The translations under genes and the position numbers were made by a program. Shown in pieces: positions 1 through 64,000 of a DNA stretch of 64,000 bases (position 1 is its first letter; each line of letters starts with the position of its first letter). Origin of the DNA: an uncultured delta proteobacterium. Lineage in GTDB: Bacteria > Desulfobacterota > Desulfobulbia > Desulfobulbales > Desulfurivibrionaceae. A model generated the notes under the pieces. The model saw only the letters and a list, made by a program, of their open reading frames with translations, was not told the DNA's origin and did no database searches. The stretch lies in NCBI GenBank assembly GCA_903869265.1, contig CAIPYE010000017.1:248001-312000 (forward strand), read 5' to 3'.

Positions 1-584
1 ACCAGCAGCCGGGTGAGATCGTAGCCCACCACCCCTTTGGCGGTCCTGACCCCGGTGTGGATGAGGCGGCCATCGGGCAGCACCGCTTCCAGGCCAAGGA
101 CATAGTCGCGGGTTACCCCATACTTCACCGCGCTTGGCCCACCGGCGCATTCGGCGACATTGCCGCCCATGGTGCAGAATTTCAGGCTGGCTGGGTCCGG
201 CGGGTAATAGAGGCCATGCCGCCCTGCCTCTGCGCGCAGATCTCCGGTGATGACCCCTGGCTCGACCACTCCGATCTGATTGTCCCGGTCGATTTCCAGG
301 ATCCGGTTCAAGCGGCTCATGACCATGACCAGGCCGCCCGCCACCGGCAGGGCGCCGCCGGTCATGCCGGTGCCAGCTCCCCGTGGGACCACGGGAAACG
401 GGGTGGTTGAGGCCAGCTCCATGATGCGGCAAATTTCTGCGGTGGAGCCGGGGAAGACCACGGCAGCGGGAGGATATTCCTGGCCGGTTCCGTCGTAGGA
501 GTAGCAGGCCAGCTCTTCCGGAACCGTGGTCACCTGGTCCTGTCCGACAATTTCCCGCAGTCTCTGGATGGTGTCCTGGTTCAT
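1..584 (-). CDS. glcD: FAD-linked oxidase, GlcD/lactate dehydrogenase-type (3' part outside the window)
   Basis: This is the N-terminal 194 residues of a leftward gene cut by the window edge. The ATG at 584-582 opens a protein beginning MNQDTIQRLREIVG. It continues with the PCMH-type FAD-binding fold: PRGAGTGMTGGALPV is the glycine-rich FAD pyrophosphate loop, and MGGNVAECAGGPSAVKYG is a family hallmark. Members oxidise glycolate, D-lactate or other 2-hydroxyacids and pass electrons to an Fe-S partner (GlcF-like) or to quinone. The substrate cannot be told from this fragment. The ribosome site is weak. It is divergent from ddl across about 150 bp. Family assignment is firm; the exact substrate is not. 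Confidence 0.85.
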   Translation of the reverse strand, partial: MNQDTIQRLREIVGQDQVTTVPEELACYSYDGTGQEYPPAAVVFPGSTAEICRIMELASTTPFPVVPRGAGTGMTGGALPVAGGLVMVMSRLNRILEIDRDNQIGVVEPGVITGDLRAEAGRHGLYYPPDPASLKFCTMGGNVAECAGGPSAVKYGVTRDYVLGLEAVLPDGRLIHTGVRTAKGVVGYDLTRLL

Positions 585-736
585 TTGGTGGTTTTTCCGT
601 GTGGTAGGAGTAAAAATCCCTATAAAATAAACAGGGAAGTTATTATAAGGATACGTACTTGGCAGACACTTCGCTGTTGCCCGCGTTGGCAGCAGGATTC
701 CTTACAAATCAGTACGCAACTATTCGGAAAAAAGCT

Positions 737-1672
737 ATGGAAAAGAAGATTAGACTGGCCCTTATCGCCGGAGGTAAATCCGGGGAGCGTGAGGTCTCGT
801 TGGCCGGAGCCAAAGGGGTGGAACAGGCGCTCGACCGGGAAAAATATGAGGTTCACCGCTATGACCCGGCCACGGATCTGGCTCAGTTGGCTGCGGATGC
901 CCCAGAGATTGATATGGCCTTTATCCTGCTCCATGGTCTCTTTGGGGAGGATGGCACCATGCAGGGTTTTCTCGATCTGCTGGGCATACCTTATCAGGGG
1001 GCCGGAGTTCTGGGCTCCGCCTTGGCCATGGACAAAAATCTGGCCAAGATCCTCTACCAGCAGGCCGGGCTCACCGTGGCGGCCTGGGAGATGGCGCAGC
1101 CGGAAGATCAAAAAAATCCGGGCCGGTTGCTTTCGCGGATTTCCTTGCCGGTGGTCATCAAGCCCATTCGTCAGGGCTCAAGTCTTGGGATGAGCCTGGC
1201 CCGGAATGAAGAGGAGCTGGTCCAGGGTCTGGCCAAGGCGTTTACCTTTGACAGCGAGGTCATGGTCGAGCAGTATGTGCAAGGGCGGGAGATCACCGGC
1301 GGGGTGCTGGGCAACAAGGAACTCACCGCCCTGCCCTTGGTCGAGATTATCCCCGGCGAGGAGTATGCTTTTTTTGACTATCAGGCCAAATACCAGGTGG
1401 GTGCTTCCCGGGAGGTGTGCCCGGCGGAGTTGGAGCCCGAGGTAACCGCCAAGGCTCAGGCAATCGCGCTGACCGCGCATCGGGCCTTGCATCTCAGAGG
1501 GTATAGCCGGACAGACATGATTGTTGCCGATGATTTCATCTATGTGCTTGAGACCAACACCATCCCAGGCATGACCCCGACCAGCCTGTTGCCCCAGGCC
1601 GCCGCTGCCCATGGCTTGCCCTTTTCGGCCCTGCTCGACCGTTTGATTGAGCTGGCCTTGGCCCAGAAATGA
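737..1672 (+). CDS. ddl: D-alanine--D-alanine ligase
   Basis: This ATP-grasp enzyme joins two D-alanines for the peptidoglycan stem peptide in the cytoplasm. The product is 311 residues, within the family range. Motifs in order are GGKSGEREVSLAGAKGV near the N-terminus, HGLFGEDGTMQGFL with the substrate-loop glycines, the ATP-binding VVIKPIRQGSSLGMSLA, VEQYVQGREITGGVLG, and the metal-binding end LETNTIPGMTPTSLLPQA. I chose the ATG at 737 because family members start a few residues before the GGKS motif. An in-frame TTG at 659 would add 26 unlikely residues. The gene stands alone rather than inside a mur/fts cluster. Confidence 0.92.
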   Translation: MEKKIRLALIAGGKSGEREVSLAGAKGVEQALDREKYEVHRYDPATDLAQLAADAPEIDMAFILLHGLFGEDGTMQGFLDLLGIPYQGAGVLGSALAMDKNLAKILYQQAGLTVAAWEMAQPEDQKNPGRLLSRISLPVVIKPIRQGSSLGMSLARNEEELVQGLAKAFTFDSEVMVEQYVQGREITGGVLGNKELTALPLVEIIPGEEYAFFDYQAKYQVGASREVCPAELEPEVTAKAQAIALTAHRALHLRGYSRTDMIVADDFIYVLETNTIPGMTPTSLLPQAAAAHGLPFSALLDRLIELALAQK

Positions 1673-1781
1673 GTATGGCTGCATATTTTTTGAAACAAAT
1701 CGGACAGGTTTGCTATACTTTGTAAAAAGTTGCGACAACCCCGGCGAGACAGTGCCGGGAAAATCCAGCGGAGTGGCTATC

Positions 1782-3194
1782 TTGACAGAATGTGCGTCGG
1801 GAAATGCAGGGCTCACCGCCCTGATCGTCGAGGATGACCAGGCCGTTTGCGATCTTTTACAAAAGATTGTGGAAAGCCAAGGTTACACCGTTGTTGTCTG
1901 CACCACCGCTGCCTCAGCCATGGCGGCCTTTGCCGCAGATTTCCCACATCTTGTTCTCATGGACTGGATGCTGCCAGACATGGATGGGCTGGAACTCATC
2001 CGGACATTCCGCGTCTCCGAACGGGGGCAATACCTCACCCTCTTGATGATTTCCGGGAAAGACAGCCCGGAGGATATTGCCACGGCCATTGCTGCCGGGG
2101 TCGATTATTTCATGGCTAAGCCCGTTGAAAGGAAGGTGCTCAACATCTGGCTGTCCGCTGCTTCTCAGCATGTGCGGGATTGTCTGCAACGGGAAGGGGC
2201 TGATCTGGTCCTGGCAAAAATCAAGGAAGATCTGGAAGACAACAATCTCCAGTTGGAGGAGGCTCTGAGCCGGGCCAATACCATGGCCATGGAGGCGGAG
2301 CAGGCCTACATCGAGATCAACCAGATCTTCAAAACCGTTGCCGGGGGCATTGTCCTGGTGGACAAGCACTGCAATATCCTGCGCTGCAACGATTCATTTC
2401 TCAAAATGGCCGGGGTGAAACGGGAAAATCTGCGTGCCCAGAAGTGCTACGAGATTTTTCATTCCTGCCTGTGCAGCACCGAGGGCTGCCCTTTGCAGCG
2501 GCTCAAGAAAGGGGAGAAGCGCGTTGAAAGCGAGATAGAAAAGGAAGGCCCGGAGGGAACGCCTGTCTATTACAGTACGATTTCCACCCCTTTCAAAGGG
2601 CCTGGCGGAGATCTCATCGGGATTGTCGAACATATCACCGATATCACCGAACGGGTTAAGGCTGAAAAGTCCTTGGCCGAAAGCGAACGCCGTTACAAGG
2701 AACTCAGTCTCGTTGATGAGTTGACCCGGCTTTTTAACAAACGCTATTTCAACACCCACCTACAACTCGAGGTCGAGCGGGCCAATCGGCATGGCCATCC
2801 GCTCTCCCTGTTGTTGCTGGATATCGACAACTTCAAGCATCATAATGACACATACGGGCATGCGGATGGCGATCGGGTTCTGGCCCGGCTGGGTCAGGTG
2901 ATCGCCGAATCGCTTCGGGTCAATGACGTCCCCTGTCGCTACGGCGGGGAGGAGTTCACCATCATCCTGCCGGTGACCAGCGGCGAGCAGGCGACTGTGG
3001 TGGCGGAGCGGATCAGGGCTCGGTTTGCCGGGGAGATTTTTCAACCGACCCCCCAGGAAACAGTGCGGAAAACCATAAGCATTGGCGTAACCCAATACCT
3101 TGCGGGCGAAAGCGGGCAAAGCCTGCTGGAGCGGGCCGACCAGAACATGTACGAGGCCAAGCAGAGCGGCAAGAACCGGTATGTCTTGAAGTGA
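1782..3194 (+). CDS. Response regulator with PAS and GGDEF domains (diguanylate cyclase)
   Basis: A 470-residue cytoplasmic signalling protein predicted to make cyclic di-GMP. An N-terminal receiver domain (about 11-125) has the acceptor Asp61 in LMDWMLPDMDG. A short coiled linker follows, then a PAS domain (about 190-300) with an unusual Cys-rich stretch, CYEIFHSCLCSTEGCPL, which could bind metal or sense redox. The C-terminal GGDEF domain has an intact active site, GGEEF at about 388-392. An RVND inhibitory site lies five residues before it, so product feedback is likely. The TTG at 1782 follows a GGAG ribosome site with good spacing; an earlier in-frame start would overlap ddl. No partner kinase is adjacent. 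Confidence 0.85.
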   Translation: MTECASGNAGLTALIVEDDQAVCDLLQKIVESQGYTVVVCTTAASAMAAFAADFPHLVLMDWMLPDMDGLELIRTFRVSERGQYLTLLMISGKDSPEDIATAIAAGVDYFMAKPVERKVLNIWLSAASQHVRDCLQREGADLVLAKIKEDLEDNNLQLEEALSRANTMAMEAEQAYIEINQIFKTVAGGIVLVDKHCNILRCNDSFLKMAGVKRENLRAQKCYEIFHSCLCSTEGCPLQRLKKGEKRVESEIEKEGPEGTPVYYSTISTPFKGPGGDLIGIVEHITDITERVKAEKSLAESERRYKELSLVDELTRLFNKRYFNTHLQLEVERANRHGHPLSLLLLDIDNFKHHNDTYGHADGDRVLARLGQVIAESLRVNDVPCRYGGEEFTIILPVTSGEQATVVAERIRARFAGEIFQPTPQETVRKTISIGVTQYLAGESGQSLLERADQNMYEAKQSGKNRYVLK

Positions 3195-3237
3195 AGTCCT
3201 TCAAGGCGACGGAGGGTAAGCCGCTCGCACTTTCCCA

Positions 3238-4503
3238 TCAAAATCTATTTTCAAAATAGGGCGCAAGCACCTTGGGAATGGCGATGGTGCCATCACCCTG
3301 CTGATAGTTTTCAAAGATGGCGGCCAGGGTCCGTCCCACCGCTAAGCCGCTCCCGTTCAAGGTATGGACCAGCCCGCTTTTGTTCTGGCCTTTTGGCCGA
3401 TACCTGATCCCGCCGCGCCGGGCCTGAAACTCCCCGAAATTACTGCATGAGGAGATCTCCCGGTAGGTGTTCTGGGCGGGCATCCACACCTCGATGTCGT
3501 AGGTCTTGTTGGCGGAAAAGCCAAGATCCCCGCTACAGAGTTGCACCACCCGGTAGGGCAGCTCCAGGAGTTGCAGCACCTCTTCCGCGTCCGCCAGCAG
3601 GCTTTCCAGTTCAGCGCTGGAGGTTTCCGGGGTGGTGAACTTTACCAGCTCCACCTTGTCGAACTGGTGCTGGCGGATCAGCCCCTTGGTGTCGCGGCCA
3701 TAGGAGCCTGCCTCGGAACGGAAGCAAGGGGTGTAGGCCGTGTACTTGATGGGGAGTTCGTGCTCGGCCAGGGTTTCATCCCGGTGCAGGTTGGTCACCG
3801 GCACCTCGGCGGTGGGAATCAGCCAGAGATCCCAATCCTTGATGCCAAAGAGATCTGCCGCAAATTTCGGCAGCTGGCCGGTGGCGGTCATGGTCTGGGA
3901 ATTGACCAGAAACGGAGGGAGGATCTCGGTGTAGCCGTGCCTTTGGGTGTGGAGATCGAGCATGAAGTTGATCAAGGCGCGTTCCAGGCGGGAGGCAAAT
4001 CCCTTGAGCACGGCAAAGCGGGCCCCGGAAAGCTTGGCCGCCCGCTCAAAATCGATTGTCCCGGCGGCTTCGCCCAGTTCATGGTGGGCTTTGGCCGTAA
4101 ACCCGAATTGCGGCACCGTGCCCCAGCGCTTGATTTCCAGGTTGTCGGCGTCGCTCGTGCCGCGGGGCACGGAATCGTCGCAGAGGTTGGGCAGGGTCAG
4201 GACGATGCTTTGGAGATCTTCCTCCAGGGTGACAAGCTCGGTTTCGATTTCCTTGATCCGCTCCCCCACCTGACGCATCTCAGCCATGGGTTCTTCGGCA
4301 TCGACCCCCGCCTTTTTCAGCTCGCCGATTTCCTGGGAAGCGGTCTTGCGTTTGTTGCGCAGCGATTCCACCTCGGAGAGCAGGGCGCGGCGCTTTAGGT
4401 CGATGGTGGCAAAATCGTCAATGCGGGAATCGGTGATTCCCCGGAAGGCGAGTTTTTCTTTGACGAGATCCAGATTCTCCCTGATAAAACGCAATTCAAG
4501 CAT
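3238..4503 (-). CDS. serS: Seryl-tRNA synthetase
   Basis: Class II aminoacyl-tRNA synthetase charging tRNA-Ser, 421 residues, a normal family length. The N-terminal [18 protein letters not shown] starts the long antiparallel coiled-coil arm (about 1-105) that reads the tRNA-Ser variable arm. Class II motif 2 is visible as [21 protein letters not shown], and motif 3 as [17 protein letters not shown] near the C-terminus. It is the last gene of the leftward run that includes moeA, mobA and mobB, about 100 bp after moeA, and it converges with the GGDEF gene. Essential housekeeping gene with no oddity seen. Confidence 0.97.
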
Positions 4504-4601
4504 GGATAACCTCTTTGGTCTGCATGGTGTCTATAATTTCTGCCAAAGCGGGTTGTATCATGGCGCAGGGCAGAAATCAAGAGGGCGGGAGTGGCCCAAT
4601 T

Positions 4602-5804
4602 TCAAAGAAAGTCCGGGGTGCAGAGGCGCAGGGAGACATCTTCTCCGGCCAGCAGATGCTTGCGGTTTGAGGGCAGATGGATGATGGCGTTGGCCGTCTC
4701 GTTTTTGCCGGTGGGCCGAGCGGAGAGGGTCTTGCCGTTCAAGCGGACCACCGCGCCTTTCAGGTTGAGCAGTCCGGTTTTTTTCAGCAGGATAGAGGTG
4801 GTGAGGGTGGCGCGCACGAGGGGGGGCAAGGGGCGGTGTTGCCCCTGCATCCTGCGCAGGGCCGGCAGGACAAGTTCGTGAAACAGCAGGAAAACCGCAG
4901 GCGGCGGGCCGGGCAGGGCGAAGATCGGTTTGTCCTGGTAAAGGCCGAACATGGTTGAGCGGCCAGGGCGGACCGCCAACGCCGTGTACACAGGGCGAAT
5001 CCTGAGTTTGGCAAAGGCCTGGGGCAGGAGATCGTAGTTGCCCGGGCCCATGCCGCCGGTGGTGATCACGCCCTGGGACGGACCGTGCAGGGCATCTTTC
5101 AGCAGGGCGACAATTCGGTCGCAGTCATCGGCCACCAGGCCAAGATCGCGGGAAGCCGCCCCGGAGCTCCGGATGAGAGAGGCGAGCAGGAACCGGTTGC
5201 CGCCGACGATCTGGCCGGTTTCCGGGGTGTCAAGCGTGTTGAGCAATTCGCTGCCCGTGCAGATGATGGCCAGTTCCGGGCGTCCAACAACGGAAACCTG
5301 GGCCAGGCCGCTTTCGGCGAGAAGCGGCAGGTGCTGGGGTTCGATCTTGGTCCCGGCCCGGACAATGGTTTGCCTGGCGGCGAGGTCCGTGCCCCTGGCG
5401 CGGATGAAGGCGCCGGGTCGGGGGGGGCTGCTCACCAGCACCAGTTCCCCGTTTCTTTGGCAATGCTCAAAAGGGACAACCTGATTCGCCCTTGGCGGCA
5501 GGGCGCCGCCGGTCATGATCGCGATGGCGCTTTTTCTGGCAAGCCTTGGCAGGTCGGTGGCGCCTGCGGCAATCTCCCCTGTCACCGTTAAGGGTATCGG
5601 GTCCGCTTCGCCGGTCAGATCGCGGCTGTTGACGGCATAGCCGTCCATGGCGGAGCGGGCAAAGTCCGGCACTGCGCGGGCAGCCTTGATGGCTTGGGCG
5701 GCGATGCGGTTCCCGGCCTCCGGCAAGGGGACAGCCTCCGTAGCCAAGACGGGGCAATGGTCGAGAATCAGCCGTTGCGCTTCCGTAAGCGAGAGGATCG
5801 GCAT
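4602..5804 (-). CDS. moeA: Molybdopterin molybdenumtransferase MoeA
   Basis: Inserts molybdenum into adenylylated molybdopterin, the last shared step of molybdenum cofactor synthesis. The 400-residue protein has the MoeA N-terminal region with PDFARSAMDGYAVNSRDL and the domain II segment GEIAAGATDLPRL. The MoaB/Mog-like central domain shows VITTGGMGPGNYDLLPQA, although the usual GG-S/T-D is GGMGPG here. KPIFALPGPPPAVFLLFHEL follows before the small C-terminal beta domain. The start lies 2 bp after the mobA stop, so translation is probably coupled. It supplies cofactor for enzymes such as the molybdopterin oxidoreductase at 36-39 kb. The GGMGPG deviation may be lineage-specific. Confidence 0.93.
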   Translation of the reverse strand: MPILSLTEAQRLILDHCPVLATEAVPLPEAGNRIAAQAIKAARAVPDFARSAMDGYAVNSRDLTGEADPIPLTVTGEIAAGATDLPRLARKSAIAIMTGGALPPRANQVVPFEHCQRNGELVLVSSPPRPGAFIRARGTDLAARQTIVRAGTKIEPQHLPLLAESGLAQVSVVGRPELAIICTGSELLNTLDTPETGQIVGGNRFLLASLIRSSGAASRDLGLVADDCDRIVALLKDALHGPSQGVITTGGMGPGNYDLLPQAFAKLRIRPVYTALAVRPGRSTMFGLYQDKPIFALPGPPPAVFLLFHELVLPALRRMQGQHRPLPPLVRATLTTSILLKKTGLLNLKGAVVRLNGKTLSARPTGKNETANAIIHLPSNRKHLLAGEDVSLRLCTPDFL

Positions 5805-5806
5805 GG

Positions 5807-6397
5807 CTACGGCCCCATGGTGGCAAGACGGGCAAGGTCATGCTGGTGGTTGATATTTTGGAAGGTGGTGAAGTCCGGGAGGATCTGTAAAATCTCTTCG
5901 GCAGTGACCTTGCGGATGCGGAGCTTCTCGTACAACGTGCCGATCTTGCATTGGTTTTTGGCGAGATGTTCCGCGATGACCGGCAGGATTTTTTTGCTGT
6001 AGACTGCGTACAGCGGCTCCGGCCCTTCGGGTAGCCAGGGCAGCACTACATCATGGTCGCCGTCCAGTTCGCAGAGGAAACGGATCAGGTCCGGGTTGAC
6101 CAGCGGCATGTCGCAGCCGCAGACAAAGGCGCGGGGCTGGGAAATGGTGCGCAGGGCGGCGTGGATTCCGGCCAGGGGGCCGCAATTATGGTACTGATCG
6201 TTCGCCATGGGCCAGCCAAGAAAGGTATACTCTTCGGGCGTATTGGTGATGAGCAGGGTTTCGGGAAACAGTCCGGCAAGCCTGCGGGCGACGCCCTGGA
6301 TCAGCACATCGCCCTGATGGATGGCCAGGGCTTTGTTGCTCCCGAAGCGCGAGCTTTTGCCGCCCGCGAGAATCACCCCGGCAACCTGGGAAATCAT
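5807..6397 (-). CDS. mobA: Molybdenum cofactor guanylyltransferase MobA
   Basis: Transfers GMP to molybdopterin, making the guanine dinucleotide cofactor used by DMSO-reductase-family enzymes. The 196-residue product opens with the nucleotidyltransferase signature AGVILAGGKSSRFGSNKAL. It also has GPLAGIHAAL and the metal-binding FVCGCDMPLV. The chosen ATG at 6397 overlaps the mobB stop as ATGA, a coupling arrangement. An upstream in-frame ATG would give an improbable proline/histidine-rich leader. The neighbours moeA and mobB confirm the pathway. Confidence 0.93.
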   Translation of the reverse strand: MISQVAGVILAGGKSSRFGSNKALAIHQGDVLIQGVARRLAGLFPETLLITNTPEEYTFLGWPMANDQYHNCGPLAGIHAALRTISQPRAFVCGCDMPLVNPDLIRFLCELDGDHDVVLPWLPEGPEPLYAVYSKKILPVIAEHLAKNQCKIGTLYEKLRIRKVTAEEILQILPDFTTFQNINHQHDLARLATMGP

Positions 6398-7053
6398 TGC
6401 GAAGGAGCCTGGCGGATGGTGATGATAATCTCCTGGGGGTCCTGGCATCCCTTGAGGGAGCAGGTCATGCCGGTGATGGCCTGGCGGAGAAAGCTTTCCA
6501 CGAAGCTGTTCAGGTAAACCGGTTGGCCGTTCACCAGCAGGCTGGTTTTTTGTTTGGGAAAGGGCTTGATGAAGCGATTTTCCAGGAAATCGGCCAGTCC
6601 GACCACATCGTCCAGCCCAAAGCAGGGGAGACCTTCGGGGCCAACGGAGTCGCTGACCATGGCGACCCAGGTGTCATCGCGATCCGGCAAGGGCTCACCA
6701 TGCAAGGCCGTGCGAAAGACCTCGATCTTGGGAAGACCCAGCCGCTTGTAGCCTTCGGTGATCACCAGGTCTATATCGCCGTAATAGCGGCCCACCAGTT
6801 CTTCAATGGTCAGATCTTCGTCTACATCGCGGATAATGCCCAGCCCGGTGGGGGATGAAAGAGCCACGGTGGAGGCTCCGGCTTGCTTGTGGCGCCAGGT
6901 GTCCTTGCCCGGTTTGTCCATCTCAAAGGTGTGGACATGGTGCTTGATGGTGCCGATGCGGTAGCCGCGGTGGTGCAGTTCCGGGATGAGTTTTTCAAGC
7001 AACGTGGTCTTGCCGGAGTCGGGTTTGCCGATGAATGCGATAACTGGGGGCAT
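6394..7053 (-). CDS. mobB: Molybdopterin-guanine dinucleotide biosynthesis protein MobB with C-terminal extension
   Basis: P-loop GTP-binding accessory protein of molybdenum cofactor maturation, thought to help MobA or cofactor delivery. The Walker A loop GKPDSGKTTL is at residues 9-18, and IGTIKHHVHTFEMDKPGKD and DLVITEGYK are MobB hallmarks. At 219 residues it is longer than the roughly 170 typical of the family. The last 55 or so residues, after LENRFIKPFPKQK, form an extra module with LLVNGQPVYLNSFVESFL and two cysteines (TCSLKGC) whose role I do not know. It overlaps mobA by 4 bp and follows the HIT gene by 27 bp. Confidence 0.9.
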   Translation of the reverse strand: MPPVIAFIGKPDSGKTTLLEKLIPELHHRGYRIGTIKHHVHTFEMDKPGKDTWRHKQAGASTVALSSPTGLGIIRDVDEDLTIEELVGRYYGDIDLVITEGYKRLGLPKIEVFRTALHGEPLPDRDDTWVAMVSDSVGPEGLPCFGLDDVVGLADFLENRFIKPFPKQKTSLLVNGQPVYLNSFVESFLRQAITGMTCSLKGCQDPQEIIITIRQAPSQ

Positions 7054-7080
7054 GGTCTGTGATTGCCGTGGGGTTTTGGT

Positions 7081-7422
7081 TCAGCCCGGCGGCCAGGACA
7101 TGGTCCGGCCACCGAGAACGTGGAGGTGCAGATGGAAGACGGTCTGGCCCGCTTCCGCCCCGTTGTTCATGACCAGGCGGCATTGCTCCACGCCGTTTTC
7201 CCTGGCGAGTTGTGCGCCGATACGGACGACCTTGCCGATGAGCACTTCGTCTTCGCTGGAAACCGCACCCGGGCCGCTGAGATGTTTTTTGGGAATGACC
7301 AGAAAGTGCTTGGGCGCCTGGGGGGAGATGTCCCAGAAGGCGAAGACCTCATCATCTTCGTACAGTTTATTGGCAGGGATTTCACCGTTGATGATCCTGC
7401 AGAAAAGACAGGGGCTGCTCAT
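7081..7422 (-). CDS. HIT (histidine triad) family nucleotide-binding protein
   Basis: A 113-residue Hint-type protein. The family hydrolyses purine nucleoside phosphoramidates and related adenylates in the cytoplasm. The N-terminal CLFCRIINGEIPANKLYEDD and the catalytic triad HLHLHV (His97, His99, His101) are both intact. Two N-terminal cysteines (Cys5, Cys8) resemble the zinc site of some HIT proteins. It is the first gene of the leftward molybdenum-cofactor run and has a good promoter 37 bp upstream. Its functional link to cofactor synthesis is only positional. Confidence 0.92.
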   Translation of the reverse strand: MSSPCLFCRIINGEIPANKLYEDDEVFAFWDISPQAPKHFLVIPKKHLSGPGAVSSEDEVLIGKVVRIGAQLARENGVEQCRLVMNNGAEAGQTVFHLHLHVLGGRTMSWPPG

Positions 7423-7458
7423 CCGCTTCTCCTTATTTTGAAGGTAATGACCTGTCGC

Positions 7459-7487
7459 AGAATACTGTCCGCTCCGAGTTCTGTCAA
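7459..7487 (-). promoter_or_regulatory. Sigma-70 promoter for HIT-mobB-mobA-moeA-serS
   Basis: On the minus strand a perfect TTGACA (7482-7487) is followed by a 17-bp spacer and TATTCT (7459-7464), close to consensus. It lies 37 bp upstream of the HIT start codon. It is the only strong promoter I see for the leftward run, consistent with one transcript of five genes. No molybdenum-cofactor riboswitch is apparent between it and the gene. Confidence 0.7.
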
Positions 7488-7645
7488 ATGTAAAGCAGGG
7501 CGGCAGGCCAAGGGCAGATCAGTCATCCCTGATGACAGTTGGCGGCGATTCTGGTATTGTCACAGTGTGCTTTTGGGTATGAAAAGGCATGTGGACCAAC
7601 AACGTAACATTATGAAATCCCCCGGAATCCGACAAAGGAAATGCT

Positions 7646-7978
7646 ATGCGTCAGTTTGTTGTTGATGAGTTGAGCAAAGAGGAACAGGATAATCTGGATT
7701 CATATCTCAAGCGGACCTTGAAAATAGGCCCCATGGAGGGGATGTTCTGGTTGCCGCTTCCCGATGATCTGCTGGCCGAAGCCCAGCAGGGACACGAGCA
7801 ATGCGGCCCGTTTTTTTTCGGGATCGAGTTGGGGCGGAGCCGGTTGATCGCCGAATTTCTGGTCCGCAGCCAGAGCAACCTGCATTGCTCGTGCATCAGC
7901 TATTCCACCCCGGCCCAGCGCCAGTTCCTCCTTGGTTTTCTTGACCGGATGCTTGCGGATGAACATATCAAAGCTTAG
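7646..7978 (+). CDS. Conserved hypothetical protein, 110 residues
   Basis: A small soluble acidic protein with no motif I recognise. It starts MRQFVVDELSKEEQDNL after an AAGGA ribosome site. The middle FWLPLPDDLLAEAQQGH and the segment GPFFFGIELGRSRLIAEFLV look like a folded alpha/beta domain. A Cys pair follows in LHCSCISY, and no signal peptide is present. It ends 9 bp before the L,D-transpeptidase gene on the same strand, so the two are probably co-transcribed. Function unknown. Confidence 0.75.
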   Translation: MRQFVVDELSKEEQDNLDSYLKRTLKIGPMEGMFWLPLPDDLLAEAQQGHEQCGPFFFGIELGRSRLIAEFLVRSQSNLHCSCISYSTPAQRQFLLGFLDRMLADEHIKA

Positions 7979-7987
7979 GGGCTGATC

Positions 7988-9049
7988 GTGCGGAGAGCCG
8001 TTTTTCTCTGTCTGTTCATGGGGTGTGTCGCTGGCTTCCAGCCTGGAGTGTGTCGGGCTGAAGGCGGGGTGGCGGACCTTACGGAAAAACAGTTTGTCTG
8101 TCCGTTTCCGGATATGACAACCGATGTTTTGCCCCTGACCTATGCCCAGATTCGCGAGGATGCTGTTCCTGTCTATGCCCAGCCCCAGGACGAGGCCGCC
8201 GGTATTTCCCCCGTCCGGGTTACGAGAAAGGGCTTTATGTGGGTCAGTCTCAGTGAGCCTCGACCGGTCATGGTCGAGGGGCAGGGCTGGTACAAGATCA
8301 ACGAGCGGGAATACATGCGGGCGGACAAGCTCCGGCTGGCCAAGCCTTCGGGCTTTCAAGGGGTCATGGTGCCGAAGGGGTTTGACAAGAAATTTGCCTG
8401 GATGATCTTCCATACCCGGGTTTCGCCCGGCCCCGGGGTGCCTCCGGTTGAGGAGGAGGATCCGGCCGTGGTGCCTGCGAGATCCTTGGTCATTGTCCAT
8501 GAGATACGGGAAGCAGATCACCGCAAGTGGTGCAGGATCGGCACCGGCGTCTGGGTTCCCTATGGTCGTCTCGCCATGGTGATCCCCAGCAATCGTCCGG
8601 AGGGAGTTGGGGAGTCGGAACGCTGGATCGAGGTGAATCTCAGCGAGCAGACTCTGTCCGCCTACGAGGGAGACCAGTTGATTTTTGCCACCCTGATTTC
8701 TTCCGGGGATGAGCGTTTTCCAACGATCAAGGGGCTGTTTCGGATTTGGGCCAAGGTCAGGATCGGCAAAATGAGCGGCGGTGAAGATGATTCGGACCGC
8801 TATTTTGTGGAGGATGTGCCATGGCACATGTATTTTTATAAATCATATGGGCTGCACGCCTCCTACTGGCACGACTTTTTCGGATTGCCCAATTCCCACG
8901 GTTGCGTGAATCTGGCGCCGAAGGATGCACTTTGGCTGTTTGAATGGACCAGTCCGAAAGCCAGAAAAGGGAATTGGCAGGAAGCGACCCAGGCGGACCC
9001 GGGAACCTGGGTCTGGGTGCATGAAACTCCGGTGGCGATGGGGGAGTGA
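7988..9049 (+). CDS. L,D-transpeptidase (YkuD domain), exported
   Basis: A 353-residue envelope enzyme predicted to form 3-3 peptidoglycan cross-links or attach proteins to peptidoglycan. The GTG start gives a signal peptide (MRRAVFLCLFMGCVAGF, cleavage near CRAEGG). The first 200 residues contain SH3-like segments typical of exported YkuD proteins (VPVYAQPQDEA). The catalytic domain starts near WIEVNLSEQTLSAYEGDQL and ends with the active site HDFFGLPNSHGCVNL, whose Cys306 is the nucleophile. It follows the 110-residue hypothetical gene by 9 bp and converges with a second transpeptidase, their stops only 6 bp apart. Confidence 0.9.
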   Translation: MRRAVFLCLFMGCVAGFQPGVCRAEGGVADLTEKQFVCPFPDMTTDVLPLTYAQIREDAVPVYAQPQDEAAGISPVRVTRKGFMWVSLSEPRPVMVEGQGWYKINEREYMRADKLRLAKPSGFQGVMVPKGFDKKFAWMIFHTRVSPGPGVPPVEEEDPAVVPARSLVIVHEIREADHRKWCRIGTGVWVPYGRLAMVIPSNRPEGVGESERWIEVNLSEQTLSAYEGDQLIFATLISSGDERFPTIKGLFRIWAKVRIGKMSGGEDDSDRYFVEDVPWHMYFYKSYGLHASYWHDFFGLPNSHGCVNLAPKDALWLFEWTSPKARKGNWQEATQADPGTWVWVHETPVAMGE

Positions 9050-9055
9050 TTCGGG

Positions 9056-9727
9056 CTATTGCTGGATGACAACCTGGGTGCCAAGGGCGACGACCTTGAA
9101 TAATTCCTCAATGTCCTTGTTGCACAGGGCTACGCAACCATAGGTCCAGTCCCAAGTTTCGCCTCCGCCATGGATGAAGATCTCGCCGCCCAGAGGGGTG
9201 TCCCAGGGGGGGATGGATTTTTTGGAGATTCTCTCAATGATCCGGTCGTGGTCGCTCTTGGTGATGAGCTTCTGTTCAAGGCCCCGCTCGGCGTCCTCAA
9301 TGCTCGGATAGCTCAAGCCCAGGGAAAGGTGGTATTTGCTGCGTGGGTTTTTCATGCAGATATAATAACTGCCTTCAGGGGTGCGCTTGTCTCCCTGGCG
9401 GATCTTGTCGCCAACCGGATTGAAGCCAAGCTTGATCGGGTAGGTGCGGAGCAGCTTTTCTTCGGAATAGAGGAAAAGCTTTTTCGTGGCTTTTTTAATG
9501 ACTATTTTCGGATCTTTGAGGGGAGCGGTGACTGGCAGGCCTGGGTCAATATCTTCATCGTTCTGCGGGCCGCAGGGGCTGTCCGCTTGGGGGAGTTGGG
9601 CGGTTTGTGAAGAAGGGCTTGTGGCGCATCCGCTTTGCAGGAAGGCGAAAGAAAGGACGAGCAACACGAAGAGAAAAACAGGCGGGGTTGATGACCCCAC
9701 AACGGAGAGTCGTGATTTCCAGATCAT
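9056..9727 (-). CDS. L,D-transpeptidase family lipoprotein (ErfK/YafK type)
   Basis: A 223-residue lipoprotein with the YkuD fold. The long hydrophobic leader ends in a lipobox, FLQSGC (lipidated Cys34). The catalytic region has FIHGGGETWDW followed by TYGCVAL, with Cys198 as the likely nucleophile. The Ser-His before the Cys of classical enzymes is replaced by Thr-Tyr, as in YafK/ErfK-like branches. KIVIKKATKKLFLYSEEKLL begins the domain. It may hydrolyse or exchange bonds on peptidoglycan rather than cross-link. It converges with the unrelated-length YkuD enzyme on the opposite strand. Confidence 0.88.
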   Translation of the reverse strand: MIWKSRLSVVGSSTPPVFLFVLLVLSFAFLQSGCATSPSSQTAQLPQADSPCGPQNDEDIDPGLPVTAPLKDPKIVIKKATKKLFLYSEEKLLRTYPIKLGFNPVGDKIRQGDKRTPEGSYYICMKNPRSKYHLSLGLSYPSIEDAERGLEQKLITKSDHDRIIERISKKSIPPWDTPLGGEIFIHGGGETWDWTYGCVALCNKDIEELFKVVALGTQVVIQQ

Positions 9728-9880
9728 AGTGCGAACTCCATCTCTTGTTAATTCGCAGACACGCTCTTGGTCCTTCTCTTGCCGAAAATTTCAGGAGGTT
9801 ACAGTCCTCATCGGCAACAAGCCTGAAAAATCATACGATATTCATGGCTAAAATGCACAGAAAAATCAGATTTTTTGTGC

Positions 9881-9920
9881 AAAAAAAATCCCCAGCCAAG
9901 ATGGCCGGGGATTTTTTTTA
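9881..9920 (-). terminator. Rho-independent terminator of the tusA-dsrE-like operon
   Basis: A GC-rich hairpin (AATCCCC-GCC paired with GGC-GGGGATT) is flanked by A8 on the left and T8 on the right. It can terminate on the minus strand just after the 57-residue gene at 9947. The symmetric tracts also allow termination in the other direction. The 9728-9880 stretch between it and the lipoprotein gene holds no gene. Confidence 0.8.
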
Positions 9921-9946
9921 GTTCGTATCGGTTGAAAAAGTCTTGC

Positions 9947-10120
9947 TTACCACCAGCAGATGGTCTGGTCGACGGCGAAAACTTTATCCAGCAATGCGCT
10001 GTAATCGGGGTTCTCAACATTGAGATCAAAGGACTCAACTTCACGCCCTTCGGAGACGATCTCCACCAGCTTCTTGGTGTCGTCACTGGGCGCAGAACGG
10101 TATACATTCAAGAGTTTCAT
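9947..10120 (-). CDS. Small conserved protein of the sulfur (YTD-like) cluster, 57 residues
   Basis: A real gene on context and translation signals: an AAGGAG ribosome site lies at proper spacing before the ATG at 10120, and a terminator follows the stop. The product starts MKLLNVYRSAPSDDTKKLVE and ends FAVDQTICWW, a striking C-terminus with a single Cys before two Trp. The composition is soluble, with no signal peptide. It is the last gene of the leftward tusA/dsrE-like operon, so a role in sulfane-sulfur handling is plausible but unproven. The single Cys could carry a persulfide. I know of no domain name for it. Confidence 0.75.
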   Translation of the reverse strand: MKLLNVYRSAPSDDTKKLVEIVSEGREVESFDLNVENPDYSALLDKVFAVDQTICWW

Positions 10121-10153
10121 CGGAACACTCCTTGTTGTTGATTGGGTAATTTC

Positions 10154-10468
10154 TTAGCTCTTGTCGGAGCGCAGAATGCCGTAGGGGATAATAATTTCCA
10201 GGTCGCGCAGCTGCTTGCCGATCTCCTCGAGGGTGATCTTGACCATGCCGTGGTTCTCGACATTGGCGTCCACAGTGCTGTAGACCTCGCCTTCCATGTC
10301 GCGAACCCACTCGATGTTCTCCTTGTGGTAGTCGCTCAGGTCGGCAAGTTCATTGTTCATGACATAGGCATACGAGTACATGTTCTCGACGGCCAACCCC
10401 AGGGTGGAGCGGATGCCGTCCAGGGTGTACTCCTTGTTTACCAACAGAAAACCTACTTTCTTGGACAT
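10154..10468 (-). CDS. DsrF/TusC-like protein of the sulfur cluster, 104 residues
   Basis: A 104-residue soluble protein, MSKKVGFLLVNKEYTLDG then IRSTLGLAVENMYSYAYVMN. Its first strand, loop and helix follow the pattern of the DsrE/DsrF/TusC sulfur-relay fold. It has no cysteine, so it could be a structural partner rather than a persulfide carrier. A GGAG ribosome site precedes the ATG. It lies 10 bp after the DsrE-like gene and 33 bp before the 57-residue gene, in one operon with tusA. Assignment to DsrF/TusC is by pattern only; a structure prediction could overturn it. Confidence 0.65.
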   Translation of the reverse strand: MSKKVGFLLVNKEYTLDGIRSTLGLAVENMYSYAYVMNNELADLSDYHKENIEWVRDMEGEVYSTVDANVENHGMVKITLEEIGKQLRDLEIIIPYGILRSDKS

Positions 10469-10478
10469 GGTTCTCTCC

Positions 10479-10793
10479 TTATAAGGTCAGGTAGCATTCG
10501 TAGTCTTCGATGATTTCGCCATGCTGGGACTGGGTGGCCATCTTCTTGGCCTCAAGTCCTTTGGGAATATCGGCGGGATCATAGCCTGCGTTTTTGTAGC
10601 TGTCCACGCAGATGGACACGTCGTCGGCCAGTTCGCAGAGTTCCGGGAACTCCTTGCACTTGGTCAGATGAACACCGAACCAGCTGAAGAAAACCTTTAC
10701 CTTGGAACCCTTGGCCTTGGCGGCCTTGGTGATCCCCATGACATGGCGCATGTGCTGGGGAGAGGTAACAAAAATACCTAAACTTTTAGCCAT
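10479..10793 (-). CDS. DsrE-like sulfur-relay protein, 104 residues
   Basis: A DsrE/DsrF-fold protein thought to pass sulfane sulfur between carriers such as TusA in the cytoplasm. It starts MAKSLGIFVTSPQHMRHVMG with GITKAAKAKGSKVKVFFSWF, the usual beta-alpha-beta with a helix after the first strand. Cysteines occur in HLTKCKEFPELCELADDVSIC; one in this central loop is the likely persulfide site by analogy with DsrE/TusD. AGGAG precedes the start. It is separated from tusA by 69 bp that contain a terminator-like hairpin. Confidence 0.78.
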   Translation of the reverse strand: MAKSLGIFVTSPQHMRHVMGITKAAKAKGSKVKVFFSWFGVHLTKCKEFPELCELADDVSICVDSYKNAGYDPADIPKGLEAKKMATQSQHGEIIEDYECYLTL

Positions 10794-10807
10794 TTCCTGT
10801 CTCCTGA

Positions 10808-10841
10808 TGCAAAATTAAAGGCGCAGGACTTTGCCTGCGCC
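10808..10841 (-). terminator. Intercistronic hairpin between tusA and the DsrE-like gene
   Basis: On the minus strand GGCGCAGG and CCTGCGCC form a perfect 8-bp GC-rich stem with a 6-base loop (10820-10841), followed by TTTAATTTTG. Placed after tusA and before the DsrE-like gene, it probably acts as a partial terminator or 3'-end stabiliser, giving tusA more transcript than its downstream neighbours. Confidence 0.6.
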
Positions 10842-10862
10842 GCTTCGTGTGGAGTAAAAAGC

Positions 10863-11123
10863 CTATTTTTTCTGGAGGTAGAAGCGGATGAAGCCGGAAT
10901 CTTCCTTTTCACCCAGGTAAATATGGCCGGAACGGGTGCACCAACCGGGCAAATCGTTGCGGGAGCCGGGATCGGTGCCGAGGATCTCCAGAATCTCGCC
11001 GGCGTTGATCTTGTCCATTTCTTTCTTGGTGCGCAGCAGGGGCATGGGGCAGCTCAGACCTTTTGCGTCCAGGGTGCGGGTCGGGGTGATACCATCCGGG
11101 GCTACTTTGACATCGTCGCTCAT
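10863..11123 (-). CDS. tusA: TusA-family sulfur carrier protein
   Basis: An 86-residue sulfurtransferase/sulfur carrier of the SirA/TusA/YeeD family. The hallmark CPxP is present as LDAKGLSCPMPLLRTKKEM, with Cys25 the persulfide-forming residue. A second Cys (WCTRSGHIYLG) sits in the C-terminal half. The ATG at 11123 is preceded by AAGGAGG at ideal spacing; a longer in-frame start at 11162 lacks one. TusA receives sulfane sulfur and hands it to DsrE-type proteins. The divergent YedE-type transporter and the DsrE-like genes downstream fit that role. Confidence 0.93.
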   Translation of the reverse strand: MSDDVKVAPDGITPTRTLDAKGLSCPMPLLRTKKEMDKINAGEILEILGTDPGSRNDLPGWCTRSGHIYLGEKEDSGFIRFYLQKK

Positions 11124-11441
11124 GGTTTCCTCCTTAAAAGGGTATAGGGGTAATTTCTGCAAAGTAAAAAATAAGCGGCAGCAGATTCAAGCTGCGCTGT
11201 AACGCACATCCCTTGGCGCATTGGGGGGAGGATTTTTCACACAAAAAAACAGCCAAGGCTCTTTCATGCAACATTGGGTCTCTACCAACATTCATGGGGC
11301 ATGTCAAGGGAATTTATGAATGGCGGCTCATGGGTGACAAGAGGGGAAAAGAGACCATTTATCAGGAGGATTAGGGGATATGACCCTGTCGGAATCCAAG
11401 GGGATTATGGCGCTTGATGTCTGGAAAAGGGTTTGCCAAAC

Positions 11442-11470
11442 TTGACAAAATTTTATAGCGTGGGTAAAGG
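11442..11470 (+). promoter_or_regulatory. Probable sigma-70 promoter for the YedE gene
   Basis: TTGACA (11442-11447), a 17-bp spacer and TAAAGG (11465-11470) lie about 120 bp upstream of the YedE start. The -35 is perfect and the -10 is fair. A transcript from here would pass through the hairpin and T-run at 11498-11531 before reaching the gene. The rest of the 466-bp divergent region (11124-11589) holds no gene that I can support. Confidence 0.5.
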
Positions 11471-11497
11471 GGGTATCGGTACACAATCATAAGTATT

Positions 11498-11531
11498 AGG
11501 AAATTGTAACGGGAATTTCCTGTTTTTTTTT
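11498..11531 (+). terminator. Terminator-like hairpin in the YedE leader (possible attenuator)
   Basis: AGGAAATT (11498-11505) pairs perfectly with AATTTCCT (11514-11521) around an 8-base loop. A run of nine T begins two bases later. This is the shape of an intrinsic terminator, but it lies about 60 bp before the YedE ATG on the same strand. The stem is AU-rich, so termination would be partial. It may regulate read-through, or simply end leader transcripts if the true promoter lies downstream. Confidence 0.5.
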
Positions 11532-11589
11532 GTTGTCTGGCTTATCTTTTTGTAATTATTCTGGGAAAAATGGAAAGAGGAGGTCTGGG

Positions 11590-12852
11590 ATGGGCGAAGA
11601 AAGCGTTATGGGGAGCAAGGTCACAGGGCTGTACAAAAAGTTGTGCAAGGATGAGTGGAATTCCATCACGTCCGGGATCATCGTGGCTTTTTTGAGTGTT
11701 TTGATTCTTGTTTGGGCAAGGCCCTGGGGCGCGGTTGGCGCCATCCGCAACTGGGGTGAGTGGATCATCTACGGTCTCGGCTTTTGGGACAAGCTGGGTT
11801 TGTGGGAAGCAGCGGCCCCCAAGAGCGCCCTGCTCGACACCGGTTCGGTGATCGGCATCGGTTTCGTGGCCGGGGCCTTTGTCTCCGCCAACCTGGGTGA
11901 CAACTTCGACATCCGCATCCCGCCGGTTCTGGAGATGGTCAAGGGGTTGGTGGCCGGGGTGCTCATGGGCATTGGTTCCGCCTTTGCCGGCGGCTGTAAC
12001 GTGGGCGGTATGTACAACGCCATTGGCAATCTGGCTGCCAACGGCTTTGCCATGTGGCTGGGTTTGGTGCTGGGCGTGCTTCTTGGCCTCAAATACATCT
12101 ACTGGGAAATGGAGCATATCTCCTGGGGATCGGGCGGTGCCAAGACCATCGAGGTTCCGGTGCCCATGCGTCGGATTCTCGGCATCCTGGGCCTGGTTGG
12201 CCTGGTGTGGGGTGCGTATGCCTATGGAGACAAGGTTATTCATGTGGCGGATTACACGAATCTGGAAGAGGGCGCTGCCCTGGGTATCGCAGGCGGGTTG
12301 AGCGGCTTGCTGCTCATTGCCGCTGCGATCGGCTATACCATGCAGCGTGGCCGTTGGTGCATGGTGCAGGCCTTCCGTGAGCCGCACATGACCGGCGATT
12401 ACACCCTGGCCAAGGGCGTCATGGTCAGCATCCTGTTGCTTGCTGTCGGCATCGCGGTGGTCAAGGCCACCGGTCTGCGTGAGCCGGTGCATTATGTGCG
12501 CGGAACCTTCGGTTTTGGCGGGGTGTTCGGCGGCCTTATCTTCGGGCTGGGTGCCATGCTTGCGGGCGGCTGCGGTTCCGGCAGCCTCTGGCGGGTGGGC
12601 GAAGGCCAGGTCAAGCTGTGGCTGACCGTTGTCACCTTCGGGGTATCCAATGCTATTCTGACCCCTAAGTTCAAGGATTTCGGCTGGGAAGGCACTGCTG
12701 AGAAAAGCGGCGTCCTCGGCCAGTGGATTTACATGCCGGATACCTTCTTGGGATACGGCGGCACCCTGGCGGTGATCGCCCTTTCCATGTGCCTGTGGTA
12801 CCTCATTGTCAGCTGGAACGAGGATACCGGCAAGCTGATGATTGAGATGTAA
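11590..12852 (+). CDS. YeeE/YedE family sulfur-compound transporter
   Basis: A 420-residue integral membrane protein of the YeeE/YedE (TsuA-like) family, whose characterised member imports thiosulfate. Several long hydrophobic helices are present. The paired family motifs are intact: AFAGGCNVGG (Cys136), RGRWCMVQAF (Cys257) and AGGCGSGSLW (Cys328), the cysteines proposed to relay the sulfur substrate. The ATG at 11590 follows GAGGAGG by six bases. It is divergent from tusA and the dsrE-like genes, so it probably moves a reduced sulfur compound to TusA. The natural substrate (thiosulfate, sulfite or polysulfide) is not readable from sequence. Confidence 0.92.
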   Translation: MGEESVMGSKVTGLYKKLCKDEWNSITSGIIVAFLSVLILVWARPWGAVGAIRNWGEWIIYGLGFWDKLGLWEAAAPKSALLDTGSVIGIGFVAGAFVSANLGDNFDIRIPPVLEMVKGLVAGVLMGIGSAFAGGCNVGGMYNAIGNLAANGFAMWLGLVLGVLLGLKYIYWEMEHISWGSGGAKTIEVPVPMRRILGILGLVGLVWGAYAYGDKVIHVADYTNLEEGAALGIAGGLSGLLLIAAAIGYTMQRGRWCMVQAFREPHMTGDYTLAKGVMVSILLLAVGIAVVKATGLREPVHYVRGTFGFGGVFGGLIFGLGAMLAGGCGSGSLWRVGEGQVKLWLTVVTFGVSNAILTPKFKDFGWEGTAEKSGVLGQWIYMPDTFLGYGGTLAVIALSMCLWYLIVSWNEDTGKLMIEM

Positions 12853-12892
12853 ACAAAAAACCATCATGCCGCTGGTCGGCATAGATTAACAC

Positions 12893-12934
12893 AAATCGCA
12901 TCCCCTGAATATTTCAGGGGATGCGATTTTTTTT
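12893..12934 (+). terminator. Rho-independent terminator after the YedE gene
   Basis: A 16-bp perfect stem (AAATCGCATCCCCTGA with its complement) closes on a short loop and runs into T8. It lies 40 bp downstream of the YedE stop, so the transporter is transcribed alone. Confidence 0.9.
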
Positions 12935-13064
12935 GTCCTGCGTTCCGCAGCCCGGTAAGGGCCGCGGTTATTTCCCTTGACAGCGCTTTGCCTGTCGTCC
13001 TAGCATTGTGGTAGGCTTCATGTACGAGGGTACCCATCTTTTTTTGTGTCCACAGGGTGTTTCT

Positions 13065-14996
13065 ATGGTCGAGGCGGTTTCCGGGCTGCACCAGCATGTT
13101 TCCATATCTTTGGGGCAACTGCTGCAAAACGGCGAGATTGTCGCCATTGTCGATGATGACGCGGCAATTCGCGAGCCGCTCAGGATTTATTTTGAAGAGC
13201 ACGGCCTGCCTGTGGCGGAATGCGCTTCGGCGGCAGACCTCATGCAGGTGATGGGTTCCCGCAATGTGGCCCTAGTCCTTCTTGACATCGGTCTTCCGGA
13301 TACCGATGGCCTTTCGCTTTTGCCCCGGATCGTGGATCAGTACCCTGATTCCGCCGTGGTCATGCTCACCGGCGTTGTTGACCTGCGGGTGGCTCTCGAC
13401 TGCATGCGCAAGGGTGCCACGGACTACCTATCCAAACCGGTGCAGCTTGAAGAAATATTCCATGTGGCGCGCAAGGCCTTGGAAAAGCGGCGGCTGATTT
13501 TCGAAAACCGCAAATATCAGGAAGAGCTGGAAGAGGCGCACTTCAGGATCCAGCTGCTGCATCAGTTGTCGGTGAAGATGAACACCGTGTATCTGAGCAC
13601 CGGAGAGCTGGATCAGATTCTGCGGGCGGTTTTGGTGGGGATCACCTCCAAGGAAGGGCTGGGTTTTAATCGCGCCTTTTTGGTTATGTTCGACGAGGAC
13701 CGCCGGTTTTTGCGGGGGAAGATGGCCATTGGTCCGAGTTCCCGGGCGGAGGCCGGGCGGGTTTGGGGGGAGATTGAAAAGCGGGATCTTAACTTTTTAG
13801 AGATCGTTGACAATCTTAAGGAAACCAGCAAGACCCAGGACGCCACGGTCAACGCTATTGCCAGGGGGTTGGTGGTTTCGGCCCAGGACACGGAGAATAT
13901 CCTGATCAGCTCCGTGCTGGGCCGGAGGAGCTTCCGGGTTTCGCCGGAAAACAGCTGGGTGCCTGTGCCCCTTGAGCGGCGCAACGGGAATAACAGCAGG
14001 CGGAACAATGGGGCCACCATTCATGAGCGTCGGGGAGAGGAAGATGAGAATGTTCCTGCCCTTGCCGCACCCAGGGATCTTATCAATATTCTTGATGAGG
14101 ATTCTTTTGTCGTGGTGCCGCTGTACTCGCCGGGCCGCCCTTTCGGGGTGATCATCGCCGACAATTATGTGACCCGGAGGGATATTCAGGATGCCCACAT
14201 CGGCGCCCTGGAGCTTTTTGCCAGCCAGGCCAGTCTCGCCATTGAGCAGAGTCTTCTGCACAATGAGCGGCAACGCAAGATTGCCGAACTTGAAGCGGTG
14301 AATCAGGAGCTTGACCGGAGCAAGGATCTGTTGGTCGAGGCGGAGCGTTACTCCGCCCTGGGCCACATGGCGGCCCAATTGGTCCACATCATCCGAAACC
14401 CCATCACCTCCATCGGCGGGGTTTCCCGCATCCTGAGTAAGAAAAATGTCGATCCTGAATGGGCAAAATACCTGAATGTCATTATCCATGAAACCGAGCG
14501 GGTGGAAGCCACCCTGGAGGATCTTTTTGCTTTTGTAGGTCAGGGTGAAATCCACAAGGAGGAACTCGCCCTGTGCGAGGTGATCAGGAAAACCGCACTC
14601 CTGCTCCAGTCGAGCATGGCGAAACATGGCGTGACCTGGGAGATGGAATGCCCTGCCCCGGAGCCGGTTATCCAAGGGGACATGCATCAACTCCGCCAGG
14701 TGTTTCTCCATCTGTTCAAGAATGCGGTGGAGGCCATGGCCTATGGGGGCAAGTTGACCATTGTCGTGGCTGTTGCCGAGGGGCAGGCCATTGTCTCGGT
14801 GATCGACACCGGACCTGGCATTCCTGAATCCTATCTGGCTCAGGCCAAGGACCCGTTTTTTACCACGAAAACCTACGGGACCGGCATGGGGTTGACCCTG
14901 GTTGATCGGATTGTCAGCGCCCATGGCGGCAGTTTTTCTCTCAAGCCCCATCCGGGTGGCGGCCTGGAAGTCCGGGTTGTTCTGCCCTTCCAGTAA
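13065..14996 (+). CDS. Receiver-GAF-histidine kinase hybrid
   Basis: A cytoplasmic signalling protein with the receiver domain at the N-terminus (acceptor Asp in LLDIGLPDTDG; Lys in YLSKPVQ). A coiled linker follows, then a GAF domain interrupted by a low-complexity loop rich in Arg, Asn and Glu. A complete kinase core comes last: the H-box is LVHIIRNPITSIGG, where the usual AHEIRNP is altered, the N-box is HLFKNAVEAM, and the G-boxes are DTGPGIP and GTGMGLTL. No membrane segment is present. The ATG at 13065 is my choice; in-frame starts at 13008 and 13020 are possible and none has a good ribosome site. No dedicated partner is adjacent. Confidence 0.8.
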   Translation: MVEAVSGLHQHVSISLGQLLQNGEIVAIVDDDAAIREPLRIYFEEHGLPVAECASAADLMQVMGSRNVALVLLDIGLPDTDGLSLLPRIVDQYPDSAVVMLTGVVDLRVALDCMRKGATDYLSKPVQLEEIFHVARKALEKRRLIFENRKYQEELEEAHFRIQLLHQLSVKMNTVYLSTGELDQILRAVLVGITSKEGLGFNRAFLVMFDEDRRFLRGKMAIGPSSRAEAGRVWGEIEKRDLNFLEIVDNLKETSKTQDATVNAIARGLVVSAQDTENILISSVLGRRSFRVSPENSWVPVPLERRNGNNSRRNNGATIHERRGEEDENVPALAAPRDLINILDEDSFVVVPLYSPGRPFGVIIADNYVTRRDIQDAHIGALELFASQASLAIEQSLLHNERQRKIAELEAVNQELDRSKDLLVEAERYSALGHMAAQLVHIIRNPITSIGGVSRILSKKNVDPEWAKYLNVIIHETERVEATLEDLFAFVGQGEIHKEELALCEVIRKTALLLQSSMAKHGVTWEMECPAPEPVIQGDMHQLRQVFLHLFKNAVEAMAYGGKLTIVVAVAEGQAIVSVIDTGPGIPESYLAQAKDPFFTTKTYGTGMGLTLVDRIVSAHGGSFSLKPHPGGGLEVRVVLPFQ

Positions 14997-15050
14997 TTCC
15001 CACGCCTGTTTTACATATATTTATGTCGCCAGACAACAGGCGAGGACAAC

Positions 15051-16136
15051 ATGAAAATCGGAGAGACCCCCCTTTTTCTCAAGGGGATACAGTTGCCAGT
15101 TTCAGGCCGGAGCGAGGGCGGAGACAAGCCGGGCCTGCCGGCGTCGTTGCTCTTCGGGCAGGGGCAACTGGTCAGGGGGGAGGTGACGGGCTTTACCCCG
15201 GACGGCAAAATCCTTCTTGATATCGGCGGGCAGATTGTTGAGGCACGCAGCGAGGTGGCGCTTAAGCCGGGCAGCGCCCTATGGCTTGAGGTGCAGCAGA
15301 CGGAGCCTCTGTGGTTGCGGGTGGCCGACAAAAAAGGGGCGGTCCAGGAATTTCTCCGCCAGTATTATGCCGACCCTGCCGCCATGGGCAAGGGGTTGCG
15401 GGCTTTGCAAGGGCTCGCCTTTTTTGCGGACGCGGAAAAAAGTTTGGCAGACCAGGCCGGGGTGCTCCAGAATTTTGCCAATGGTGCCATGGGGGCGGAT
15501 GCCGATCCAGGCCGGATCATCCGGTTGCTGGGCATGTTGGGCAGCGGGGTCGCGGCAGAAAATAACGGCACGGGTCAGGCTGGGCCGGGGTCGCAAAAAC
15601 TCCACGAATTGGTCGCCTTGCTGGCCGAGGATCGGGGTGGGGTTCTTGGCAAAGCGAATGCCTCCACCATGCACAAACTCGGCCTGCTTCTGGAATTACA
15701 GGGCGAACTCAATGGTCTGCCCGTCTCGGCCCAGCAGGGGCAGTTGCTCTTGTTCCCCTGCGTTTTTGCCTTGGGTGCAGGGGTGGGGCAGTGGCTTTTC
15801 ACCATGAACCCCGGCGAGGATCAGGCGGCAACAGGCGAGGAACGTGGCTATACCCTTTCTTTTTTTCTGGAGATGAGTCGGTTGGGGGAGGTGCAGATTC
15901 AACTTCGGGTCAAGGGCCAGACCCTGCAAGGGGAATGCGTCGTGGGCAGTGAGGCGGTGCGGGAGCATCTTGCCCCGCAGCTTGGTGAGCTTGAGGAGCT
16001 GTTGGGCAAACTCGGCTACGGGGTGGTCCATTTTTCCTGCCGGGTTGCCAAGACCAGCATGCTGGAATCGTTGAAGAGCACCATTGAGACTGCGGCGCAA
16101 ATGGAGAGCGTCAGGATTGTTGATCTGGAGGCCTGA
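15051..16136 (+). CDS. FliK-like protein (flagellar hook-length control C-terminal domain)
   Basis: A 361-residue protein. Residues of about 260-345 match the FliK C-terminal domain pattern: YTLSFFLEMSRLGEVQIQLR, then an alternating strand pattern and a helix HLAPQLGELEELLGKLGY. The N-terminal part is a beta-rich segment with GEVTGFTPDGKILLDIGGQ, and a variable middle follows. In FliK the C-terminal domain switches the export apparatus to filament substrates. No other flagellar gene is in the window, so this could be a FliK paralogue with another role. It follows the hybrid kinase by about 55 bp. Confidence 0.65.
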   Translation: MKIGETPLFLKGIQLPVSGRSEGGDKPGLPASLLFGQGQLVRGEVTGFTPDGKILLDIGGQIVEARSEVALKPGSALWLEVQQTEPLWLRVADKKGAVQEFLRQYYADPAAMGKGLRALQGLAFFADAEKSLADQAGVLQNFANGAMGADADPGRIIRLLGMLGSGVAAENNGTGQAGPGSQKLHELVALLAEDRGGVLGKANASTMHKLGLLLELQGELNGLPVSAQQGQLLLFPCVFALGAGVGQWLFTMNPGEDQAATGEERGYTLSFFLEMSRLGEVQIQLRVKGQTLQGECVVGSEAVREHLAPQLGELEELLGKLGYGVVHFSCRVAKTSMLESLKSTIETAAQMESVRIVDLEA

Positions 16137-16146
16137 CAGCCAGGCG

Positions 16147-17562
16147 CTATTCTTCCGAGAGATGGTTCGAATTGCCCCGGAGCCAAGAGGCGGCTATGCC
16201 GAGCAGACCGGTAAGGGCCGCCCCGAAGAAGGCTCCGTGCAGGGCGGTCAGGAAGGAAGCTGTGTGTTCCGGCGTGAAATCCCGCAAATCAAGGCCGTTG
16301 GTAAGTCCCCGAAAATACAGGGAGAAGATCAGGGCACCCTGGGCGATGCCTAGGAGCATGCCCAGATTTCTGGCTGTGGCCAGCAGGGCTGCGGCCGCGC
16401 CTGCTTTGCTGGCCTCCACGTGGCTCAAGACTGAGGCGCTGTTTGGCGAAAGAAACAGGGCTTGGCCCAATCCCACCAGCATCAACTGTCCGGCAATAAT
16501 CAGCGGCGGAGTTGAGGTCTGAATCGTGGCGAGCAGGAACACCCCCAGGGTGGAGACGCTCAACCCCAGTGTGCTGATAAGCCGTGTGCCGACATAATCG
16601 GAAAGCCAGCCAGCCAAGGGTGAGACCACCAGAATCGAGGAGGGAACGGCCAGCATGACCAAGCCTATTTTTGAAGGCGGCAGATTGAGAACTCGGTCAA
16701 GATGAAAGGGGATGAGCAGGATCACACCAAAGAGGACCATAAAGGAAAGCACGGCGCTGACTATGGCCAGGGTGAAATGCCGGTTGCGAAAAAGCTTCAT
16801 TGCCAGAAGCGGATGGGGCAACCGGGCTTCGATGGCGATAAAACAGCCCAGGGCGCCTGCACCGGCACTGCCGGTGAGAAGCAACCGGCTGGCGGACCAG
16901 CTGGACGAGGAGGCGTGGGTCAGGGTCAGGCAAAGCAGGACAAGGGCTGTCGCCCAGGTGAGGCTCCCCAGCCAGTCCAACGGTCCGGTATGATGCTGCG
17001 TCGGTCCGGGCAAGATCCGAATGGCGAGGAAGGCGAAGAGCAAGCCCAGCGGAACCGTGATAAAGAAAAGGACACGCCAGGAGGCGAGTTCGAGCAAAAA
17101 ACCCCCCAGGCTCGGGCCGCTCATCAGCCCGAGGGAAACCGCCATGCCGATCAACCCCAGGCTGCGGCCCAGCTGTTCGCGCGGGAAGGTTTCCTTGATG
17201 ATCGCGGGGCCTGCGGCCATCATCATTGCGGCGCCCAGGGCCTGGCAGAATCTGGCGACAACAAGAAAGGGTAGGGTCGGGGCATAGGCGCAGGCCAGGG
17301 AGCCCAGGCCGAAAATCAACAGGCCTGCGGTGTATATCTTTCCCCTCCCCAGCCGGTCGGAAAGATGGCCCCAGAAGAGCAGGGTGGCCGTAATGGTGAG
17401 GAGATACACCATCACCACCCACTGGGTGTCATTGAGCGAGCTGTGGAAGTCCTTCATGATGAAGGGCAGGGCGATATTCACCATGCTGCTGTCCAGGGTG
17501 GACATGAAAACGCCGATGGCCACAATGAGGAAGGTGGGCCATTTGTTTGCAGGAGAATACAC
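16147..17562 (-). CDS. MFS drug exporter, DHA2 (14-helix) type
   Basis: A 471-residue inner-membrane proton-coupled exporter. MSTLDSSMVNIALPFI in helix 1 and the motif A-like GHLSDRLGRGKIY between helices 2 and 3 mark the DHA2 EmrB/QacA branch. GPSLGGFLLELASWRVLFFI is the antiporter motif C region with WRW-like ending. About 14 hydrophobic segments can be counted. The substrate is not readable from sequence. It converges with the FliK-like gene (11 bp gap) and is divergent from the inositol-phosphatase homologue. Confidence 0.88.
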   Translation of the reverse strand: MYSPANKWPTFLIVAIGVFMSTLDSSMVNIALPFIMKDFHSSLNDTQWVVMVYLLTITATLLFWGHLSDRLGRGKIYTAGLLIFGLGSLACAYAPTLPFLVVARFCQALGAAMMMAAGPAIIKETFPREQLGRSLGLIGMAVSLGLMSGPSLGGFLLELASWRVLFFITVPLGLLFAFLAIRILPGPTQHHTGPLDWLGSLTWATALVLLCLTLTHASSSSWSASRLLLTGSAGAGALGCFIAIEARLPHPLLAMKLFRNRHFTLAIVSAVLSFMVLFGVILLIPFHLDRVLNLPPSKIGLVMLAVPSSILVVSPLAGWLSDYVGTRLISTLGLSVSTLGVFLLATIQTSTPPLIIAGQLMLVGLGQALFLSPNSASVLSHVEASKAGAAAALLATARNLGMLLGIAQGALIFSLYFRGLTNGLDLRDFTPEHTASFLTALHGAFFGAALTGLLGIAASWLRGNSNHLSEE

Positions 17563-17704
17563 GGAAGAAATCTGTTGCCTCGGAGAAAAAAACGGGATTT
17601 ATAAGCCAGACGCATTGGGGCTCGCTGATTTTTTTGTACTGTATCGCAAGTCGGCTGATCCTGCAAAGGGGATTGCTGTAACCATACTGATTTCGAGGAG
17701 AAAA

Positions 17705-18568
17705 ATGGCTGGTATTCCAAGCAAAGATGAGGATGAAAGAATTGCCCGGTGTGTCGCGGGTTGCAAGAATCCCGCCCTGGGGGAGCTTCTGCGGACGGCG
17801 GCAATGGCTGCCCTTGCCGCGGGCAGCGTCTTGCGAGGCTTGTACGATAAACCCCACCAAGTTACCCATAAAGGGGCCATTGACTTGGTCACCGAGGCGG
17901 ATGTGGCCTCGGAACAGACCGTGCTTGCCATGCTGCGGGAGGCAGGTGGCGACATCGGCTTTTTGGCGGAAGAATCATACGCCTCCTATGAAAACCTGCC
18001 CCAGGGTCCGGTTTGGGTCATCGACCCCCTGGACGGCACCACAAACTTTGCCCATGGGTTCCCGTTTTTTGCCGTGTCCATCGCCTATGCCGAGGGCACG
18101 GCCAGCAAGGTCGGCGTGGTTTACGCGCCCATGCAGGACGAGCTGTTTTGCGCCTGCCTGGGGAGCGGGGCCTGGCTCAATGGACGGCCCATACAGGTCT
18201 CCGGGGTGGGAACATTGCAGGACTCTCTTTTGGCCACGGGATTTCCCTATGCCATCGAGCAGGAAGTCGCAGGGGTGATGGCGGCTCTCACCCGGCTGGT
18301 GACGCGATGCCAGGGCGTTCGGCGGGCCGGGGCAGCGGCGCTCGACCTTGCCTATCTTGCCTGCGGCAGGACCGACGGCTTCTGGGAGATCAATCTCAAG
18401 CCTTGGGATACGGCGGCGGGTATGTTGCTGGTGAGCGAGGCCGGAGGCAGACTGACTATCTACACTGGCAAGGGGTACACCCCCTATGTTCCGGAGGTGG
18501 TGGCGAGCAATGGGCTGATCCATGCCGCCATGCTGGAGGAACTTCGCGCCTTCAGTAGAACTGGATAA
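17705..18568 (+). CDS. Inositol monophosphatase family protein
   Basis: A 287-residue Mg-dependent sugar/inositol phosphatase (SuhB/CysQ superfamily). Metal-binding motif 1 is VWVIDPLDGTTNFAHGFPFF, and motif 2 is EINLKPWDTAAGMLLVSEAG. LAEES, with a metal-ligand Glu, lies upstream. GAGGAG precedes the ATG at 17705, so the much longer upstream open frame that overlaps the MFS gene is ignored. The N-terminal 35 residues are a family-atypical extension with two cysteines. The substrate could be inositol-1-phosphate, NADP-type phosphates or a sugar phosphate. Confidence 0.9.
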   Translation: MAGIPSKDEDERIARCVAGCKNPALGELLRTAAMAALAAGSVLRGLYDKPHQVTHKGAIDLVTEADVASEQTVLAMLREAGGDIGFLAEESYASYENLPQGPVWVIDPLDGTTNFAHGFPFFAVSIAYAEGTASKVGVVYAPMQDELFCACLGSGAWLNGRPIQVSGVGTLQDSLLATGFPYAIEQEVAGVMAALTRLVTRCQGVRRAGAAALDLAYLACGRTDGFWEINLKPWDTAAGMLLVSEAGGRLTIYTGKGYTPYVPEVVASNGLIHAAMLEELRAFSRTG

Positions 18569-18871
18569 GGGAAGACTGGTAAATCACTCTCTCTGAAAAG
18601 GAACTGTTGGGTAAGCATTTTCCAGTATCGCACTATCTTCAGATTGGATCTATTATTTTTTCCAGGATAGGGCTGAATTGTTTTTGCTCATCTGATGAAG
18701 AGAGGGCTGTAAATTTCTGACCGAGATTCAGGTGAACCGGTGATGTTCGGCAAACAGTTTTTCGCCCTTGTCGGAAAAAGGGAGGAGCAATACCACTGTA
18801 TTGCTTGAGAGCCAATTCATTTTTCAAGGAAGAGGGGATGGGTTGGAAGAGGCTGCGGGGGTTGCTTTGTA
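18569..18871. other. Intergenic stretch without a gene
   Basis: About 300 bp between the inositol-phosphatase homologue and the cyd operon terminator. I see no supported gene. The only structure noticed is a small palindrome, AGCAATA/TATTGCT, at 18786-18805. Confidence 0.6.
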
Positions 18872-18906
18872 TAAAAAAACCGGCGCAGGATATTCCCTGC
18901 GCCGGT
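18872..18906 (-). terminator. Rho-independent terminator of the cyd operon
   Basis: An 11-bp perfect stem (ACCGGCGCAGG with CCTGCGCCGGT) with a 6-base loop, followed on the minus strand by a run of seven T. It ends the leftward transcript 25 bp beyond the small CydX-like gene. Confidence 0.9.
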
Positions 18907-18930
18907 CTGCACTCCCAAGGAGCGTGTTGG

Positions 18931-19023
18931 TTACAGCAGATCGGTTTTCTTGAGCACGACGATGGCGCCCTGGTACGAAACAACCAGCACCAGCAGCCAG
19001 CTAACGAGCAAAATTGTATTCAT
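18931..19023 (-). CDS. CydX-like small membrane protein, 30 residues
   Basis: A 30-residue peptide, MNTILLVSWLLVLVVSYQGA then IVVLKKTDLL. It is one predicted transmembrane helix with a positively charged, presumably cytoplasmic, C-terminal side. AAGGAG lies seven bases before the ATG. The gene starts about 23 bp after cydB and just before the operon terminator, the position occupied by CydX, the single-helix subunit that stabilises bd oxidases in enterobacteria. Sequence similarity to CydX is not obvious, so the call rests on size, topology and position. Confidence 0.65.
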   Translation of the reverse strand: MNTILLVSWLLVLVVSYQGAIVVLKKTDLL

Positions 19024-19046
19024 GGGTTTACTCCTTCTTTTTCCGG

Positions 19047-20183
19047 TTAGTACATTTCCTTGACGTCTTCGCCCGTAAGCTCAGCCAGGGTAAGTTTTTT
19101 TGCATCCAGCAGTTTCCAGACATAGGCGACATAGGCCAGGACAACGGGCACAGCCAGAGCCACATAGCTCATGACCGTGAGGGTGTACTTGCTGCTTGAG
19201 GCGTTATAGATGGTGAGGCTCGATTGCGGGTCGCTCACCGACGGATAAAAGGCGGTGTTGTGGTAGCCGGCCAGGGAAAAGATGGCCAACCCCACCAGCA
19301 CGGTGCCGATGCCGCCAAACCAGATGCCGCTGTTCTTGCCAAGAAAACCGGTGGCTGCCACGCCATAGATCACCGAGCCAAGCCCCCCCAGCAACAGGGA
19401 CAGCACTACGGGCATCCCGAGCAGATTGTTGAGGTATTTCCCCTTTTCCATGAAAATCTCGCCCGTGGTTGGGTTCACCGCAAAGCCGTCCATGGTCACC
19501 AGGCTGATGAGAATGGTGAGCAAAAATGGCAGGGCCCAGAGCATGTTGATCCAGGTCGCTTTGCGGGCCTTTTTAACCAGGGGTTCATGGTCAACATGGT
19601 TGACGATGTACATGGCTCCCAAGGTTCTGGCCAGGAAGACCAGAAAGAGGCCGAAGGCCAGATTGAACGGGTTGAGCGCCGCTTCCAAGCCGTGGTACGG
19701 GGTCTGCCAGGTTACGGAGTTGTACAGGTTCAGACTGAAACGGGAGCCGGTGAAAAAGGTGCCCACCGCTGCGCCGATCAGGAGAAGCCCGATGCTGCCA
19801 TTGATGGACATGAAGATTTCATAGGTCCGTGCCCCGAGCACGTTGTCGGGTTTTTTGCGGTACTCGTAGCTCACCGCCTGGATGATAAAGGTGAAGAGGA
19901 TGAGCATCCATACCCAGTAGGCCCCGCCGAAGCTGGTGGCGTAAAAGAGCGGGAAGGCTGCGAACAGGGCGCCGCCGAAAAGGACCAGGGTGGTGAAGGT
20001 GAGTTCCCACTTGCGGCCCATGGTGTTGATGATCAGGGATTTCTCCTCTTCGGTGTTTGCCAGGGTAAAGATCAGAGTCTGTCCGCCCTGAACAAAGGTC
20101 AGAAAGAGAAAGAGCGACCCGACCACGGAGGCGATCAGCCACCAGAGTTGCTGTAGAATTGCGTAATCCAGGTTTCCTATCAT
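19047..20183 (-). CDS. cydB: Cytochrome bd ubiquinol oxidase subunit II
   Basis: A 378-residue multi-helix subunit of the bd-type quinol oxidase, which reduces oxygen to water without proton pumping. The N-terminal LQQLWWLIASVVGSLFLFLT and FVQGGQTLIFTLANTEEEKS are typical, followed by a run of hydrophobic helices. ATGFLGKNSGIWFGGIGTVL and a charged tail ending EMY close the protein. The gap from cydA is 4 bp. In a strict anaerobe this oxidase most likely scavenges oxygen. Confidence 0.95.
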   Translation of the reverse strand: MIGNLDYAILQQLWWLIASVVGSLFLFLTFVQGGQTLIFTLANTEEEKSLIINTMGRKWELTFTTLVLFGGALFAAFPLFYATSFGGAYWVWMLILFTFIIQAVSYEYRKKPDNVLGARTYEIFMSINGSIGLLLIGAAVGTFFTGSRFSLNLYNSVTWQTPYHGLEAALNPFNLAFGLFLVFLARTLGAMYIVNHVDHEPLVKKARKATWINMLWALPFLLTILISLVTMDGFAVNPTTGEIFMEKGKYLNNLLGMPVVLSLLLGGLGSVIYGVAATGFLGKNSGIWFGGIGTVLVGLAIFSLAGYHNTAFYPSVSDPQSSLTIYNASSSKYTLTVMSYVALAVPVVLAYVAYVWKLLDAKKLTLAELTGEDVKEMY

Positions 20184-20187
20184 TGGT

Positions 20188-21717
20188 TTATGCCTCCGGT
20201 CCGATCTTGATTTGCTTTATCATAATGCGAATTTCCGCCAGCAGCAGTGCCGTGAACAGGGCCAGAAACATGCAGAAGGTGGTCTGCACGTTGCTTGCGG
20301 CAATGTTGGTGCTGGCCACGCCCACCGGCAACAGTCCCTGGATGGCCCAGGGCTGTCGACCCACCTCGGCCACCACCCATCCGGCCTGTTGCGCCACATA
20401 GCCCAAAAAGATGGAAAAGAAGCAGGCTAGGTTCAGCCAGCGCTGGTATTCCAGGGTGCCCTTGAAGGCGAAGTAGAGAACCAGCAAAAAGATCAGCGGG
20501 AACAGGGTGCCCAGCACCACCATGATATGAAAGCTGTAGAAGGTGGTGGGCACCGGCGGCACGGCCTCGGTCGGGTTGTTCAGATAGCCGTAGCCCAGAT
20601 CTCCCTTGTGCTGTTCAAAGAGGGCCAGGGCGGCAGCAGCTTGTGCCGCATCCCCTGTTTCCTTGGCGTACTTGTAGTGGGCCAGTTCGGCCAGAGCGAT
20701 CTTGCCCGTGACCATGCGCTGTTCAGCCCCGATAATATTGCGCTCGGCATTGCCGAAGGCCAGATCGTTTATGCCGGGGACAAAGCTGTTGGGGTCGCGG
20801 TTGGCCAGGAGCGAGAGCAGTCCGGGGATTTTCTTCTCTGCATAGAAAGCGGGCAGATCATCGCCCGGTTTCTTGCTGGAGTTGATGATGCCCATGGCAA
20901 CAATGGGGGCCTTTTCCTGGCCAACGTACAACCCTTCCATTGCCGCCAGTTTCATGGGCTGCCGCTGGGCCACGCTGAAGGCGGCTTCGTCGCCGGTGAA
21001 GCCGACAAAGACAGAGGCGATGAAGCCGAAGACCGCAGCCACCACCATGCTGCGCTTGGCCATTTTCTGGTGCCGTTCCTGCAAGAGAAAGAGGGCCGAA
21101 ATGCCCACGACAAAGAGCGAGGCGAGCAGAAAGGCGGAGCTGGTGGCGTGGGTGAACTTGTGGACCGCCACCGGGGACAGGGCGACCTCCCAGAAGTTCT
21201 GCATTTCAAAGCGGGCTTTGTCGGGATTGAAGGCCATGCCGGTGGGAAACTGCATCCAGCCGTTGGCCACGAGAATCCAGACCGCCGAGAGATTGGAGCC
21301 AACGGCCACCATCCAAGTGGAAAAAAGGTGGAAGCCCTTGGAAACACGGTGCCAGCCAAAGAACATCACAGCAAAGAAGGTGGCCTCGAGAAAAAAGGCA
21401 AAGATGCCCTCGATGGCCAGGGGGGCGCCGAAGATGTCCCCTACCATCCAGGAGTAGTTGGACCAGTTGGTGCCGAACTGGAATTCGAGAATGATGCCGG
21501 TGGCGACTCCGATGGCAAAGTTGATGCCAAAGAGGGTCATCCAGAATCGGGTGAGTTTTTTCCACTCCTCGTTGCCTGTCTTGACGTAGATGGATTCAAA
21601 AAAGGCGACGAGAAAGGACAGTCCCAGGGTCAACGGCACAAAAATCCAGTGATACATCGCGGTCAGGGCGAATTGCGCCCTGGCCCAGTCCACCGTGGTT
21701 AGAATGTGTTCTCCCAC
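20188..21717 (-). CDS. cydA: Cytochrome bd ubiquinol oxidase subunit I
   Basis: A 509-residue heme-bearing subunit. The GTG at 21717 follows AAGGAGG and gives MGEHILTTVDWARAQFALTA. His23 in AMYHWIFVPLTLG is the expected heme b595 ligand. Other conserved stretches are EFQFGTNWSNYSWMVGDIFG, VGSNLSAVWILVANGWMQ and the quinol-site side GWVVAEVGRQPWAIQGLLP. The intervening periplasmic loop (roughly 250-390) includes NRDPNSFVPGINDL. A longer reading frame to 21924 would overlap the upstream DUF4492 gene and lacks a ribosome site. It is transcribed with DUF4492, cydB and the 30-residue gene. Confidence 0.96.
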   Translation of the reverse strand: MGEHILTTVDWARAQFALTAMYHWIFVPLTLGLSFLVAFFESIYVKTGNEEWKKLTRFWMTLFGINFAIGVATGIILEFQFGTNWSNYSWMVGDIFGAPLAIEGIFAFFLEATFFAVMFFGWHRVSKGFHLFSTWMVAVGSNLSAVWILVANGWMQFPTGMAFNPDKARFEMQNFWEVALSPVAVHKFTHATSSAFLLASLFVVGISALFLLQERHQKMAKRSMVVAAVFGFIASVFVGFTGDEAAFSVAQRQPMKLAAMEGLYVGQEKAPIVAMGIINSSKKPGDDLPAFYAEKKIPGLLSLLANRDPNSFVPGINDLAFGNAERNIIGAEQRMVTGKIALAELAHYKYAKETGDAAQAAAALALFEQHKGDLGYGYLNNPTEAVPPVPTTFYSFHIMVVLGTLFPLIFLLVLYFAFKGTLEYQRWLNLACFFSIFLGYVAQQAGWVVAEVGRQPWAIQGLLPVGVASTNIAASNVQTTFCMFLALFTALLLAEIRIMIKQIKIGPEA

Positions 21718-21808
21718 AATACCCCTCCTTGTGTGTGCTGGCGGCAAGAACAAGTTCCTGCCATGATTAAGAATGCGGTGAAAAATAACGAATTCAGAAC
21801 TGTATGTC

Positions 21809-22033
21809 TCAACGGGCTGAGGGTGTTCTGGTAAGGTTTTCCAGAACATGTCCGGCCCGGTCGCGCTCGGTGTTGAAATTGTGTTCAAGATAATTGGGAA
21901 AGAAAAACAGCTTGAGAACCGCAAACAGGATGAACAGTTTTATGGCGATGATCTGCCACAGGGTTCGTCCCACCACCATGGAGCGGAAGCCGTCTCGATA
22001 AAAGAGATACAGCTGTTTTGGCAGTGCGGTCAT
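21809..22033 (-). CDS. DUF4492-family small membrane protein, first gene of the cyd operon
   Basis: A 74-residue protein with one hydrophobic helix (IIAIKLFILFAVLKLFFFP) after a basic N-terminus containing YLFYRDGFRSMVVGRTLW. This matches the DUF4492 family as I remember it, which often sits directly upstream of cydA in anaerobes. GGGGAGG precedes the ATG, and a near-consensus promoter lies about 45 bp upstream. A role in assembly or stability of the bd oxidase is inferred from conserved position only. Confidence 0.8.
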   Translation of the reverse strand: MTALPKQLYLFYRDGFRSMVVGRTLWQIIAIKLFILFAVLKLFFFPNYLEHNFNTERDRAGHVLENLTRTPSAR

Positions 22034-22076
22034 GCTCGCCCTCCCCTCATGGGATAAAAGAATCCTGTTACTCTGT

Positions 22077-22104
22077 TGTATATGGAGGACATTTGCTCCG
22101 TCAA
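22077..22104 (-). promoter_or_regulatory. Sigma-70 promoter of the cyd operon
   Basis: On the minus strand TTGACG (22099-22104), a 16-bp spacer and TATACA (22077-22082) lie between the Rrf2 gene stop and the DUF4492 start. The -35 ends 2 bp from the Rrf2 stop codon, so the operon can be transcribed on its own or by read-through from the regulator gene. Confidence 0.65.
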
Positions 22105-22105
22105 A

Positions 22106-22570
22106 TTATTTTTTCCCGCTGGGCTGGTTATGACCGTCAGCCTCGGGAAAAGGTGTCAGACAGCAGGCATCTTCGGCGGCCAGGGTGGCAAAGTTCGCCT
22201 CTTGCAGGGTTGCCCGGAGCTGCTGGTTGGCTTTGTTCCAGACCCGGTGCACGGTACAGAGCGCACTGTTGTGGCAGGATTCGGGCCGACCCACGCAATC
22301 GTTGAGGGATATTTCGCCGATGATCGCCTCAATGACCGCCAGCAGGGTGATCTTCGACGGGTCGGTCAATAGGCGGTAGCCGCCGGTCGCTCCTTGGAGG
22401 ATTTCGATGATCCCGGCCCTGGCCAGTTGCTGGGCAATCTTTGCCAAAAAGTGCGGCGGCACATCGGTGCGCACGGCGATTTCCTTTCTGCTGACCAACG
22501 TGCCTTTGCCGTGTCTGGCAAGGTGCAGAACGCAACGTATTCCATATTCTCCGGCGCGGGTAAGTCTCAT
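22106..22570 (-). CDS. Rrf2-family Fe-S transcriptional regulator
   Basis: A 154-residue winged-helix regulator beginning MRLTRAGEYGIRCVLHLARH. The DNA-recognition helix region PPHFLAKIAQQLARAGII is followed by the ARG-like loop GATGGYRLL. Three cysteines, Cys92, Cys99 and Cys105 in DCVGRPESCHNSALC, match the [2Fe-2S] ligands of IscR-type members in spacing. It may therefore read oxygen, nitric oxide or Fe-S status. The ATG at 22570 is preferred over one six codons earlier because family members begin MRLT. It lies directly upstream of the cyd operon, making that operon the obvious target, and an AT-rich operator overlaps its own promoter. Confidence 0.9.
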   Translation of the reverse strand: MRLTRAGEYGIRCVLHLARHGKGTLVSRKEIAVRTDVPPHFLAKIAQQLARAGIIEILQGATGGYRLLTDPSKITLLAVIEAIIGEISLNDCVGRPESCHNSALCTVHRVWNKANQQLRATLQEANFATLAAEDACCLTPFPEADGHNQPSGKK

Positions 22571-22595
22571 GGTGCGGTCCAATATCAAGTAAGAT

Positions 22596-22643
22596 ATATA
22601 AGATATATTTAGTCTTATATCGAATCAACGCTCTGGTTGTCAA
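22596..22643 (-). promoter_or_regulatory. Rrf2 gene promoter with overlapping inverted-repeat operator
   Basis: The minus strand has a perfect TTGACA (22638-22643), an 18-bp spacer and TATAAG (22614-22619). An inverted repeat, ATATAAGA and TCTTATAT separated by 9 bp (22596-22620), covers the -10 and the start region. This suggests autorepression by the Rrf2 protein. Confidence 0.55.
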
Positions 22644-22695
22644 GAAAAAATGTGCGTTGTTTTGTGAAATGGGAAGGAATGGTTGGGATGTTTTT

Positions 22696-23658
22696 TTAAA
22701 GCGGTGTTGGCTCAGGTGGCGGGGGTTTCTTCTGGTATTTGTTTGCGATGTCGATACATTTGCTTCGGTACTTGAGCTTGGTGAGGCCGTAGCGGATAAC
22801 CCCCGAGACGTTGCCCACCGTGTCGGCCAGGGAAATACACATTTCAAGGACAGGGAGCATCTTGACGGGGAAGAGGTTTTTAAACCGTCTGGCCATGATG
22901 TGGGGCGGTTTTTTGTCGCAAAGGTCCCGGATGAACAGGTTGGAAAAAACAGCAAGATTTTGCAGGATATGCAGATCGTCAACCGAGGATTCCACCTCAG
23001 GAGGATTGGTGTCCATGCAGGCGATAATGGTGTCGGAAAAATTCCAGAAACGGGCAATTTCCTGGCCGATCTCGCTGAAGGTGAGTTGCTTGAACATCAG
23101 ACGGCACATGGCGTCTTCGGAGCTGCCGCGTGTTGTTCCTGCCTCAATGCGCCGATATACGTCCGGGAAATAAATAGTCATGATGATGCGGCCCAGATCG
23201 TGCAAAAGTGTACAGATGTAGGCCTCTTCCGGGGAGACGGGAATTTTGTATTTTTGGACCAAAAGCTTGCTGAGGTTGGCGCTGAGCAGCGAGATCGCCA
23301 TTTGTTTGCTCAGGCCTTCCTTCTCGCCGCCGGATTTGAGAAATTCTTCGATGAGACTGATGGAAACGGCAAGTTCCCGGACAACATCAAGACCCAGGGT
23401 AGACACGGCCCGTTCAATGGTGGAAATATGTGCGCCCCGAAGATAATAGGCCGAATTGGCAACCTGAAGAATCTTGTTGGTGAGTGAATAATCTTTCAGG
23501 ATGACGGCGGCAACGCAGTTTACCGAAGCGCGTTTATTGAGGGTTATCTTCAGGACTTCATTGACGTGCCCCGAGATGGCTGGAAGTTCGCTCAGGTTCA
23601 TCTTGACGAAAATCTCAGAGAGTTTTTGAGTTCTGGCTAAACTGGTGTCTTGTCCCAC
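22696..23658 (-). CDS. HDOD-domain signalling protein
   Basis: A 320-residue cytoplasmic protein dominated by an HDOD domain (about 20-220), a degenerate HD phosphohydrolase fold used as a protein-binding signalling module. Recognisable parts are LPAISGHVNEVLKITL, LQVANSAYYLRGAHISTIER, AVSTLGLDVVRELAVSI and CTLLHDLGRIIM. The HDLG keeps the His-Asp pair but the rest of the metal set is not obvious. The C-terminus is basic and proline-rich (YQKKPPPPEPTPL). No partner gene is adjacent, and the promoter must lie in the 154 bp before the start. Confidence 0.85.
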   Translation of the reverse strand: MGQDTSLARTQKLSEIFVKMNLSELPAISGHVNEVLKITLNKRASVNCVAAVILKDYSLTNKILQVANSAYYLRGAHISTIERAVSTLGLDVVRELAVSISLIEEFLKSGGEKEGLSKQMAISLLSANLSKLLVQKYKIPVSPEEAYICTLLHDLGRIIMTIYFPDVYRRIEAGTTRGSSEDAMCRLMFKQLTFSEIGQEIARFWNFSDTIIACMDTNPPEVESSVDDLHILQNLAVFSNLFIRDLCDKKPPHIMARRFKNLFPVKMLPVLEMCISLADTVGNVSGVIRYGLTKLKYRSKCIDIANKYQKKPPPPEPTPL

Positions 23659-23812
23659 GGGAGACCTTTTTTATTAAAAAAACCACGCACATGGCGTGAA
23701 AAAATACGGGAAATCAAGAAGATGATCGCAACCAATAATTATAACATGCCACGACGTGGAAAGCAATGAGATGGTAAGCATTGGGGGGCGGATGGCAAGG
23801 CAACAGATGGGG

Positions 23813-24511
23813 TTATCCAAGAACAGGCGCGAGAGCGGCAAGGGCCTCTCGGACAAGCTGACCGGTGGTGACGGTGGTCAGGCGGTGCTCGGCATACAGG
23901 GAAAATTCCGTGGTGTCGTTGGAGTATCGTTTGATTTTTTCTGCCGCTTCAACAATTTGGAACTGCCCCAGAGCGCGGGCAGCCAGGGCCCGTACTATGG
24001 GGTCTTCCGAGTCGAGGTAGGGCAGGAGGTAACGGGATGCTTGCCAGGTGCGGAGCAGCTCCGGTCGGACTTGGGCCAGTCGGCCTATTCCCCACATGAG
24101 GCCCCGTTGGAGGGCCGGGAGTTCGAGATAAAACCCGTCCTCCCGCATGAAGGAGACCAGGATCTTGGTATATTCCTGGGCCAACCCTTCGTGGCAGGCC
24201 AGGCATTCCGCCATGGCCTCCGGTGTGCCCCAGCCTATGCCGCCGGATTCGTCATTGAGGCTCCACATGAAGCGGCGCATGACAATGCGGGCCGCCTCCA
24301 TCTCCTGGTCCGCTAGGCGGGCCACTGTCGCGCCCATGGCGGAAACAGCATTCCATTTCGTTTTTTCAGAAGCGCTACAGATCGCGGAAAACAAAGGGTT
24401 GAGCAGTTTTTCCGGCGGGTATAAGGCCATGGCGGCGAGGACGGCATCAAGCTCTGCCTGGTTCAACAGCGTCAGGATTTCGTGCTTGATGCCTCTCTGG
24501 CTCACCGCCAT
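23813..24511 (-). CDS. DVU0298-family HEAT-like repeat protein
   Basis: A 232-residue, largely helical soluble protein built of HEAT-like helical pairs (PIVRALAARALGQFQIVEAA, NAVSAMGATVARLADQ). The central GIGWGTPEAMAECLACHEGL and LQRGLMWGIGRLAQVRPELL match the DVU0298 family from sulfate reducers as I remember it. No catalytic motif is visible, and the function is unknown; a scaffold or adaptor role is usual for such folds. It starts 9 bp after the flavodiiron gene, so it may belong to the oxygen-defence transcript. Confidence 0.75.
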   Translation of the reverse strand: MAVSQRGIKHEILTLLNQAELDAVLAAMALYPPEKLLNPLFSAICSASEKTKWNAVSAMGATVARLADQEMEAARIVMRRFMWSLNDESGGIGWGTPEAMAECLACHEGLAQEYTKILVSFMREDGFYLELPALQRGLMWGIGRLAQVRPELLRTWQASRYLLPYLDSEDPIVRALAARALGQFQIVEAAEKIKRYSNDTTEFSLYAEHRLTTVTTGQLVREALAALAPVLG

Positions 24512-24520
24512 AGGTCGTCC

Positions 24521-25714
24521 CTACTTCTGCATGGCCGCTGCCACGGCGGTGCCCAGTTCCGAGCAATGCTCCAGCGACTCATGGGTCGGGACATTTTTGA
24601 TCTTGACGCCCTCGCCCACGATTTCAAACCCCATGTCCGTCATGTGTCCGGTGAGATGTTTCACTGCCTCGCCGCTCCAGCCAAAGGAGCCGAAGGCCGC
24701 GCCGATTTTGTCTTTCGGGCGGAGCCCCTTCATGTAGGTGATGATGTCGGCCATGGCCGGCATGATGTTGTTGTTCAGGGTTGGCGAGCCGAGGATGACC
24801 GCTCTGGCATCGAGCACCTCGGTGATGATGTCGCTGCGGTGGTTCTTGCGGGCATGCAGCATCTTCACATTGGTGATCCCTGCCTTGAGCAGGCTGTTCA
24901 TCACGGCCTTGGCCATCTTCTCGGTGCTGTGCCACATGGTGTCGTAGATGATCACCGCTTTGTTCTTTGTTTCGCCCCGGCTCCAGCGGCCGTAGGCTTC
25001 AATGATGGCCTGTGGCGAGGTGCGCCAGATCACGCCATGGTCCGGGGCGATCATCTCGATTTGCAACCCCATCTCCTTGACCTGGGCAAGCAGTTTCTGG
25101 ACGATGGGCGAAAAGATCATCAGGATGTTGGCATAATATTTACCCGCATGCACCATGAGTTCATGGGGGTCCACCTCGTCGTCGAAGCGTTCCGAGGTGG
25201 CCCAGTGATGGCCGAATGCATCGCTGGAAATGAGCAGCTTGTCCTCCGGGATATAGGAAAACATGCTGTCCGGCCAGTGCAGCATCTTGGTTTCAAGAAA
25301 CTGCACCGTCCTCTTGCCAAGGCTGATGGAGTCCCCGGTGGCCACGACTTCGTAGGGCCAGTCTTCCCGGTGGAAATGCTCGAGCAGGGCCTTTTTGCCC
25401 ATGGGTGAGCAGAAGATTTTTTCCGGTTTGATCAGGTCAATCAGTTCCGGCAGGGAACCGGAGTGGTCCATTTCCACATGGTTGACGATGATATAGTCGA
25501 TCTTGCTCGGGTCTCCCAGCACCTGATAGAGATGATGGACAAGGTCGCCCTTCACCTCTTTTTTTACGGTGTCGAACAGGGCGATCTTCTCGTCCTTGAC
25601 CAGATAAGCATTGTAGCTCGTACCTTTTTCCGTCGAATAGCCGTGAAAGTCGCGGATGTTCCAGTCCACGGCGCCAACCCAGTAGATGTCCTTTTTAATT
25701 TCTATCGCAGCCAT
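24521..25714 (-). CDS. Flavodiiron protein (rubredoxin:oxygen oxidoreductase / NO reductase)
   Basis: A 397-residue cytoplasmic enzyme that reduces oxygen to water or nitric oxide to nitrous oxide. The N-terminal metallo-beta-lactamase domain carries the diiron ligands in NHVEMDHSGSL (His79, Glu81, Asp83, His84). The C-terminal flavodoxin domain has VIIYDTMWHSTEKMAKAV for FMN phosphate binding and GSFGWSGEAVKHL. The ATG at 25714 follows GAGGAC; longer frames are not supported. Rubredoxin, the usual electron donor, is not encoded here, though the adjacent rubrerythrin has a rubredoxin-like domain. It is the fifth gene of the PerR-headed run. Confidence 0.94.
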   Translation of the reverse strand: MAAIEIKKDIYWVGAVDWNIRDFHGYSTEKGTSYNAYLVKDEKIALFDTVKKEVKGDLVHHLYQVLGDPSKIDYIIVNHVEMDHSGSLPELIDLIKPEKIFCSPMGKKALLEHFHREDWPYEVVATGDSISLGKRTVQFLETKMLHWPDSMFSYIPEDKLLISSDAFGHHWATSERFDDEVDPHELMVHAGKYYANILMIFSPIVQKLLAQVKEMGLQIEMIAPDHGVIWRTSPQAIIEAYGRWSRGETKNKAVIIYDTMWHSTEKMAKAVMNSLLKAGITNVKMLHARKNHRSDIITEVLDARAVILGSPTLNNNIMPAMADIITYMKGLRPKDKIGAAFGSFGWSGEAVKHLTGHMTDMGFEIVGEGVKIKNVPTHESLEHCSELGTAVAAAMQK

Positions 25715-25730
25715 GTCGTCCTCATGCGTA

Positions 25731-25770
25731 AAACCCCTGCCGGCCGTTTTCGGCAAGGAGGGGTTTGATT
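25731..25770 (-). terminator. Hairpin between ferritin and flavodiiron genes
   Basis: AAACCCC (25731-25737) pairs with GGGGTTT (25760-25766), with an inner GCCG/CGGC pair. On the minus strand it ends GGGGTTTTAC, a short T-run, so it may be a weak terminator or processing site that lowers flavodiiron expression relative to ferritin. Confidence 0.4.
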
Positions 25771-25805
25771 TTTTGTAACCAGCTTCTGTTTTTACCGGAG
25801 AGTCG

Positions 25806-26321
25806 CTACTTCCCCTGTGCCGGAGGCGGGGTGAATACCCGCTGGCCCAGGGTCGCGTCCAGGGTGAACAGGGCGGTGGGATCCTTGCCGATGAGCTTGA
25901 GCTTGTCGAGCACCGCGCCGACATTGGCCTCCTCCTCGACCTGTTCCGAGATAAACCATTGCAGGAAGATGTTGGTGGCATGGTCCTTCTCTTCCACGGC
26001 CAGATTGACCAGATTGTTGATCAACCCTGTCACCTTCTCTTCGTGGCTGAGCACATCCTGAAACACATGCAGGGTTGATTTCCATTCGACGGGTGGCTGC
26101 TTGATGGCCTTGAGCGCCACGCGACCGCCCCGTTCATTGACAAAGCGAAAGAGCTTCATGCCATGGAACCATTCCTCCTGGGTCTGGGCCCGCATCCATT
26201 GGGCCGCGCCGGGCAGACCGATGGAGTCAAAATAGGTGGACATGGAGAGGTACATGTAAGAGGAATAGAATTCCGCGTTTATCTGCTCATTGAGAGCCTT
26301 TTCCATGGTTTTGCTTAGCAT
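25806..26321 (-). CDS. ftnA: Ferritin
   Basis: A 171-residue four-helix iron-storage protein. MLSKTMEKALNEQINAEFYS carries the first ferroxidase Glu. YLSMSTYFDSIGLPGAAQWM and QTQEEWFHGMKLFRFVNERG carry Glu-Glu-x-x-His, and the last helix holds FISEQVEEEANVGAVLDKL. This is the non-heme bacterial ferritin (FtnA) pattern. The ATG at 26321 follows the desulfoferrodoxin stop by one base, so the two are translationally coupled. It removes free iron during peroxide stress, fitting the operon. Confidence 0.93.
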   Translation of the reverse strand: MLSKTMEKALNEQINAEFYSSYMYLSMSTYFDSIGLPGAAQWMRAQTQEEWFHGMKLFRFVNERGGRVALKAIKQPPVEWKSTLHVFQDVLSHEEKVTGLINNLVNLAVEEKDHATNIFLQWFISEQVEEEANVGAVLDKLKLIGKDPTALFTLDATLGQRVFTPPPAQGK

Positions 26322-26322
26322 A

Positions 26323-26697
26323 TCAGGCCTTCCAGAGTCCGTGGATATTACAGTATTCGCGGGCGCTGACCTGGGTCGCGTCCACGGCGAAAAAAGCTTC
26401 CGGGGCATCGCCGGGCTTGAGGAACTGGCGGTACGCCTTGTCCCCGACGATGAGCTCGATCCATTCGATGTAATGCTTTTCCTCCATGGGGTGGGGAGCC
26501 GCCCCGACCTTGACCTTATAGCCGCCCGCCACTTTTTCGATCACCGGCACATGCTTTTCCTTTGCGGCATCGACGGTGTTTTCGGTTTGCAGGGTCATGG
26601 GCTGGCCGCAGCAGACGAGTTCGCCCACGCCGGTGTGCAAAACCTCCACCATATTGCCGCACACATCACATTTGTACACTTGCAGTTTTTCAGTCAT
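26323..26697 (-). CDS. dfx: Desulfoferrodoxin (class II superoxide reductase, 2Fe)
   Basis: A 124-residue superoxide reductase. The N-terminal rubredoxin-like centre I has Cys10, Cys13, Cys29 and Cys30 ([18 protein letters not shown]). The catalytic centre II has His ligands in KHVPVIEK and [11 protein letters not shown] and the Cys/His pair in [10 protein letters not shown], all intact. It reduces superoxide to hydrogen peroxide, which rubrerythrin from the next gene can remove. AAGGAGG precedes the ATG at 26697. Confidence 0.96.
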
Positions 26698-26713
26698 AGT
26701 GGTTCCTCCTTGG

Positions 26714-27289
26714 TTACCAGTTTTCGCCATTGAGTTCGAAATGATCACGGGGATGGGCGCAGGCCAGACATTTCTCCGGCGCCTCAGTGCCCTCGTGGAG
26801 ATAGCCGCAGTTGCGGCAACGCCAGGTTACTGTGGCATCTTTTTTGAAAACACGGCCCTTTTCGATATTGGCCATGAGAGCCCGATACCGTTTTTCGTGC
26901 TGCTTCTCCGCCACTCCAATGGCCATGAATACCCCGGCTATGTCAGGGAAGCCCTCTTCTCGGGCAATCTTGGCAAATTCAGGATACATGGTGGTTTGCT
27001 CGTAGTTCTCGCCAGCTGCGGCCTCGCCAAGGTTTTCCAGGGTGGTGCCGACAACCCCGGCAGGGAAACTGGCGGTTATCTGTATCTCGCCGCCCTCCAG
27101 CATCTTGAACAGGCGTTTGGCGTGCTCTTTTTCCTGGTTGGCCGTTTCGGTGAAGATGTCGGAGATCTGGACAAAGCCATCCTTTTTGGCCTGGGAGGCA
27201 AAATAGGTATATCGGTTGCGGGCCTGGGATTCGCCGGCAAAGGCGGTGAGAATATTTTTTTCTGTTCGGGAGCCTTTCAAAGAACCCAT
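26714..27289 (-). CDS. rbr: Rubrerythrin
   Basis: A 191-residue peroxide reductase with a ferritin-like diiron domain ([49 protein letters not shown] carrying the Glu/His ligands). A C-terminal rubredoxin-like domain follows ([22 protein letters not shown]), and both domains are complete. CAGGAGG is the ribosome site. It is the second gene after perR. It takes electrons from rubredoxin-type donors and detoxifies the peroxide made by desulfoferrodoxin. Confidence 0.95.
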
Positions 27290-27403
27290 GTGGAGAACCT
27301 CCTGCGTGAAATGCGATAATTGTCTCGAAAAAGTGGTTGGATTTTTATTGTATTGTACATGTTTCTCGCCGGGCCGTGTGGGAAAAAATAGGCAGGAAGA
27401 GAA

Positions 27404-27802
27404 TTAGGACTTGCACTGCGGGCAGATGCCGGTGAATTCCAGACGATGCCGGAGAATCTTAAAAGAGGTCAGCTTGCCCGCAGCCTTTTCCACGTTAAAA
27501 TCCGGGGGAAGATCGAGGTCGTCCACCCGGCCGCACTGACTGCAACGCACATGGTAATGGACATGGGGTGCCCCGTCGAAACGCTTTTGGGTGCCGCCGA
27601 TATCCAGTTTTTGGATGATCCCGCATTCGGACATGATCTCAAGATTGCGGTAGACCGTGCCCAGGCTGATTTTTGGCAACCGCTTGCGCACCATCTGGTA
27701 GAGTAGGTCAGCGGTTGGGTGCGAGGTCACGCTGCACAGTTCATCGAGAATGATCTGGCGCTGTTTGGTTATCCGCAGGCTGTGGTTGTTGAGTTGCGAC
27801 AT
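27404..27802 (-). CDS. perR: PerR-type Fur-family repressor
   Basis: A 132-residue metalloregulator heading the oxygen-defence operon. The winged helix includes ISLGTVYRNLEIMSECGII. Regulatory metal ligands are visible in RFDGAPHVHYH: Asp76 in the RFD position is the PerR-distinctive residue, and the histidines follow. Structural zinc is held by CSQC (Cys87, Cys90) and CPQC (Cys127, Cys130). The ATG at 27802 follows AGGAGG; upstream extension is unsupported. It probably represses rbr, dfx, ftn and the flavodiiron gene and is inactivated by peroxide. PerR rather than Fur is inferred from Asp76 and from the operon. Confidence 0.88.
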   Translation of the reverse strand: MSQLNNHSLRITKQRQIILDELCSVTSHPTADLLYQMVRKRLPKISLGTVYRNLEIMSECGIIQKLDIGGTQKRFDGAPHVHYHVRCSQCGRVDDLDLPPDFNVEKAAGKLTSFKILRHRLEFTGICPQCKS

Positions 27803-27818
27803 GGCCTTCCTCCTGAGT

Positions 27819-27833
27819 TGATAATAATTCTTA
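27819..27833 (-). promoter_or_regulatory. Fur/PerR-type 7-1-7 operator upstream of perR
   Basis: The plus-strand 15-mer TGATAATAATTCTTA fits the 7-1-7 inverted repeat of the Fur/PerR family. The left half TGATAAT is perfect and the right half differs from ATTATCA at two positions. It sits 17 bp before the perR start, next to the ribosome site, suiting autorepression. Confidence 0.55.
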
Positions 27834-27969
27834 AATACAACAGGATCAAGTCGATCGCAAGATTTTTTTTGGAATTCTTGACTGTTACCCGTATTCTGGT
27901 AAGAATAAATTCTCTGTCTTGGGAAACTAGGGCTGCCCCTATCGACGGACGCCATCAGGAGGGCATAGC

Positions 27970-29148
27970 TTGATCCAGGGGAATTACACCTTTTTGGTTG
28001 TCGAAGACAATCTTGTCATGCTGAAAATGGTCGAGAACATGCTGGCCGATATCGGCTATCAGAACGTCCTCAGGGCCAGGAACGGCAAGGAAGCCTGGGA
28101 AATGATCCAGTCCCCGGACACAGAAATTGATCTCGTTATTTCGGATATGCTGATGCCTGAGGAGGATGGGATGCAACTGCTCCAGCATATCAGGAATTCG
28201 GAAGAATACTGGCATTTGCCGTTCGTCATGGTCACCTGCGTCGATGATCTGGACAGAATCATGTCGGTGACCGAGCAGCACATCGACGGCTATCTGGTCA
28301 AGCCGGTCACCGAGGCGGCCCTCAAGCCGAAGATTTACTCGGCTCTTAAAAAGGCATACGACCCTGATCCGTATCACCGCGCCCTGTACATGGGCAGAAA
28401 ATTTCTGCGTGAAGGGCGACTCGAACTCGCTCTCCAATCCTTGGCAGAGGCCAGAAATTTGGATCCATCACAAGCCGCCACCTATTTTTATCTTGCAGAG
28501 ACGCAAGAAAAAGTCGGCAAAATGGATGAAGCCGAGGAAAATTACAGACGCTGTCAGGACACGAGCAACGATCTCTATGTCAAGTCTTTGGACGGGCTTG
28601 CCCGGGTCTATCAGCACAACGGCGATTATGCCAACGCCATGGCTGTGCTCAAAAAAGCGATCGATATCTCGCCCAGCACCCCGGACCGCCATGTGGATCT
28701 TGCCGTGCAGCTCAATGCCGCGGGAAACACTGAGGAAGCACGAGCCTCCTTGGGCACGGCGTTGAAGCTTTCGAAAAAAGAGGCGAATCTCCCCCATAAA
28801 TATGTGGAGGCCTGCCTGGACTGCGGCATGGACACTGAGGCCGAGACGACGATGAAGCGGAACATGAATCGCGGCACGGCGGAGATTGTTCTTTTAAACC
28901 AGATGGGCATTGTCTGTAGACGGCGTAAGGAGTTTGAGCGGGCCAAGGGATATTATGAACGCGCCTTGAAGATTGCCCCTGCAGACGAATCGCTCAACTA
29001 CAACTATGCGGTGCTGCTTGTCGATCTGAAAGACTACCGGACGGCCCGCAACTATCTTGAACGCGTTCTCCGGCAAAACCCTAGTTTTGAGAAGGCGGCA
29101 GACCTTCTGGAAAAGCTGGATAAACGCGAGGCGGGGCAGGACGCTTAG
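27970..29148 (+). CDS. Receiver-TPR protein, copy 1
   Basis: A 392-residue cytoplasmic protein with an N-terminal CheY-like receiver (about 1-120; acceptor Asp in LVISDMLMPEEDG, Lys in GYLVKPVTE). The rest is tetratricopeptide repeats (ATYFYLAETQEKVGKMDEAE, KSLDGLARVYQHNGDYANAM and later units). Proteins of this build act as phosphorylation-controlled scaffolds. The TTG start follows AGGAGGG. A closely similar gene follows 73 bp later, so this is a tandem duplication. No kinase is adjacent, and the divergent neighbour is perR. Confidence 0.87.
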   Translation: MIQGNYTFLVVEDNLVMLKMVENMLADIGYQNVLRARNGKEAWEMIQSPDTEIDLVISDMLMPEEDGMQLLQHIRNSEEYWHLPFVMVTCVDDLDRIMSVTEQHIDGYLVKPVTEAALKPKIYSALKKAYDPDPYHRALYMGRKFLREGRLELALQSLAEARNLDPSQAATYFYLAETQEKVGKMDEAEENYRRCQDTSNDLYVKSLDGLARVYQHNGDYANAMAVLKKAIDISPSTPDRHVDLAVQLNAAGNTEEARASLGTALKLSKKEANLPHKYVEACLDCGMDTEAETTMKRNMNRGTAEIVLLNQMGIVCRRRKEFERAKGYYERALKIAPADESLNYNYAVLLVDLKDYRTARNYLERVLRQNPSFEKAADLLEKLDKREAGQDA

Positions 29149-29221
29149 GGAATTACACTGATGATCCGCAATATCCGCAGGTCTCTTGCTGTCGGGGTGC
29201 TGCTTTTTTGAAGGACTTGCT

Positions 29222-30391
29222 GTGAACTACAAGAATTATACCTGTCTGGTTGTCGAAGACAACCTCTCCACGCTCACCATGCTCGTCAATATGTTGACCA
29301 ATATTGGCTATCAGAACGTCATCACGGCAAGAAACGGCAAAGAGGCGTGGGAAAAAATCCAAGCCAATGAAGCCAAGATAGACATCGTTCTCTCGGATAT
29401 GCTGATGCCGGAGGAAGATGGACTGCAATTGCTCCAGCGGATCAGGAATTCGGAAGAATACTGGCACTTGCCGTTCATCATGATAACCTGCGTCGATGAC
29501 ATGGACCGGATCATGTCCGTGACCGAGGAGCACATCGACGCCTATCTGGTCAAGCCGGTCACCGAGGCGGTTGTCCGGCAAAAAATCTACTCGGCGATCA
29601 AAAAGGCCTACGATCCCGATCCGTATCACCGCGCCCTGTTCAAGGGGAAAAAACATCTGCGCGAGGGACAGCACGAGATCGCCATCGAATCATTGCAAGA
29701 GGCAAGAGACCTGCAGCCAGGGCAGTCAGCTACGTATTTCAATCTTGCGCAGGCACTGGAAAAAGTCGGCAAAATGGAGGAAGCCGAGGAAAATTACAAA
29801 CGCTGCAAGGACTGCAGCAACGATCTTTATGTCAGGTCTCTGGATGGGCTTGCCAGAATCTATCAGCACAAGGGCGATTATGCCAATGCCTTGGACGTGC
29901 TCAAGAGAGCGATCGAGATATCCCCCAACACCCCGGATCGACATATGGACCTTGCCTTGCAGTTCAAGGCCGTGGGCAACAAGTCTGAAGCAAAAGCATC
30001 CCTGACCAGGGCGCTGAGGCTCTCCAGAAAGCAGGCAACGCTGCCCCAGAAATATATAGAGGCCTGTCTGGATTTCGGCATGGACAAAGAGGCCGAGGCA
30101 ATCATGCAGCGAAACATGAGCGACGATGTGGAGGACATCGTTCTCTTAAACCAGATGGGCATTATCTGTAGACGGCGCAAGGAATATGAGCGGGCCAAGA
30201 AATACTATCGCCGCGCTTTGGAGATTAGGCCTGACGACGAATCACTCAACTACAACTATGCGGTGCTGCTTGTCGACCTGAAAGATTACAAGGCCGCCCG
30301 CAGTCATCTCTATCATGTCCTCCGGCAAAACCCCGATTCCGAGAATGCCCTGTCCTTGATCATCAAGCTGGACAAGCGCGAGGCGTACTGA
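29222..30391 (+). CDS. Receiver-TPR protein, copy 2
   Basis: A 389-residue paralogue of the preceding gene, aligning over its full length: the same receiver (VLSDMLMPEEDGLQLLQRIR, AYLVKPVTEA) and the same TPR units (ATYFNLAQALEKVGKMEEAE, RSLDGLARIYQHKGDYANAL). The GTG at 29222 after AAGGA aligns with the start of copy 1. Differences are spread throughout, which argues for an old duplication with both copies under selection. It converges with the lipoprotein gene. Confidence 0.87.
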   Translation: MNYKNYTCLVVEDNLSTLTMLVNMLTNIGYQNVITARNGKEAWEKIQANEAKIDIVLSDMLMPEEDGLQLLQRIRNSEEYWHLPFIMITCVDDMDRIMSVTEEHIDAYLVKPVTEAVVRQKIYSAIKKAYDPDPYHRALFKGKKHLREGQHEIAIESLQEARDLQPGQSATYFNLAQALEKVGKMEEAEENYKRCKDCSNDLYVRSLDGLARIYQHKGDYANALDVLKRAIEISPNTPDRHMDLALQFKAVGNKSEAKASLTRALRLSRKQATLPQKYIEACLDFGMDKEAEAIMQRNMSDDVEDIVLLNQMGIICRRRKEYERAKKYYRRALEIRPDDESLNYNYAVLLVDLKDYKAARSHLYHVLRQNPDSENALSLIIKLDKREAY

Positions 30392-30413
30392 AATACCAGG
30401 AAAGGGCATGCTG

Positions 30414-30998
30414 CTAAAAGGTGCCGATCACCGCAGCGTCCGTGGCAATGTCTGCAGGTTCCTGAAGAGGGCCGAGGGGGTTTTTTTTGTACACTTCCCC
30501 TTCAATGCGGGGTTTGCCGTCCCAGAGCTTGTATACCACCAGATCGTCCACCAGGGCAATGAAGGCGGAAAAGTGCCAGCCGGTCTGGTGGGCCTGGCGC
30601 TTGAAGCGCAGGAGGTCAAGGAAGACATTCCCCTGCCGTTGACTCTTGAGGTTCTGGATCTTCAATTCATAGGCGACACAGGAATCCTTGGCCTCCACGC
30701 AGCCCTGAAGACCTGGGGGAAGATCGGCCAAGGTGATGTTGGTGTTGGGCATGAATTTTTGGATGATGGCCAGATAGTTGAGAATCTGGATATTGGGGGT
30801 TTGGTAAGGGTCAAAGCCAAGCTTTTCCAGATCGGTTTTGGTGGTTGCAAAAGGGATTATTTGGTCAAAGGATGCCTTGATTTGGTCAAAGCTCTCCCAT
30901 CGGGATTCGTCCGTGGTCTTGGCCACAGGAAGCAGGCCCGAACAGCCCGAGGTCAGGCAGAGACCAAGGGCGAGCAGGATAATCGTGTGCAGCCGCAT
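30414..30998 (-). CDS. Putative lipoprotein of unknown function
   Basis: A 194-residue exported protein: MRLHTIILLALGLCLTSGC is a lipoprotein signal with the lipidated Cys at position 19. The mature part has DQIIPFATTKTDLEKLGFDP, which resembles a short SmpA/BamE-like segment in which a T-K-x-D-L motif precedes a Phe-Asp-Pro. No catalytic residue pattern is visible. AAAGGA precedes the ATG at 30998. It lies 37 bp after the YhdH-type gene on the same strand. It could be an envelope assembly factor, but this is a guess. Confidence 0.75.
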   Translation of the reverse strand: MRLHTIILLALGLCLTSGCSGLLPVAKTTDESRWESFDQIKASFDQIIPFATTKTDLEKLGFDPYQTPNIQILNYLAIIQKFMPNTNITLADLPPGLQGCVEAKDSCVAYELKIQNLKSQRQGNVFLDLLRFKRQAHQTGWHFSAFIALVDDLVVYKLWDGKPRIEGEVYKKNPLGPLQEPADIATDAAVIGTF

Positions 30999-31035
30999 GA
31001 CAGTATCCTTTCGGAGGGCAGGGAAAAAGCGAGGG

Positions 31036-32034
31036 TCAGGCATCAAGATTCAGGATAACTCGGCCCCTCTGCTTTCCTTGTAGAATACTTTCGATCTGCT
31101 GGTCAAGCTCTTTGAGCGAAATTTCCGTGGCAACCCGTTCCAGGGTCGGTAGACGCCAAGTGGTGGCGATTTTCTGCCAGATGGGGATCCGCACCGCCAT
31201 GGGGCATTCGGCGCTGTCAATGCCGATGAGGCTCACTCCTCGCAAGATAAAGGGGTAGACGTTCAGGGGCAGATCCGGGGAGGCAGTGTTGCCGCAACAG
31301 GTGATTGCGCCGCCATAACGGGTGGATTTGATGGCGGTGGCCAGCATTTCGCCCCCCACCGTATCGATCACCCCACCCCATTTTTCCTTGAGGAGCATCC
31401 GATTGCTGCGGTCGATGCTGTCTTCCCGCGGGATAATTTCCTGGGCGCCCAGATCGCGTAAAAATTGAACTTGGTCCGGCTTTCCGGTTGCGGCGGTCAC
31501 GGTAAAGCCGCTTAAGGCAAGGATGGCCACGGCCATGCTGCCCACGCCGCCGGTGGCCCCGGTGACGAGGATTTTGCCCTGCTCCGGCAAAACCGGGTGG
31601 CGCTGCAACCGGTCCACGGATTGGGCTGCGGTAAAACCGGCGGTGCCGTAGATCATGCTCTCCCGCAGGGAGAGTCCGGCAGGCAGCGGCATGACCCATT
31701 TGGCTGGAACCCGGATATACTGGGCAAAACCGCCCGAGGTGTTCATGCCAAGATCGTAGCAGGAGACAATGACCGGGTCGCCGGTGGAAAAATCGGGGGA
31801 GGAGCTTTCCAATACCTCTCCGGCAGCATCAATGCCAGGGGTGTGCGGGTAGCGCCGGGTCACGCCCCGGTTGCCCGAGGCGGACAGCCCATCCTTGTAA
31901 TTGAGCGAAGAGTATCGAACCCTGACCAGCACCTCGCCGGCAGGCAGGTCGCTGAGATTTCTGGTGACTATGGCCCGCTGGAATTGGTCGGGGGCAGTTT
32001 GCGTTACGACCATGGCCTGAAAGGTGGTAGGCAA
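31036..32034 (-). CDS. YhdH/AcuI-type medium-chain oxidoreductase
   Basis: A 332-residue NADPH-dependent reductase of the acrylyl-CoA reductase/quinone oxidoreductase branch. RVRYSSLNYKDGLSASG and the Rossmann loop VTGATGGVGSMAVAILAL are diagnostic. VIDTVGGEMLATAIKS and GVSLIGIDSAECPM (the YhdH-specific segment) follow. No zinc-binding cysteine set is present, as expected for this branch. The TTG at 32034 is chosen because AAGGAG lies 7 bp upstream and the protein then has the family length. It probably reduces acryloyl-CoA or another enoyl substrate. Confidence 0.88.
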   Translation of the reverse strand: MPTTFQAMVVTQTAPDQFQRAIVTRNLSDLPAGEVLVRVRYSSLNYKDGLSASGNRGVTRRYPHTPGIDAAGEVLESSSPDFSTGDPVIVSCYDLGMNTSGGFAQYIRVPAKWVMPLPAGLSLRESMIYGTAGFTAAQSVDRLQRHPVLPEQGKILVTGATGGVGSMAVAILALSGFTVTAATGKPDQVQFLRDLGAQEIIPREDSIDRSNRMLLKEKWGGVIDTVGGEMLATAIKSTRYGGAITCCGNTASPDLPLNVYPFILRGVSLIGIDSAECPMAVRIPIWQKIATTWRLPTLERVATEISLKELDQQIESILQGKQRGRVILNLDA

Positions 32035-32273
32035 CAGGAAGCTCCTTTGTCTTGTGCATGAACAACAGCGGATAAAATATTTTTGCAAGGGCGCAATATA
32101 CCATGAGATAGCGCCGAAAGCCAGCCTCCGCCAGGCCTGTGAAAAATTGCCCGGCCCCAGGAAAAAAAGCTGCTGCCATCCCCTCTTTTTTGCTATCCTG
32201 AATCTGATGCAATCTCCCCCCAACCCATGATGGGCTGGCTGGTAATCATATTGACCAAGAGAGGTGGCGCCGA

Positions 32274-34388
32274 ATGAAAGTCTATGACGACAAGCACATC
32301 AAGAACATCGTGTTGCTGGGCAGTGTCAAGTCCGGCAAGACAACCCTGGCCGAGACCATGGTTTTCGAGGCGGGGCTTACCAAGCGACGCGGCTCGGTCG
32401 AAGACAAGAACACCATCTCCGATTATCACCAGATCGAGCAAGAACGCGGCAACTCCGTGTACGCCACCTCCCTGCACACCGAATGGCGGGATTACAAGAT
32501 CAACATCATTGATACCCCCGGCCTGGATGATTTTGTTGGCGAGATCGTCTCCGCCCTGCGGGTGGCCGATACCTGCGTCATGCTGATCAACGTCCAGTAC
32601 GGGGTGGAGGTGGGCACCGAGCTGGTCTGGAACTCGGTGGAACGGTTCGGTAAACCCACTATCTTTGCGATCAATCAGGTGGACCACCCCAAGGCCGGTT
32701 ATGACGAAGCGGTTTTTTCCATTCAGGAGCGCTTCGGCAAGGCGGCGGTGCTTATGCAGTATCCGGTCAATCAGGGCGCGGGTTTCAACGGGATCATCGA
32801 TCTGCTCAAGATGACCATGTACCGGTTTCCGCCCGAGGGCGGCAAGCCCGAGAAAATGCCCATTCCTGAAAACGAAAAAGAGCGGGCTGAGAAGCTCCAC
32901 AACGAGTTGGTGGAAAAGGCGGCGGAAAACGATGAGGCCTTGATGGAGCTCTATTTTGAGAAGGGCAGTCTCGATGAGGACGAGATGCGCATGGGACTCA
33001 AGATCGGCATGCGCAACCGGTCGCTTTTTCCGATATTCTGCCTGTCCGCCAAGCAGAACATGGGCAGCGGCCGGATGATGGGTTTCATCGACAACGTGGC
33101 GCCCACGGCCCACGAAATGCTGCCCGAGCACACCCTGGACGGCGGAGAGCTTGCCTGCGACCCGGCAGGATCCCCGGTGCTTTTTGTCTTCAAGACTTTG
33201 GTGGAGCCCTATCTCGGCAAGATCACCTTTTTCAAGGTCTGTTCCGGCGAGGTGAGCGAGGGGCAGGATCTGGTCAACTACCCGACCGGTGACACCGAAC
33301 GTCTGACCCAGCTGTTCATCATGGATGGCAAGGAGCGCAATCAGGTGAAAAAGCTCTCTGCCGGGGACATTGGCGCGACCTTGAAGATGAAAACCACCAA
33401 CACCAACCACACTCTGCACGGCAAGGACAAACGGGTGGGGTTGGCGCCCATCGAGTTTCCCGAACCACGCATCCGTTCGGCAATCGTGGCCAAGGAGAAA
33501 AAGGACGACGAAAAACTGGGCGAGGCCCTGCGGGACATGCAGACCGAGGACCAGACCCTCAAGGCCGAGTTTGCCTCGGAGGTGAAGCAGCTGATCCTCT
33601 GGGGCCAGGGCGAGCTGCACCTGCAGGTGGCCCGCTGGCGTCTGGAGCATGTCTACGGAATCAAGACGGAATTTGTGGAGCCGAAGATCCCCTACCGGGA
33701 GACGATCCAGAAACCGGCCACCGCCATGTACCGCCACAAGAAACAGTCCGGAGGCTCGGGCCAGTTCGCCGAGGTGCACCTGCGCATCGAGCCCCATGTG
33801 GAAGGAGCGCCCGACCCTACCGATCTCAATGTCCGCGGCAAGGAGGAGATCGATCTGCCCTGGGGCGGCAAGCTGGTATTTTATAACTGCATCGTGGGCG
33901 GGGTTATCGACGGCAAGTACCTGCCCTCCATCCAGCGGGGGGTCATGGAGAAGATGCAGGAAGGGCCCATGACCGGCTCCCATGTGCGGGACGTGCGGGT
34001 CATGGTCTTTGACGGCAAGATGCACGCGGTGGATTCCAACGACATCTCGTTTAAGATCGCCGGGGCCCAGGCCTTCAAGGAGGCCTTCAAGCAGGCGGAC
34101 CCGCTCATCCTTGAGCCCATCTACGAGATGGATATCATGGTGCCGGAAGAGGTGATGGGCGAGGTGATGGGTGATCTCCAGACGCGGCGGTCAATCATCA
34201 GCGGCATGGAAACCCAGGGGAGGTATCAGGTGATCCGGGCCTTGACCCCGCTGGCCGAGCAGTACAAATACACCACCGCCCTCAAGTCCCTTACCCAGGG
34301 GAGGGCCAGCTTCAAGCGGCGGTTCAAGGAGTACGCGCCGGTGCCTTTTGAGGTGCAGAAGGGGCTGGCTGCCAAAAACGCTGAATGA
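32274..34388 (+). CDS. Elongation factor G-like GTPase with altered G motifs
   Basis: A 704-residue protein with the five-domain EF-G layout and a good GAGAGGTGG ribosome site. The P-loop GSVKSGKT (16-23) is intact. DTPGLDDF has Leu84 where canonical EF-G has the catalytic His (DTPGHVDF), and the base-specificity motif is NQVD (134-137) instead of NKxD. The C-terminal domains retain GGSGQFAEVHLRIEP and YEMDIMVPEEVMGEVMGDLQ with RRSIISGMETQG, so ribosome binding is likely. It belongs to the EF-G2-like branch, whose role differs from ordinary translocation. It stands alone, without tuf or str-operon genes. Confidence 0.88.
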   Translation: MKVYDDKHIKNIVLLGSVKSGKTTLAETMVFEAGLTKRRGSVEDKNTISDYHQIEQERGNSVYATSLHTEWRDYKINIIDTPGLDDFVGEIVSALRVADTCVMLINVQYGVEVGTELVWNSVERFGKPTIFAINQVDHPKAGYDEAVFSIQERFGKAAVLMQYPVNQGAGFNGIIDLLKMTMYRFPPEGGKPEKMPIPENEKERAEKLHNELVEKAAENDEALMELYFEKGSLDEDEMRMGLKIGMRNRSLFPIFCLSAKQNMGSGRMMGFIDNVAPTAHEMLPEHTLDGGELACDPAGSPVLFVFKTLVEPYLGKITFFKVCSGEVSEGQDLVNYPTGDTERLTQLFIMDGKERNQVKKLSAGDIGATLKMKTTNTNHTLHGKDKRVGLAPIEFPEPRIRSAIVAKEKKDDEKLGEALRDMQTEDQTLKAEFASEVKQLILWGQGELHLQVARWRLEHVYGIKTEFVEPKIPYRETIQKPATAMYRHKKQSGGSGQFAEVHLRIEPHVEGAPDPTDLNVRGKEEIDLPWGGKLVFYNCIVGGVIDGKYLPSIQRGVMEKMQEGPMTGSHVRDVRVMVFDGKMHAVDSNDISFKIAGAQAFKEAFKQADPLILEPIYEMDIMVPEEVMGEVMGDLQTRRSIISGMETQGRYQVIRALTPLAEQYKYTTALKSLTQGRASFKRRFKEYAPVPFEVQKGLAAKNAE

Positions 34389-34742
34389 TCTGGGAGGACG
34401 GCAGGGCAGGCAGCAAAAAAAAGCCGCCGGACTTGCGTCCGACGGCTTCTCTCGAGGGGGATGGGAGAGATTTGCCTGTGTAATACAAGGGGGCAAACTG
34501 CGGCGGATGGCGACAGGCGAGCGCCAAGCGTTTAGTAATTTCGTTGAATGCTTAATAGCTCTATTTTAGTTTTTTTGCAACTATTTTTTTGTGCGTATTT
34601 TTGGGGGGTTGGCAGGGCTGAAATGCCGGTGGGCTGAGATCAAATGATCTCGTGTACCAATGGAATGTGAACGAGACCCTGATTTTTCAAAGGGGACTTC
34701 GAGTCTCTCATTGCAGGCCAGAGCAACGGCGACCCATCGAGC
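34389..34742. other. Intergenic stretch between the EF-G-like gene and the GAF gene
   Basis: About 350 bp with no supported gene. It contains the terminator at 34414-34448, an AT-rich segment around 34540-34600, and a near-perfect palindrome, GAGATCA/TGATCTC, at 34636-34651. Confidence 0.6.
34414..34448 (-). terminator. Rho-independent terminator (leftward)
   Basis: A 12-bp hairpin, AAGCCGCCGGAC with its near-complement GTCCGACGGCTT, carries one mismatch and a TTGC loop. On the minus strand it is followed by eight T. It would end transcripts coming from the molybdoenzyme/GAF operon and may also stop EF-G transcripts weakly in the other direction. Confidence 0.65.
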
Positions 34743-36401
34743 TTACCGCAATTCAACAATTTTGGTTTTGCCGACATAATCCCGGCTTTCAAAGCCAGTC
34801 ATGGCTGTCATCTTCCTGGTAAGCTCGCCAATATTCTTAAGATTTCTGACAATGGTCTGAACGTCTTTTGCCAATTCCCCGGATTCCAGTTCATCCTCAA
34901 GCAACTGAGCTGTACCCAGAGCAGCAAAGAGGGGTGAATTGATCTCATGGGCCACCGCGCCGGCCAATTCCACGACCCCCTGCAGCTTGACCCGCTCCAG
35001 ATGCTCCTGTTCCAACTGCCGCTTGGCGGTGATGTCACGGATAACCTCGATCACATATTCAATCTCGCCTCTCTCATCAAGCATGGGTGAGGCCGTACGT
35101 TCATACCAGTGCGGGCCGTCATCCTTGTTCAGTTGATGTTCTTGGCTGGCGGCCTGGCCGGTTGCCAGCACCTGTGTCACCGGACAATCTTTAGCCCCTG
35201 AATCCTGATCCTGCCACAGGGAATGATAGTCAGCACCAAGAAGCTCCTGTTCCTCCTTTCCCATGGCCGTGAGAAAAACTCGATTGGCCAGGACCAGATG
35301 GAGTTCCTTGTCCACCACCAGGAGTTGCGGGCGAATACAGTTGAGAATGTTGGCGAGAAACCGTTCACTTTCTTCAACCTGATTAAAAAGTAAGGCTATC
35401 TTTTGATAGGTTCTGGCATTCTGGATGGCGGTCCCGCTTATTTCGGCGACGGTGACCGCAAAGTTGATCTCGCTGCTGGTAAAACAACGGTTGCTGTTCG
35501 AGAGAATGCGGATGATGCCGATAACCTCCCTTTTGACCTTAATAGGAACTGCGAGCAGGGATTTTATCCCCTCCTTTTCCATGTCGTTTTTGTACAACAC
35601 CCGTTCATCCCTGCTCACATCATAAATGGAAACCGGTTCGCCGGCGAGGGCAACGGCGATGTTCCTTTCGCCTTCCACCTGTCCCCGGCGCAAATATTCC
35701 GCGGAGATGCCATGGGAGGCCACCAGTTCCAGATGATTTGTCTCCGGTCGCAAAAGGCGGATGGTGCAGGCCTTGCAGCCTATGCTGCTGGGTAGCCGTT
35801 CAACAATGGTATTCAATAACGCATCAAGGTCCAGGGTGGAGTTGACCAGGGTTGAGATGTCCTGCACCTCTTTCATGAAATCAATCTGGTTTTCCATCTC
35901 CTTGAACATGTGGCCATTGGAGATGGCAATGCCGACTTGTTCGGCTAATGCCATGGAAAAAGAGATTTCTTCCGAGGTAAAGATTCTGTTGCTTCGGGTC
36001 AGCAGACGAAGGATGCCGATGACCGATCCCTGAAACAGAATGGGCAGAGTGAGCACGCTCTTGATCCCCTCCTGACTGACCAGAGCCCGGTCACTAAAAT
36101 GGAGGTCCTGGTCTACGTCGGTTTTGGCCACAGGGTGCCCCAAATTGATCATGGCCATGGTCTCTTCGGTGTCAATATGGCTGCGGGAGAGGTATTCCAG
36201 AGAGAGGCCGTGGGCTGCGCCCATGACAAAGGTGTTGGTCGAGGGGTCGAGCAACCGAATGGTTGCCGCGTCGATATCCAACAGGCCGGGCAATTCCTTG
36301 ACAATGGTGTCCATCACCTGCTGGTGATCAAGCACCATACTGATCAGTTTGGTCACCTTCTGAAAGACCTTGAGATATTTCAGTTCGTTGATCTGTTTCA
36401 T
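34743..36401 (-). CDS. GAF-GAF-PAS-HisKA protein lacking the kinase ATPase domain
   Basis: A 552-residue cytoplasmic sensor. Two GAF domains (about 25-170 and 195-340) share the pattern GIKSVLTLPILFQGSVIGIL / GIKSLLAVPIKVKREVIGII. A PAS domain (about 350-470) with PAC follows. A HisKA-like helical hairpin carries AGAVAHEINSPLFAALGTAQ with the phosphorylatable His. The protein then stops about 70 residues later (GKTKIVELR) without any N, G1 or G2 box, so it cannot bind ATP by itself. It may be phosphorylated in trans by the kinase at 39760 or act as an inhibitor. It follows the molybdoenzyme gene by 55 bp. Confidence 0.8.
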   Translation of the reverse strand: MKQINELKYLKVFQKVTKLISMVLDHQQVMDTIVKELPGLLDIDAATIRLLDPSTNTFVMGAAHGLSLEYLSRSHIDTEETMAMINLGHPVAKTDVDQDLHFSDRALVSQEGIKSVLTLPILFQGSVIGILRLLTRSNRIFTSEEISFSMALAEQVGIAISNGHMFKEMENQIDFMKEVQDISTLVNSTLDLDALLNTIVERLPSSIGCKACTIRLLRPETNHLELVASHGISAEYLRRGQVEGERNIAVALAGEPVSIYDVSRDERVLYKNDMEKEGIKSLLAVPIKVKREVIGIIRILSNSNRCFTSSEINFAVTVAEISGTAIQNARTYQKIALLFNQVEESERFLANILNCIRPQLLVVDKELHLVLANRVFLTAMGKEEQELLGADYHSLWQDQDSGAKDCPVTQVLATGQAASQEHQLNKDDGPHWYERTASPMLDERGEIEYVIEVIRDITAKRQLEQEHLERVKLQGVVELAGAVAHEINSPLFAALGTAQLLEDELESGELAKDVQTIVRNLKNIGELTRKMTAMTGFESRDYVGKTKIVELR

Positions 36402-36412
36402 GTGACCGATAT

Positions 36413-36452
36413 AAGGGGGCAGGGAGGAGAAAAAAATGCTCCCCGCCCCCTT
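36413..36452 (-). terminator. GC-rich hairpin between the molybdoenzyme and GAF genes
   Basis: AAGGGGGC-GGGAGGAG pairs imperfectly with CTCCCCGCCCCCTT across a loop containing seven A (plus strand). On the minus strand only TTATAT follows the stem, so termination is likely partial. It may stabilise the 3' end of the molybdoenzyme message and reduce expression of the GAF protein. Confidence 0.4.
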
Positions 36453-36456
36453 TCCT

Positions 36457-39306
36457 TTAGGCCTTCCTGATATTGGTCTTGATATATTTCAACGGCGGGG
36501 TACCCGTCCATTTGCAGGCCACGTTGGGCGGCATCAGGATGTTGGTGTTAAATCCCTTGAATTGCGGATACTTCGGGTCTCCCTCCAGCCCGTATTTATG
36601 GCCAAACCCACCGGCGGTGCCCAGCACTCCCTGGCGGATATCCCAGGTGACAAAGGCCTTTGCCTTGATCTCGCCCCAGGGCGAGGTGATCACCACCTCA
36701 TCGCCGGTGGCAATCCCCAGGTTTTTGGCATCCACATAGTTGATCCACACCGGGTTGGTGCCGCACTGTTTCATCAGGGCTACATTCCAGAAGGTGCTGG
36801 TATGCTCATGTTCCAGTACCCGGAAATATCCGGTGATCATGGGGAATTCCGCATCCGGCTGGAGTTCCGGCCAATCCGCCCAAGGGTCCTTGTAGTCCGG
36901 CAGGCCGTCAACCCCGTTTTCTTCGGCCAGGGGATTCATGAAATTGTACTTCCCGGTCTTGGTGCTGCCGGAAGCGCCATATCCAGCCGGCGGATTCATG
37001 GAGCCCCAGGTTTTGTATTTGTAAAACTCCTGTTCGTTGGTGACGTAATAGCCGACCTTGCGCAGTTCCTCCAGGGTGATCGCCTGGTTGCGCATCTGGT
37101 TTTCCATGTACTCTTCTTCGCTTTTCCAGGGGAAGTATTCGCCAAAGCCAAGCCGTCTGGCCAGTTCCGAGAAGATCGAGACAATGGATCTGCATTGGTA
37201 CATGGGGTTGATGGCCTTCTGTCCCAGGGAGAGAAATGCCTCGTACATCCAGTCGGAAACCACCCGGCTCTGCTCAAGATAGGTGCAGTCCGGCAGCACC
37301 ACGTCACAAAGTTCGGTGGTGTTGGACATGAAGCAGTCAATGGAACAGCTGAAATCCAGCTTTTCGATGGCCCGCTTGATGGACGGTTCATTGCCGCAGG
37401 ACATGACAGGGTTGCCGAAGTAGCAGATCATGGCCTTGAGTTTGCCCTCGTCCACGTCCTTTTCAAAATAGCCGGGGATCCAGCCGCTCCAGAGATGACC
37501 CTTGTCCAGTTTGACCTTGGCCGCGTTGTTCGGGGGCTTGGGTTGATCGTCTGCCCAAGGGGAGGCGAGTTTGAACTTGCTGATCAGCGCCGGGCCGCCG
37601 GGGGCGTCGAAGCACCCCATCAGCGCATTCAAGGCGATAAGGGCCTGAACCGCATGCAGGGTGTTGGCGCCCTGGGAAACGCCGGTCCAGGAGTTGGCCC
37701 CGGCAGCAGGCGCGGCGGCGGCAAACTCATGGGCCAGTCGCGTGATGGTCTCGGCTGAGACTCCGCAGATTTCCGCGGCCCATTCGGGGGTGCGGGCAAT
37801 GCCATCCTCCTGACCCAGCAACCGTTTCTGGAAGGCCTCAAAACCATAGGTCCAATTTTCGATAAACTCCTTATTGTACAACCCTTCCTTGACCATGACA
37901 TAACACATGCCCATGGCCATGGCGCCGTCGGTGCCGGGTTTGATCGCGATCCATTCCGTGGCGATGCCCGCGGTTTCGCAACGGCGGGGATCAATCACCA
38001 CCAGCTTGGCTCCGTTCTTGACCGCCTGCTTCAGCAGGGTGACCTTGCGCTGTCCGGCAGAGGTGGCCAGCTCGTTGATGCCGAAGAGCAGGATGAACTG
38101 GGAGTTGGCGTAGTCAATCCAGGGCCGTTTTTCGCTGTAATTTTTTTCGTTGGCCATCCGGGCCGGATTGTCGCACATCTGGCGATGGCTGACCTTGTTG
38201 GGAGTGCCGTAGGCCGCCATTACCGCGTCATGGCACCACATGTTGAAGTCATTGCCCTGATGGAAGCCGACCTGAACCGGATCGACCTTTTTCAGGGCTT
38301 GCACCGTGCGTTCCATGGCCTCGTCCCAGCTTGCCTTGCGGAATCTGCCATTTTCCTTGATCAGCGGGGTCTTCAGACGGTAGGCGCTGTAGGTGTTGTT
38401 GTGGGCATTGGCCCCCTTGATGCAGAGGCGGCCGCCACCCTTGGGGTCTCCGGGCAGCCCCTTGCAACCGGTGATGATATTGTCCTTGACTCTGACCTCC
38501 TGGCCGCAGAGGCCAAGGCAGATGTAGCAATGGGAATTGACGCTGCGCATCTTATCCGGCGCTTCGGCGCCATCGGCTATGGTGATGTACTCTTCCCCCA
38601 GATCCAGGGAGGCGATCGCCGCCCCCATCTGTTCCAGGATGAAAACATAATCATGGCTGAAGGCTTGTTCGGAGAGCATGGAGAAGGAGAACATCCGCTC
38701 GTTGAAGAGATAACTCATGGTCAACTCGGAGAGGCCGCGATAGAACTCGGTCTTGGCGGCACTGGCCAGCACCGCGCAGAATTCCACGGTCCAGCCCATG
38801 AGGTGGTTGCGCAGGAAGGTGAACTGCTGTTCCTGGCCCTCATCGTTATAGGCCGCTCGCTCCGCCAGGTAGCGCATGAATTCCAGCTCCACCGCGATAT
38901 GGTCATCAAGATCAGAATAATCGGGATTTTTGTGGACTCCGGCCTTGTTCAGGGCGGCGCGGATGGCGACCACCGGTTCCTGCATGACCAGCGGTTCCCT
39001 GGTGGTGTAGCAGGATTCGTAGGGAAAGGCCGGATTGTTGCCGGCGTTCAAGAAAAGGTCGGCGTATTCGTAGCGCAGTTCGCTGAAGACCTGCTCCGCA
39101 GTTCCTGCTTGCAAACCTGAAGCCATCTTGGCGAGACCGGAACAGAAGTCCTGGATGGTGCAGTCCTTTTGCAAGGCCGTGATATGCTCTAAAAATTTGG
39201 AGCTCTGCATCTGTTGTATCAGCGGCAGGGAAAGCTCGTCCCGATACATGGCCGAGAGAAATTGATACATTCTTGCCCTGGCCAGATTTATTGCCTTGAT
39301 GTCCAT
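36457..39306 (-). CDS. TorD-like chaperone fused to a molybdopterin oxidoreductase
   Basis: A 949-residue fusion. Residues of about 1-225 are a TorD/DmsD-type maturation chaperone (ELRYEYADLFLNAGNNPAFP, DDHIAVELEFMRYLAERAAY). From about 255 a complete DMSO-reductase-family enzyme follows. Its [4Fe-4S] ligands are Cys260, Cys263, Cys267 and Cys295 (CYICLGLCGQEV, GGRLCIKG), and Cys378 in SHRQMCDNPAR is the probable Mo ligand, as in polysulfide/thiosulfate/tetrathionate-type enzymes. There is no Tat signal, so it is cytoplasmic. No electron-transfer or membrane-anchor subunit is adjacent. AGAGGG precedes the ATG. It lies downstream of a response regulator and kinase that probably control it. The substrate is unknown. 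Confidence 0.88.
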   Translation of the reverse strand: MDIKAINLARARMYQFLSAMYRDELSLPLIQQMQSSKFLEHITALQKDCTIQDFCSGLAKMASGLQAGTAEQVFSELRYEYADLFLNAGNNPAFPYESCYTTREPLVMQEPVVAIRAALNKAGVHKNPDYSDLDDHIAVELEFMRYLAERAAYNDEGQEQQFTFLRNHLMGWTVEFCAVLASAAKTEFYRGLSELTMSYLFNERMFSFSMLSEQAFSHDYVFILEQMGAAIASLDLGEEYITIADGAEAPDKMRSVNSHCYICLGLCGQEVRVKDNIITGCKGLPGDPKGGGRLCIKGANAHNNTYSAYRLKTPLIKENGRFRKASWDEAMERTVQALKKVDPVQVGFHQGNDFNMWCHDAVMAAYGTPNKVSHRQMCDNPARMANEKNYSEKRPWIDYANSQFILLFGINELATSAGQRKVTLLKQAVKNGAKLVVIDPRRCETAGIATEWIAIKPGTDGAMAMGMCYVMVKEGLYNKEFIENWTYGFEAFQKRLLGQEDGIARTPEWAAEICGVSAETITRLAHEFAAAAPAAGANSWTGVSQGANTLHAVQALIALNALMGCFDAPGGPALISKFKLASPWADDQPKPPNNAAKVKLDKGHLWSGWIPGYFEKDVDEGKLKAMICYFGNPVMSCGNEPSIKRAIEKLDFSCSIDCFMSNTTELCDVVLPDCTYLEQSRVVSDWMYEAFLSLGQKAINPMYQCRSIVSIFSELARRLGFGEYFPWKSEEEYMENQMRNQAITLEELRKVGYYVTNEQEFYKYKTWGSMNPPAGYGASGSTKTGKYNFMNPLAEENGVDGLPDYKDPWADWPELQPDAEFPMITGYFRVLEHEHTSTFWNVALMKQCGTNPVWINYVDAKNLGIATGDEVVITSPWGEIKAKAFVTWDIRQGVLGTAGGFGHKYGLEGDPKYPQFKGFNTNILMPPNVACKWTGTPPLKYIKTNIRKA

Positions 39307-39323
39307 GGGTAATTGCCCTCTCT

Positions 39324-39710
39324 TTATACGTTGATGCTGCTTTTCTTGTCCTTTGCTTTCAAGACCTTCTCCACCTTTTCTTCCAACTCTTCCCGATCAA
39401 TGGGCTTGACACAGTATTCGTCCGCCCCGAGGCTTATCGCCTCACGGGCCGTTCCCACTGTCGGGTAGCCGGTGAGCATGATGGCCCGCATCTCCGGAGT
39501 CTCGGTCTTGAGCAGGGCAAGCACCTCGATGCCGTTCATCTTTTTCAATTTGATGTCAAGAATGGCCAGATCCACTTTGTTGGCCTTTGCATAGGCAATC
39601 GCCTCGTCCTCCTCGGTGAACGTGTGCACGTTGTGGCCTTTTTTAGTTAAAATCTTGCCAATGAGCACAGTTGCATCCTGCACATCATCCAATGCTAATA
39701 TCTCAGCCAT
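39324..39710 (-). CDS. Single-domain response regulator, module A
   Basis: A 128-residue CheY-like receiver with no output domain: MAEILALDDVQDATVLIG supplies the acidic pocket, the acceptor Asp lies in LAILDIKLKKMNG, and the Lys lies in CVKPIDREELEE. GGAGG precedes the ATG. It lies 17 bp before the TorD-molybdoenzyme gene and 49 bp after its likely kinase. Its closest relative in the window is the regulator at 47784. With no DNA-binding domain, it must act by protein contact, perhaps with the GAF-HisKA protein or the sigma-54 activator. Confidence 0.9.
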   Translation of the reverse strand: MAEILALDDVQDATVLIGKILTKKGHNVHTFTEEDEAIAYAKANKVDLAILDIKLKKMNGIEVLALLKTETPEMRAIMLTGYPTVGTAREAISLGADEYCVKPIDREELEEKVEKVLKAKDKKSSINV

Positions 39711-39759
39711 GGTCTACCTCCAATAAGTTGTCTGACTATCTGTCTTCCATCCACATAGA

Positions 39760-41328
39760 CTATTCGCGTACACTCGCTGTCTCAACCAGCATGACCGGAA
39801 GCTTGACGTGAAACGCCGCTCCCGGACTATTTTCTCCGGATGGCCTGTTTGCAACCGGGCTTTCCACCTCTATCCGTCCACCATGATCCTGAATGATCCC
39901 GTATGAAACCGAGAGCCCCAGGCCGGTTCCTTTGCCCACGGATTTGGTGGTGAAAAATGGATCAAAAATCCTGGTCTGGATATTTTCCGGGATGCCATGC
40001 CCGGTATCCCGCACCGTGGCCACCACCTCATGGCTGCCGGGATCATAGCGGGTGCTCAAGGTCAGCTCGCCAGATCCCTGTTTTTCCATGGCATGGTGGG
40101 CATTGTTGACCAGATTGACAAAGACCTGCCGCAACCTTTCAGTATCACCGACAATGGGCGGCAGATCCTGGGCAAAATCCCGATGCACGCTGATATGATC
40201 CATGTTCAAGGAGTGCTGGGTCACGGCAAGCACATCCATCAGGATTTCATTGATGGAGATATCTTCCCGGGCGCTTTCCGATTGGCGGGAAAATTTGAGC
40301 AGATCAGCCACGATTTTTCGGCAGGCCTTGGTCTGGCGTTCGATGATGGCCAGGTTCTGGGCCTGTTCACTTTCCGGGGGGAAATCATCCATCATCAACT
40401 GAGAGTAGCCAAGAATGACCCCCAGAGGAGTATTGATCTCATGGGCGACCCCGGCAGCCATTTGTCCCACCGAGGCCATCTTCTCACTGGCGGACAGTTG
40501 CGCCATCATGGTCTTGATTCGGGTCAGGTCCTTGGCAATGCCTTCGCAGCCGCAGAACTGGTTTTTATCGTCGGACACAGCCGTGGCGGAGAGAAGAACC
40601 GAGATGGTGGAGCCGTCCGCCTTGGCAAACTCCACCTCCAGATCTTCTATAAAGCCCTGGGAAAGCAGGGTGTTATAGTAGCTCTCCCAATCGCTTTCAT
40701 GCTTGAAGATAGTCTCGAGGTTCAGGGCCGGGGCACCTTCGCTTGGATAGCCCAGCATCTTGAAACCGGCGCTGTTCATGGTCAGCAGATGATTTTTTGG
40801 ATCACTGAAGTAGACCATGTCCTTGGAGTTGTTAAACAGATTCCGGAATTTTTTTTCTGAGGCCGAAAGCTCAAGGGTTCTTTCCGCAACCTTTTCTTCC
40901 AGGTGCAGATTCATCCCCTGTAGCTGGTCGGCTGCGTTTTCCAGTTGATCGTAGGCTTCTTTGAGACTTTTGGCCTTTCGGTTGATCGCCTGGTATCCCT
41001 CAATGCCTTTATGGTAATAGAGCGTGACTGCCGCCAGCGAGGTCATGAGCAGGGTGTTGGTGCCCCCGGAAACCGGAGAGAAGATTTGCCATAATTCATG
41101 ATTCCCGGAAAACAGCAGGATATGTTTGAGCAGATGCCCTGTGGCCCGGGAGATGGCAAAGGCGCCAAGGGTCAGGCAAAAGTAGAAGAGAAAGCCCCAG
41201 AGGAAATTTTCCGGCTGTTTCTTGGTCAGCAGCCAGGCATAGCGCAGGGAAAGAAACGAAAAAACAATGATAAAACCCGATCCGACCATGTCGGTGACAA
41301 TGGCTGGAGCAAGGGGAAGATTGTTCAT
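39760..41328 (-). CDS. Multi-pass membrane histidine kinase with PAS, module A
   Basis: A 522-residue sensor kinase. The N-terminal 125 residues have about four membrane helices with a conserved [20 protein letters not shown] stretch. A coiled linker ([20 protein letters not shown]), a PAS domain and a kinase core follow. The core has the H-box [18 protein letters not shown], the N-box [10 protein letters not shown], and the G-boxes DTGHGIPE and [10 protein letters not shown]. The membrane part is not a domain I can name; its paralogue at 46205 shares the SR-x-x-GHLL motif. It overlaps the upstream small membrane gene as ATGA, so the two are probably partners. Confidence 0.9.
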
Positions 41329-41819
41329 TCGGTTTCCGCCTTATCCGAGGAGCGATACAGGGTGCGCAGGCTCAGGAAGAGGAAAAACAGGGCCGGGACG
41401 CTGAGCAGGTGGTCCAGGGTGGCACAGAAATAGATCAGTTTGACCCCGGATATCGGCCCCATGATTTGCGAGGAAAAGTATCCCGAAGAACGCATGATCT
41501 CGGAGTTATCAATGTGAAATCCCAGCCAGTGGCCGGAAAAGGCCACGACATTCCAGAGGATCATCAAGGCGCAGAAGGTCTGAAGATAACGCCAGCCCTT
41601 GCCGGGAAATGCGTTCCTCCCCACATCCCAGAAGAGATAGCCCAGAGCTGCCGCATAAAAAATATGGGCCATCTGGTGCACATAGATGCCCTCCGGTTCG
41701 CCATGGGATTGTAATGCCCAGGCCTGATCCGGAGCAAGAAGCAATGCCACGGGAAGAAATAGGGCGAGCGCATTGAGGTTTTTAAGTGGGTTCATAGGGC
41801 TGACAAGATTGTATGCCAT
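41325..41819 (-). CDS. His-rich small membrane protein, module A
   Basis: A 164-residue membrane protein. An N-terminal signal peptide ends near DQAWA, followed by LQSHGEPEGIYVHQMAHIFY and about four hydrophobic helices. Histidines recur in or near helices (SGHWLGFHID, TLDHLLSVPALFF). These positions are kept in the paralogue at 45729, which suggests heme, metal or quinone binding. AGAGGG supports the ATG at 41819. It overlaps the kinase gene by 4 bp; I infer that the protein is the input subunit of the kinase. No family name is known to me. Confidence 0.78.
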   Translation of the reverse strand: MAYNLVSPMNPLKNLNALALFLPVALLLAPDQAWALQSHGEPEGIYVHQMAHIFYAAALGYLFWDVGRNAFPGKGWRYLQTFCALMILWNVVAFSGHWLGFHIDNSEIMRSSGYFSSQIMGPISGVKLIYFCATLDHLLSVPALFFLFLSLRTLYRSSDKAETE

Positions 41820-41891
41820 GCAACGACCCTCTCCCTGTCCTGAAAAGTTGCCGACTGTAAAGTCCTGTCTTTTGATGGGAACCAAACCCGA

Positions 41892-41926
41892 TTCCCACGG
41901 CAAGTAGAAAGGGTTGCGCCGTGGAA
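41892..41926. repeat. Inverted repeat upstream of the module A operon
   Basis: TTCCCACGGC (41892-41901) and GCCGTGGAA (41918-41926) form a 9-bp stem with one bulge and a 16-base loop. It lies about 75 bp upstream of the small membrane gene, in the only gap where the promoter of that operon can lie. It is either an operator or a hairpin at the end of the TauE/SafE transcript; no T-run follows it. Confidence 0.4.
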
Positions 41927-41948
41927 ACCGGATCTGGACAATGGTTTT

Positions 41949-42338
41949 TTAATAAACACCCAGCAGGTTCAAAGCGAGCAGCAACAGTCCTCCGCAGGCA
42001 ACGCGTTTCACCACCTGCGGGCTCACCCGCTTGGCGATTTGCGGGCCGAGGTAGCCGCCCAGCAGGGCTGCGGGAAACATGGCCAGAAAGAGCAGCAGGT
42101 CGAAGTTGCCGAACTGCATGTGTCTTATGGAACCCATGGCCGTACTGAAGAAGATGGCCAACAGCGAGCTGCCGACCACAATGTACATGGGCAGCCCTAG
42201 GGCGACGGTCATCAGCGGCACCATGAACGGGCCGCCGCCGAAGCCGAACATCGAGGACAGGATGGAAATGAGAAAGCCGCCGAGACAGCCGACAAACATG
42301 TTGACTTGAAATTCATGACCCCAAAAATCTACTTTCAT
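41949..42338 (-). CDS. TauE/SafE-family permease, C-terminal-type half
   Basis: A 129-residue protein with about four helices that corresponds to only half of a normal TauE/SafE permease. GFLISILSSMFGFGGGPFMV carries the family glycine motif, followed by VVGSSLLAIFFSTAMGSIRH. The second half-permease lies 24 bp upstream in the same operon, so the two likely assemble into one transporter of sulfite, sulfonate or another organic or sulfur anion. Its open frame is intact with its own start, so this is a split gene rather than debris. Confidence 0.85.
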   Translation of the reverse strand: MKVDFWGHEFQVNMFVGCLGGFLISILSSMFGFGGGPFMVPLMTVALGLPMYIVVGSSLLAIFFSTAMGSIRHMQFGNFDLLLFLAMFPAALLGGYLGPQIAKRVSPQVVKRVACGGLLLLALNLLGVY

Positions 42339-42362
42339 AACGGATTCCTCCTGATAGTGTTG

Positions 42363-43640
42363 TTATTTCTGGTCCGTGGGACAAGCGGCGGTGCCTTCCT
42401 CGCCTTTTTTGGCACACTCTTCCGCCCGCTTCTTGAACTCTTTCAGGATGGCTTGTTCCTTCTTGTTCTTCTCAAGATAGCCAGGGGTGGTCTGCCAGAA
42501 CATCAGGCCGGACAGCACTATCAGAATCCAGCCAAAGGCGAATTTGAACTGGTCCAAAGTGATCAACTCGGTGAGCTTGGGGCCGATAAAGGCACCCACC
42601 AGCATGGCGCAGCCGACGCCGATGCCGAGCTTCCAGTTGATGAACTTGATTTTCGAGTAGTTGTAGATACCGGAACCCTGGGAGAAGAGTACTGTGGGCA
42701 TGACCGTGCCAGCCACGATGGTGTGGGGCAGAGCCGGGAAAAGTGATACCAGAATGGGGTTGAGGATGAAGCCGCCGCCCGCGCCCATCAACACGCCGAA
42801 GATAGAGATGGCCAGACAGAGGAGGAAGGGGTAGACGAGGTTGATGCTCGTGCCGGCTGCTTTGAGGTAAACGGTGGGGAAGGAGACGTTGTTGTCAAAG
42901 GTAGCGATCTCACTCTTAACCTTCTTGACCGTTTCCTTGTCGCCATCCTTGATGCGTTCGGTGACTGCGGTGACGGTGACGTTGTACTTGCCCGGGGCCA
43001 GACCTGTACGCAACTTCATCTTGGCGGTGTAGGCGCCATCGGGTTGGGTTTCGACTGTGGCGGCCAGCAGCTTGTCAACACTGCGGAAACGTCCTTTTAC
43101 CAGCTTCATCGACTCGCGCTTGCTTTCTTTTTCGTCCATGGGGTCCAGCAGATCGCCGCGGGAGCCGATGATGCTGGCCATGATGCTGGCCTGATAGCGT
43201 TCAATCTTGATCTTGGCCGGCGCGCTATAGGCTGCGTCGGCGCCGATCTTCTTCAGCACTTCGGAATACTTCCAGTCCTTGCCCTCGGCCTTGGCCTTAT
43301 CGATCTCTGGCACCATCTCCTTGGGTACGAAAATCTTGTAGGCCGCAGGCATCTCCTGGGTCAGATAAAACATGTAAGGAATCTTGCCGGTTTTTGGGTC
43401 TTTCTTGCTGTCGAAGCGGTTGGCTCGCACCTGTTTGTCAGCGGAATAAACCTCGACATAGACCTGGGCGCCGGCCGGGGCCTGACCGCTGACGGTGATC
43501 TCGCCGCCGTTGGAAAGCGAGGTCTTGTCGAGAGTAATGGTTGGAGCAGGGGCCTCTTCTTTGGCCTGTGCCTGCGGGGTGATGGGCAAGGCCATCATCA
43601 CCAGAGCGAGTAACGGCAACATACTGAACTTGACTTTCAT
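42363..43640 (-). CDS. TauE/SafE half-permease with large exported N-terminal domain
   Basis: A 425-residue protein. A signal peptide (MKVKFSMLPLLALVMMALPI, cleavage near AQA) is followed by about 270 residues predicted to be periplasmic. This part includes Ig-like strands (LDKTSLSNGGEITVSGQAP, TGLAPGKYNVTVTAV) and a Lys-rich segment. A four-helix TauE/SafE half with GVLMGAGGGFILNPILVSLF comes next, and the tail is charged with two cysteines. AGGAGGTGG marks the ATG at 43640. The periplasmic part may capture the substrate for the permease. The 24-bp link to the second half supports a split transporter. Confidence 0.83.
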   Translation of the reverse strand: MKVKFSMLPLLALVMMALPITPQAQAKEEAPAPTITLDKTSLSNGGEITVSGQAPAGAQVYVEVYSADKQVRANRFDSKKDPKTGKIPYMFYLTQEMPAAYKIFVPKEMVPEIDKAKAEGKDWKYSEVLKKIGADAAYSAPAKIKIERYQASIMASIIGSRGDLLDPMDEKESKRESMKLVKGRFRSVDKLLAATVETQPDGAYTAKMKLRTGLAPGKYNVTVTAVTERIKDGDKETVKKVKSEIATFDNNVSFPTVYLKAAGTSINLVYPFLLCLAISIFGVLMGAGGGFILNPILVSLFPALPHTIVAGTVMPTVLFSQGSGIYNYSKIKFINWKLGIGVGCAMLVGAFIGPKLTELITLDQFKFAFGWILIVLSGLMFWQTTPGYLEKNKKEQAILKEFKKRAEECAKKGEEGTAACPTDQK

Positions 43641-44090
43641 ACCATCCACCTCCTGTCTGAAATGAAAAAGTTGTAAAACACGGCTTCTTCCATAAATTCC
43701 CCCTGTTGTGCCGTTGCACCTCCTTAACTGTGTGGTTTTCATTGCCCGACAAGCACGGACGGTTGATGTGCAAGAACGTTCGAGCCTGATGCGCGGTGGT
43801 TGATGCCGTGGAGGGTTGCAGAGCCCTCTTTTTAATTATAGCACAGCAATAACAATGCCAATTCAGCGATTCGGAGAGGAGATTGTGTTATCTGGCTGAG
43901 TTAGTGTGGATGTTATTATTTTTTAAGGCATTCGGTAGGGCGGAAAATGACCAGGAAATGGGCCGGGAAGTGCAGTAAAAAATATGCGCCGCCTCTTTTT
44001 TGCGGCACGGCGATTTTGCCGGAAAGATGGCAGAGGGTGTAGGCTCGGAGAATGTTTTGGGAGACGTTTGTCTGACTTGCTTCGGAATGG
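43641..44090. other. 450-bp intergenic region upstream of the split permease
   Basis: No supported gene. It holds the sigma-54-type site at 43845-43860 and leaves a leader of about 190 bp before the permease start. An open frame ending in the sigma-54 activator gene (43916-44119) lacks coding character. Confidence 0.6.
43845..43860 (-). promoter_or_regulatory. Candidate sigma-54 (-24/-12) promoter for the split permease
   Basis: The minus-strand 16-mer TGGCATTGTTATTGCT has the essential GG and GC at exactly the -24/-12 spacing and matches TGGCA at the left and TTGCT at the right of the consensus. It points toward the permease genes, and the adjacent gene upstream encodes a sigma-54 activator. 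Confidence 0.6.
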
Positions 44091-45551
44091 TTACCGGAAT
44101 TTGTCAGCGTCAAGGCCAAAGCGCCGCATGAGTTTTTGAAAGGCCTGACGGTTCATGCCGCTTGCCTGGGCGGCGGCCGTCACATTGCCGCTATTTTGCT
44201 GCAGGGCGTTGGCCAGATAGGCGGCGGAAAATTCCTCCACCACCTGCTGTTTGGCGAGGTTATAATGCAGTCCGTGCAGATCCGCGGCACTTGGTCTGGG
44301 GGTGGAAGTCTCGGGTTCAGGCTCCGTCAGTTGGCTTGCGGAAATGGGACTTTCGTTGTCGGCGAGCAACACCGCTCGCTTGATAACATTCTGGAGTTCC
44401 CGCACATTCCCTTTCCATGGCCGTTTGACCAGGGATGGGAGTGCATCTGCTGCAAACGCAAGGCCCTTGCGGTCATATTCCTTGGCAAAACGGTTAAGAA
44501 AATGTTGGGCCAGGGGTGGGATGTCTTCCGGACGTTTCCGCAGGGGAGGCACGGTGATGGTCACCACATTGAGCCGGTAGAAAAGATCTTCTCGGAAAAG
44601 TCCCTGGCGTATTTTGTGCTCCAGATCCTGGTTGGTGGAGGCCAGCACCCGGATATCCACTGTCAGGCTTTTTGTCTGACCCAGGGGCATGATCTCTTTT
44701 TCTTGGAGAACCCGGAGCAGTTTGGTCTGCAGGGACAGGGGGAGATCGCCTATTTCGTCAAGCAGGATGGTTGAGCCATTGGCCTCGAGGAACAATCCTT
44801 TTTTGTCGTGGGTCGCTCCGGAAAAAGCGCCCTTGGCATAGCCGAAAAGCTCGCTTTCCAGGATTTGTTCCGGCAGGGCAGGGCAGTTCACTGTGACCAT
44901 GGGTTTTTTGTTTCTCGCGCTCAATCCATGCAGGGCCCGAGCGGCCAGCTCCTTGCCCGTGCCGGATTCTCCCCGGATCAGTACGGTGACATCGGTATCG
45001 GCAAGCCTGGTGATCAGCCCGTAGACCTCTTTAATTTGCGAGGATTTGCCAATGAATCCGGGAAAGGATTCCTGGTCGGCAAGGCGACTTTGGAGGCGGC
45101 GGTTTTTTTCGAGCAGGCAGAGGTGTTCCAGGCAGCGTTGCAGGATATGGAGCAGGTGCGCATTGTCAAAGGGCTTCTGGATAAAATCATATGCCCCGTT
45201 TTTTAAGGCGGTAATGGCGGATTCCACTGTGCCGTGGCCGCTCATCATGATCACTGCCATGGTCGGATATTGGCTCTTGATTTTTTGCAGGAGTGTCAGG
45301 CCGTCCAGTCCGGGCATCTTAATGTCCGTCAGCACGAGGTCCGGTTGCCACTCTTCCATAAGCAATAAGGCTTTTTCGGCGGAGGGCGCTGTTTTTACCG
45401 CGCAACGGCACTTTTTGCGTACGACCCGCTCCAGCATGGCGAGCATGTCGAGGTCATCGTCAACGATGAGAACCGAGGGGGAAAATTCTCCTTCCGGGCA
45501 AGAAAAATTGGGCTGTTCAGCGGTCAAGCAGGTATCTCCGTCACAAGTCAT
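44091..45551 (-). CDS. NtrC-family sigma-54-dependent response regulator
   Basis: A 486-residue activator with three domains. The receiver (about 25-145) has its acceptor Asp in LVLTDIKMPGLDG and KPFDN after. The AAA+ domain has Walker A GESGTGKE, the sigma-54-contacting loop GAFSGA (Thr to Ser variant of GAFTGA), Walker B ILLDEIGDL and an arginine-finger region. A Fis-type helix-turn-helix ends the protein (NVTAAAQASGMNRQAFQKLM). The ATG at 45551 lacks a ribosome site; a TTG at 45527 has GGAG ahead of it and may be the true start. It lies between the permease and the module B operon and probably activates one or both. Confidence 0.93.
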   Translation of the reverse strand: MTCDGDTCLTAEQPNFSCPEGEFSPSVLIVDDDLDMLAMLERVVRKKCRCAVKTAPSAEKALLLMEEWQPDLVLTDIKMPGLDGLTLLQKIKSQYPTMAVIMMSGHGTVESAITALKNGAYDFIQKPFDNAHLLHILQRCLEHLCLLEKNRRLQSRLADQESFPGFIGKSSQIKEVYGLITRLADTDVTVLIRGESGTGKELAARALHGLSARNKKPMVTVNCPALPEQILESELFGYAKGAFSGATHDKKGLFLEANGSTILLDEIGDLPLSLQTKLLRVLQEKEIMPLGQTKSLTVDIRVLASTNQDLEHKIRQGLFREDLFYRLNVVTITVPPLRKRPEDIPPLAQHFLNRFAKEYDRKGLAFAADALPSLVKRPWKGNVRELQNVIKRAVLLADNESPISASQLTEPEPETSTPRPSAADLHGLHYNLAKQQVVEEFSAAYLANALQQNSGNVTAAAQASGMNRQAFQKLMRRFGLDADKFR

Positions 45552-45607
45552 GGGGTGAGGAAAAATCGTGGATAGCTCCTTTTTGAATGCCTCATTTCTC
45601 TAAAAGA

Positions 45608-45624
45608 ATCAAGATGTTCTTGAT
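45608..45624. promoter_or_regulatory. Perfect inverted repeat between divergent genes
   Basis: ATCAAGA and TCTTGAT separated by TGT lie in the 177-bp region between the sigma-54 activator (leftward) and the module B operon (rightward). The size and symmetry suit an operator for a dimeric regulator such as the Fis-type domain of the adjacent activator. Confidence 0.45.
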
Positions 45625-45728
45625 GATCCTGCGGGATGGCATATCTGGATATCGCTTGCGCCCGTTGGGGCAAACTGCTAATTGTGAGCATGTGTCTGCA
45701 CATTTTGGACAGTGGGGGAGGACTCCGG

Positions 45729-46205
45729 ATGAAAAAACATGCGTTCCTGTTGGGCTGTATTTGTTTGCTCTGCTGGAGCACCCCGGCCTGGGCGGTTCAG
45801 GCGCATGGGGAGGCAGAAGGCCCGGTGGTGCACCTGATGACCCATTTCCTTTTGTTCGTGGCCCTGCTGCTTTTGTTGTATGTTCTGCACGTCAGGCCGC
45901 CGGACACCGGGTTGTCCTGGCGGTCTCTCAAGTTGTCGCTGCTTTTCTTTCTTCTCTGGGATATGGACCATATCTTCATCCACTGGGTTGCCGGCGGCAT
46001 GTACGCAGATATCAAGGATTCCGGCGCCAGCCTGGTGGGGGATTATTTTGTCGGCCCAAGGACCGTGCTCAATTTCCTCTATTACTTGGGGCGGTTTGAC
46101 CACTTGCTTTGTGTCCCGGCCCTTTGGTTTTTTACCAGCGCCCTGCGTGACTTTTGCAAGGTCATCGAACGGCGACAGCATAGCCCTGGGGGGCAGGTAT
46201 CCTGA
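45729..46205 (+). CDS. His-rich small membrane protein, module B
   Basis: A 158-residue paralogue of the protein at 41325. The signal peptide MKKHAFLLGCICLLCWSTPA is cleaved near AWA. The conserved VQAHGEAEGPVVHLMTHFLL follows, then about four helices with DMDHIFIHW and GRFDHLLCVPALWFF. The shared histidines (after HGE-x-EG, in the second loop and in DHLL) mark likely ligand positions. GGAGG precedes the ATG at 45729. Its stop overlaps the start of the kinase gene (TGATG), so the pair is coupled exactly as in module A. Confidence 0.78.
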   Translation: MKKHAFLLGCICLLCWSTPAWAVQAHGEAEGPVVHLMTHFLLFVALLLLLYVLHVRPPDTGLSWRSLKLSLLFFLLWDMDHIFIHWVAGGMYADIKDSGASLVGDYFVGPRTVLNFLYYLGRFDHLLCVPALWFFTSALRDFCKVIERRQHSPGGQVS

Positions 46206-47779
46206 TGGAAGGGACCTTTACTCTGCCTCTGTTTCCTGTCTATCTGGTGGATTATCTCGGTGCCACCGTGATGGTCATTCTCTCTTTTTATGCACTGTTT
46301 TTTGCAAGGCGCCTCACCCGGTTGGAACCGAAAAATATCCTCTGGGCGTATTTTTTTTGGTTTTCTTTGGTCATGGTGATTTTTTCCATCTCCCGTGGGG
46401 TGGGACATCTTCTACCCTATGTTTTCCGGATTGCCAATCTACCGGAGCTCTGGGATGCTCTTGATCCATACAGCGGCGGCTTGAACACCCTCGCCCTTTG
46501 CGGGGTGGCGATCCTTATCCTTCACTATCACAGTACGGCGGTGCTTATCGAAAGGGCCAAGGTCGATGCCCTTTCTCTGGAGCGAGCCAATGAAAGGCTT
46601 CGGGAGGCGCATGGTGACCTGTCCCGGCTGAATCAAACCCTGGAGCAGCAGGTGGAGGAGCGCACCTATGACTTGCGGCTTTCCGAGGAGAAATTCCGCG
46701 GCTTTTTCGAAGGCTCCAAGGATATGATCTATTTTTGTGATGCCGAGGGCAGGTTGTGCGACATCAACGAAAGCGGCCTGCGGCTTCTTGGGGTTGAGCG
46801 GAGGGAGGATCTCGTTGGTCATCCCCTGGACGCGTTTTTTTCCGATCAGCAACGGGGAGCCCAGTATTGCGCTCTGCTCGCTTCGGATGGGCAGATCAAG
46901 GATTTTGAGGCGGAATTTGTCGGTAAGGAAGGTGAGCCGCTGTATCTGATGATCACCGCTTCTGTCATCACGGATCGAACAGGTGCAATCCAGGGCTGTC
47001 AGGGGGTAGCCAGGGATCTTACCCGTTTCAAAAAAATGATGGAACAGCTGGTGCATTCCGAGAAAATGACCTCGGTGGGGCAGCTAGCCGCCGGTGTTGC
47101 CCATGAAATCAATACCCCCCTTGGGATTATCCTCGGCTATGCCCAGCTTCTGGGGGAGGAGTTAGAAGAGCAGGTTGAGGTGCATGAGACCCTGGGGATT
47201 ATTGAAAAACAGGCGAAGATTTGTCGGCGGATCGTTGCCGATCTGCTGAATTTCTCCCGTCAGACAAAAGAGCACAATAAGCTCTATGGTGATCTCAACC
47301 AGTGCTTGGAGGAGGTTCTGGCCATTGTCAACCATACCCTGAACATGGATCATATCTTCATCCACCGCTGTCTTGCCGAGAATCTGCCTAAGACCTGTTT
47401 TGACAACGAGCGAATGCGCCAGGTCTTTGTCAACCTGTTGACCAATGCCCATCATGCCATCGGCAGTGAAGGGATCATCGGGGTGTGGAGCCGCTGGCAT
47501 GAGGAGAGCGGGCAGATCGAGATCGTCATCGGTGATTCCGGCTCCGGCATCCCCCCGGATCAGTTGGGCCGGATATTTGAGCCTTTTTACACCACCAAGG
47601 GTATCGGCAAGGGCACCGGACTGGGATTATCCGTTTCCTTCGGGATTATCCAGGATCATAACGGTCGGATAGAGGTGAACTCCCCGCCCTTGGAGCCGGA
47701 GCTTGTCGCCCTGGATATGCATACGACCTTTCACATTTTCCTGCCGATCATTTCCGCAGGGCTCGAAAAGGAGCAATAA
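46205..47779 (+). CDS. Multi-pass membrane histidine kinase with PAS, module B
   Basis: A 524-residue paralogue of the kinase at 39760: four N-terminal helices with SISRGVGHLLPYVFRIANLP, a coiled linker (LNQTLEQQVEERTYDLRLSE), PAS, and a complete kinase core. The core has the H-box [18 protein letters not shown], the N-box NLLTNAHHAI, and the G-boxes GDSGSGIPP and [10 protein letters not shown]. Gene order and overlaps mirror module A. Its likely outputs are the receiver at 47784 and possibly the sigma-54 activator. The input is inferred to come through the small membrane protein. Confidence 0.9.
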   Translation: MEGTFTLPLFPVYLVDYLGATVMVILSFYALFFARRLTRLEPKNILWAYFFWFSLVMVIFSISRGVGHLLPYVFRIANLPELWDALDPYSGGLNTLALCGVAILILHYHSTAVLIERAKVDALSLERANERLREAHGDLSRLNQTLEQQVEERTYDLRLSEEKFRGFFEGSKDMIYFCDAEGRLCDINESGLRLLGVERREDLVGHPLDAFFSDQQRGAQYCALLASDGQIKDFEAEFVGKEGEPLYLMITASVITDRTGAIQGCQGVARDLTRFKKMMEQLVHSEKMTSVGQLAAGVAHEINTPLGIILGYAQLLGEELEEQVEVHETLGIIEKQAKICRRIVADLLNFSRQTKEHNKLYGDLNQCLEEVLAIVNHTLNMDHIFIHRCLAENLPKTCFDNERMRQVFVNLLTNAHHAIGSEGIIGVWSRWHEESGQIEIVIGDSGSGIPPDQLGRIFEPFYTTKGIGKGTGLGLSVSFGIIQDHNGRIEVNSPPLEPELVALDMHTTFHIFLPIISAGLEKEQ

Positions 47780-47783
47780 CAAG

Positions 47784-48164
47784 GTGGCACGAATTCTGGT
47801 TTTGGACGATGTGCAGGACGCGGGGGTTCTGATCCAGAGGATTCTTCAGAAGAAAGGGCATGTGGTGCATGTCTTCCATGACGAGGACGAGGCCCTTTGT
47901 TTCACGGAGAAAAACTCGGTGGATCTGGCAATTCTCGACATGAACCTGCGCAAGATGGATGGCCTGGCCGTGCTGTGCGAGATGCAAAAAACGCTACCGC
48001 ATCTGCCGGCCATCATGCTGACCGGTCTGCCAGACACCGAGATGGCGCAACAGGCGTTTGACTGCGGGGCTGTTGCCTATTGCGCCAAACCCATCGATAA
48101 GTCAAGGCTGGAAGAGAGGGTTGCTCAAGCCTTATTGGAAGGGGCAAGCCTGGCGGAACAGTAA
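47784..48164 (+). CDS. Single-domain response regulator, module B
   Basis: A 126-residue receiver without output domain, paralogous to the one at 39324 (MARILVLDDVQDAG against MAEILALDDVQDAT). The acceptor Asp is in LAILDMNLRKMDG and the Lys in CAKPIDKSRLEE. The GTG at 47784, just after the kinase stop, aligns with the start of the paralogue and has AAGGAG upstream. A longer frame overlapping the kinase gene is not supported. Confidence 0.88.
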   Translation: MARILVLDDVQDAGVLIQRILQKKGHVVHVFHDEDEALCFTEKNSVDLAILDMNLRKMDGLAVLCEMQKTLPHLPAIMLTGLPDTEMAQQAFDCGAVAYCAKPIDKSRLEERVAQALLEGASLAEQ

Positions 48165-48184
48165 TCCGAGGGATACTCTTGGGC

Positions 48185-48721
48185 TTAAGCCCCAGGCAGG
48201 GAGGTGCGGACAACCCCCCGGAGGGGGATGCGCCTGTTTGGGTTCAGGCCTTGGGTGCGGCACCAGACACGATTGAGTTCAGAGAGGCGGACGTTGAATT
48301 GGTCCATGAACAGCAGTTTTTCCGGGGAAAATGTATACTCGTCCGGGAAATTCAGCGGGCAGGCCGAAACCTCGATGGCCTCGCGCTCTTCATCCACATA
48401 GGCCAGAGGCAACCCCTGGGTTCGGCAGATGATGGGACGGGCCGCATAGATGCTGCACAGCTCGTCAATGAGCAGGGGGCAGCGATCGGCATCTTCTGCA
48501 AGGGTGTGCCCAAGCCGGGCCTGGCTGGTTGACGGCAGGGCACCAATGGCTTCCCGTAAGTAAGCCGCCTCAATGGGCAGCACGCTGAAGGCTAGGCAGC
48601 AGGAGGAGCAGCGCGGCCCGCAGGAGAGGGTCGCACCATGCATCTCCCCGACGCGGATGATCTCTGCGTCAAGGGCTTTGATGAGTTGCTGGTATTCTTG
48701 GTTGCAGTCCATGGGGTGCAT
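48185..48721 (-). CDS. YkgJ-family cysteine cluster protein
   Basis: A 178-residue protein with the zinc- or iron-binding cysteine pattern CGPRCSSCCLAFSVLPIEAA at the N-terminus, then DRCPLLIDELCSIYAARPII and further Cys (SACPL, VWCRTQGL). Such proteins are common in anaerobes; a role in metal or Fe-S handling or as a metal-dependent enzyme is assumed. The ATG at 48721 follows GGAG at long spacing; a second ATG three codons on is possible. A degenerate transposon-end-like repeat lies directly upstream. Confidence 0.85.
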   Translation of the reverse strand: MHPMDCNQEYQQLIKALDAEIIRVGEMHGATLSCGPRCSSCCLAFSVLPIEAAYLREAIGALPSTSQARLGHTLAEDADRCPLLIDELCSIYAARPIICRTQGLPLAYVDEEREAIEVSACPLNFPDEYTFSPEKLLFMDQFNVRLSELNRVWCRTQGLNPNRRIPLRGVVRTSLPGA

Positions 48722-48754
48722 ATCGTTGTCCGCTCCGGCACCTATTCTTGCCAG

Positions 48755-48788
48755 AAAATCGTCACCTGTTCTGATTCAAAAGTCGCCC
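48755..48788 (-). repeat. Degenerate 24-bp-periodic repeat array M (two units)
   Basis: Two copies of a TGGYGGTTTT-like decamer (minus strand) start exactly 24 bp apart (48755 and 48779 on the plus strand, seen as AAAATCGTCA and AAAGTCGCCC). They are separated by a CCTGTTCTGATT-type spacer that recurs in the array at 50219. A third, decayed unit may sit at 48731. The array resembles the repeated termini of IS21-type elements. It lies between the YkgJ and chrA genes. Confidence 0.55.
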
Positions 48789-48864
48789 TCATTCGGCTAA
48801 CTCTTCCAAGACTGGTTTTCCTCCTGAATCGTTATGCCTCAGATGAAAACGCTGAGAGGCACAT

Positions 48865-50043
48865 TTACAAGAGGAGGATGGACACCGTGGCGCCCGCAAG
48901 AACGACCCAGAGGAGATCAATTTTTTTGATCAAAGCCCCGAAAGCTGTACCGGCAAGGAGCAGATGGGGCAAGTCCCAGTGAACATGCAGGGCAAAGTGG
49001 ATAGTGACCGTAAAAAGCAGGCCAACAAAGGAGCAGAGAACACCGTCAATGGCCCGGCTGAACAGGCGGGAGGTGCGTAGCCGGGAAAAATAGGGAGCGG
49101 TTCCGATCAGCAGCAGCAGGGAAGGGAGGAACATGCCTATTGTGGCGATAAAGGCACCGCCAAGACCATGAAGCAGGTAGCCGGCAAAGGTCGCCGTGAT
49201 CACGATGGGACCCGGGGTGAGTTGGCCCAAGGCGATACCATCCAGAAAGGTCGGGGCACTCAGCCAAGCGCGGGTCTCAACGATTTCATGGAACAGAAGA
49301 GGCACCGAGGCAAAGCCGCCACCAAAGGCGATAAGATCGATCCGGGCCATGAGCATGGCCAGTTGAGCGAGATCGTAGCGAAAGAAAGCGAGCAGGGCAA
49401 AGCCGGCAGCCGTTGCCGCCAGCAGGAAGAGAAGCGGCTGGGCGGTGGAGGGCATGTGGGTCAGGGGCTCTATCTGTTGCATAACTGGTTGTTCGCTGCT
49501 CAGCACTAGGCTCAGCAGTGCGGCAAGGATCAGGATGAGGACCGGATGCACTGCAAGCGCAAACAATCCCGCAGCAATGAGGGCCACAACGGAATGTTGC
49601 CAGCTGGTCAGGGAATTCCGGCCAAAAGAGATGGTGGCGTTAGCGACAATAGCAACGATGATGGCCTGCAAGCCGCTGAAAGCCGCCACCACGGCGGGCA
49701 GTTCATGCGACCGGGCGTAGAGGGCCGAAAGAGCTAACATGTAAAGGAAGGCTGGCAGACCGAAACCAAGATAGCCTGCGATGGCCCCGCGCACTCCCCG
49801 AAGCCGTAAGCCGACGTAAGCTGCCATTTGCATGGCTGTCGCCCCCGGGATCGTCTGACAGAGCGCTACGCCATCCCGAAATGATTCTTTGTCAAGCCAG
49901 TGTTCTCGACCAACCGCCAGTTCACGGATGTGGGCAATCATGGCTGGACCACCGAAGGCAGTTGTCCCCAGCCGCAGGAAGGAAGCAAACAACCGGCCCA
50001 GAGATGGGGAGCGCTGGACTGGTTGTTCTTGGGCATCTTGCAT
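48865..50043 (-). CDS. chrA: Chromate transporter (CHR family, two-domain)
   Basis: A 392-residue membrane protein with two homologous CHR halves. The first half has FLRLGTTAFGGPAMIAHIRE and DGVALCQTIPGATAMQMAAY. The second has DLIAFGGGFASVPLLFHEIV and DGIALGQLTPGPIVITATFA, and about ten helices are present in total. The family exports chromate, taking it up as a sulfate analogue; in a sulfur bacterium a sulfur oxyanion could also be handled. The ATG at 50043 is chosen over a longer frame. It is bracketed by repeat arrays at 48755 and 50219, which hints that it arrived by transposition. Confidence 0.9.
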   Translation of the reverse strand: MQDAQEQPVQRSPSLGRLFASFLRLGTTAFGGPAMIAHIRELAVGREHWLDKESFRDGVALCQTIPGATAMQMAAYVGLRLRGVRGAIAGYLGFGLPAFLYMLALSALYARSHELPAVVAAFSGLQAIIVAIVANATISFGRNSLTSWQHSVVALIAAGLFALAVHPVLILILAALLSLVLSSEQPVMQQIEPLTHMPSTAQPLLFLLAATAAGFALLAFFRYDLAQLAMLMARIDLIAFGGGFASVPLLFHEIVETRAWLSAPTFLDGIALGQLTPGPIVITATFAGYLLHGLGGAFIATIGMFLPSLLLLIGTAPYFSRLRTSRLFSRAIDGVLCSFVGLLFTVTIHFALHVHWDLPHLLLAGTAFGALIKKIDLLWVVLAGATVSILLL

Positions 50044-50218
50044 GGCATAGAATCCTTTTGAACAGGAAGAAAGAGCTTGCCGGAGTCTATCATGTATCGC
50101 CGCCCGAAACAACAGCCCGAAGTGATGTGGTCTCGCCCAATGGACTTGATGATGAGCTACTCAGCCAGATGGTCTTGGGTGCATATTATTGCCCAATCCA
50201 GCCAATTGTTCTTGCTTG

Positions 50219-50276
50219 AAACCCGCCACTCATTATTGCTTCAAAATCGTCACCTGTTCTGATCGCAAAACCGCCA
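50219..50276 (-). repeat. 24-bp-periodic repeat array L (three units)
   Basis: Three decamers of the TGGCGGTTTT type on the minus strand start exactly every 24 bp (plus-strand 50219, 50243, 50267). The two spacers (CTCATTATTGCTTC and CCTGTTCTGATCGC) also appear in arrays M and R. It lies in the 314-bp gap (50044-50357) between chrA and kdpE, which otherwise contains no supported gene. It is interpreted as a transposon terminus without its transposase. Confidence 0.6.
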
Positions 50277-50357
50277 CCATTGCCTTTGAGGGAAGTAAAT
50301 TTGGGTGAGTAAATTGTCGGCATCAAGATGGCCTCGAGGGATGGGGCTGTAGTTGCC

Positions 50358-51065
50358 TCACGGTTCTGCCCGCAATCGGTACCCCACTCCGGATTCAGTG
50401 AGTAGAAGGCTGGGGCGGGATGGGTCACTCTCGATTTTGTGCCGGAGGTTGCTGATGTTCACCCGCAGTACATGCGGTTGCTCCAGGTGGGAGCTCCCCC
50501 AGATCCGGCTGAGTAGCTGGCGGTGGGTCAGCACCTTACCGGCGTGGGTCACCAGTATCCGGAGGATTTCGTACTCGGTGGGGGTGAGCTGCACCTCTTG
50601 GTCGGCCACCCGCACCACGCGTCGGGCAAGATCCACCTCAAGTCCGCCGCTGCGGAAGACCGGCTCCGGGGCCTGGCCGACGATTCGCCTCAACGACCCC
50701 CGGATGCGGGCCAGCAGCTCCGGCACGCCAAAAGGCTTGGTCAGGTAGTCATCCGCGCCGGCATCCAGGGCGGCGACCTTATCGTCCTCCCGTTCCCGCA
50801 CCGAGAGCACGATGATCGGGGCGGGCGACCATTCGCGCAGCCGGCGGATCACCTCCACCCCGTCCAGGTCGGGCAGCCCCAGGTCGAGCAGAATCAGGTC
50901 CGGTCGTACTGCCGCAGCGGCGGCCAATCCGAGGCTGCCGTTTTCCGCCAAATGCACAACAAAACCGGAGCTTTCGAGCACGGTGGCAAGCAACCTCCGG
51001 ATGGCGGCCTCGTCATCCACCACCAGGATACGGGGCGGATGCTCGCCGGGCTTCAGCTCATCCAT
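50358..51065 (-). CDS. kdpE: KdpE response regulator
   Basis: A 235-residue OmpR/PhoB-type regulator of potassium uptake. The receiver has its acceptor Asp in LILLDLGLPDLDG and Lys in YLTKPFGVPELL. The winged-helix domain has LTPTEYEILRILVTHAGKVL and HVLRVNISNLRHKIE. The ATG at 51065 overlaps the end of kdpD by 8 bp; a frame starting 11 codons earlier is less likely. When phosphorylated by KdpD it should activate the kdpA promoter, where phased CTTGATA repeats are present. Confidence 0.95.
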   Translation of the reverse strand: MDELKPGEHPPRILVVDDEAAIRRLLATVLESSGFVVHLAENGSLGLAAAAAVRPDLILLDLGLPDLDGVEVIRRLREWSPAPIIVLSVREREDDKVAALDAGADDYLTKPFGVPELLARIRGSLRRIVGQAPEPVFRSGGLEVDLARRVVRVADQEVQLTPTEYEILRILVTHAGKVLTHRQLLSRIWGSSHLEQPHVLRVNISNLRHKIESDPSRPSLLLTESGVGYRLRAEP

Positions 51066-53754
51066 GGGCAGAATCCTCTGTCTGGGGAGGCGGGGCAAGG
51101 GGCAGCCTGATCGTGATGGTCAGGCCGCCGCCGGGAGTGATGGCGGCGTTGATTTTGCCGCCGTGGGCCTGAACAAACCCCTTGCAGATGGAAAGGCCGA
51201 GCCCTGTGCCGCGCGCCCCTTCCGGTGCCGGCACCCGGTGGAACTTGTCAAATATCCGTTCCAGGTCTGCTTCGGCAACGCCGGGGCCATGGTCGATTAT
51301 CTCCATGACCAGCCACGCCCGGTCGGTCCGGGCATTGATCCCGAGGGGTTGATCCTGCGGCGAATACTTGAGGCTGTTGTCCAGCAGGTTGACCAGCACC
51401 TGGATCATGCAGCCCATGTCCAGCATCACCAGCGGCAGGTCCGGGGGGAGGTGCACCGCAATCTCCCGTTTCCCCAGGCGTGGATCGAGCACCGACAGGG
51501 CGCAGCCGATCAGCTCCTCCACGTCGCAGGGGGTATATTTCAGCCGCACCGCCCCTGCTTCTAACCGGGTCATGTCCAGCAGGTTGCCGACAAAGCGGTT
51601 CAGCCGGGCCGCCTCCTCGCAGGCCGTGGCCAGCAGCTCGTTCCTGGCCGTCTCGTTCAACCCCTCTTGGTCCCGCAAGCTGCTCAGCGCTCCGGTGATG
51701 GAGGCCAGCGGGGTGCGCAGATCGTGGGAGATGGAGTTCAATAGTGCCCGCTCCAAGGTTTCCCTGGCCTGAAGGATCTGGGCCTGCTCCGCCTGCTGGG
51801 AGAAGCGCACCCGCTCCAGGGCCATGGCGGTCTGGCTGGCAAAGGCGTCGAGCAGAAGCCGGTGCGGCTGGGAGTTGTAGTCGGTCGGATCTGCCATCCT
51901 CACCCCCAATACGCCGAGGATGTTCGCCGAAGTCTTGAGCGGCAGGTAGAGCAGGGTGGCCGAGCCAAGGGTGGTGGAGCCGCGCCCCGCCTCCTGGTGA
52001 TTGCGGAAGGTCCAGTCCGCCACGGCCCGCTCTTTGAGGTCGAGATCCAGTTTCTCGCTGGCGGAGATGATCTTGAGTTGCTCCCCATCGGCCAGGAAGA
52101 CCACGATCTCGGCCTTCAGGCTTTCCCGAATATTGCGGAGCACCGCGCCGGTGACGGCCACCAGATCGGCGGCCCCGGCCAGGTCGCGGCTCAGGTAATA
52201 GAGGCTGGCGGTCTGCACCTCGCGCAACCGCAGCGATTCCGCCCGTTCGCGGCTTCTGGCGACCTGGGTGCTGATCACCAGCCCAACGGTGAGGAAGCCG
52301 GCAAAGGTCACCAGATATTCAACGTCGGACACGGCCAAGCTGAACCGGGGGGCGACAAAGAAAAAATCAAAAGCAAGCACCCCAAGGAAGGCGGTGAGCA
52401 CAGCCGGTTGCAGCCCGAGCCGGACTGCGGCCAGCACCACTGCCAAAAGGTAGAACATCACCGTGTTGGTGGGCGAGAAAAAAGGTTGGACCAGACCGCA
52501 GAGCAGGGTCGTTCCGGCCACCAGGGCCATGGCCATTGCGTGTCCGGCCCAGGGGATGGCCCGGATAGGACGGCGCTGTTGTGTTGCCGTGCGCCGTTCG
52601 CCGAGGCTCATGCTGACCACGTAGACGTCGATCTCGTCGCTTGCCCGGATGATCTGGTCCACGATGGGTGGGCGCAGCAGCTCGCGCCAGCGGGGCCGGG
52701 TGGGTTTCCCCACCACGATCTTGGTGATGTTGTGGCGGCCGGCGTAATCGGCCACCGCCTCGGCCACGGTGCTTGCGGTGACCGAGGCCACTGTGGCGCC
52801 CATGCTCTCGGCCAGCCTGAGATCGCGCCAGATCCGTTCCCGGTTTTCGCGGCTGAAGCGGCCGGTATCCGGGGTTTCGATGTACACGGCATGCCAGGGG
52901 GCCTTCATCTCGTCGGCCAGCCGCCGGGTGGTGCGCATCAGCTTCTCGCCGAATGGGCTGCCGCTGATGCAGACCAGCAGCCGCTCCGCCACGGAGCGGG
53001 GTCCCGAGAGGGCGCGGGTCTCCATGTAGGAGCGCATCTGGTCGTCCACCCGGGACGCGGCGCGGCGCAGGGAAAGCTCCCGCAGGGCGATGAGGTTGCC
53101 GGGCTGGAAGAATTTTTCCATGGCCCTGGCCGCCTGCTCGGGGATGTAAATCTTGCCTTGGCCCAACCGTTCCAGCAGCTCGTCCGGCGGGATGTCCACC
53201 AGCTGGATCTCGGCGGCCAGATCGAGCAGGAGGTCCGGCACGGTCTCTCGCACCACCACCCCGGTGATCTTCTCCACCACGTCGTTTAAGCTCTCGAAAT
53301 GCTGGACATTGACCGTGGTGTAGACATCGATGCCTGCGGTCAGCAGTTCCTGCACGTCCTGCCAACGTTTTTCATGCCGGGAGCCCGGCGCGTTGGTGTG
53401 GGCCAGTTCGTCCACCAAAGCGATCTGGGGATGTCTTTGCAGCACCGCGTCGAGATCCAGCTCGAAGAGCGGTACCCCCTGGTATTCCAGGCGCAGCTTG
53501 GGGATGGTGGTAAGCCCTTCCAGCAGGGCGTCGGTCTCGCCCCGGCCATGGGATTCCACGTAGGCCGCCACCACGTCCCGCCCTTCCCGCTTACGCTGGC
53601 GGGCCGCGCTCAGCATGGAGAAGGTTTTGCCCACCCCGGCCGCGTAACCGAGGAAGATCTTGAGCCTGCCCCGGTCGGCCTGGGCTTCCTCGGCCTGGGC
53701 CAGCTTGAGCATGGCTTCCGGCGAAGGCCGGAGCTCGTCGCTGTCGTCGGTCAC
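51058..53754 (-). CDS. kdpD: KdpD sensor histidine kinase
   Basis: An 898-residue membrane sensor of potassium limitation, full family length. The N-terminal KdpD domain has the Walker-type LGYAAGVGKTFSMLSAARQR and DELAHTNAPGSRHEKRWQDV. A universal-stress-like domain follows (CISGSPFGEKLMRTTRRLAD), then four helices around 400-500 and a GAF-like domain. The kinase core has SISHDLRTPLASITGALSSL with the phospho-His, NLLDNSLKYSPQ, DHGPGVAE and GTGLGLSICKGF. It overlaps kdpC by 4 bp (ATGA) and kdpE by 8 bp, so the last three genes are tightly coupled. Confidence 0.96.
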   Translation of the reverse strand: MTDDSDELRPSPEAMLKLAQAEEAQADRGRLKIFLGYAAGVGKTFSMLSAARQRKREGRDVVAAYVESHGRGETDALLEGLTTIPKLRLEYQGVPLFELDLDAVLQRHPQIALVDELAHTNAPGSRHEKRWQDVQELLTAGIDVYTTVNVQHFESLNDVVEKITGVVVRETVPDLLLDLAAEIQLVDIPPDELLERLGQGKIYIPEQAARAMEKFFQPGNLIALRELSLRRAASRVDDQMRSYMETRALSGPRSVAERLLVCISGSPFGEKLMRTTRRLADEMKAPWHAVYIETPDTGRFSRENRERIWRDLRLAESMGATVASVTASTVAEAVADYAGRHNITKIVVGKPTRPRWRELLRPPIVDQIIRASDEIDVYVVSMSLGERRTATQQRRPIRAIPWAGHAMAMALVAGTTLLCGLVQPFFSPTNTVMFYLLAVVLAAVRLGLQPAVLTAFLGVLAFDFFFVAPRFSLAVSDVEYLVTFAGFLTVGLVISTQVARSRERAESLRLREVQTASLYYLSRDLAGAADLVAVTGAVLRNIRESLKAEIVVFLADGEQLKIISASEKLDLDLKERAVADWTFRNHQEAGRGSTTLGSATLLYLPLKTSANILGVLGVRMADPTDYNSQPHRLLLDAFASQTAMALERVRFSQQAEQAQILQARETLERALLNSISHDLRTPLASITGALSSLRDQEGLNETARNELLATACEEAARLNRFVGNLLDMTRLEAGAVRLKYTPCDVEELIGCALSVLDPRLGKREIAVHLPPDLPLVMLDMGCMIQVLVNLLDNSLKYSPQDQPLGINARTDRAWLVMEIIDHGPGVAEADLERIFDKFHRVPAPEGARGTGLGLSICKGFVQAHGGKINAAITPGGGLTITIRLPLAPPPQTEDSAHG

Positions 53755-54317
53755 GATTGGGAATCCAGCGCCCGGTTGAGCAGCAGCACGTTGACCCGTG
53801 GCTCTCCCAATAGACCCATTTGACGGCCCTCGGTGTGGATGTCTACCAACCCGGCGACGGCATCCTCTGAAAGATTGCGCATCTTGGCGATACGCGGGAT
53901 CTGAAGCCGGGCTGCTTCGAGGGAGATATGAGGATCAAGGCCGCTGGCCGAAGCCAGCACCAAGTCGGCGGGGATGGGGCCGGTAACACCGGTGACCCGC
54001 AGGGCTTCGACCCGTTCCGCCACGGTGGCAAGAAAGGCCGGATTGCTGGGGCCGTTGTTGGAGCCGCCCGAGGCCATGGGATTATAGGCAAACTCGGCGG
54101 TGGCCGAGGGCCGGGGCCAGAAGTAGTGTGACTCGGTGAAGGGCTGGCCGATGAGTTCCGAACCGACCGCTTGGCCGTTGACATCGGTGATCAGGCTGCC
54201 GTTTGCCTGGTGTGGGAAAACGGCCTGGGCGATCCCGGTGACCACGGCCGGATAGAGCCCGCCGCAGAGTACGGTGAACAACAGGCACATCAGAATGGCT
54301 GGTTTCAGTTCTTTCAT
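53751..54317 (-). CDS. kdpC: Potassium-transporting ATPase subunit KdpC
   Basis: A 188-residue single-helix subunit that stabilises the KdpFABC complex and helps potassium binding. The N-terminal helix (ILMCLLFTVLCGGLYPAVVT) is followed by QAVFPHQANGSLI and FWPRPSATAEFAYNPMASGG. VASASGLDPHISLEAA-like sequence appears as LASASGLDPHISLEAARLQI, and VNVLLLNRALD ends the protein; all are family hallmarks. It lies 34 bp after kdpB. No kdpF-like peptide is found before kdpA. Confidence 0.96.
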   Translation of the reverse strand: MKELKPAILMCLLFTVLCGGLYPAVVTGIAQAVFPHQANGSLITDVNGQAVGSELIGQPFTESHYFWPRPSATAEFAYNPMASGGSNNGPSNPAFLATVAERVEALRVTGVTGPIPADLVLASASGLDPHISLEAARLQIPRIAKMRNLSEDAVAGLVDIHTEGRQMGLLGEPRVNVLLLNRALDSQS

Positions 54318-54351
54318 GGTTTGGTTCTCCGCATGTCATCGGGATAAATCA

Positions 54352-56421
54352 TTATACAAACAAACCGACCACCAGGTCGATGGCTTTGATGCCGACAAAA
54401 GGCACGATGATGCCGCCTGCCCCATAGACCATCAGATTCGAGATCAAGAGCTTTTCCGCGGGCATGGGCCGGAACTTGGTGCCCCTGAGCGCCAGCGGCA
54501 CCAGAAAGGGGATGACCAGGGCGTTGAAGATTACCGCCGAGAGGATGGCGCTCTGTGGGCTGGCCAGGTGCATGATGTTCAGCGCTCCCAGCTGGGGGTA
54601 GATGGAGAGCAAGGCCGCCGGGATGATGGCGAAGTACTTGGCAATGTCGTTGGAGATGCTGAAGGTGGTGAGGTTGCCCCGGGTCATCAGAATCTGTTTG
54701 CCCACCTCCACGATGTCCAGCAGCTTAGTGGGGTTGGAGTCCAGATCAATGATGTTGGCTGCCTCCCTGGCCGCCTGGGTACCGGTGTTCATGGCCACTG
54801 CCACGTCGGCCTGGGCCAGGGCCGGGGCGTCGTTGGTGCCGTCGCCGGTCATGGCCACCATGAAGCCCGCCTCCTGGCTCTCCTTGATCAAGCGCAGCTT
54901 GTCCTCGGGCGTGGCCTGGGCCAGGAAGTCGTCCACCTGGGCCTCGGCGGCGATGGCTGCGGCAGTGAGCGGATTGTCGCCGGTGATCATCACCGTTTTG
55001 ATTCCCATGGCCCGCAGCTGGCAAAAGCGTTCCTGGATGCCGGTTTTGACGATGTCCTTGAGGTTGACCACCCCGAAGATCTCGGCGCCGCAACAGACCA
55101 CCAGCGGGGTGGCGCCGGCCCGGGCGACGCGATCGACCACTTGCTCCAGATCGGCGGGGATGGCTTCCCCGCTCAGTACCCGGACAAAGGCGACCAGGGA
55201 ATCGGCAGCGCCCTTGCGGTACTGCCTTCCTGCCGTGTTGAGCCCGGAGAGGCGGGTTCCGGCGCTGAACTCCACCGGCTCACCATCGTTTGGTATGGCT
55301 TGCTGGTCCAGCTTAAACTGCTGCCGGGCCAGAGCCACGATGCTGCGGCCCTCCGGGGTCTCATCGGCCTGCGAGGCCATCAAGGCCGCCTCGGCCACCT
55401 CGCGTTCGGTGTGGCTGCCCACCGGGATGAACTCCACCGCCTCCCGGTTGCCGTGGGTGATGGTGCCGGTCTTGTCCAGGAGCAGCACGTTGACGTCGCC
55501 CGCCGCTTCAATGGCCCGGCCGGAAAGGGCGATGACATTCTTCTGACACAACCGGTCCATGCCGGCGATGCCGATGGCAGGCAAGAGCGCGGCGATGGTG
55601 GTGGGCGCAAGACAAACGAACAGGGCCACCAGTACGGTAAGCGATACCGGGTGACCAAGGCCGGTGGCCGCAACGCTGTAGATGGAGAGCGGGCTGATGT
55701 TGGCGCAGACCAGGAGGAAGACCAGGGTCAGCGCGATGAGCAGCACCTCCAGGGCCACCTCGTTGGGGGTTTTGCGCCGTTTGGCGCCTTCGATCAGGGA
55801 GATCATCCGGTCCAGGAAGGTTTCCCCGGGGTCGGCGGTGATCCGCACCACCACGCTGCCGGAGACCACCGTGGTGCCGCCGGTCACCGCGCTGCGGTCG
55901 CCGCCGGACTCGCGCACTACTGGGGCGGACTCGCCGGTCACCGCCGATTCGTTGACCAGAGCGGCGCCGTGGACGATCTCGCCGTCGCCGGCGATGGTCT
56001 CGTTGGTTTCCACCAGGATATGGTCCCCCTTGCGGAGCTGGTTTGCGCCGATGGCGGTGGTTGTGCCGGCAGGGTCGGAGCCGGGCAACTGCCTGGCCAT
56101 CACATCAGTGCGTGATTTGCGAAGGGAGGCGGCCCGTGCTTTGCCCCTCCCTTCGGCCAACGCTTCGGCAAAGGTGGCGAAGAGCACGGTCAGCCAGAGC
56201 CAGACTGACACCTGGCCAGTGAACCAAGCCGGTTCACGGCCCGCGCCGGTAAGCGACATGATGAAGGTGATGACCGTGATGACGCTGGCGATCTCCACAC
56301 AGAGCATTACCGGGTTGCGCCACAGCAGGCGCGGATCGAGTTTCTTGACGGATTCGATGAACGCGGCGCGCAGCAATGCCGGATCAAAGACCGATTTTTG
56401 TTCAGGAAGATGTTTGGACAT
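54352..56421 (-). CDS. kdpB: Potassium-transporting P-type ATPase subunit KdpB
   Basis: The 689-residue catalytic subunit. The phosphorylated Asp lies in [19 protein letters not shown]. The actuator loop has [20 protein letters not shown], the nucleotide domain has [11 protein letters not shown], and the hinge has [20 protein letters not shown]. Seven helices are expected, and [20 protein letters not shown] is typical of KdpB. It starts 4 bp after kdpA ends. All catalytic residues seen are intact. Confidence 0.97.
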
Positions 56422-56425
56422 GGTT

Positions 56426-58213
56426 TTAGTTTACTCCCATCATGGAAAGATGTTCGACAATCGGTCCCAAGGCCAGGGCCGGGAAAAAGGTGAGCGCTCC
56501 CACGATGAAGATGACCAGGGTCAGCCAGAAGGCAAAGGGGAACTTGTCGGTGGGCAGGGTTCCCAGGCTGGGAGGGACGTACTTCTTCCCGGCCAGGCCG
56601 CCGGCCATGGCCAGCACCGACACGGCCGGAACATAGCGGCCGATCAGCATGGCCAGACCGCCCAGCAGGTTGTAAAAGTTGGTGTTGCCGGTAAGGCCCG
56701 CGAAGGCGCTGCCGTTGTTGTTGGCCATGGAGGCAAAGGCGTAGAGCACCTCGGTCAGGCCGTGCGCCCCGGGGTTGGCCATGGAGGCCACCGCAGAGGG
56801 GGTGATCATGGCCAACCCGGAGAGGATCAGCACCACGATGCCGGCCACGAGGATGATGACAATGGACATCCACATCTCCCGCACCTCGATCTTCTTGCCC
56901 AGATATTCGGGGGTGCGGCCGATCATCAGGCCGGAGACGAAGACGGCGATGATGGCGAAGGCCAGCATGGTGTAGAGGCCGGAGCCCACCCCGCCGAAGA
57001 CGATCTCGCCCAGCAGGATCAGGGAGAGCGGCACCAGCCCGCCCAGCGGGGTGAGGGAGTCGTGCATGGCCACCACCGCGCCGCAGGAGGTGCCGGTGGT
57101 GGCCACCGTGAACATATCAGTGCCGATCAGACCGAAACGGAGTTCCTTGCCCTCCAGGTTGCCCCCCATGACCCCGAGATGGTGCAGCATGGGGGTGGAG
57201 GCCAACTCACTCCAGTGGAGCACGCCAAAGGCGACGACAAACAGGAAGAGCATCACCCCCAAGAGCGTTGTTCCCTGCCAGGTGTTGCCCACCATCACCC
57301 CGAAGGTGCGGGTGAGCGCGGCGGGGATCAGCAGGATGAACAGCACCTCCATAAGGTTGGAAAATGGGGTGGGATTTTCAAAGGGATGGGCCGAGTTGGC
57401 GTTGAAGAAGCCACCGCCGTTGGTGCCCAACTCCTTGATCGCTTCCTGGGAGGCCACTGGCCCCATCGGGATGGAGACTTCTTTTGCGGTCACGCTTTCG
57501 GTGAGAGGCTTACCGCTTGGGTCCAACATGGGAGCGCCCTGTTCGTCCAGCTTCGGCTTGTCGTAGCTGAAGGACTGGGTGAGCGGTACTGTTTTATAGT
57601 CGCTGAAGTTTTGGATCGCTCCTTGGGAGACCAGGAAAACAGCACCGATCAGCGACAACGGCAGGAGGATGTAGAGAACGGAGCGGGTCAGGTCCACCCA
57701 GAAGTTGCCGATAGTGGCGGTGGTGCGTCGGACAAAGCCGCGGATCAGGGCGATGACGATGGCCATGCCGCTGGCGGCGGAGACAAAGTTGTGTACCGTG
57801 AGACCGACCACCTGGGTGAAGTAGCTGAGGGTGGACTCGCCCGAATAGTTCTGCCAGTTGGTGTTGGTGATGAAACTGATTGCGGTATTGAGCGCCAGGG
57901 GCCAGGAGAGGCCCGGCAGCCCCTGGGGATTGAAGGGCAGGGCTGGCTGGGCCAGCAGCATGCCCATCAGGGTCAGGAAGAGCACCAGATTGAAGAGCAG
58001 CATGGCCAGGGCGTAGCGCTGCCAGCCCATCTCGTCGTTTCGGTCCACCCCGCAGATACGGTAGAACAGGCTTTCGCAGGGGGCCAGGATTGGGGAGAGG
58101 AAGGTAGGTTCGCCGTTGTAAACCCGGGCCATGAAGGTACCCAGGGGATAGGCCAGCAGCAGCAAGGCTCCAAGCAGGCCGAGAAATTGGAGCAGATCGT
58201 TTGGAAAGGTCAT
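56426..58213 (-). CDS. kdpA: Potassium-transporting ATPase potassium-binding subunit KdpA
   Basis: A 595-residue channel-like subunit with ten helices and four selectivity-filter regions. [20 protein letters not shown] and [20 protein letters not shown] are diagnostic, and [20 protein letters not shown] and [20 protein letters not shown] are the last two filter regions. AGGAGG lies 11 bp before the ATG. It is the first gene of kdpABCDE, with a TATAAT box about 70 bp upstream and phased repeats beyond it. High-affinity potassium uptake under low potassium or osmotic stress is the expected role. Confidence 0.97.
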
Positions 58214-58281
58214 GGCAGTTTTTTCCCTCCTAATAATGTTCCAAAATGGTCAAGAAAACACGGTGGTTATCTTTTTTAGCC

Positions 58282-58368
58282 ATTATAGCGGAATCGTTAT
58301 CAAGGCGGGGTCAAAAGGCAATGGAAAGGTATCAAGAAAGTATCAAGACGGCTGGTGTTATTATCAAG
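58282..58368 (-). promoter_or_regulatory. kdp promoter with phased CTTGATA repeats (putative KdpE sites)
   Basis: On the minus strand a perfect TATAAT (58282-58287) has no -35 at normal spacing, as in activator-dependent promoters. Upstream, CTTGATA occurs four times at plus-strand positions 58298, 58330, 58341 and 58362 (seen as TATCAAG). The intervals of 32, 11 and 21 bp are about 3, 1 and 2 helical turns. The nearest copy covers the -35 region. This layout suits head-to-tail binding of an OmpR/PhoB-type regulator such as KdpE. Confidence 0.65.
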
Positions 58369-58374
58369 AATAAC

Positions 58375-58432
58375 TGGTGGTTTTGAAACAAGAATGAGTG
58401 GTGGTTTTCAAATCAGAACAGTTGGCGGTTTT
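58375..58432 (+). repeat. 24-bp-periodic repeat array R (three units)
   Basis: TGGTGGTTTT, TGGTGGTTTT and TGGCGGTTTT start at 58375, 58399 and 58423, exactly 24 bp apart. The spacers end AAGAATGAG and CAGAACAGT. The same decamers and spacers occur inverted, with spacer order swapped, at 50219-50276. The array reads away from kdp, so arrays L and R point outward on the two sides of the operon. No transposase lies nearby. Confidence 0.6.
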
Positions 58433-58442
58433 CATAATATGC

Positions 58443-58476
58443 ATCCTGTGTTGATCGTGATCAATTAACACAGGAT
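58443..58476. repeat. 10-bp inverted repeat beside array R
   Basis: ATCCTGTGTT (58443-58452) and AACACAGGAT (58467-58476) are perfect inverted repeats around a 14-bp centre containing GATCGTGATC. It lies 10 bp beyond array R. It could be part of the same mobile-element remnant or a regulator site. The following stretch to 58586 contains no supported gene. Confidence 0.45.
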
Positions 58477-58586
58477 ACGCCATTTCCCTTTCCCTTATTT
58501 TCTCCATCCACCAGATTTGACTATAATTCTTATAGCGTTCTCCCAGGGAGAAAAAGCCCACAATCTGATAGCACAGGCTGCACAAT

Positions 58587-58624
58587 AAAAAAAGGGAATC
58601 AACCATGAGCGGTTGATTCCCTTT
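58587..58624 (-). terminator. Rho-independent terminator of the tRNA operon
   Basis: A 14-bp perfect stem (AAAGGGAATCAACC with GGTTGATTCCCTTT) with a 6-base loop, followed on the minus strand by a T-run. It ends the leftward tRNA-Lys/tRNA-Glu transcript 9 bp after tRNA-Glu. Confidence 0.9.
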
Positions 58625-58632
58625 AGAATTTC

Positions 58633-58710
58633 TGGCGTCCCCAACGAGATTCGAACTCGTGTCGCCGGCGTGAAAGGCCGGTGTCCTGGACCGGGCTAGA
58701 CGATGGGGAC
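58633..58710 (-). tRNA. tRNA-Glu (UUC anticodon)
   Basis: The minus strand folds into a complete cloverleaf: acceptor GTCCCCA with TGGGGAC, anticodon loop CTTTCAC with UUC at the centre, T-loop GTTCGAATC and encoded 3' CCA (58633-58635). It is the second gene of the two-tRNA unit. Confidence 0.95.
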
Positions 58711-58728
58711 TAATATCCGTACAGAAAA

Positions 58729-58805
58729 TGGTGGGTCGTGCGCGACTTGAACGCGCGACTCTCTGCTTAAAAGGCAGATACTCTACCGACTGAGTTAACG
58801 ACCCA
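58729..58805 (-). tRNA. tRNA-Lys (UUU anticodon)
   Basis: The minus strand gives acceptor TGGGTCG with CGACCCA, D-loop CAGTCGGTAGAG, anticodon loop with UUU (CCTTTTAAG), T-loop GTTCAAGTC and encoded 3' CCA (58729-58731). It lies 18 bp upstream of tRNA-Glu and shares its promoter. Confidence 0.95.
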
Positions 58806-58822
58806 ACCTGTAGGAAAAGGCA

Positions 58823-58851
58823 CTTTTACAACAGTCGGTTTTCCGTGTCAA
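58823..58851 (-). promoter_or_regulatory. Sigma-70 promoter of the tRNA-Lys/tRNA-Glu operon
   Basis: On the minus strand a perfect TTGACA (58846-58851), a 17-bp spacer and TAAAAG (58823-58828) end 17 bp before the 5' end of tRNA-Lys. This spacing is right for a stable RNA promoter with a short leader. Confidence 0.75.
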
Positions 58852-59186
58852 GTCTTTGCTGGTTTCTTTTTCCTTTTTTTGCCCGGCCTTCCTCCCTGTC
58901 TGTCTGCCGGATAACGTCCTGAGCTTGTGTAATTATTGGGGTTTTCCGGCGGGGGCTTCGCCGCTTAAATAGCTTGTGGCGGTCGCCTGGGTCTGCTATA
59001 TCTTCTGCTTTGTTGCGGATTTAGGAGCCGTGAAAAAACAACTTGTACAATTCTGGACGTTCCCCTTACGGCTCCTTATGCCGTTTTGTCCAGATGAAAT
59101 ACCCAGGTTATTTTTTAGCAACGGCTAAGATGGGGCTTCTGCGCAGAGCAGGGCTTTTTTTGTGACTATTGACTTTTGGGTGCGCC
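58852..59186. other. Intergenic stretch before the RdgC-like gene
   Basis: About 335 bp without a supported gene. Near 59130-59160 an imperfect hairpin (GCTTCTG/CAGAGC) is followed by seven T, which could be a weak rightward terminator, but no rightward gene precedes it. Confidence 0.5.
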
Positions 59187-59795
59187 ATGGGGTTGTTGGC
59201 CAGATCGGCAAGTTTTGTCCGCTATGCGGTGGAAGGGGATCTGCCCGCGAATTTCTGGGAGTTCGCTGCTGAGCGGATCGCCCGGCATTCCTTCCGGGAT
59301 ATCGACGAGAGCTACGAAGAGCGGTCCGTGGGCTGGGTTTCCGTGCTCAACATGTTCGACAGCGAGTTTGCCTATGCCTCCTACGCGGCGGCGGACCATG
59401 TCGTGCTTTCCCTGCGCATGGACGAGCGGCGGGTTTCGCCCAAGGTGCTCAATAAGTTTTGCCTGAAAGAAGAGGAGCGGCTTAAAAAGGCGCGACAGAT
59501 CCCCAAGCTGGCCCGTGCCCACCGGGTGGAGATCAAGGAGAGCGTCAAGCTGATGCTGATGAAAAAGGCGGCGCCGACCCCGGCGGTCTATGACCTCTGC
59601 TGGAACCTGGCCGAGGCCACGGTATTGTTTTTTTCCACCAGCCAGAAGGCCCAGGAGCTGCTGGAGGAATTTTTCAAGCAAACCTTTGATCTCAGCCTGA
59701 TGCTGCAGGTGCCGTATCTCACCGCCGAGCACCTGCTCGACGCCTCGGGCCGCGAGGCTCTGGCCGACATCACCCCCGCAATCTTCATTTGTTGA
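59187..59795 (+). CDS. RdgC-like protein, N-terminal-type ORF
   Basis: A 202-residue soluble protein, MGLLARSASFVRYAVEGDLP, resembling the N-terminal part of the recombination-associated protein RdgC. The paired pattern VLNKFCLKEEERLKKARQ, then KESVKLMLMKKAAPTPAVYD, then a strand and the helix SQKAQELLEEFFKQTFDLSL follows RdgC order. RdgC is a ring-forming double-strand DNA-binding protein that restrains RecA. The gene stops before the region equivalent to the RdgC C-terminal half, and the next gene seems to supply that. The ATG at 59187 has only a weak ribosome site. Confidence 0.65.
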   Translation: MGLLARSASFVRYAVEGDLPANFWEFAAERIARHSFRDIDESYEERSVGWVSVLNMFDSEFAYASYAAADHVVLSLRMDERRVSPKVLNKFCLKEEERLKKARQIPKLARAHRVEIKESVKLMLMKKAAPTPAVYDLCWNLAEATVLFFSTSQKAQELLEEFFKQTFDLSLMLQVPYLTAEHLLDASGREALADITPAIFIC

Positions 59796-59918
59796 AATCG
59801 CAGAAAGCCGCGATTACAACGGTTACTGCTGTGTGTTTTTTGATTTTGTGTTACGGACCGGTGGCTTTTTTTCATTTTTGCGAGACCACCTTCATTTGAT
59901 CCTCAGAGGCTTAATCGC

Positions 59919-60467
59919 ATGGATTTAGTTGATCTCATTGACGAAAAAAGATTTTTGGGCCAGGAGTTTCTCACTTGGCTCTGGTTCAAGAGCGAGGAGC
60001 GGGGGGGCACCATCTTTCTTCCCGAGGCTGGGGAGGATATCCAGCTGGTTTTTGAAAAGCACATGATGCTTGAGTACGGCGAAGGCGAGAACCGCGAGAA
60101 GCTGATTTGCCGGGGGCGGATGACCGAGCTGCAGGAGGCGCGCACCGGGCTGGCCATGGGCAAGAAGCTGGAACAGGCCCGCATGTTGCTGACCCGGGGT
60201 GAGTATGAATGGAACCTTTCCTTCAAAGCCACCCTCATGGAGTTTCGCAATGTGAAGCCGCCCAAGACCATGGGCTCTGCCGAAGAGGGCAACGAGCCCG
60301 AGGCGGTTGAAGGGAGGCTGCTTGAGCATCTTAGCCTGCATGAAATGGTGGTGCGCACCGTGGACCAGCTGTTCCGAATGTTTCTTGAGCTGCGGATCGG
60401 CTCCGGCTGGGAGCAGGAACTGACCAGGATTCAAGCCTGGGTGCGAAAAGGAAAAGAGACACACTGA
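59919..60467 (+). CDS. Probable RdgC C-terminal-type ORF
   Basis: A 182-residue protein, MDLVDLIDEKRFLGQEFLTW. FLTWLWFKSEERGGTIFLPE and GRMTELQEARTGLAMGKKLE recall the C-terminal half of RdgC, in which a Glu-rich tract precedes a conserved helix and strands handling DNA. It has its own AGAGG ribosome site 123 bp after the first ORF. Together the two exceed the usual RdgC length of about 300, so this may be a stable two-protein variant rather than a frameshift. The assignment is tentative and rests partly on adjacency. Confidence 0.55.
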   Translation: MDLVDLIDEKRFLGQEFLTWLWFKSEERGGTIFLPEAGEDIQLVFEKHMMLEYGEGENREKLICRGRMTELQEARTGLAMGKKLEQARMLLTRGEYEWNLSFKATLMEFRNVKPPKTMGSAEEGNEPEAVEGRLLEHLSLHEMVVRTVDQLFRMFLELRIGSGWEQELTRIQAWVRKGKETH

Positions 60468-60513
60468 CCGGCGGTTGTGTCCTGTCGCCGGGTTTTTATA
60501 AGGGAGAGACACC

Positions 60514-61947
60514 ATGGAATTTGAAACAGTCATCGGCCTTGAGGTCCATGCCCAGCTCAAAACCAAGAGCAAGATTTTCTGCGGCTGCACCACAGCCTTC
60601 GGCAACCCCCCCAACACCAATACCTGCCCAGTCTGCCTCGGCATGCCCGGCGTCTTGCCGGTATTGAACAAAACGGTGGTGGAGTACGCCATGAAGATGG
60701 CCCTTGCCACCAACTGTGCCATTGGCCCGCTCAATCAGTTCGCCCGCAAGAATTATTTCTACCCCGACCTGCCCAAGGGGTACCAGATATCCCAGTTCGA
60801 CCTGCCCATTGCCGAACATGGCTGGGTGGAGGTGGAGGCGAATGGTAAGACCAGAAGGATCGGGATCACCCGCATCCACATGGAGGAGGACGCCGGCAAG
60901 CTCATCCACGACGAGCGCGAACCGGTGAGCTATGTGGACCTCAACCGCACCGGCGTCCCGCTCATCGAGATCGTCAGCGAGCCGGACATCCGCTCGCCGG
61001 AGGAGGCTGCAGCGTATCTCAAAAAGCTGCATGCCATCCTCCGTTATCTGGACATCTGCGACGGCAACATGCAGGAGGGCAGCTTCCGCTGCGACGCCAA
61101 TATCTCGCTGCGGCCCGTGGGGCAAAAGGAATTGGGCACCCGTACCGAGCTCAAGAACATGAATTCATTCAAAAACGTGCAGAAGGGGCTGGAATTCGAG
61201 GTGCGCCGCCAGCGCGACCTGTTGCTGGACGGCGGCAAGATCATCCAGGAAACCCTGCTCTGGGATGCGGACCGCAACATGACCAACTCCATGCGTTCCA
61301 AGGAGGAGGCCCACGATTATCGTTACTTCCCGGACCCGGACTTGGTGCCGGTGGTGATCGACAAGGGTTGGATCGAGGAGGTCCGCGCCACCCTGCCCGA
61401 GCTGCCCGATGACCGGAAAAACCGTTTTGTCGAGCAGCTGGGGCTGCCGGAAGACGATGCCGTGGTGCTCACCTCATCAAAGGAGCTGGCTGATTATTTC
61501 GAGGCGGCGTATGCCGGCTATCCCAATGCAAAAAAACTTGGCAACTGGTTGATGACCGAGCTGATGCGCTTGATGAAGGGCGAGGAGGCCATGGATATCA
61601 GCCAGTGTCCGGTGTCGCCGGAGAATCTGGCTGCGCTGCTGGCCATGACCGACACAGGCACCATCAGCGGCAAGATCGCCAAAACCGTGTTCGAGGAGAT
61701 GATGGTCTCCGGCAAAGACCCGGAAACCGTGGTCAAGGAAAAGGGGTTGGTGCAGATGAGCGACCAGGGGGAGATTATGGCCATGGTCCAGGAGATCATC
61801 GCCGCCAATCCTGAGCAGGCGCAGCAGTTTCGCGAGGGCAAGACCAAGGTCATGGGCTTTTTCGTGGGACAGCTCATGAAAAAGACCGGGGGCAAGGCCA
61901 ATCCGGGGATGGCCAACGATTTGTTTGTCAAGGCGCTGGCGGAGTAG
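60514..61947 (+). CDS. gatB: Aspartyl/glutamyl-tRNA amidotransferase subunit B
   Basis: The 477-residue B subunit of GatCAB, which converts Glu-tRNA-Gln and Asp-tRNA-Asn to the amide forms. The start [20 protein letters not shown] and [20 protein letters not shown] with its zinc cysteines are hallmarks. Others are [29 protein letters not shown] and the C-terminal YqeY-like tail ([40 protein letters not shown]). AAGGGAGAG precedes the ATG. gatA and gatC are not in the window. Confidence 0.97.
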
Positions 61948-61950
61948 GGG

Positions 61951-61984
61951 TTTTTGCCACGAAAACCACGAAAGGACACGAAAG
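61951..61984 (+). repeat. Left inverted repeat of the GxxExxY insert
   Basis: TTTTTGCCACGAAA, then two further ACGAAA-containing units, stands a few bases after the gatB stop. Its core GCCACGAAA...ACACGAAA recurs inverted at 62362-62386. The pair encloses the GxxExxY gene, a pattern I recall for this family in many genomes. Confidence 0.7.
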
Positions 61985-61986
61985 CG

Positions 61987-62361
61987 TTGAAGAAGGAGAT
62001 TGTTGAAAAGGATCTTGTTTATGCGATCAATGCCTGTGTGTTCGAGGTGTATCGTCAGCTTGGCCACAGGTTCCTGGAAAAGGTGTATGAGAATGCCCTG
62101 GTAAGGGAGTTCCAGAACAGGGAGATCGCCGTGGAGGCGCAGGTGCCCTTTTCCGTGAAATACAAGGGGGCGATTGTCGGGGAATACTGTGCTGATCTGG
62201 TGGTTGATGACAGAGTAATCGTCGAGGTGAAAGCCGTGGAACAGTTGCATCCGGCCCATGAGGCGCAGATTCTGAACTATCTCAAGGCGACTGGCAAAAG
62301 GGTCGGACTGCTGGTGAATTTCTCCCATCCCAAGGCAACCGTAAAACGGTTTGTCCTCTAA
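61987..62361 (+). CDS. GxxExxY family protein
   Basis: A 124-residue protein of the GxxExxY family, a compact PD-(D/E)xK-nuclease-like fold of unknown role. The name motif is visible in GHRFLEKVYENALVREFQ. The nuclease-like core has YCADLVVDDRVIVEVKAVEQ (Asp and Glu-x-Lys) followed by HPAHEAQILNYLKATGKRVG. The TTG at 61987 is the likely start, because reading further upstream translates the flanking repeat. The gene sits between gatB and radC inside inverted repeats and so looks like a small mobile insert. Confidence 0.85.
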   Translation: MKKEIVEKDLVYAINACVFEVYRQLGHRFLEKVYENALVREFQNREIAVEAQVPFSVKYKGAIVGEYCADLVVDDRVIVEVKAVEQLHPAHEAQILNYLKATGKRVGLLVNFSHPKATVKRFVL

Positions 62362-62386
62362 TTTTTCGTGTCTTTCGTGGCAAAAA
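62362..62386 (-). repeat. Right inverted repeat of the GxxExxY insert
   Basis: Read on the minus strand it gives TTTTTGCCACGAAA then GACACGAAAAA, matching the left copy at 61951 apart from an extra unit there. It begins directly at the GxxExxY stop and ends 6 bp before the radC ATG, where it occupies the expected ribosome-site position. Confidence 0.7.
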
Positions 62387-62391
62387 AAATC

Positions 62392-63126
62392 ATGAATCAA
62401 TCCGACTGGCAGAAAAAAGGCGACGGTCACCGGCAGCGGTTGCGGGACAGGTTTCTGGACCACGGCCTTGACGGATTCACCGACGCCGAGGTGCTGGAGC
62501 TGCTTCTGTCCCTGGGCACCCCGCGCAAGGATTGCAAGGAGACTGCCCGACTCCTGCTCAAGCAGTTCACCACCCTGGCCCAGGCTCTGGACGCAAGCCA
62601 GGGTGAGCTTGAGCTGATCGAAGGCATCGGGCCGAAGAATGGTTTTGCCCTGCATTTTGTTCAGGGTGTGGCCCGGCGCTATCTCAAGCAGCGGCTGAAG
62701 GCCAAGGAGTACCTTCGCTCCTCCCGCGAGGTGGGGGAGTATCTGGTCCACTCCATGCGCGGCCTCAAGCGCGAGGTGCTGATGGCGGTTTTTCTCGACG
62801 CCTCCTTGGGGATCATCGATACCCAGCTGGTGGCGGAAGGAACCCTGGCCAGCAACACCGTGCACCCGAGAGAATTGATCAGGATGGCCCTGGAGCACCA
62901 TGCCGCCTCTGTGGTTATCGCCCACAACCACCCCTCCGGCTCCCTGACCCCTTCGGCGGAAGACAAAAAACTCACCCGCCATCTCTTCATCGCCCTTGGT
63001 TTTGCCGGGATTCAGCTTCTCGATCATCTCATTGTGGGGGAGGGAGAGCAGCCTTTCAGTTTTGCCGACCATGGCTTGCTGGAGGATATCCGGTGCCAGA
63101 GCCGGGCGATTCTCGTCGGAGAGTGA
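62392..63126 (+). CDS. radC: RadC family JAB-domain protein
   Basis: A 244-residue protein of the RadC/YicR family. An N-terminal UPF0758 helix-hairpin region (RLRDRFLDHGLDGFTDAEVL, LIEGIGPKNGFAL) is followed by the MPN/JAB metal-binding domain. Its HxHxnD motif is intact as IAHNHPSGSLTPSAED. The family is linked to DNA processing and often to mobile elements, but its biochemical role is unsettled. The ATG at 62392 is preferred because the earlier in-frame GTG lies inside the flanking repeat. Ribosome-site signals are poor, perhaps because the repeat displaced them. Confidence 0.92.
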   Translation: MNQSDWQKKGDGHRQRLRDRFLDHGLDGFTDAEVLELLLSLGTPRKDCKETARLLLKQFTTLAQALDASQGELELIEGIGPKNGFALHFVQGVARRYLKQRLKAKEYLRSSREVGEYLVHSMRGLKREVLMAVFLDASLGIIDTQLVAEGTLASNTVHPRELIRMALEHHAASVVIAHNHPSGSLTPSAEDKKLTRHLFIALGFAGIQLLDHLIVGEGEQPFSFADHGLLEDIRCQSRAILVGE

Positions 63127-63128
63127 CG

Positions 63129-64000
63129 GTGGCCCATCCCGCGCTTCCCGTCATTACCCCGGCCAGCGGCGAAGAACCGCCCGGTCTCTATCTCCACATC
63201 CCCTTCTGCAAGAGGAGATGCGCGTATTGTGCCTTTAATTCCCATGCCTGCCTGGTTCCTCCTGCCGCATACCTGACCGCCCTTGCCAGCCAGATTCGGT
63301 ATTGGGGTGCGCAGGATTGGTGCCGGGAGCGGACCTTCACCTCCCTGTTCATCGGCGGCGGCACTCCGACCATTTATCCCGGCAACGAGCTGGCCGGTCT
63401 GGTGAGCCTGTGCCTCAATTCCTTTCATTTCAGCGATGACCCGGAGATCACGGTGGAGGCCAATCCGAACACGGTCAGCCTTGAGGCGCTTTCCATCCTG
63501 CGCCGGGGTGGGGTCAATCGCTTAAGCCTCGGAGTGCAATCCTTTTCCGACCGGCTGCTGGGTGCGCTTGGCCGTACCCACAGCCGGACCGAGGCGTGCA
63601 CCGCCATCGATGCTGCCCGGAAAGCGGGATTTGCCAACATCAATCTGGACCTGATGTACGGACTGCCCGGCCAGAGTGCACCGGAGTGGCGGGAGAGCCT
63701 GGATCAGGCTATTGCCCACGAGCCGGAGCATCTTGCCTGCTATGAGCTGACCATCGAGGAGGGGACCCCCTTTGCCCGGCAGGTGGATAAAGGGGAACTT
63801 GCCCTGCCCGGCGAGGAGGAGGCTCTGGCCATGGCCGAGCTTACCCATGCATTTTTGGCCCAATCCGGGTTGCAACGTTACGAGATCTCCAACTACGCCA
63901 GATCGGGCCAGGAATGCCGCCATAATCTCAATTATTGGCGAAACGGCTCTTACTTAGGCTTGGGAGCCGGGGCGGTTTCCTGTCTGTCCGGGTTCCGGTT
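63129..64000 (+). CDS. hemW: HemW-like radical SAM protein (3' part outside the window)
   Basis: The first 290 or so residues of a coproporphyrinogen-oxidase-like radical SAM protein. YLHIPFCKRRCAYCAF holds the CxxxCxxC cluster ligands. SLFIGGGTPTIYPGNELAGL, TVEANPNTVSLEAL, RLSLGVQSFSDRLLGALGR and DLMYGLPGQSAPEWRESLDQ are HemW/HemN landmarks. The GTG at 63129 follows GGAGA; a GTG at 63123 overlapping the radC stop is possible. HemW acts as a heme chaperone in the best-studied cases. The C-terminal domain that would confirm HemW over HemN is not in view. Confidence 0.9.
   Translation, partial: MAHPALPVITPASGEEPPGLYLHIPFCKRRCAYCAFNSHACLVPPAAYLTALASQIRYWGAQDWCRERTFTSLFIGGGTPTIYPGNELAGLVSLCLNSFHFSDDPEITVEANPNTVSLEALSILRRGGVNRLSLGVQSFSDRLLGALGRTHSRTEACTAIDAARKAGFANINLDLMYGLPGQSAPEWRESLDQAIAHEPEHLACYELTIEEGTPFARQVDKGELALPGEEEALAMAELTHAFLAQSGLQRYEISNYARSGQECRHNLNYWRNGSYLGLGAGAVSCLSGFR

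What the first reader, a model, noticed from the sequence alone, without database searches (positions are those of the whole stretch)
36457..39306. TorD chaperone covalently fused to a cytoplasmic molybdopterin oxidoreductase
Maturation chaperones are normally separate proteins that bind Tat-exported molybdoenzymes. Here a complete TorD-like domain precedes a Cys-ligated, [4Fe-4S]-bearing enzyme with no Tat signal and no adjacent FeS or membrane subunit. The substrate and electron partner are unknown. Self-chaperoning would be a new maturation logic.
Basis: partly seen in the sequence, partly recalled or inferred. Interest (0 to 1): 0.75.

Follow-up and report, generated by a model that had tools for sequence, protein, structure and literature searches.

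The report
Enzyme with built-in maturation chaperone
A molybdenum/tungsten-type enzyme of sulfur-cycling bacteria carries its own assembly helper (a TorD chaperone domain) as part of the same protein, and this arrangement is conserved across a whole enzyme subfamily, so the helper probably works from within rather than as a separate protein.

Summary
A single 949-codon ORF on the MINUS strand (36457-39306) joins a complete TorD/NarJ-type chaperone domain (residues about 1-205) through a variable linker (206-252) to a Cys-ligated, one-[4Fe-4S] DMSO-reductase-superfamily enzyme (253-949), with no Tat signal. It is not a frameshift or missed stop: 27 full-length homologues (48-90% identical) carry all four Pfam domains in one frame. 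Across Desulfobacterota the split is clean. TorD-profile hits of 140 bits or more lie in fused genes; hits below 86 bits are stand-alone TorDs. Conversely, all 11 sampled genes with this catalytic domain are fused. The fusion therefore defines a monophyletic subfamily, outside PhsA/PsrA, formate dehydrogenase and acetylene hydratase, with an invariant HRxMCDN ligand motif. Both domains are under purifying selection. In this genome the gene arrived horizontally, in a Desulfocapsa-type sensor/regulator cassette, exactly where same-genus genomes have a cytoplasmic two-subunit molybdoenzyme. Best explanation: a soluble cytoplasmic enzyme matured in cis by its own TorD domain; substrate probably a reduced sulfur compound (weak). 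Self-chaperoning is inferred, not shown; structure prediction failed. I found no description of this fusion in the papers searched. New variant of a known kind.

The parts
36457..39306 (-). TorD-molybdopterin oxidoreductase fusion gene, 949 aa
   Evidence: single ORF; 27/27 homologues carry all four Pfam domains
38692..39306 (-). TorD chaperone domain, residues 1-205, with the D135-H136 motif that aligns with TorD/DmsD
   Evidence: PF02613 E 4e-29; profile vs 1n1c E 9e-21
38551..38691 (-). variable interdomain linker, residues 206-252
   Evidence: mean identity 32% across A3 for residues 206-255 vs 55% (TorD) and 71% (catalytic); no conserved internal Met start
38386..38550 (-). [4Fe-4S] domain, C260-x2-C263-x3-C267-x27-C295, followed by K297
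   Evidence: PF04879; all invariant
37156..38379 (-). molybdopterin oxidoreductase domain, residues 310-717; C378 (nt 38173-38175) is the presumed Mo/W ligand in the motif HRxMCDN
   Evidence: PF00384; column alignment with PsrA, acetylene hydratase, FDH, NapA
36484..36825 (-). molybdopterin dinucleotide-binding domain, residues 828-941
   Evidence: PF01568
39324..39710 (-). single-domain response regulator immediately upstream
   Evidence: PF00072; 87-95% identical and adjacent in Desulfocapsa-type loci
39760..41328 (-). PAS histidine kinase
   Evidence: conserved next to the fusion
41325..41903 (-). small protein without a Pfam match, start overlapping the kinase, conserved in the cassette; presumed membrane/sensor partner
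34743..36401 (-). GAF-GAF-PAS-HisKA protein without an ATPase domain, downstream of the fusion
   Evidence: about 552 aa in most relatives
34613..41894 (.). acquired segment: same-genus genomes match on both sides but not inside, where they hold RR-MopB706-FeS150 instead
41949..43742 (-). TauE/SafE-type exporter encoded as two ORFs (42363-43742 and 41949-42338), native flank
   Evidence: same-genus identity 80-91%

Best explanation
A soluble cytoplasmic bis-molybdopterin (Mo or W) oxidoreductase that carries its own TorD chaperone in cis. Shown: the two parts are one protein, both are intact and under purifying selection, and this catalytic subfamily was never found without the TorD domain. 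Inferred: while the chain folds, the tethered TorD domain binds the apo catalytic domain, holds the cofactor channel open for bis-PGD insertion, and then docks aside on the variable linker. Because the enzyme is not exported, no signal-peptide proofreading is needed; only the insertion role of TorD is retained. The mature enzyme would use one [4Fe-4S] cluster and a Cys-ligated metal, exchanging electrons with a diffusible carrier such as ferredoxin rather than a dedicated FeS/membrane subunit. Its production is presumably controlled by the adjacent histidine kinase/response regulator genes. The substrate is most likely a reduced sulfur compound (thiosulfate, polysulfide or similar); this last step is weak (about 0.3).
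For: Intact four-domain ORF in 27 homologues. One-to-one coupling: the TorD profile gives hits of 140 bits or more in fused genes and below 86 bits in stand-alone TorDs; all 11 catalytic-domain hits above 1250 bits are fused, next best unfused hit 392 bits. dN/dS 0.088 for TorD, 0.19 for the linker, 0.060 for the catalytic part. No Tat motif. In the same genome a Tat-exported molybdoenzyme with an FeS subunit has a separate TorD gene, a built-in contrast. TorD is known to help bis-PGD insertion even without a signal peptide (PMC10609526). The fusion displaced a cytoplasmic PhsA-like MopB + FeS pair at one locus beside the same TauE exporter, suggesting overlapping function. DsrA is present in the genome, and close homologues are in Desulfocapsa, a sulfur-disproportionating genus (PMC3739170).
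Against: No biochemical data. Structure predictions were too poor to show TorD docking. The TorD domain is less conserved than the enzyme (mean 55% vs 71%). Substrate evidence is only genomic context; divergent members share no conserved neighbours.
Confidence: 0.6

Rival explanations
1. The TorD domain is no longer a maturation chaperone but a permanent structural, dimerisation or regulatory module of the mature enzyme (TorD from S. massilia forms domain-swapped dimers).
For: It stays covalently attached and its conservation is lower than that of the catalytic part; dimerisation of TorD is reported (PMC10609526).
Against: The sequence features shared with chaperones (D135-H136 region, FPYxS motif) remain conserved, and TorD homologues with known roles act in maturation.
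Confidence: 0.25
2. A non-redox or carbon-substrate enzyme like acetylene hydratase: single subunit, cytoplasmic, one [4Fe-4S], Cys-ligated W.
For: Acetylene hydratase is among the best solved matches (4.5e-47; 1e-64 with the profile) and has the same lean layout with no partner subunit.
Against: The tree does not group them, and the residue after the second FeS cysteine, catalytic Asp13 in acetylene hydratase (role from own knowledge), is Leu, Asn or Gly here. The profile scores PsrA higher.
Confidence: 0.15
3. The TorD domain of the fusion acts mainly in trans on other molybdoenzymes of the cell.
For: Stand-alone TorDs act in trans; the genome has another TorD-dependent type enzyme.
Against: That enzyme has its own adjacent TorD; the fused TorD and its catalytic domain are strictly coextensive.
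Confidence: 0.07
4. Gene-calling or assembly artefact (two adjacent genes run together).
For: Long open frames in G+C-rich DNA can mimic fusions, as seen in G311 and G277.
Against: 27 homologues at 48-90% identity share the architecture, there is no conserved internal start, and codon-level selection runs through the junction.
Confidence: 0.01

Closest known systems
TorD/DmsD/NarJ maturation chaperones (REMPs, PF02613)
   Same: same domain family by sequence, full length, with the D-H motif
   Different: a separate protein in the cases reviewed (PMC4464133, PMC10609526), usually serving Tat-exported enzymes; here fused to its presumed client
Thiosulfate/polysulfide reductase catalytic subunit PhsA/PsrA
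   Same: closest curated and solved relative (NF012032 306 bits, 2vpw); Cys ligand and one [4Fe-4S]
   Different: far below the family cut-off (694), outside its clade, no Tat signal, no FeS or membrane subunit, Lys instead of Arg after the fourth FeS cysteine
MOLY cluster (MolyA, MolyB, TorD-like MolyC) proposed for sulfur disproportionation (PMC12998232)
   Same: molybdopterin oxidoreductase plus TorD in sulfur-disproportionating Desulfobacterota
   Different: three separate genes, exported; the window genome has a cluster of that layout elsewhere (C15), and the fusion is a different subfamily
Acetylene hydratase (2e7z)
   Same: lean single-subunit layout, one [4Fe-4S], Cys ligand
   Different: no TorD domain, catalytic Asp not conserved, different clade
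Mycobacterial NarX, 'fused nitrate reductase' (PMC7759655)
   Same: a precedent for fusing nitrate reductase subunit sequences (from my own knowledge, including a NarJ part)
   Different: fusion of NarGHI-like pieces without nitrate reductase activity; not this architecture; not compared here

Membership tests
TorD/NarJ chaperone family | PF02613 domain above cut-off | tested here: met
   101.8 bits vs cut-off 22.2; NCBIfam TorD equivalog NF003442 104.5 bits, below its cut-off of 132
TorD/NarJ chaperone family | separate polypeptide acting in trans | tested here: not met
   one ORF with the enzyme in 27 genomes
TorD/NarJ chaperone family | binds client and assists cofactor insertion | not testable with these tools
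   needs protein experiments; structure models failed
DMSO reductase superfamily, Cys-ligated, [4Fe-4S] type | Fe4S4, molybdopterin and dinucleotide-binding domains, FeS and ligand cysteines | tested here: met
PhsA/PsrA thiosulfate/polysulfide reductase | family model score above cut-off | tested here: not met
   306 vs 694 bits
PhsA/PsrA thiosulfate/polysulfide reductase | FeS and membrane partner subunits, Tat export | tested here: not met
PhsA/PsrA thiosulfate/polysulfide reductase | groups with PhsA/PsrA in a tree | tested here: not met
   separate 100/100 clade with a long stem; exact sister unresolved
Formate dehydrogenase alpha | family model score above cut-off | tested here: not met
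   231.6 vs 666 bits
Acetylene hydratase | catalytic Asp after the second FeS cysteine; groups with 2e7z | tested here: not met
   Leu/Asn/Gly at that column; other clade
MOLY cluster | separate MolyA, MolyB, MolyC with exported MolyA | tested here: not met
   a cluster of that layout is present elsewhere in the genome

The most novel reading that the evidence does not exclude
An obligately cis-chaperoned family of cytoplasmic Mo/W enzymes: the TorD domain has given up signal-peptide proofreading and works only as a tethered cofactor-insertion device for an uncharacterised sulfur-type activity in sulfate-reducing and sulfur-disproportionating bacteria, able to replace a conventional two-subunit molybdoenzyme by transfer of a single regulated cassette.
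Probability: 0.45. Interest if true: 0.7.

Novelty: new variant of a known kind. Interest (0 to 1): 0.55.

Why it matters
TorD-type chaperones have two roles that are hard to separate: guarding the export signal and helping insert the metal cofactor. A natural fusion to a non-exported enzyme isolates the second role in one polypeptide with fixed stoichiometry. That makes the structure of an apo-enzyme/chaperone complex, a long-standing gap, directly approachable. It also flags an uncharacterised molybdoenzyme subfamily in organisms whose sulfur disproportionation pathway is still unresolved.

Tried and rejected
Frameshift or artefact: rejected by 27 in-frame homologues. Other TorD fusions in the phylum: three candidate long ORFs (G311 786 and 577 aa, G277 593 aa) proved to be spurious open frames with TorD at the end behind its own start. 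Internal translation start giving a separate enzyme: Met253 is not conserved. Fold test: two AlphaFold jobs with the permitted 12-sequence alignments gave pLDDT 40 and 54, and Foldseek on the second gave no E below 0.001; neither supports nor refutes. Membership of PhsA, FDH or acetylene hydratase: rejected. Conserved electron partner near divergent fusions: none found; a multihaem cytochrome c, a ferredoxin-like DUF362 protein and other genes occur in single loci only. Plasmids hold only unrelated unfused enzymes of 27-28% identity. Other phyla could not be surveyed. Literature: no TorD-enzyme fusion found in seven searches or in the two reviews checked for 'fused' and 'fusion'.

Full report
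WHAT IS THERE. The finding lies on the minus strand: one ORF of 949 codons, 39306 down to 36457. The plus-strand translation of the same stretch is broken by stops. Pfam finds, in order, PF02613 (TorD/NarJ chaperone, residues 53-178), Molybdop_Fe4S4 (253-307), Molybdopterin (310-717) and Molydop_binding (828-941). The TorD region is not a fragment: a profile of it aligns over residues 3-200 with the solved TorD of Shewanella massilia (E 9e-21) and with DmsD, including the conserved Asp-His pair.

IS THE FUSION REAL. In the first scan 13 further loci encode it, most over the full length at 87-91% or 73-78% identity; two are pieces cut by contig ends in one genome. A wider set of 27 full-length members goes down to 48% identity, and each has all four Pfam domains. 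Interrupted copies are explained by contig ends, or by stops or shifts inside the catalytic domain, not at the junction. Codon analysis gives dN/dS 0.088 (TorD), 0.19 (linker) and 0.060 (enzyme). There is no conserved internal methionine in the linker.

HOW GENERAL. A profile of the TorD-plus-linker part was run over 258 genomes of the order and 395 of the phylum. Every match of 140 bits or more lies in a fused gene (about 930-1000 aa unless truncated or interrupted); every match under 86 bits is an ordinary TorD gene. The reverse search with the catalytic part alone found 11 matches above 1250 bits in the phylum sample, all fused, and nothing between that and 392 bits. A plain PF02613 search of 297 genomes showed no other TorD-enzyme fusion among the listed matches; three apparent ones were spurious open frames. 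Thus the fusion is an old, stable trait of one subfamily within Desulfobacterota. Other phyla were not surveyed.

WHAT ENZYME. The four FeS cysteines (C260, C263, C267, C295) and C378 are invariant and line up with the FeS and metal-ligand positions of PsrA, acetylene hydratase, FDH and NapA; DmsA, a Ser enzyme, and TorA, which lacks the cluster, behave as controls. The family has an invariant HRxMCDN sequence around the ligand. Best curated relatives are PhsA (306 bits, cut-off 694) and Fdh-alpha (232, cut-off 666); best solved ones PsrA, F420-dependent FDH and acetylene hydratase. In a tree with these references the fusions form a 100/100 clade with a long stem, outside the PhsA/PsrA, FDH, DmsA/TorA and acetylene hydratase groups; its exact sister is unresolved. 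The chain has no twin-arginine motif near its start and no clear membrane span, so it is most likely cytoplasmic.

SURROUNDINGS. In Desulfocapsa-type genomes the fusion sits in a fixed cassette: a sigma-54 response regulator, a small protein, a histidine kinase, a single-domain response regulator, the fusion, then a GAF-GAF-PAS-HisKA protein, often with a TauE-type exporter. More distant members have no constant neighbour and no FeS or membrane subunit beside them. The window's own genome has three other molybdoenzymes: two with an in-frame TGA (presumably selenocysteine formate dehydrogenases), and one Tat-exported enzyme with an FeS subunit and a separate TorD gene, laid out like the MOLY cluster (PMC12998232). 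It also has DsrA.

HORIZONTAL ARRIVAL. None of 16 same-genus genomes has the fusion, while genomes of another family of the order have it at 89-90% identity. The window copy falls within that family's Desulfocapsa clade (100/100 for the 11-row group). The flanks are native: EF-G on the left is 91-96% identical in same-genus genomes but only about 35% in the donor family, and the right flank matches the genus at 79-82% DNA identity from about position 41895. In all seven same-genus loci read, the interval between these flanks holds instead a response regulator and an unfused, signal-less molybdoenzyme of about 700 aa (26-27% identical); in the two read in full an FeS protein of about 150 aa follows. 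The window genome lacks a close copy of that type of enzyme (searched with a related family member). So a one-gene enzyme with its sensor genes replaced a two-gene enzyme at the same address. The direction and the functional equivalence are inference.

HOW IT MOST LIKELY WORKS. Stand-alone TorD and NarJ assist cofactor insertion, and TorD does so even without a signal peptide (PMC10609526, PMC4464133). For a non-exported enzyme only that role is needed. I therefore propose that the tethered domain binds its own apo-enzyme during folding and releases it on a flexible linker after bis-PGD insertion. This step is not shown. The electron partner is probably a soluble ferredoxin-type carrier, and the substrate a sulfur compound; both are context-based and weak.

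LIMITS. The literature library lacks most subscription journals; absence of a report there is not proof of novelty.

Noticed in passing
window 34613-41894; L161-L167: Locus-level replacement: seven same-genus genomes hold a response regulator and an unfused MopB (followed by an FeS protein where read in full) exactly where the window has the fusion cassette, between EF-G and TauE.
   Followed up: yes
window 41949-43742: The TauE/SafE-type exporter is encoded as two ORFs covering the first and second halves of the domain; the split recurs in same-genus and some other genomes, while others have one 562-aa gene, so it looks like a real split transporter.
   Followed up: partly
window 34743-36401: GAF-GAF-PAS protein with a HisKA phospho-acceptor domain but no ATPase domain; length about 552 aa in most relatives beside the fusion, so an orphan phospho-acceptor rather than a truncated gene.
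   Followed up: partly
window 32274-34388: An EF-G-like protein that is 91-96% conserved in the genus but only about 35% similar to those of other families; the genome has a second EF-G at about 32% identity.
   Followed up: no
L110 (G000:C15:314000-332000): Tat-exported molybdoenzyme, FeS subunit and separate TorD gene in the same genome, laid out like the MOLY cluster, with a possible transposase gene (343 aa, by eye) next to it.
   Followed up: partly
L171 and L172: One complete genome (G128) has an interrupted fusion reading frame and one draft genome (G122) has frameshifts inside the catalytic domain; close relatives have intact copies.
   Followed up: partly
window 51058-58213: A Kdp potassium-transport gene set (KdpA, P-type ATPase, a 188-aa ORF, KdpD) lies downstream of the region.
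   Followed up: no
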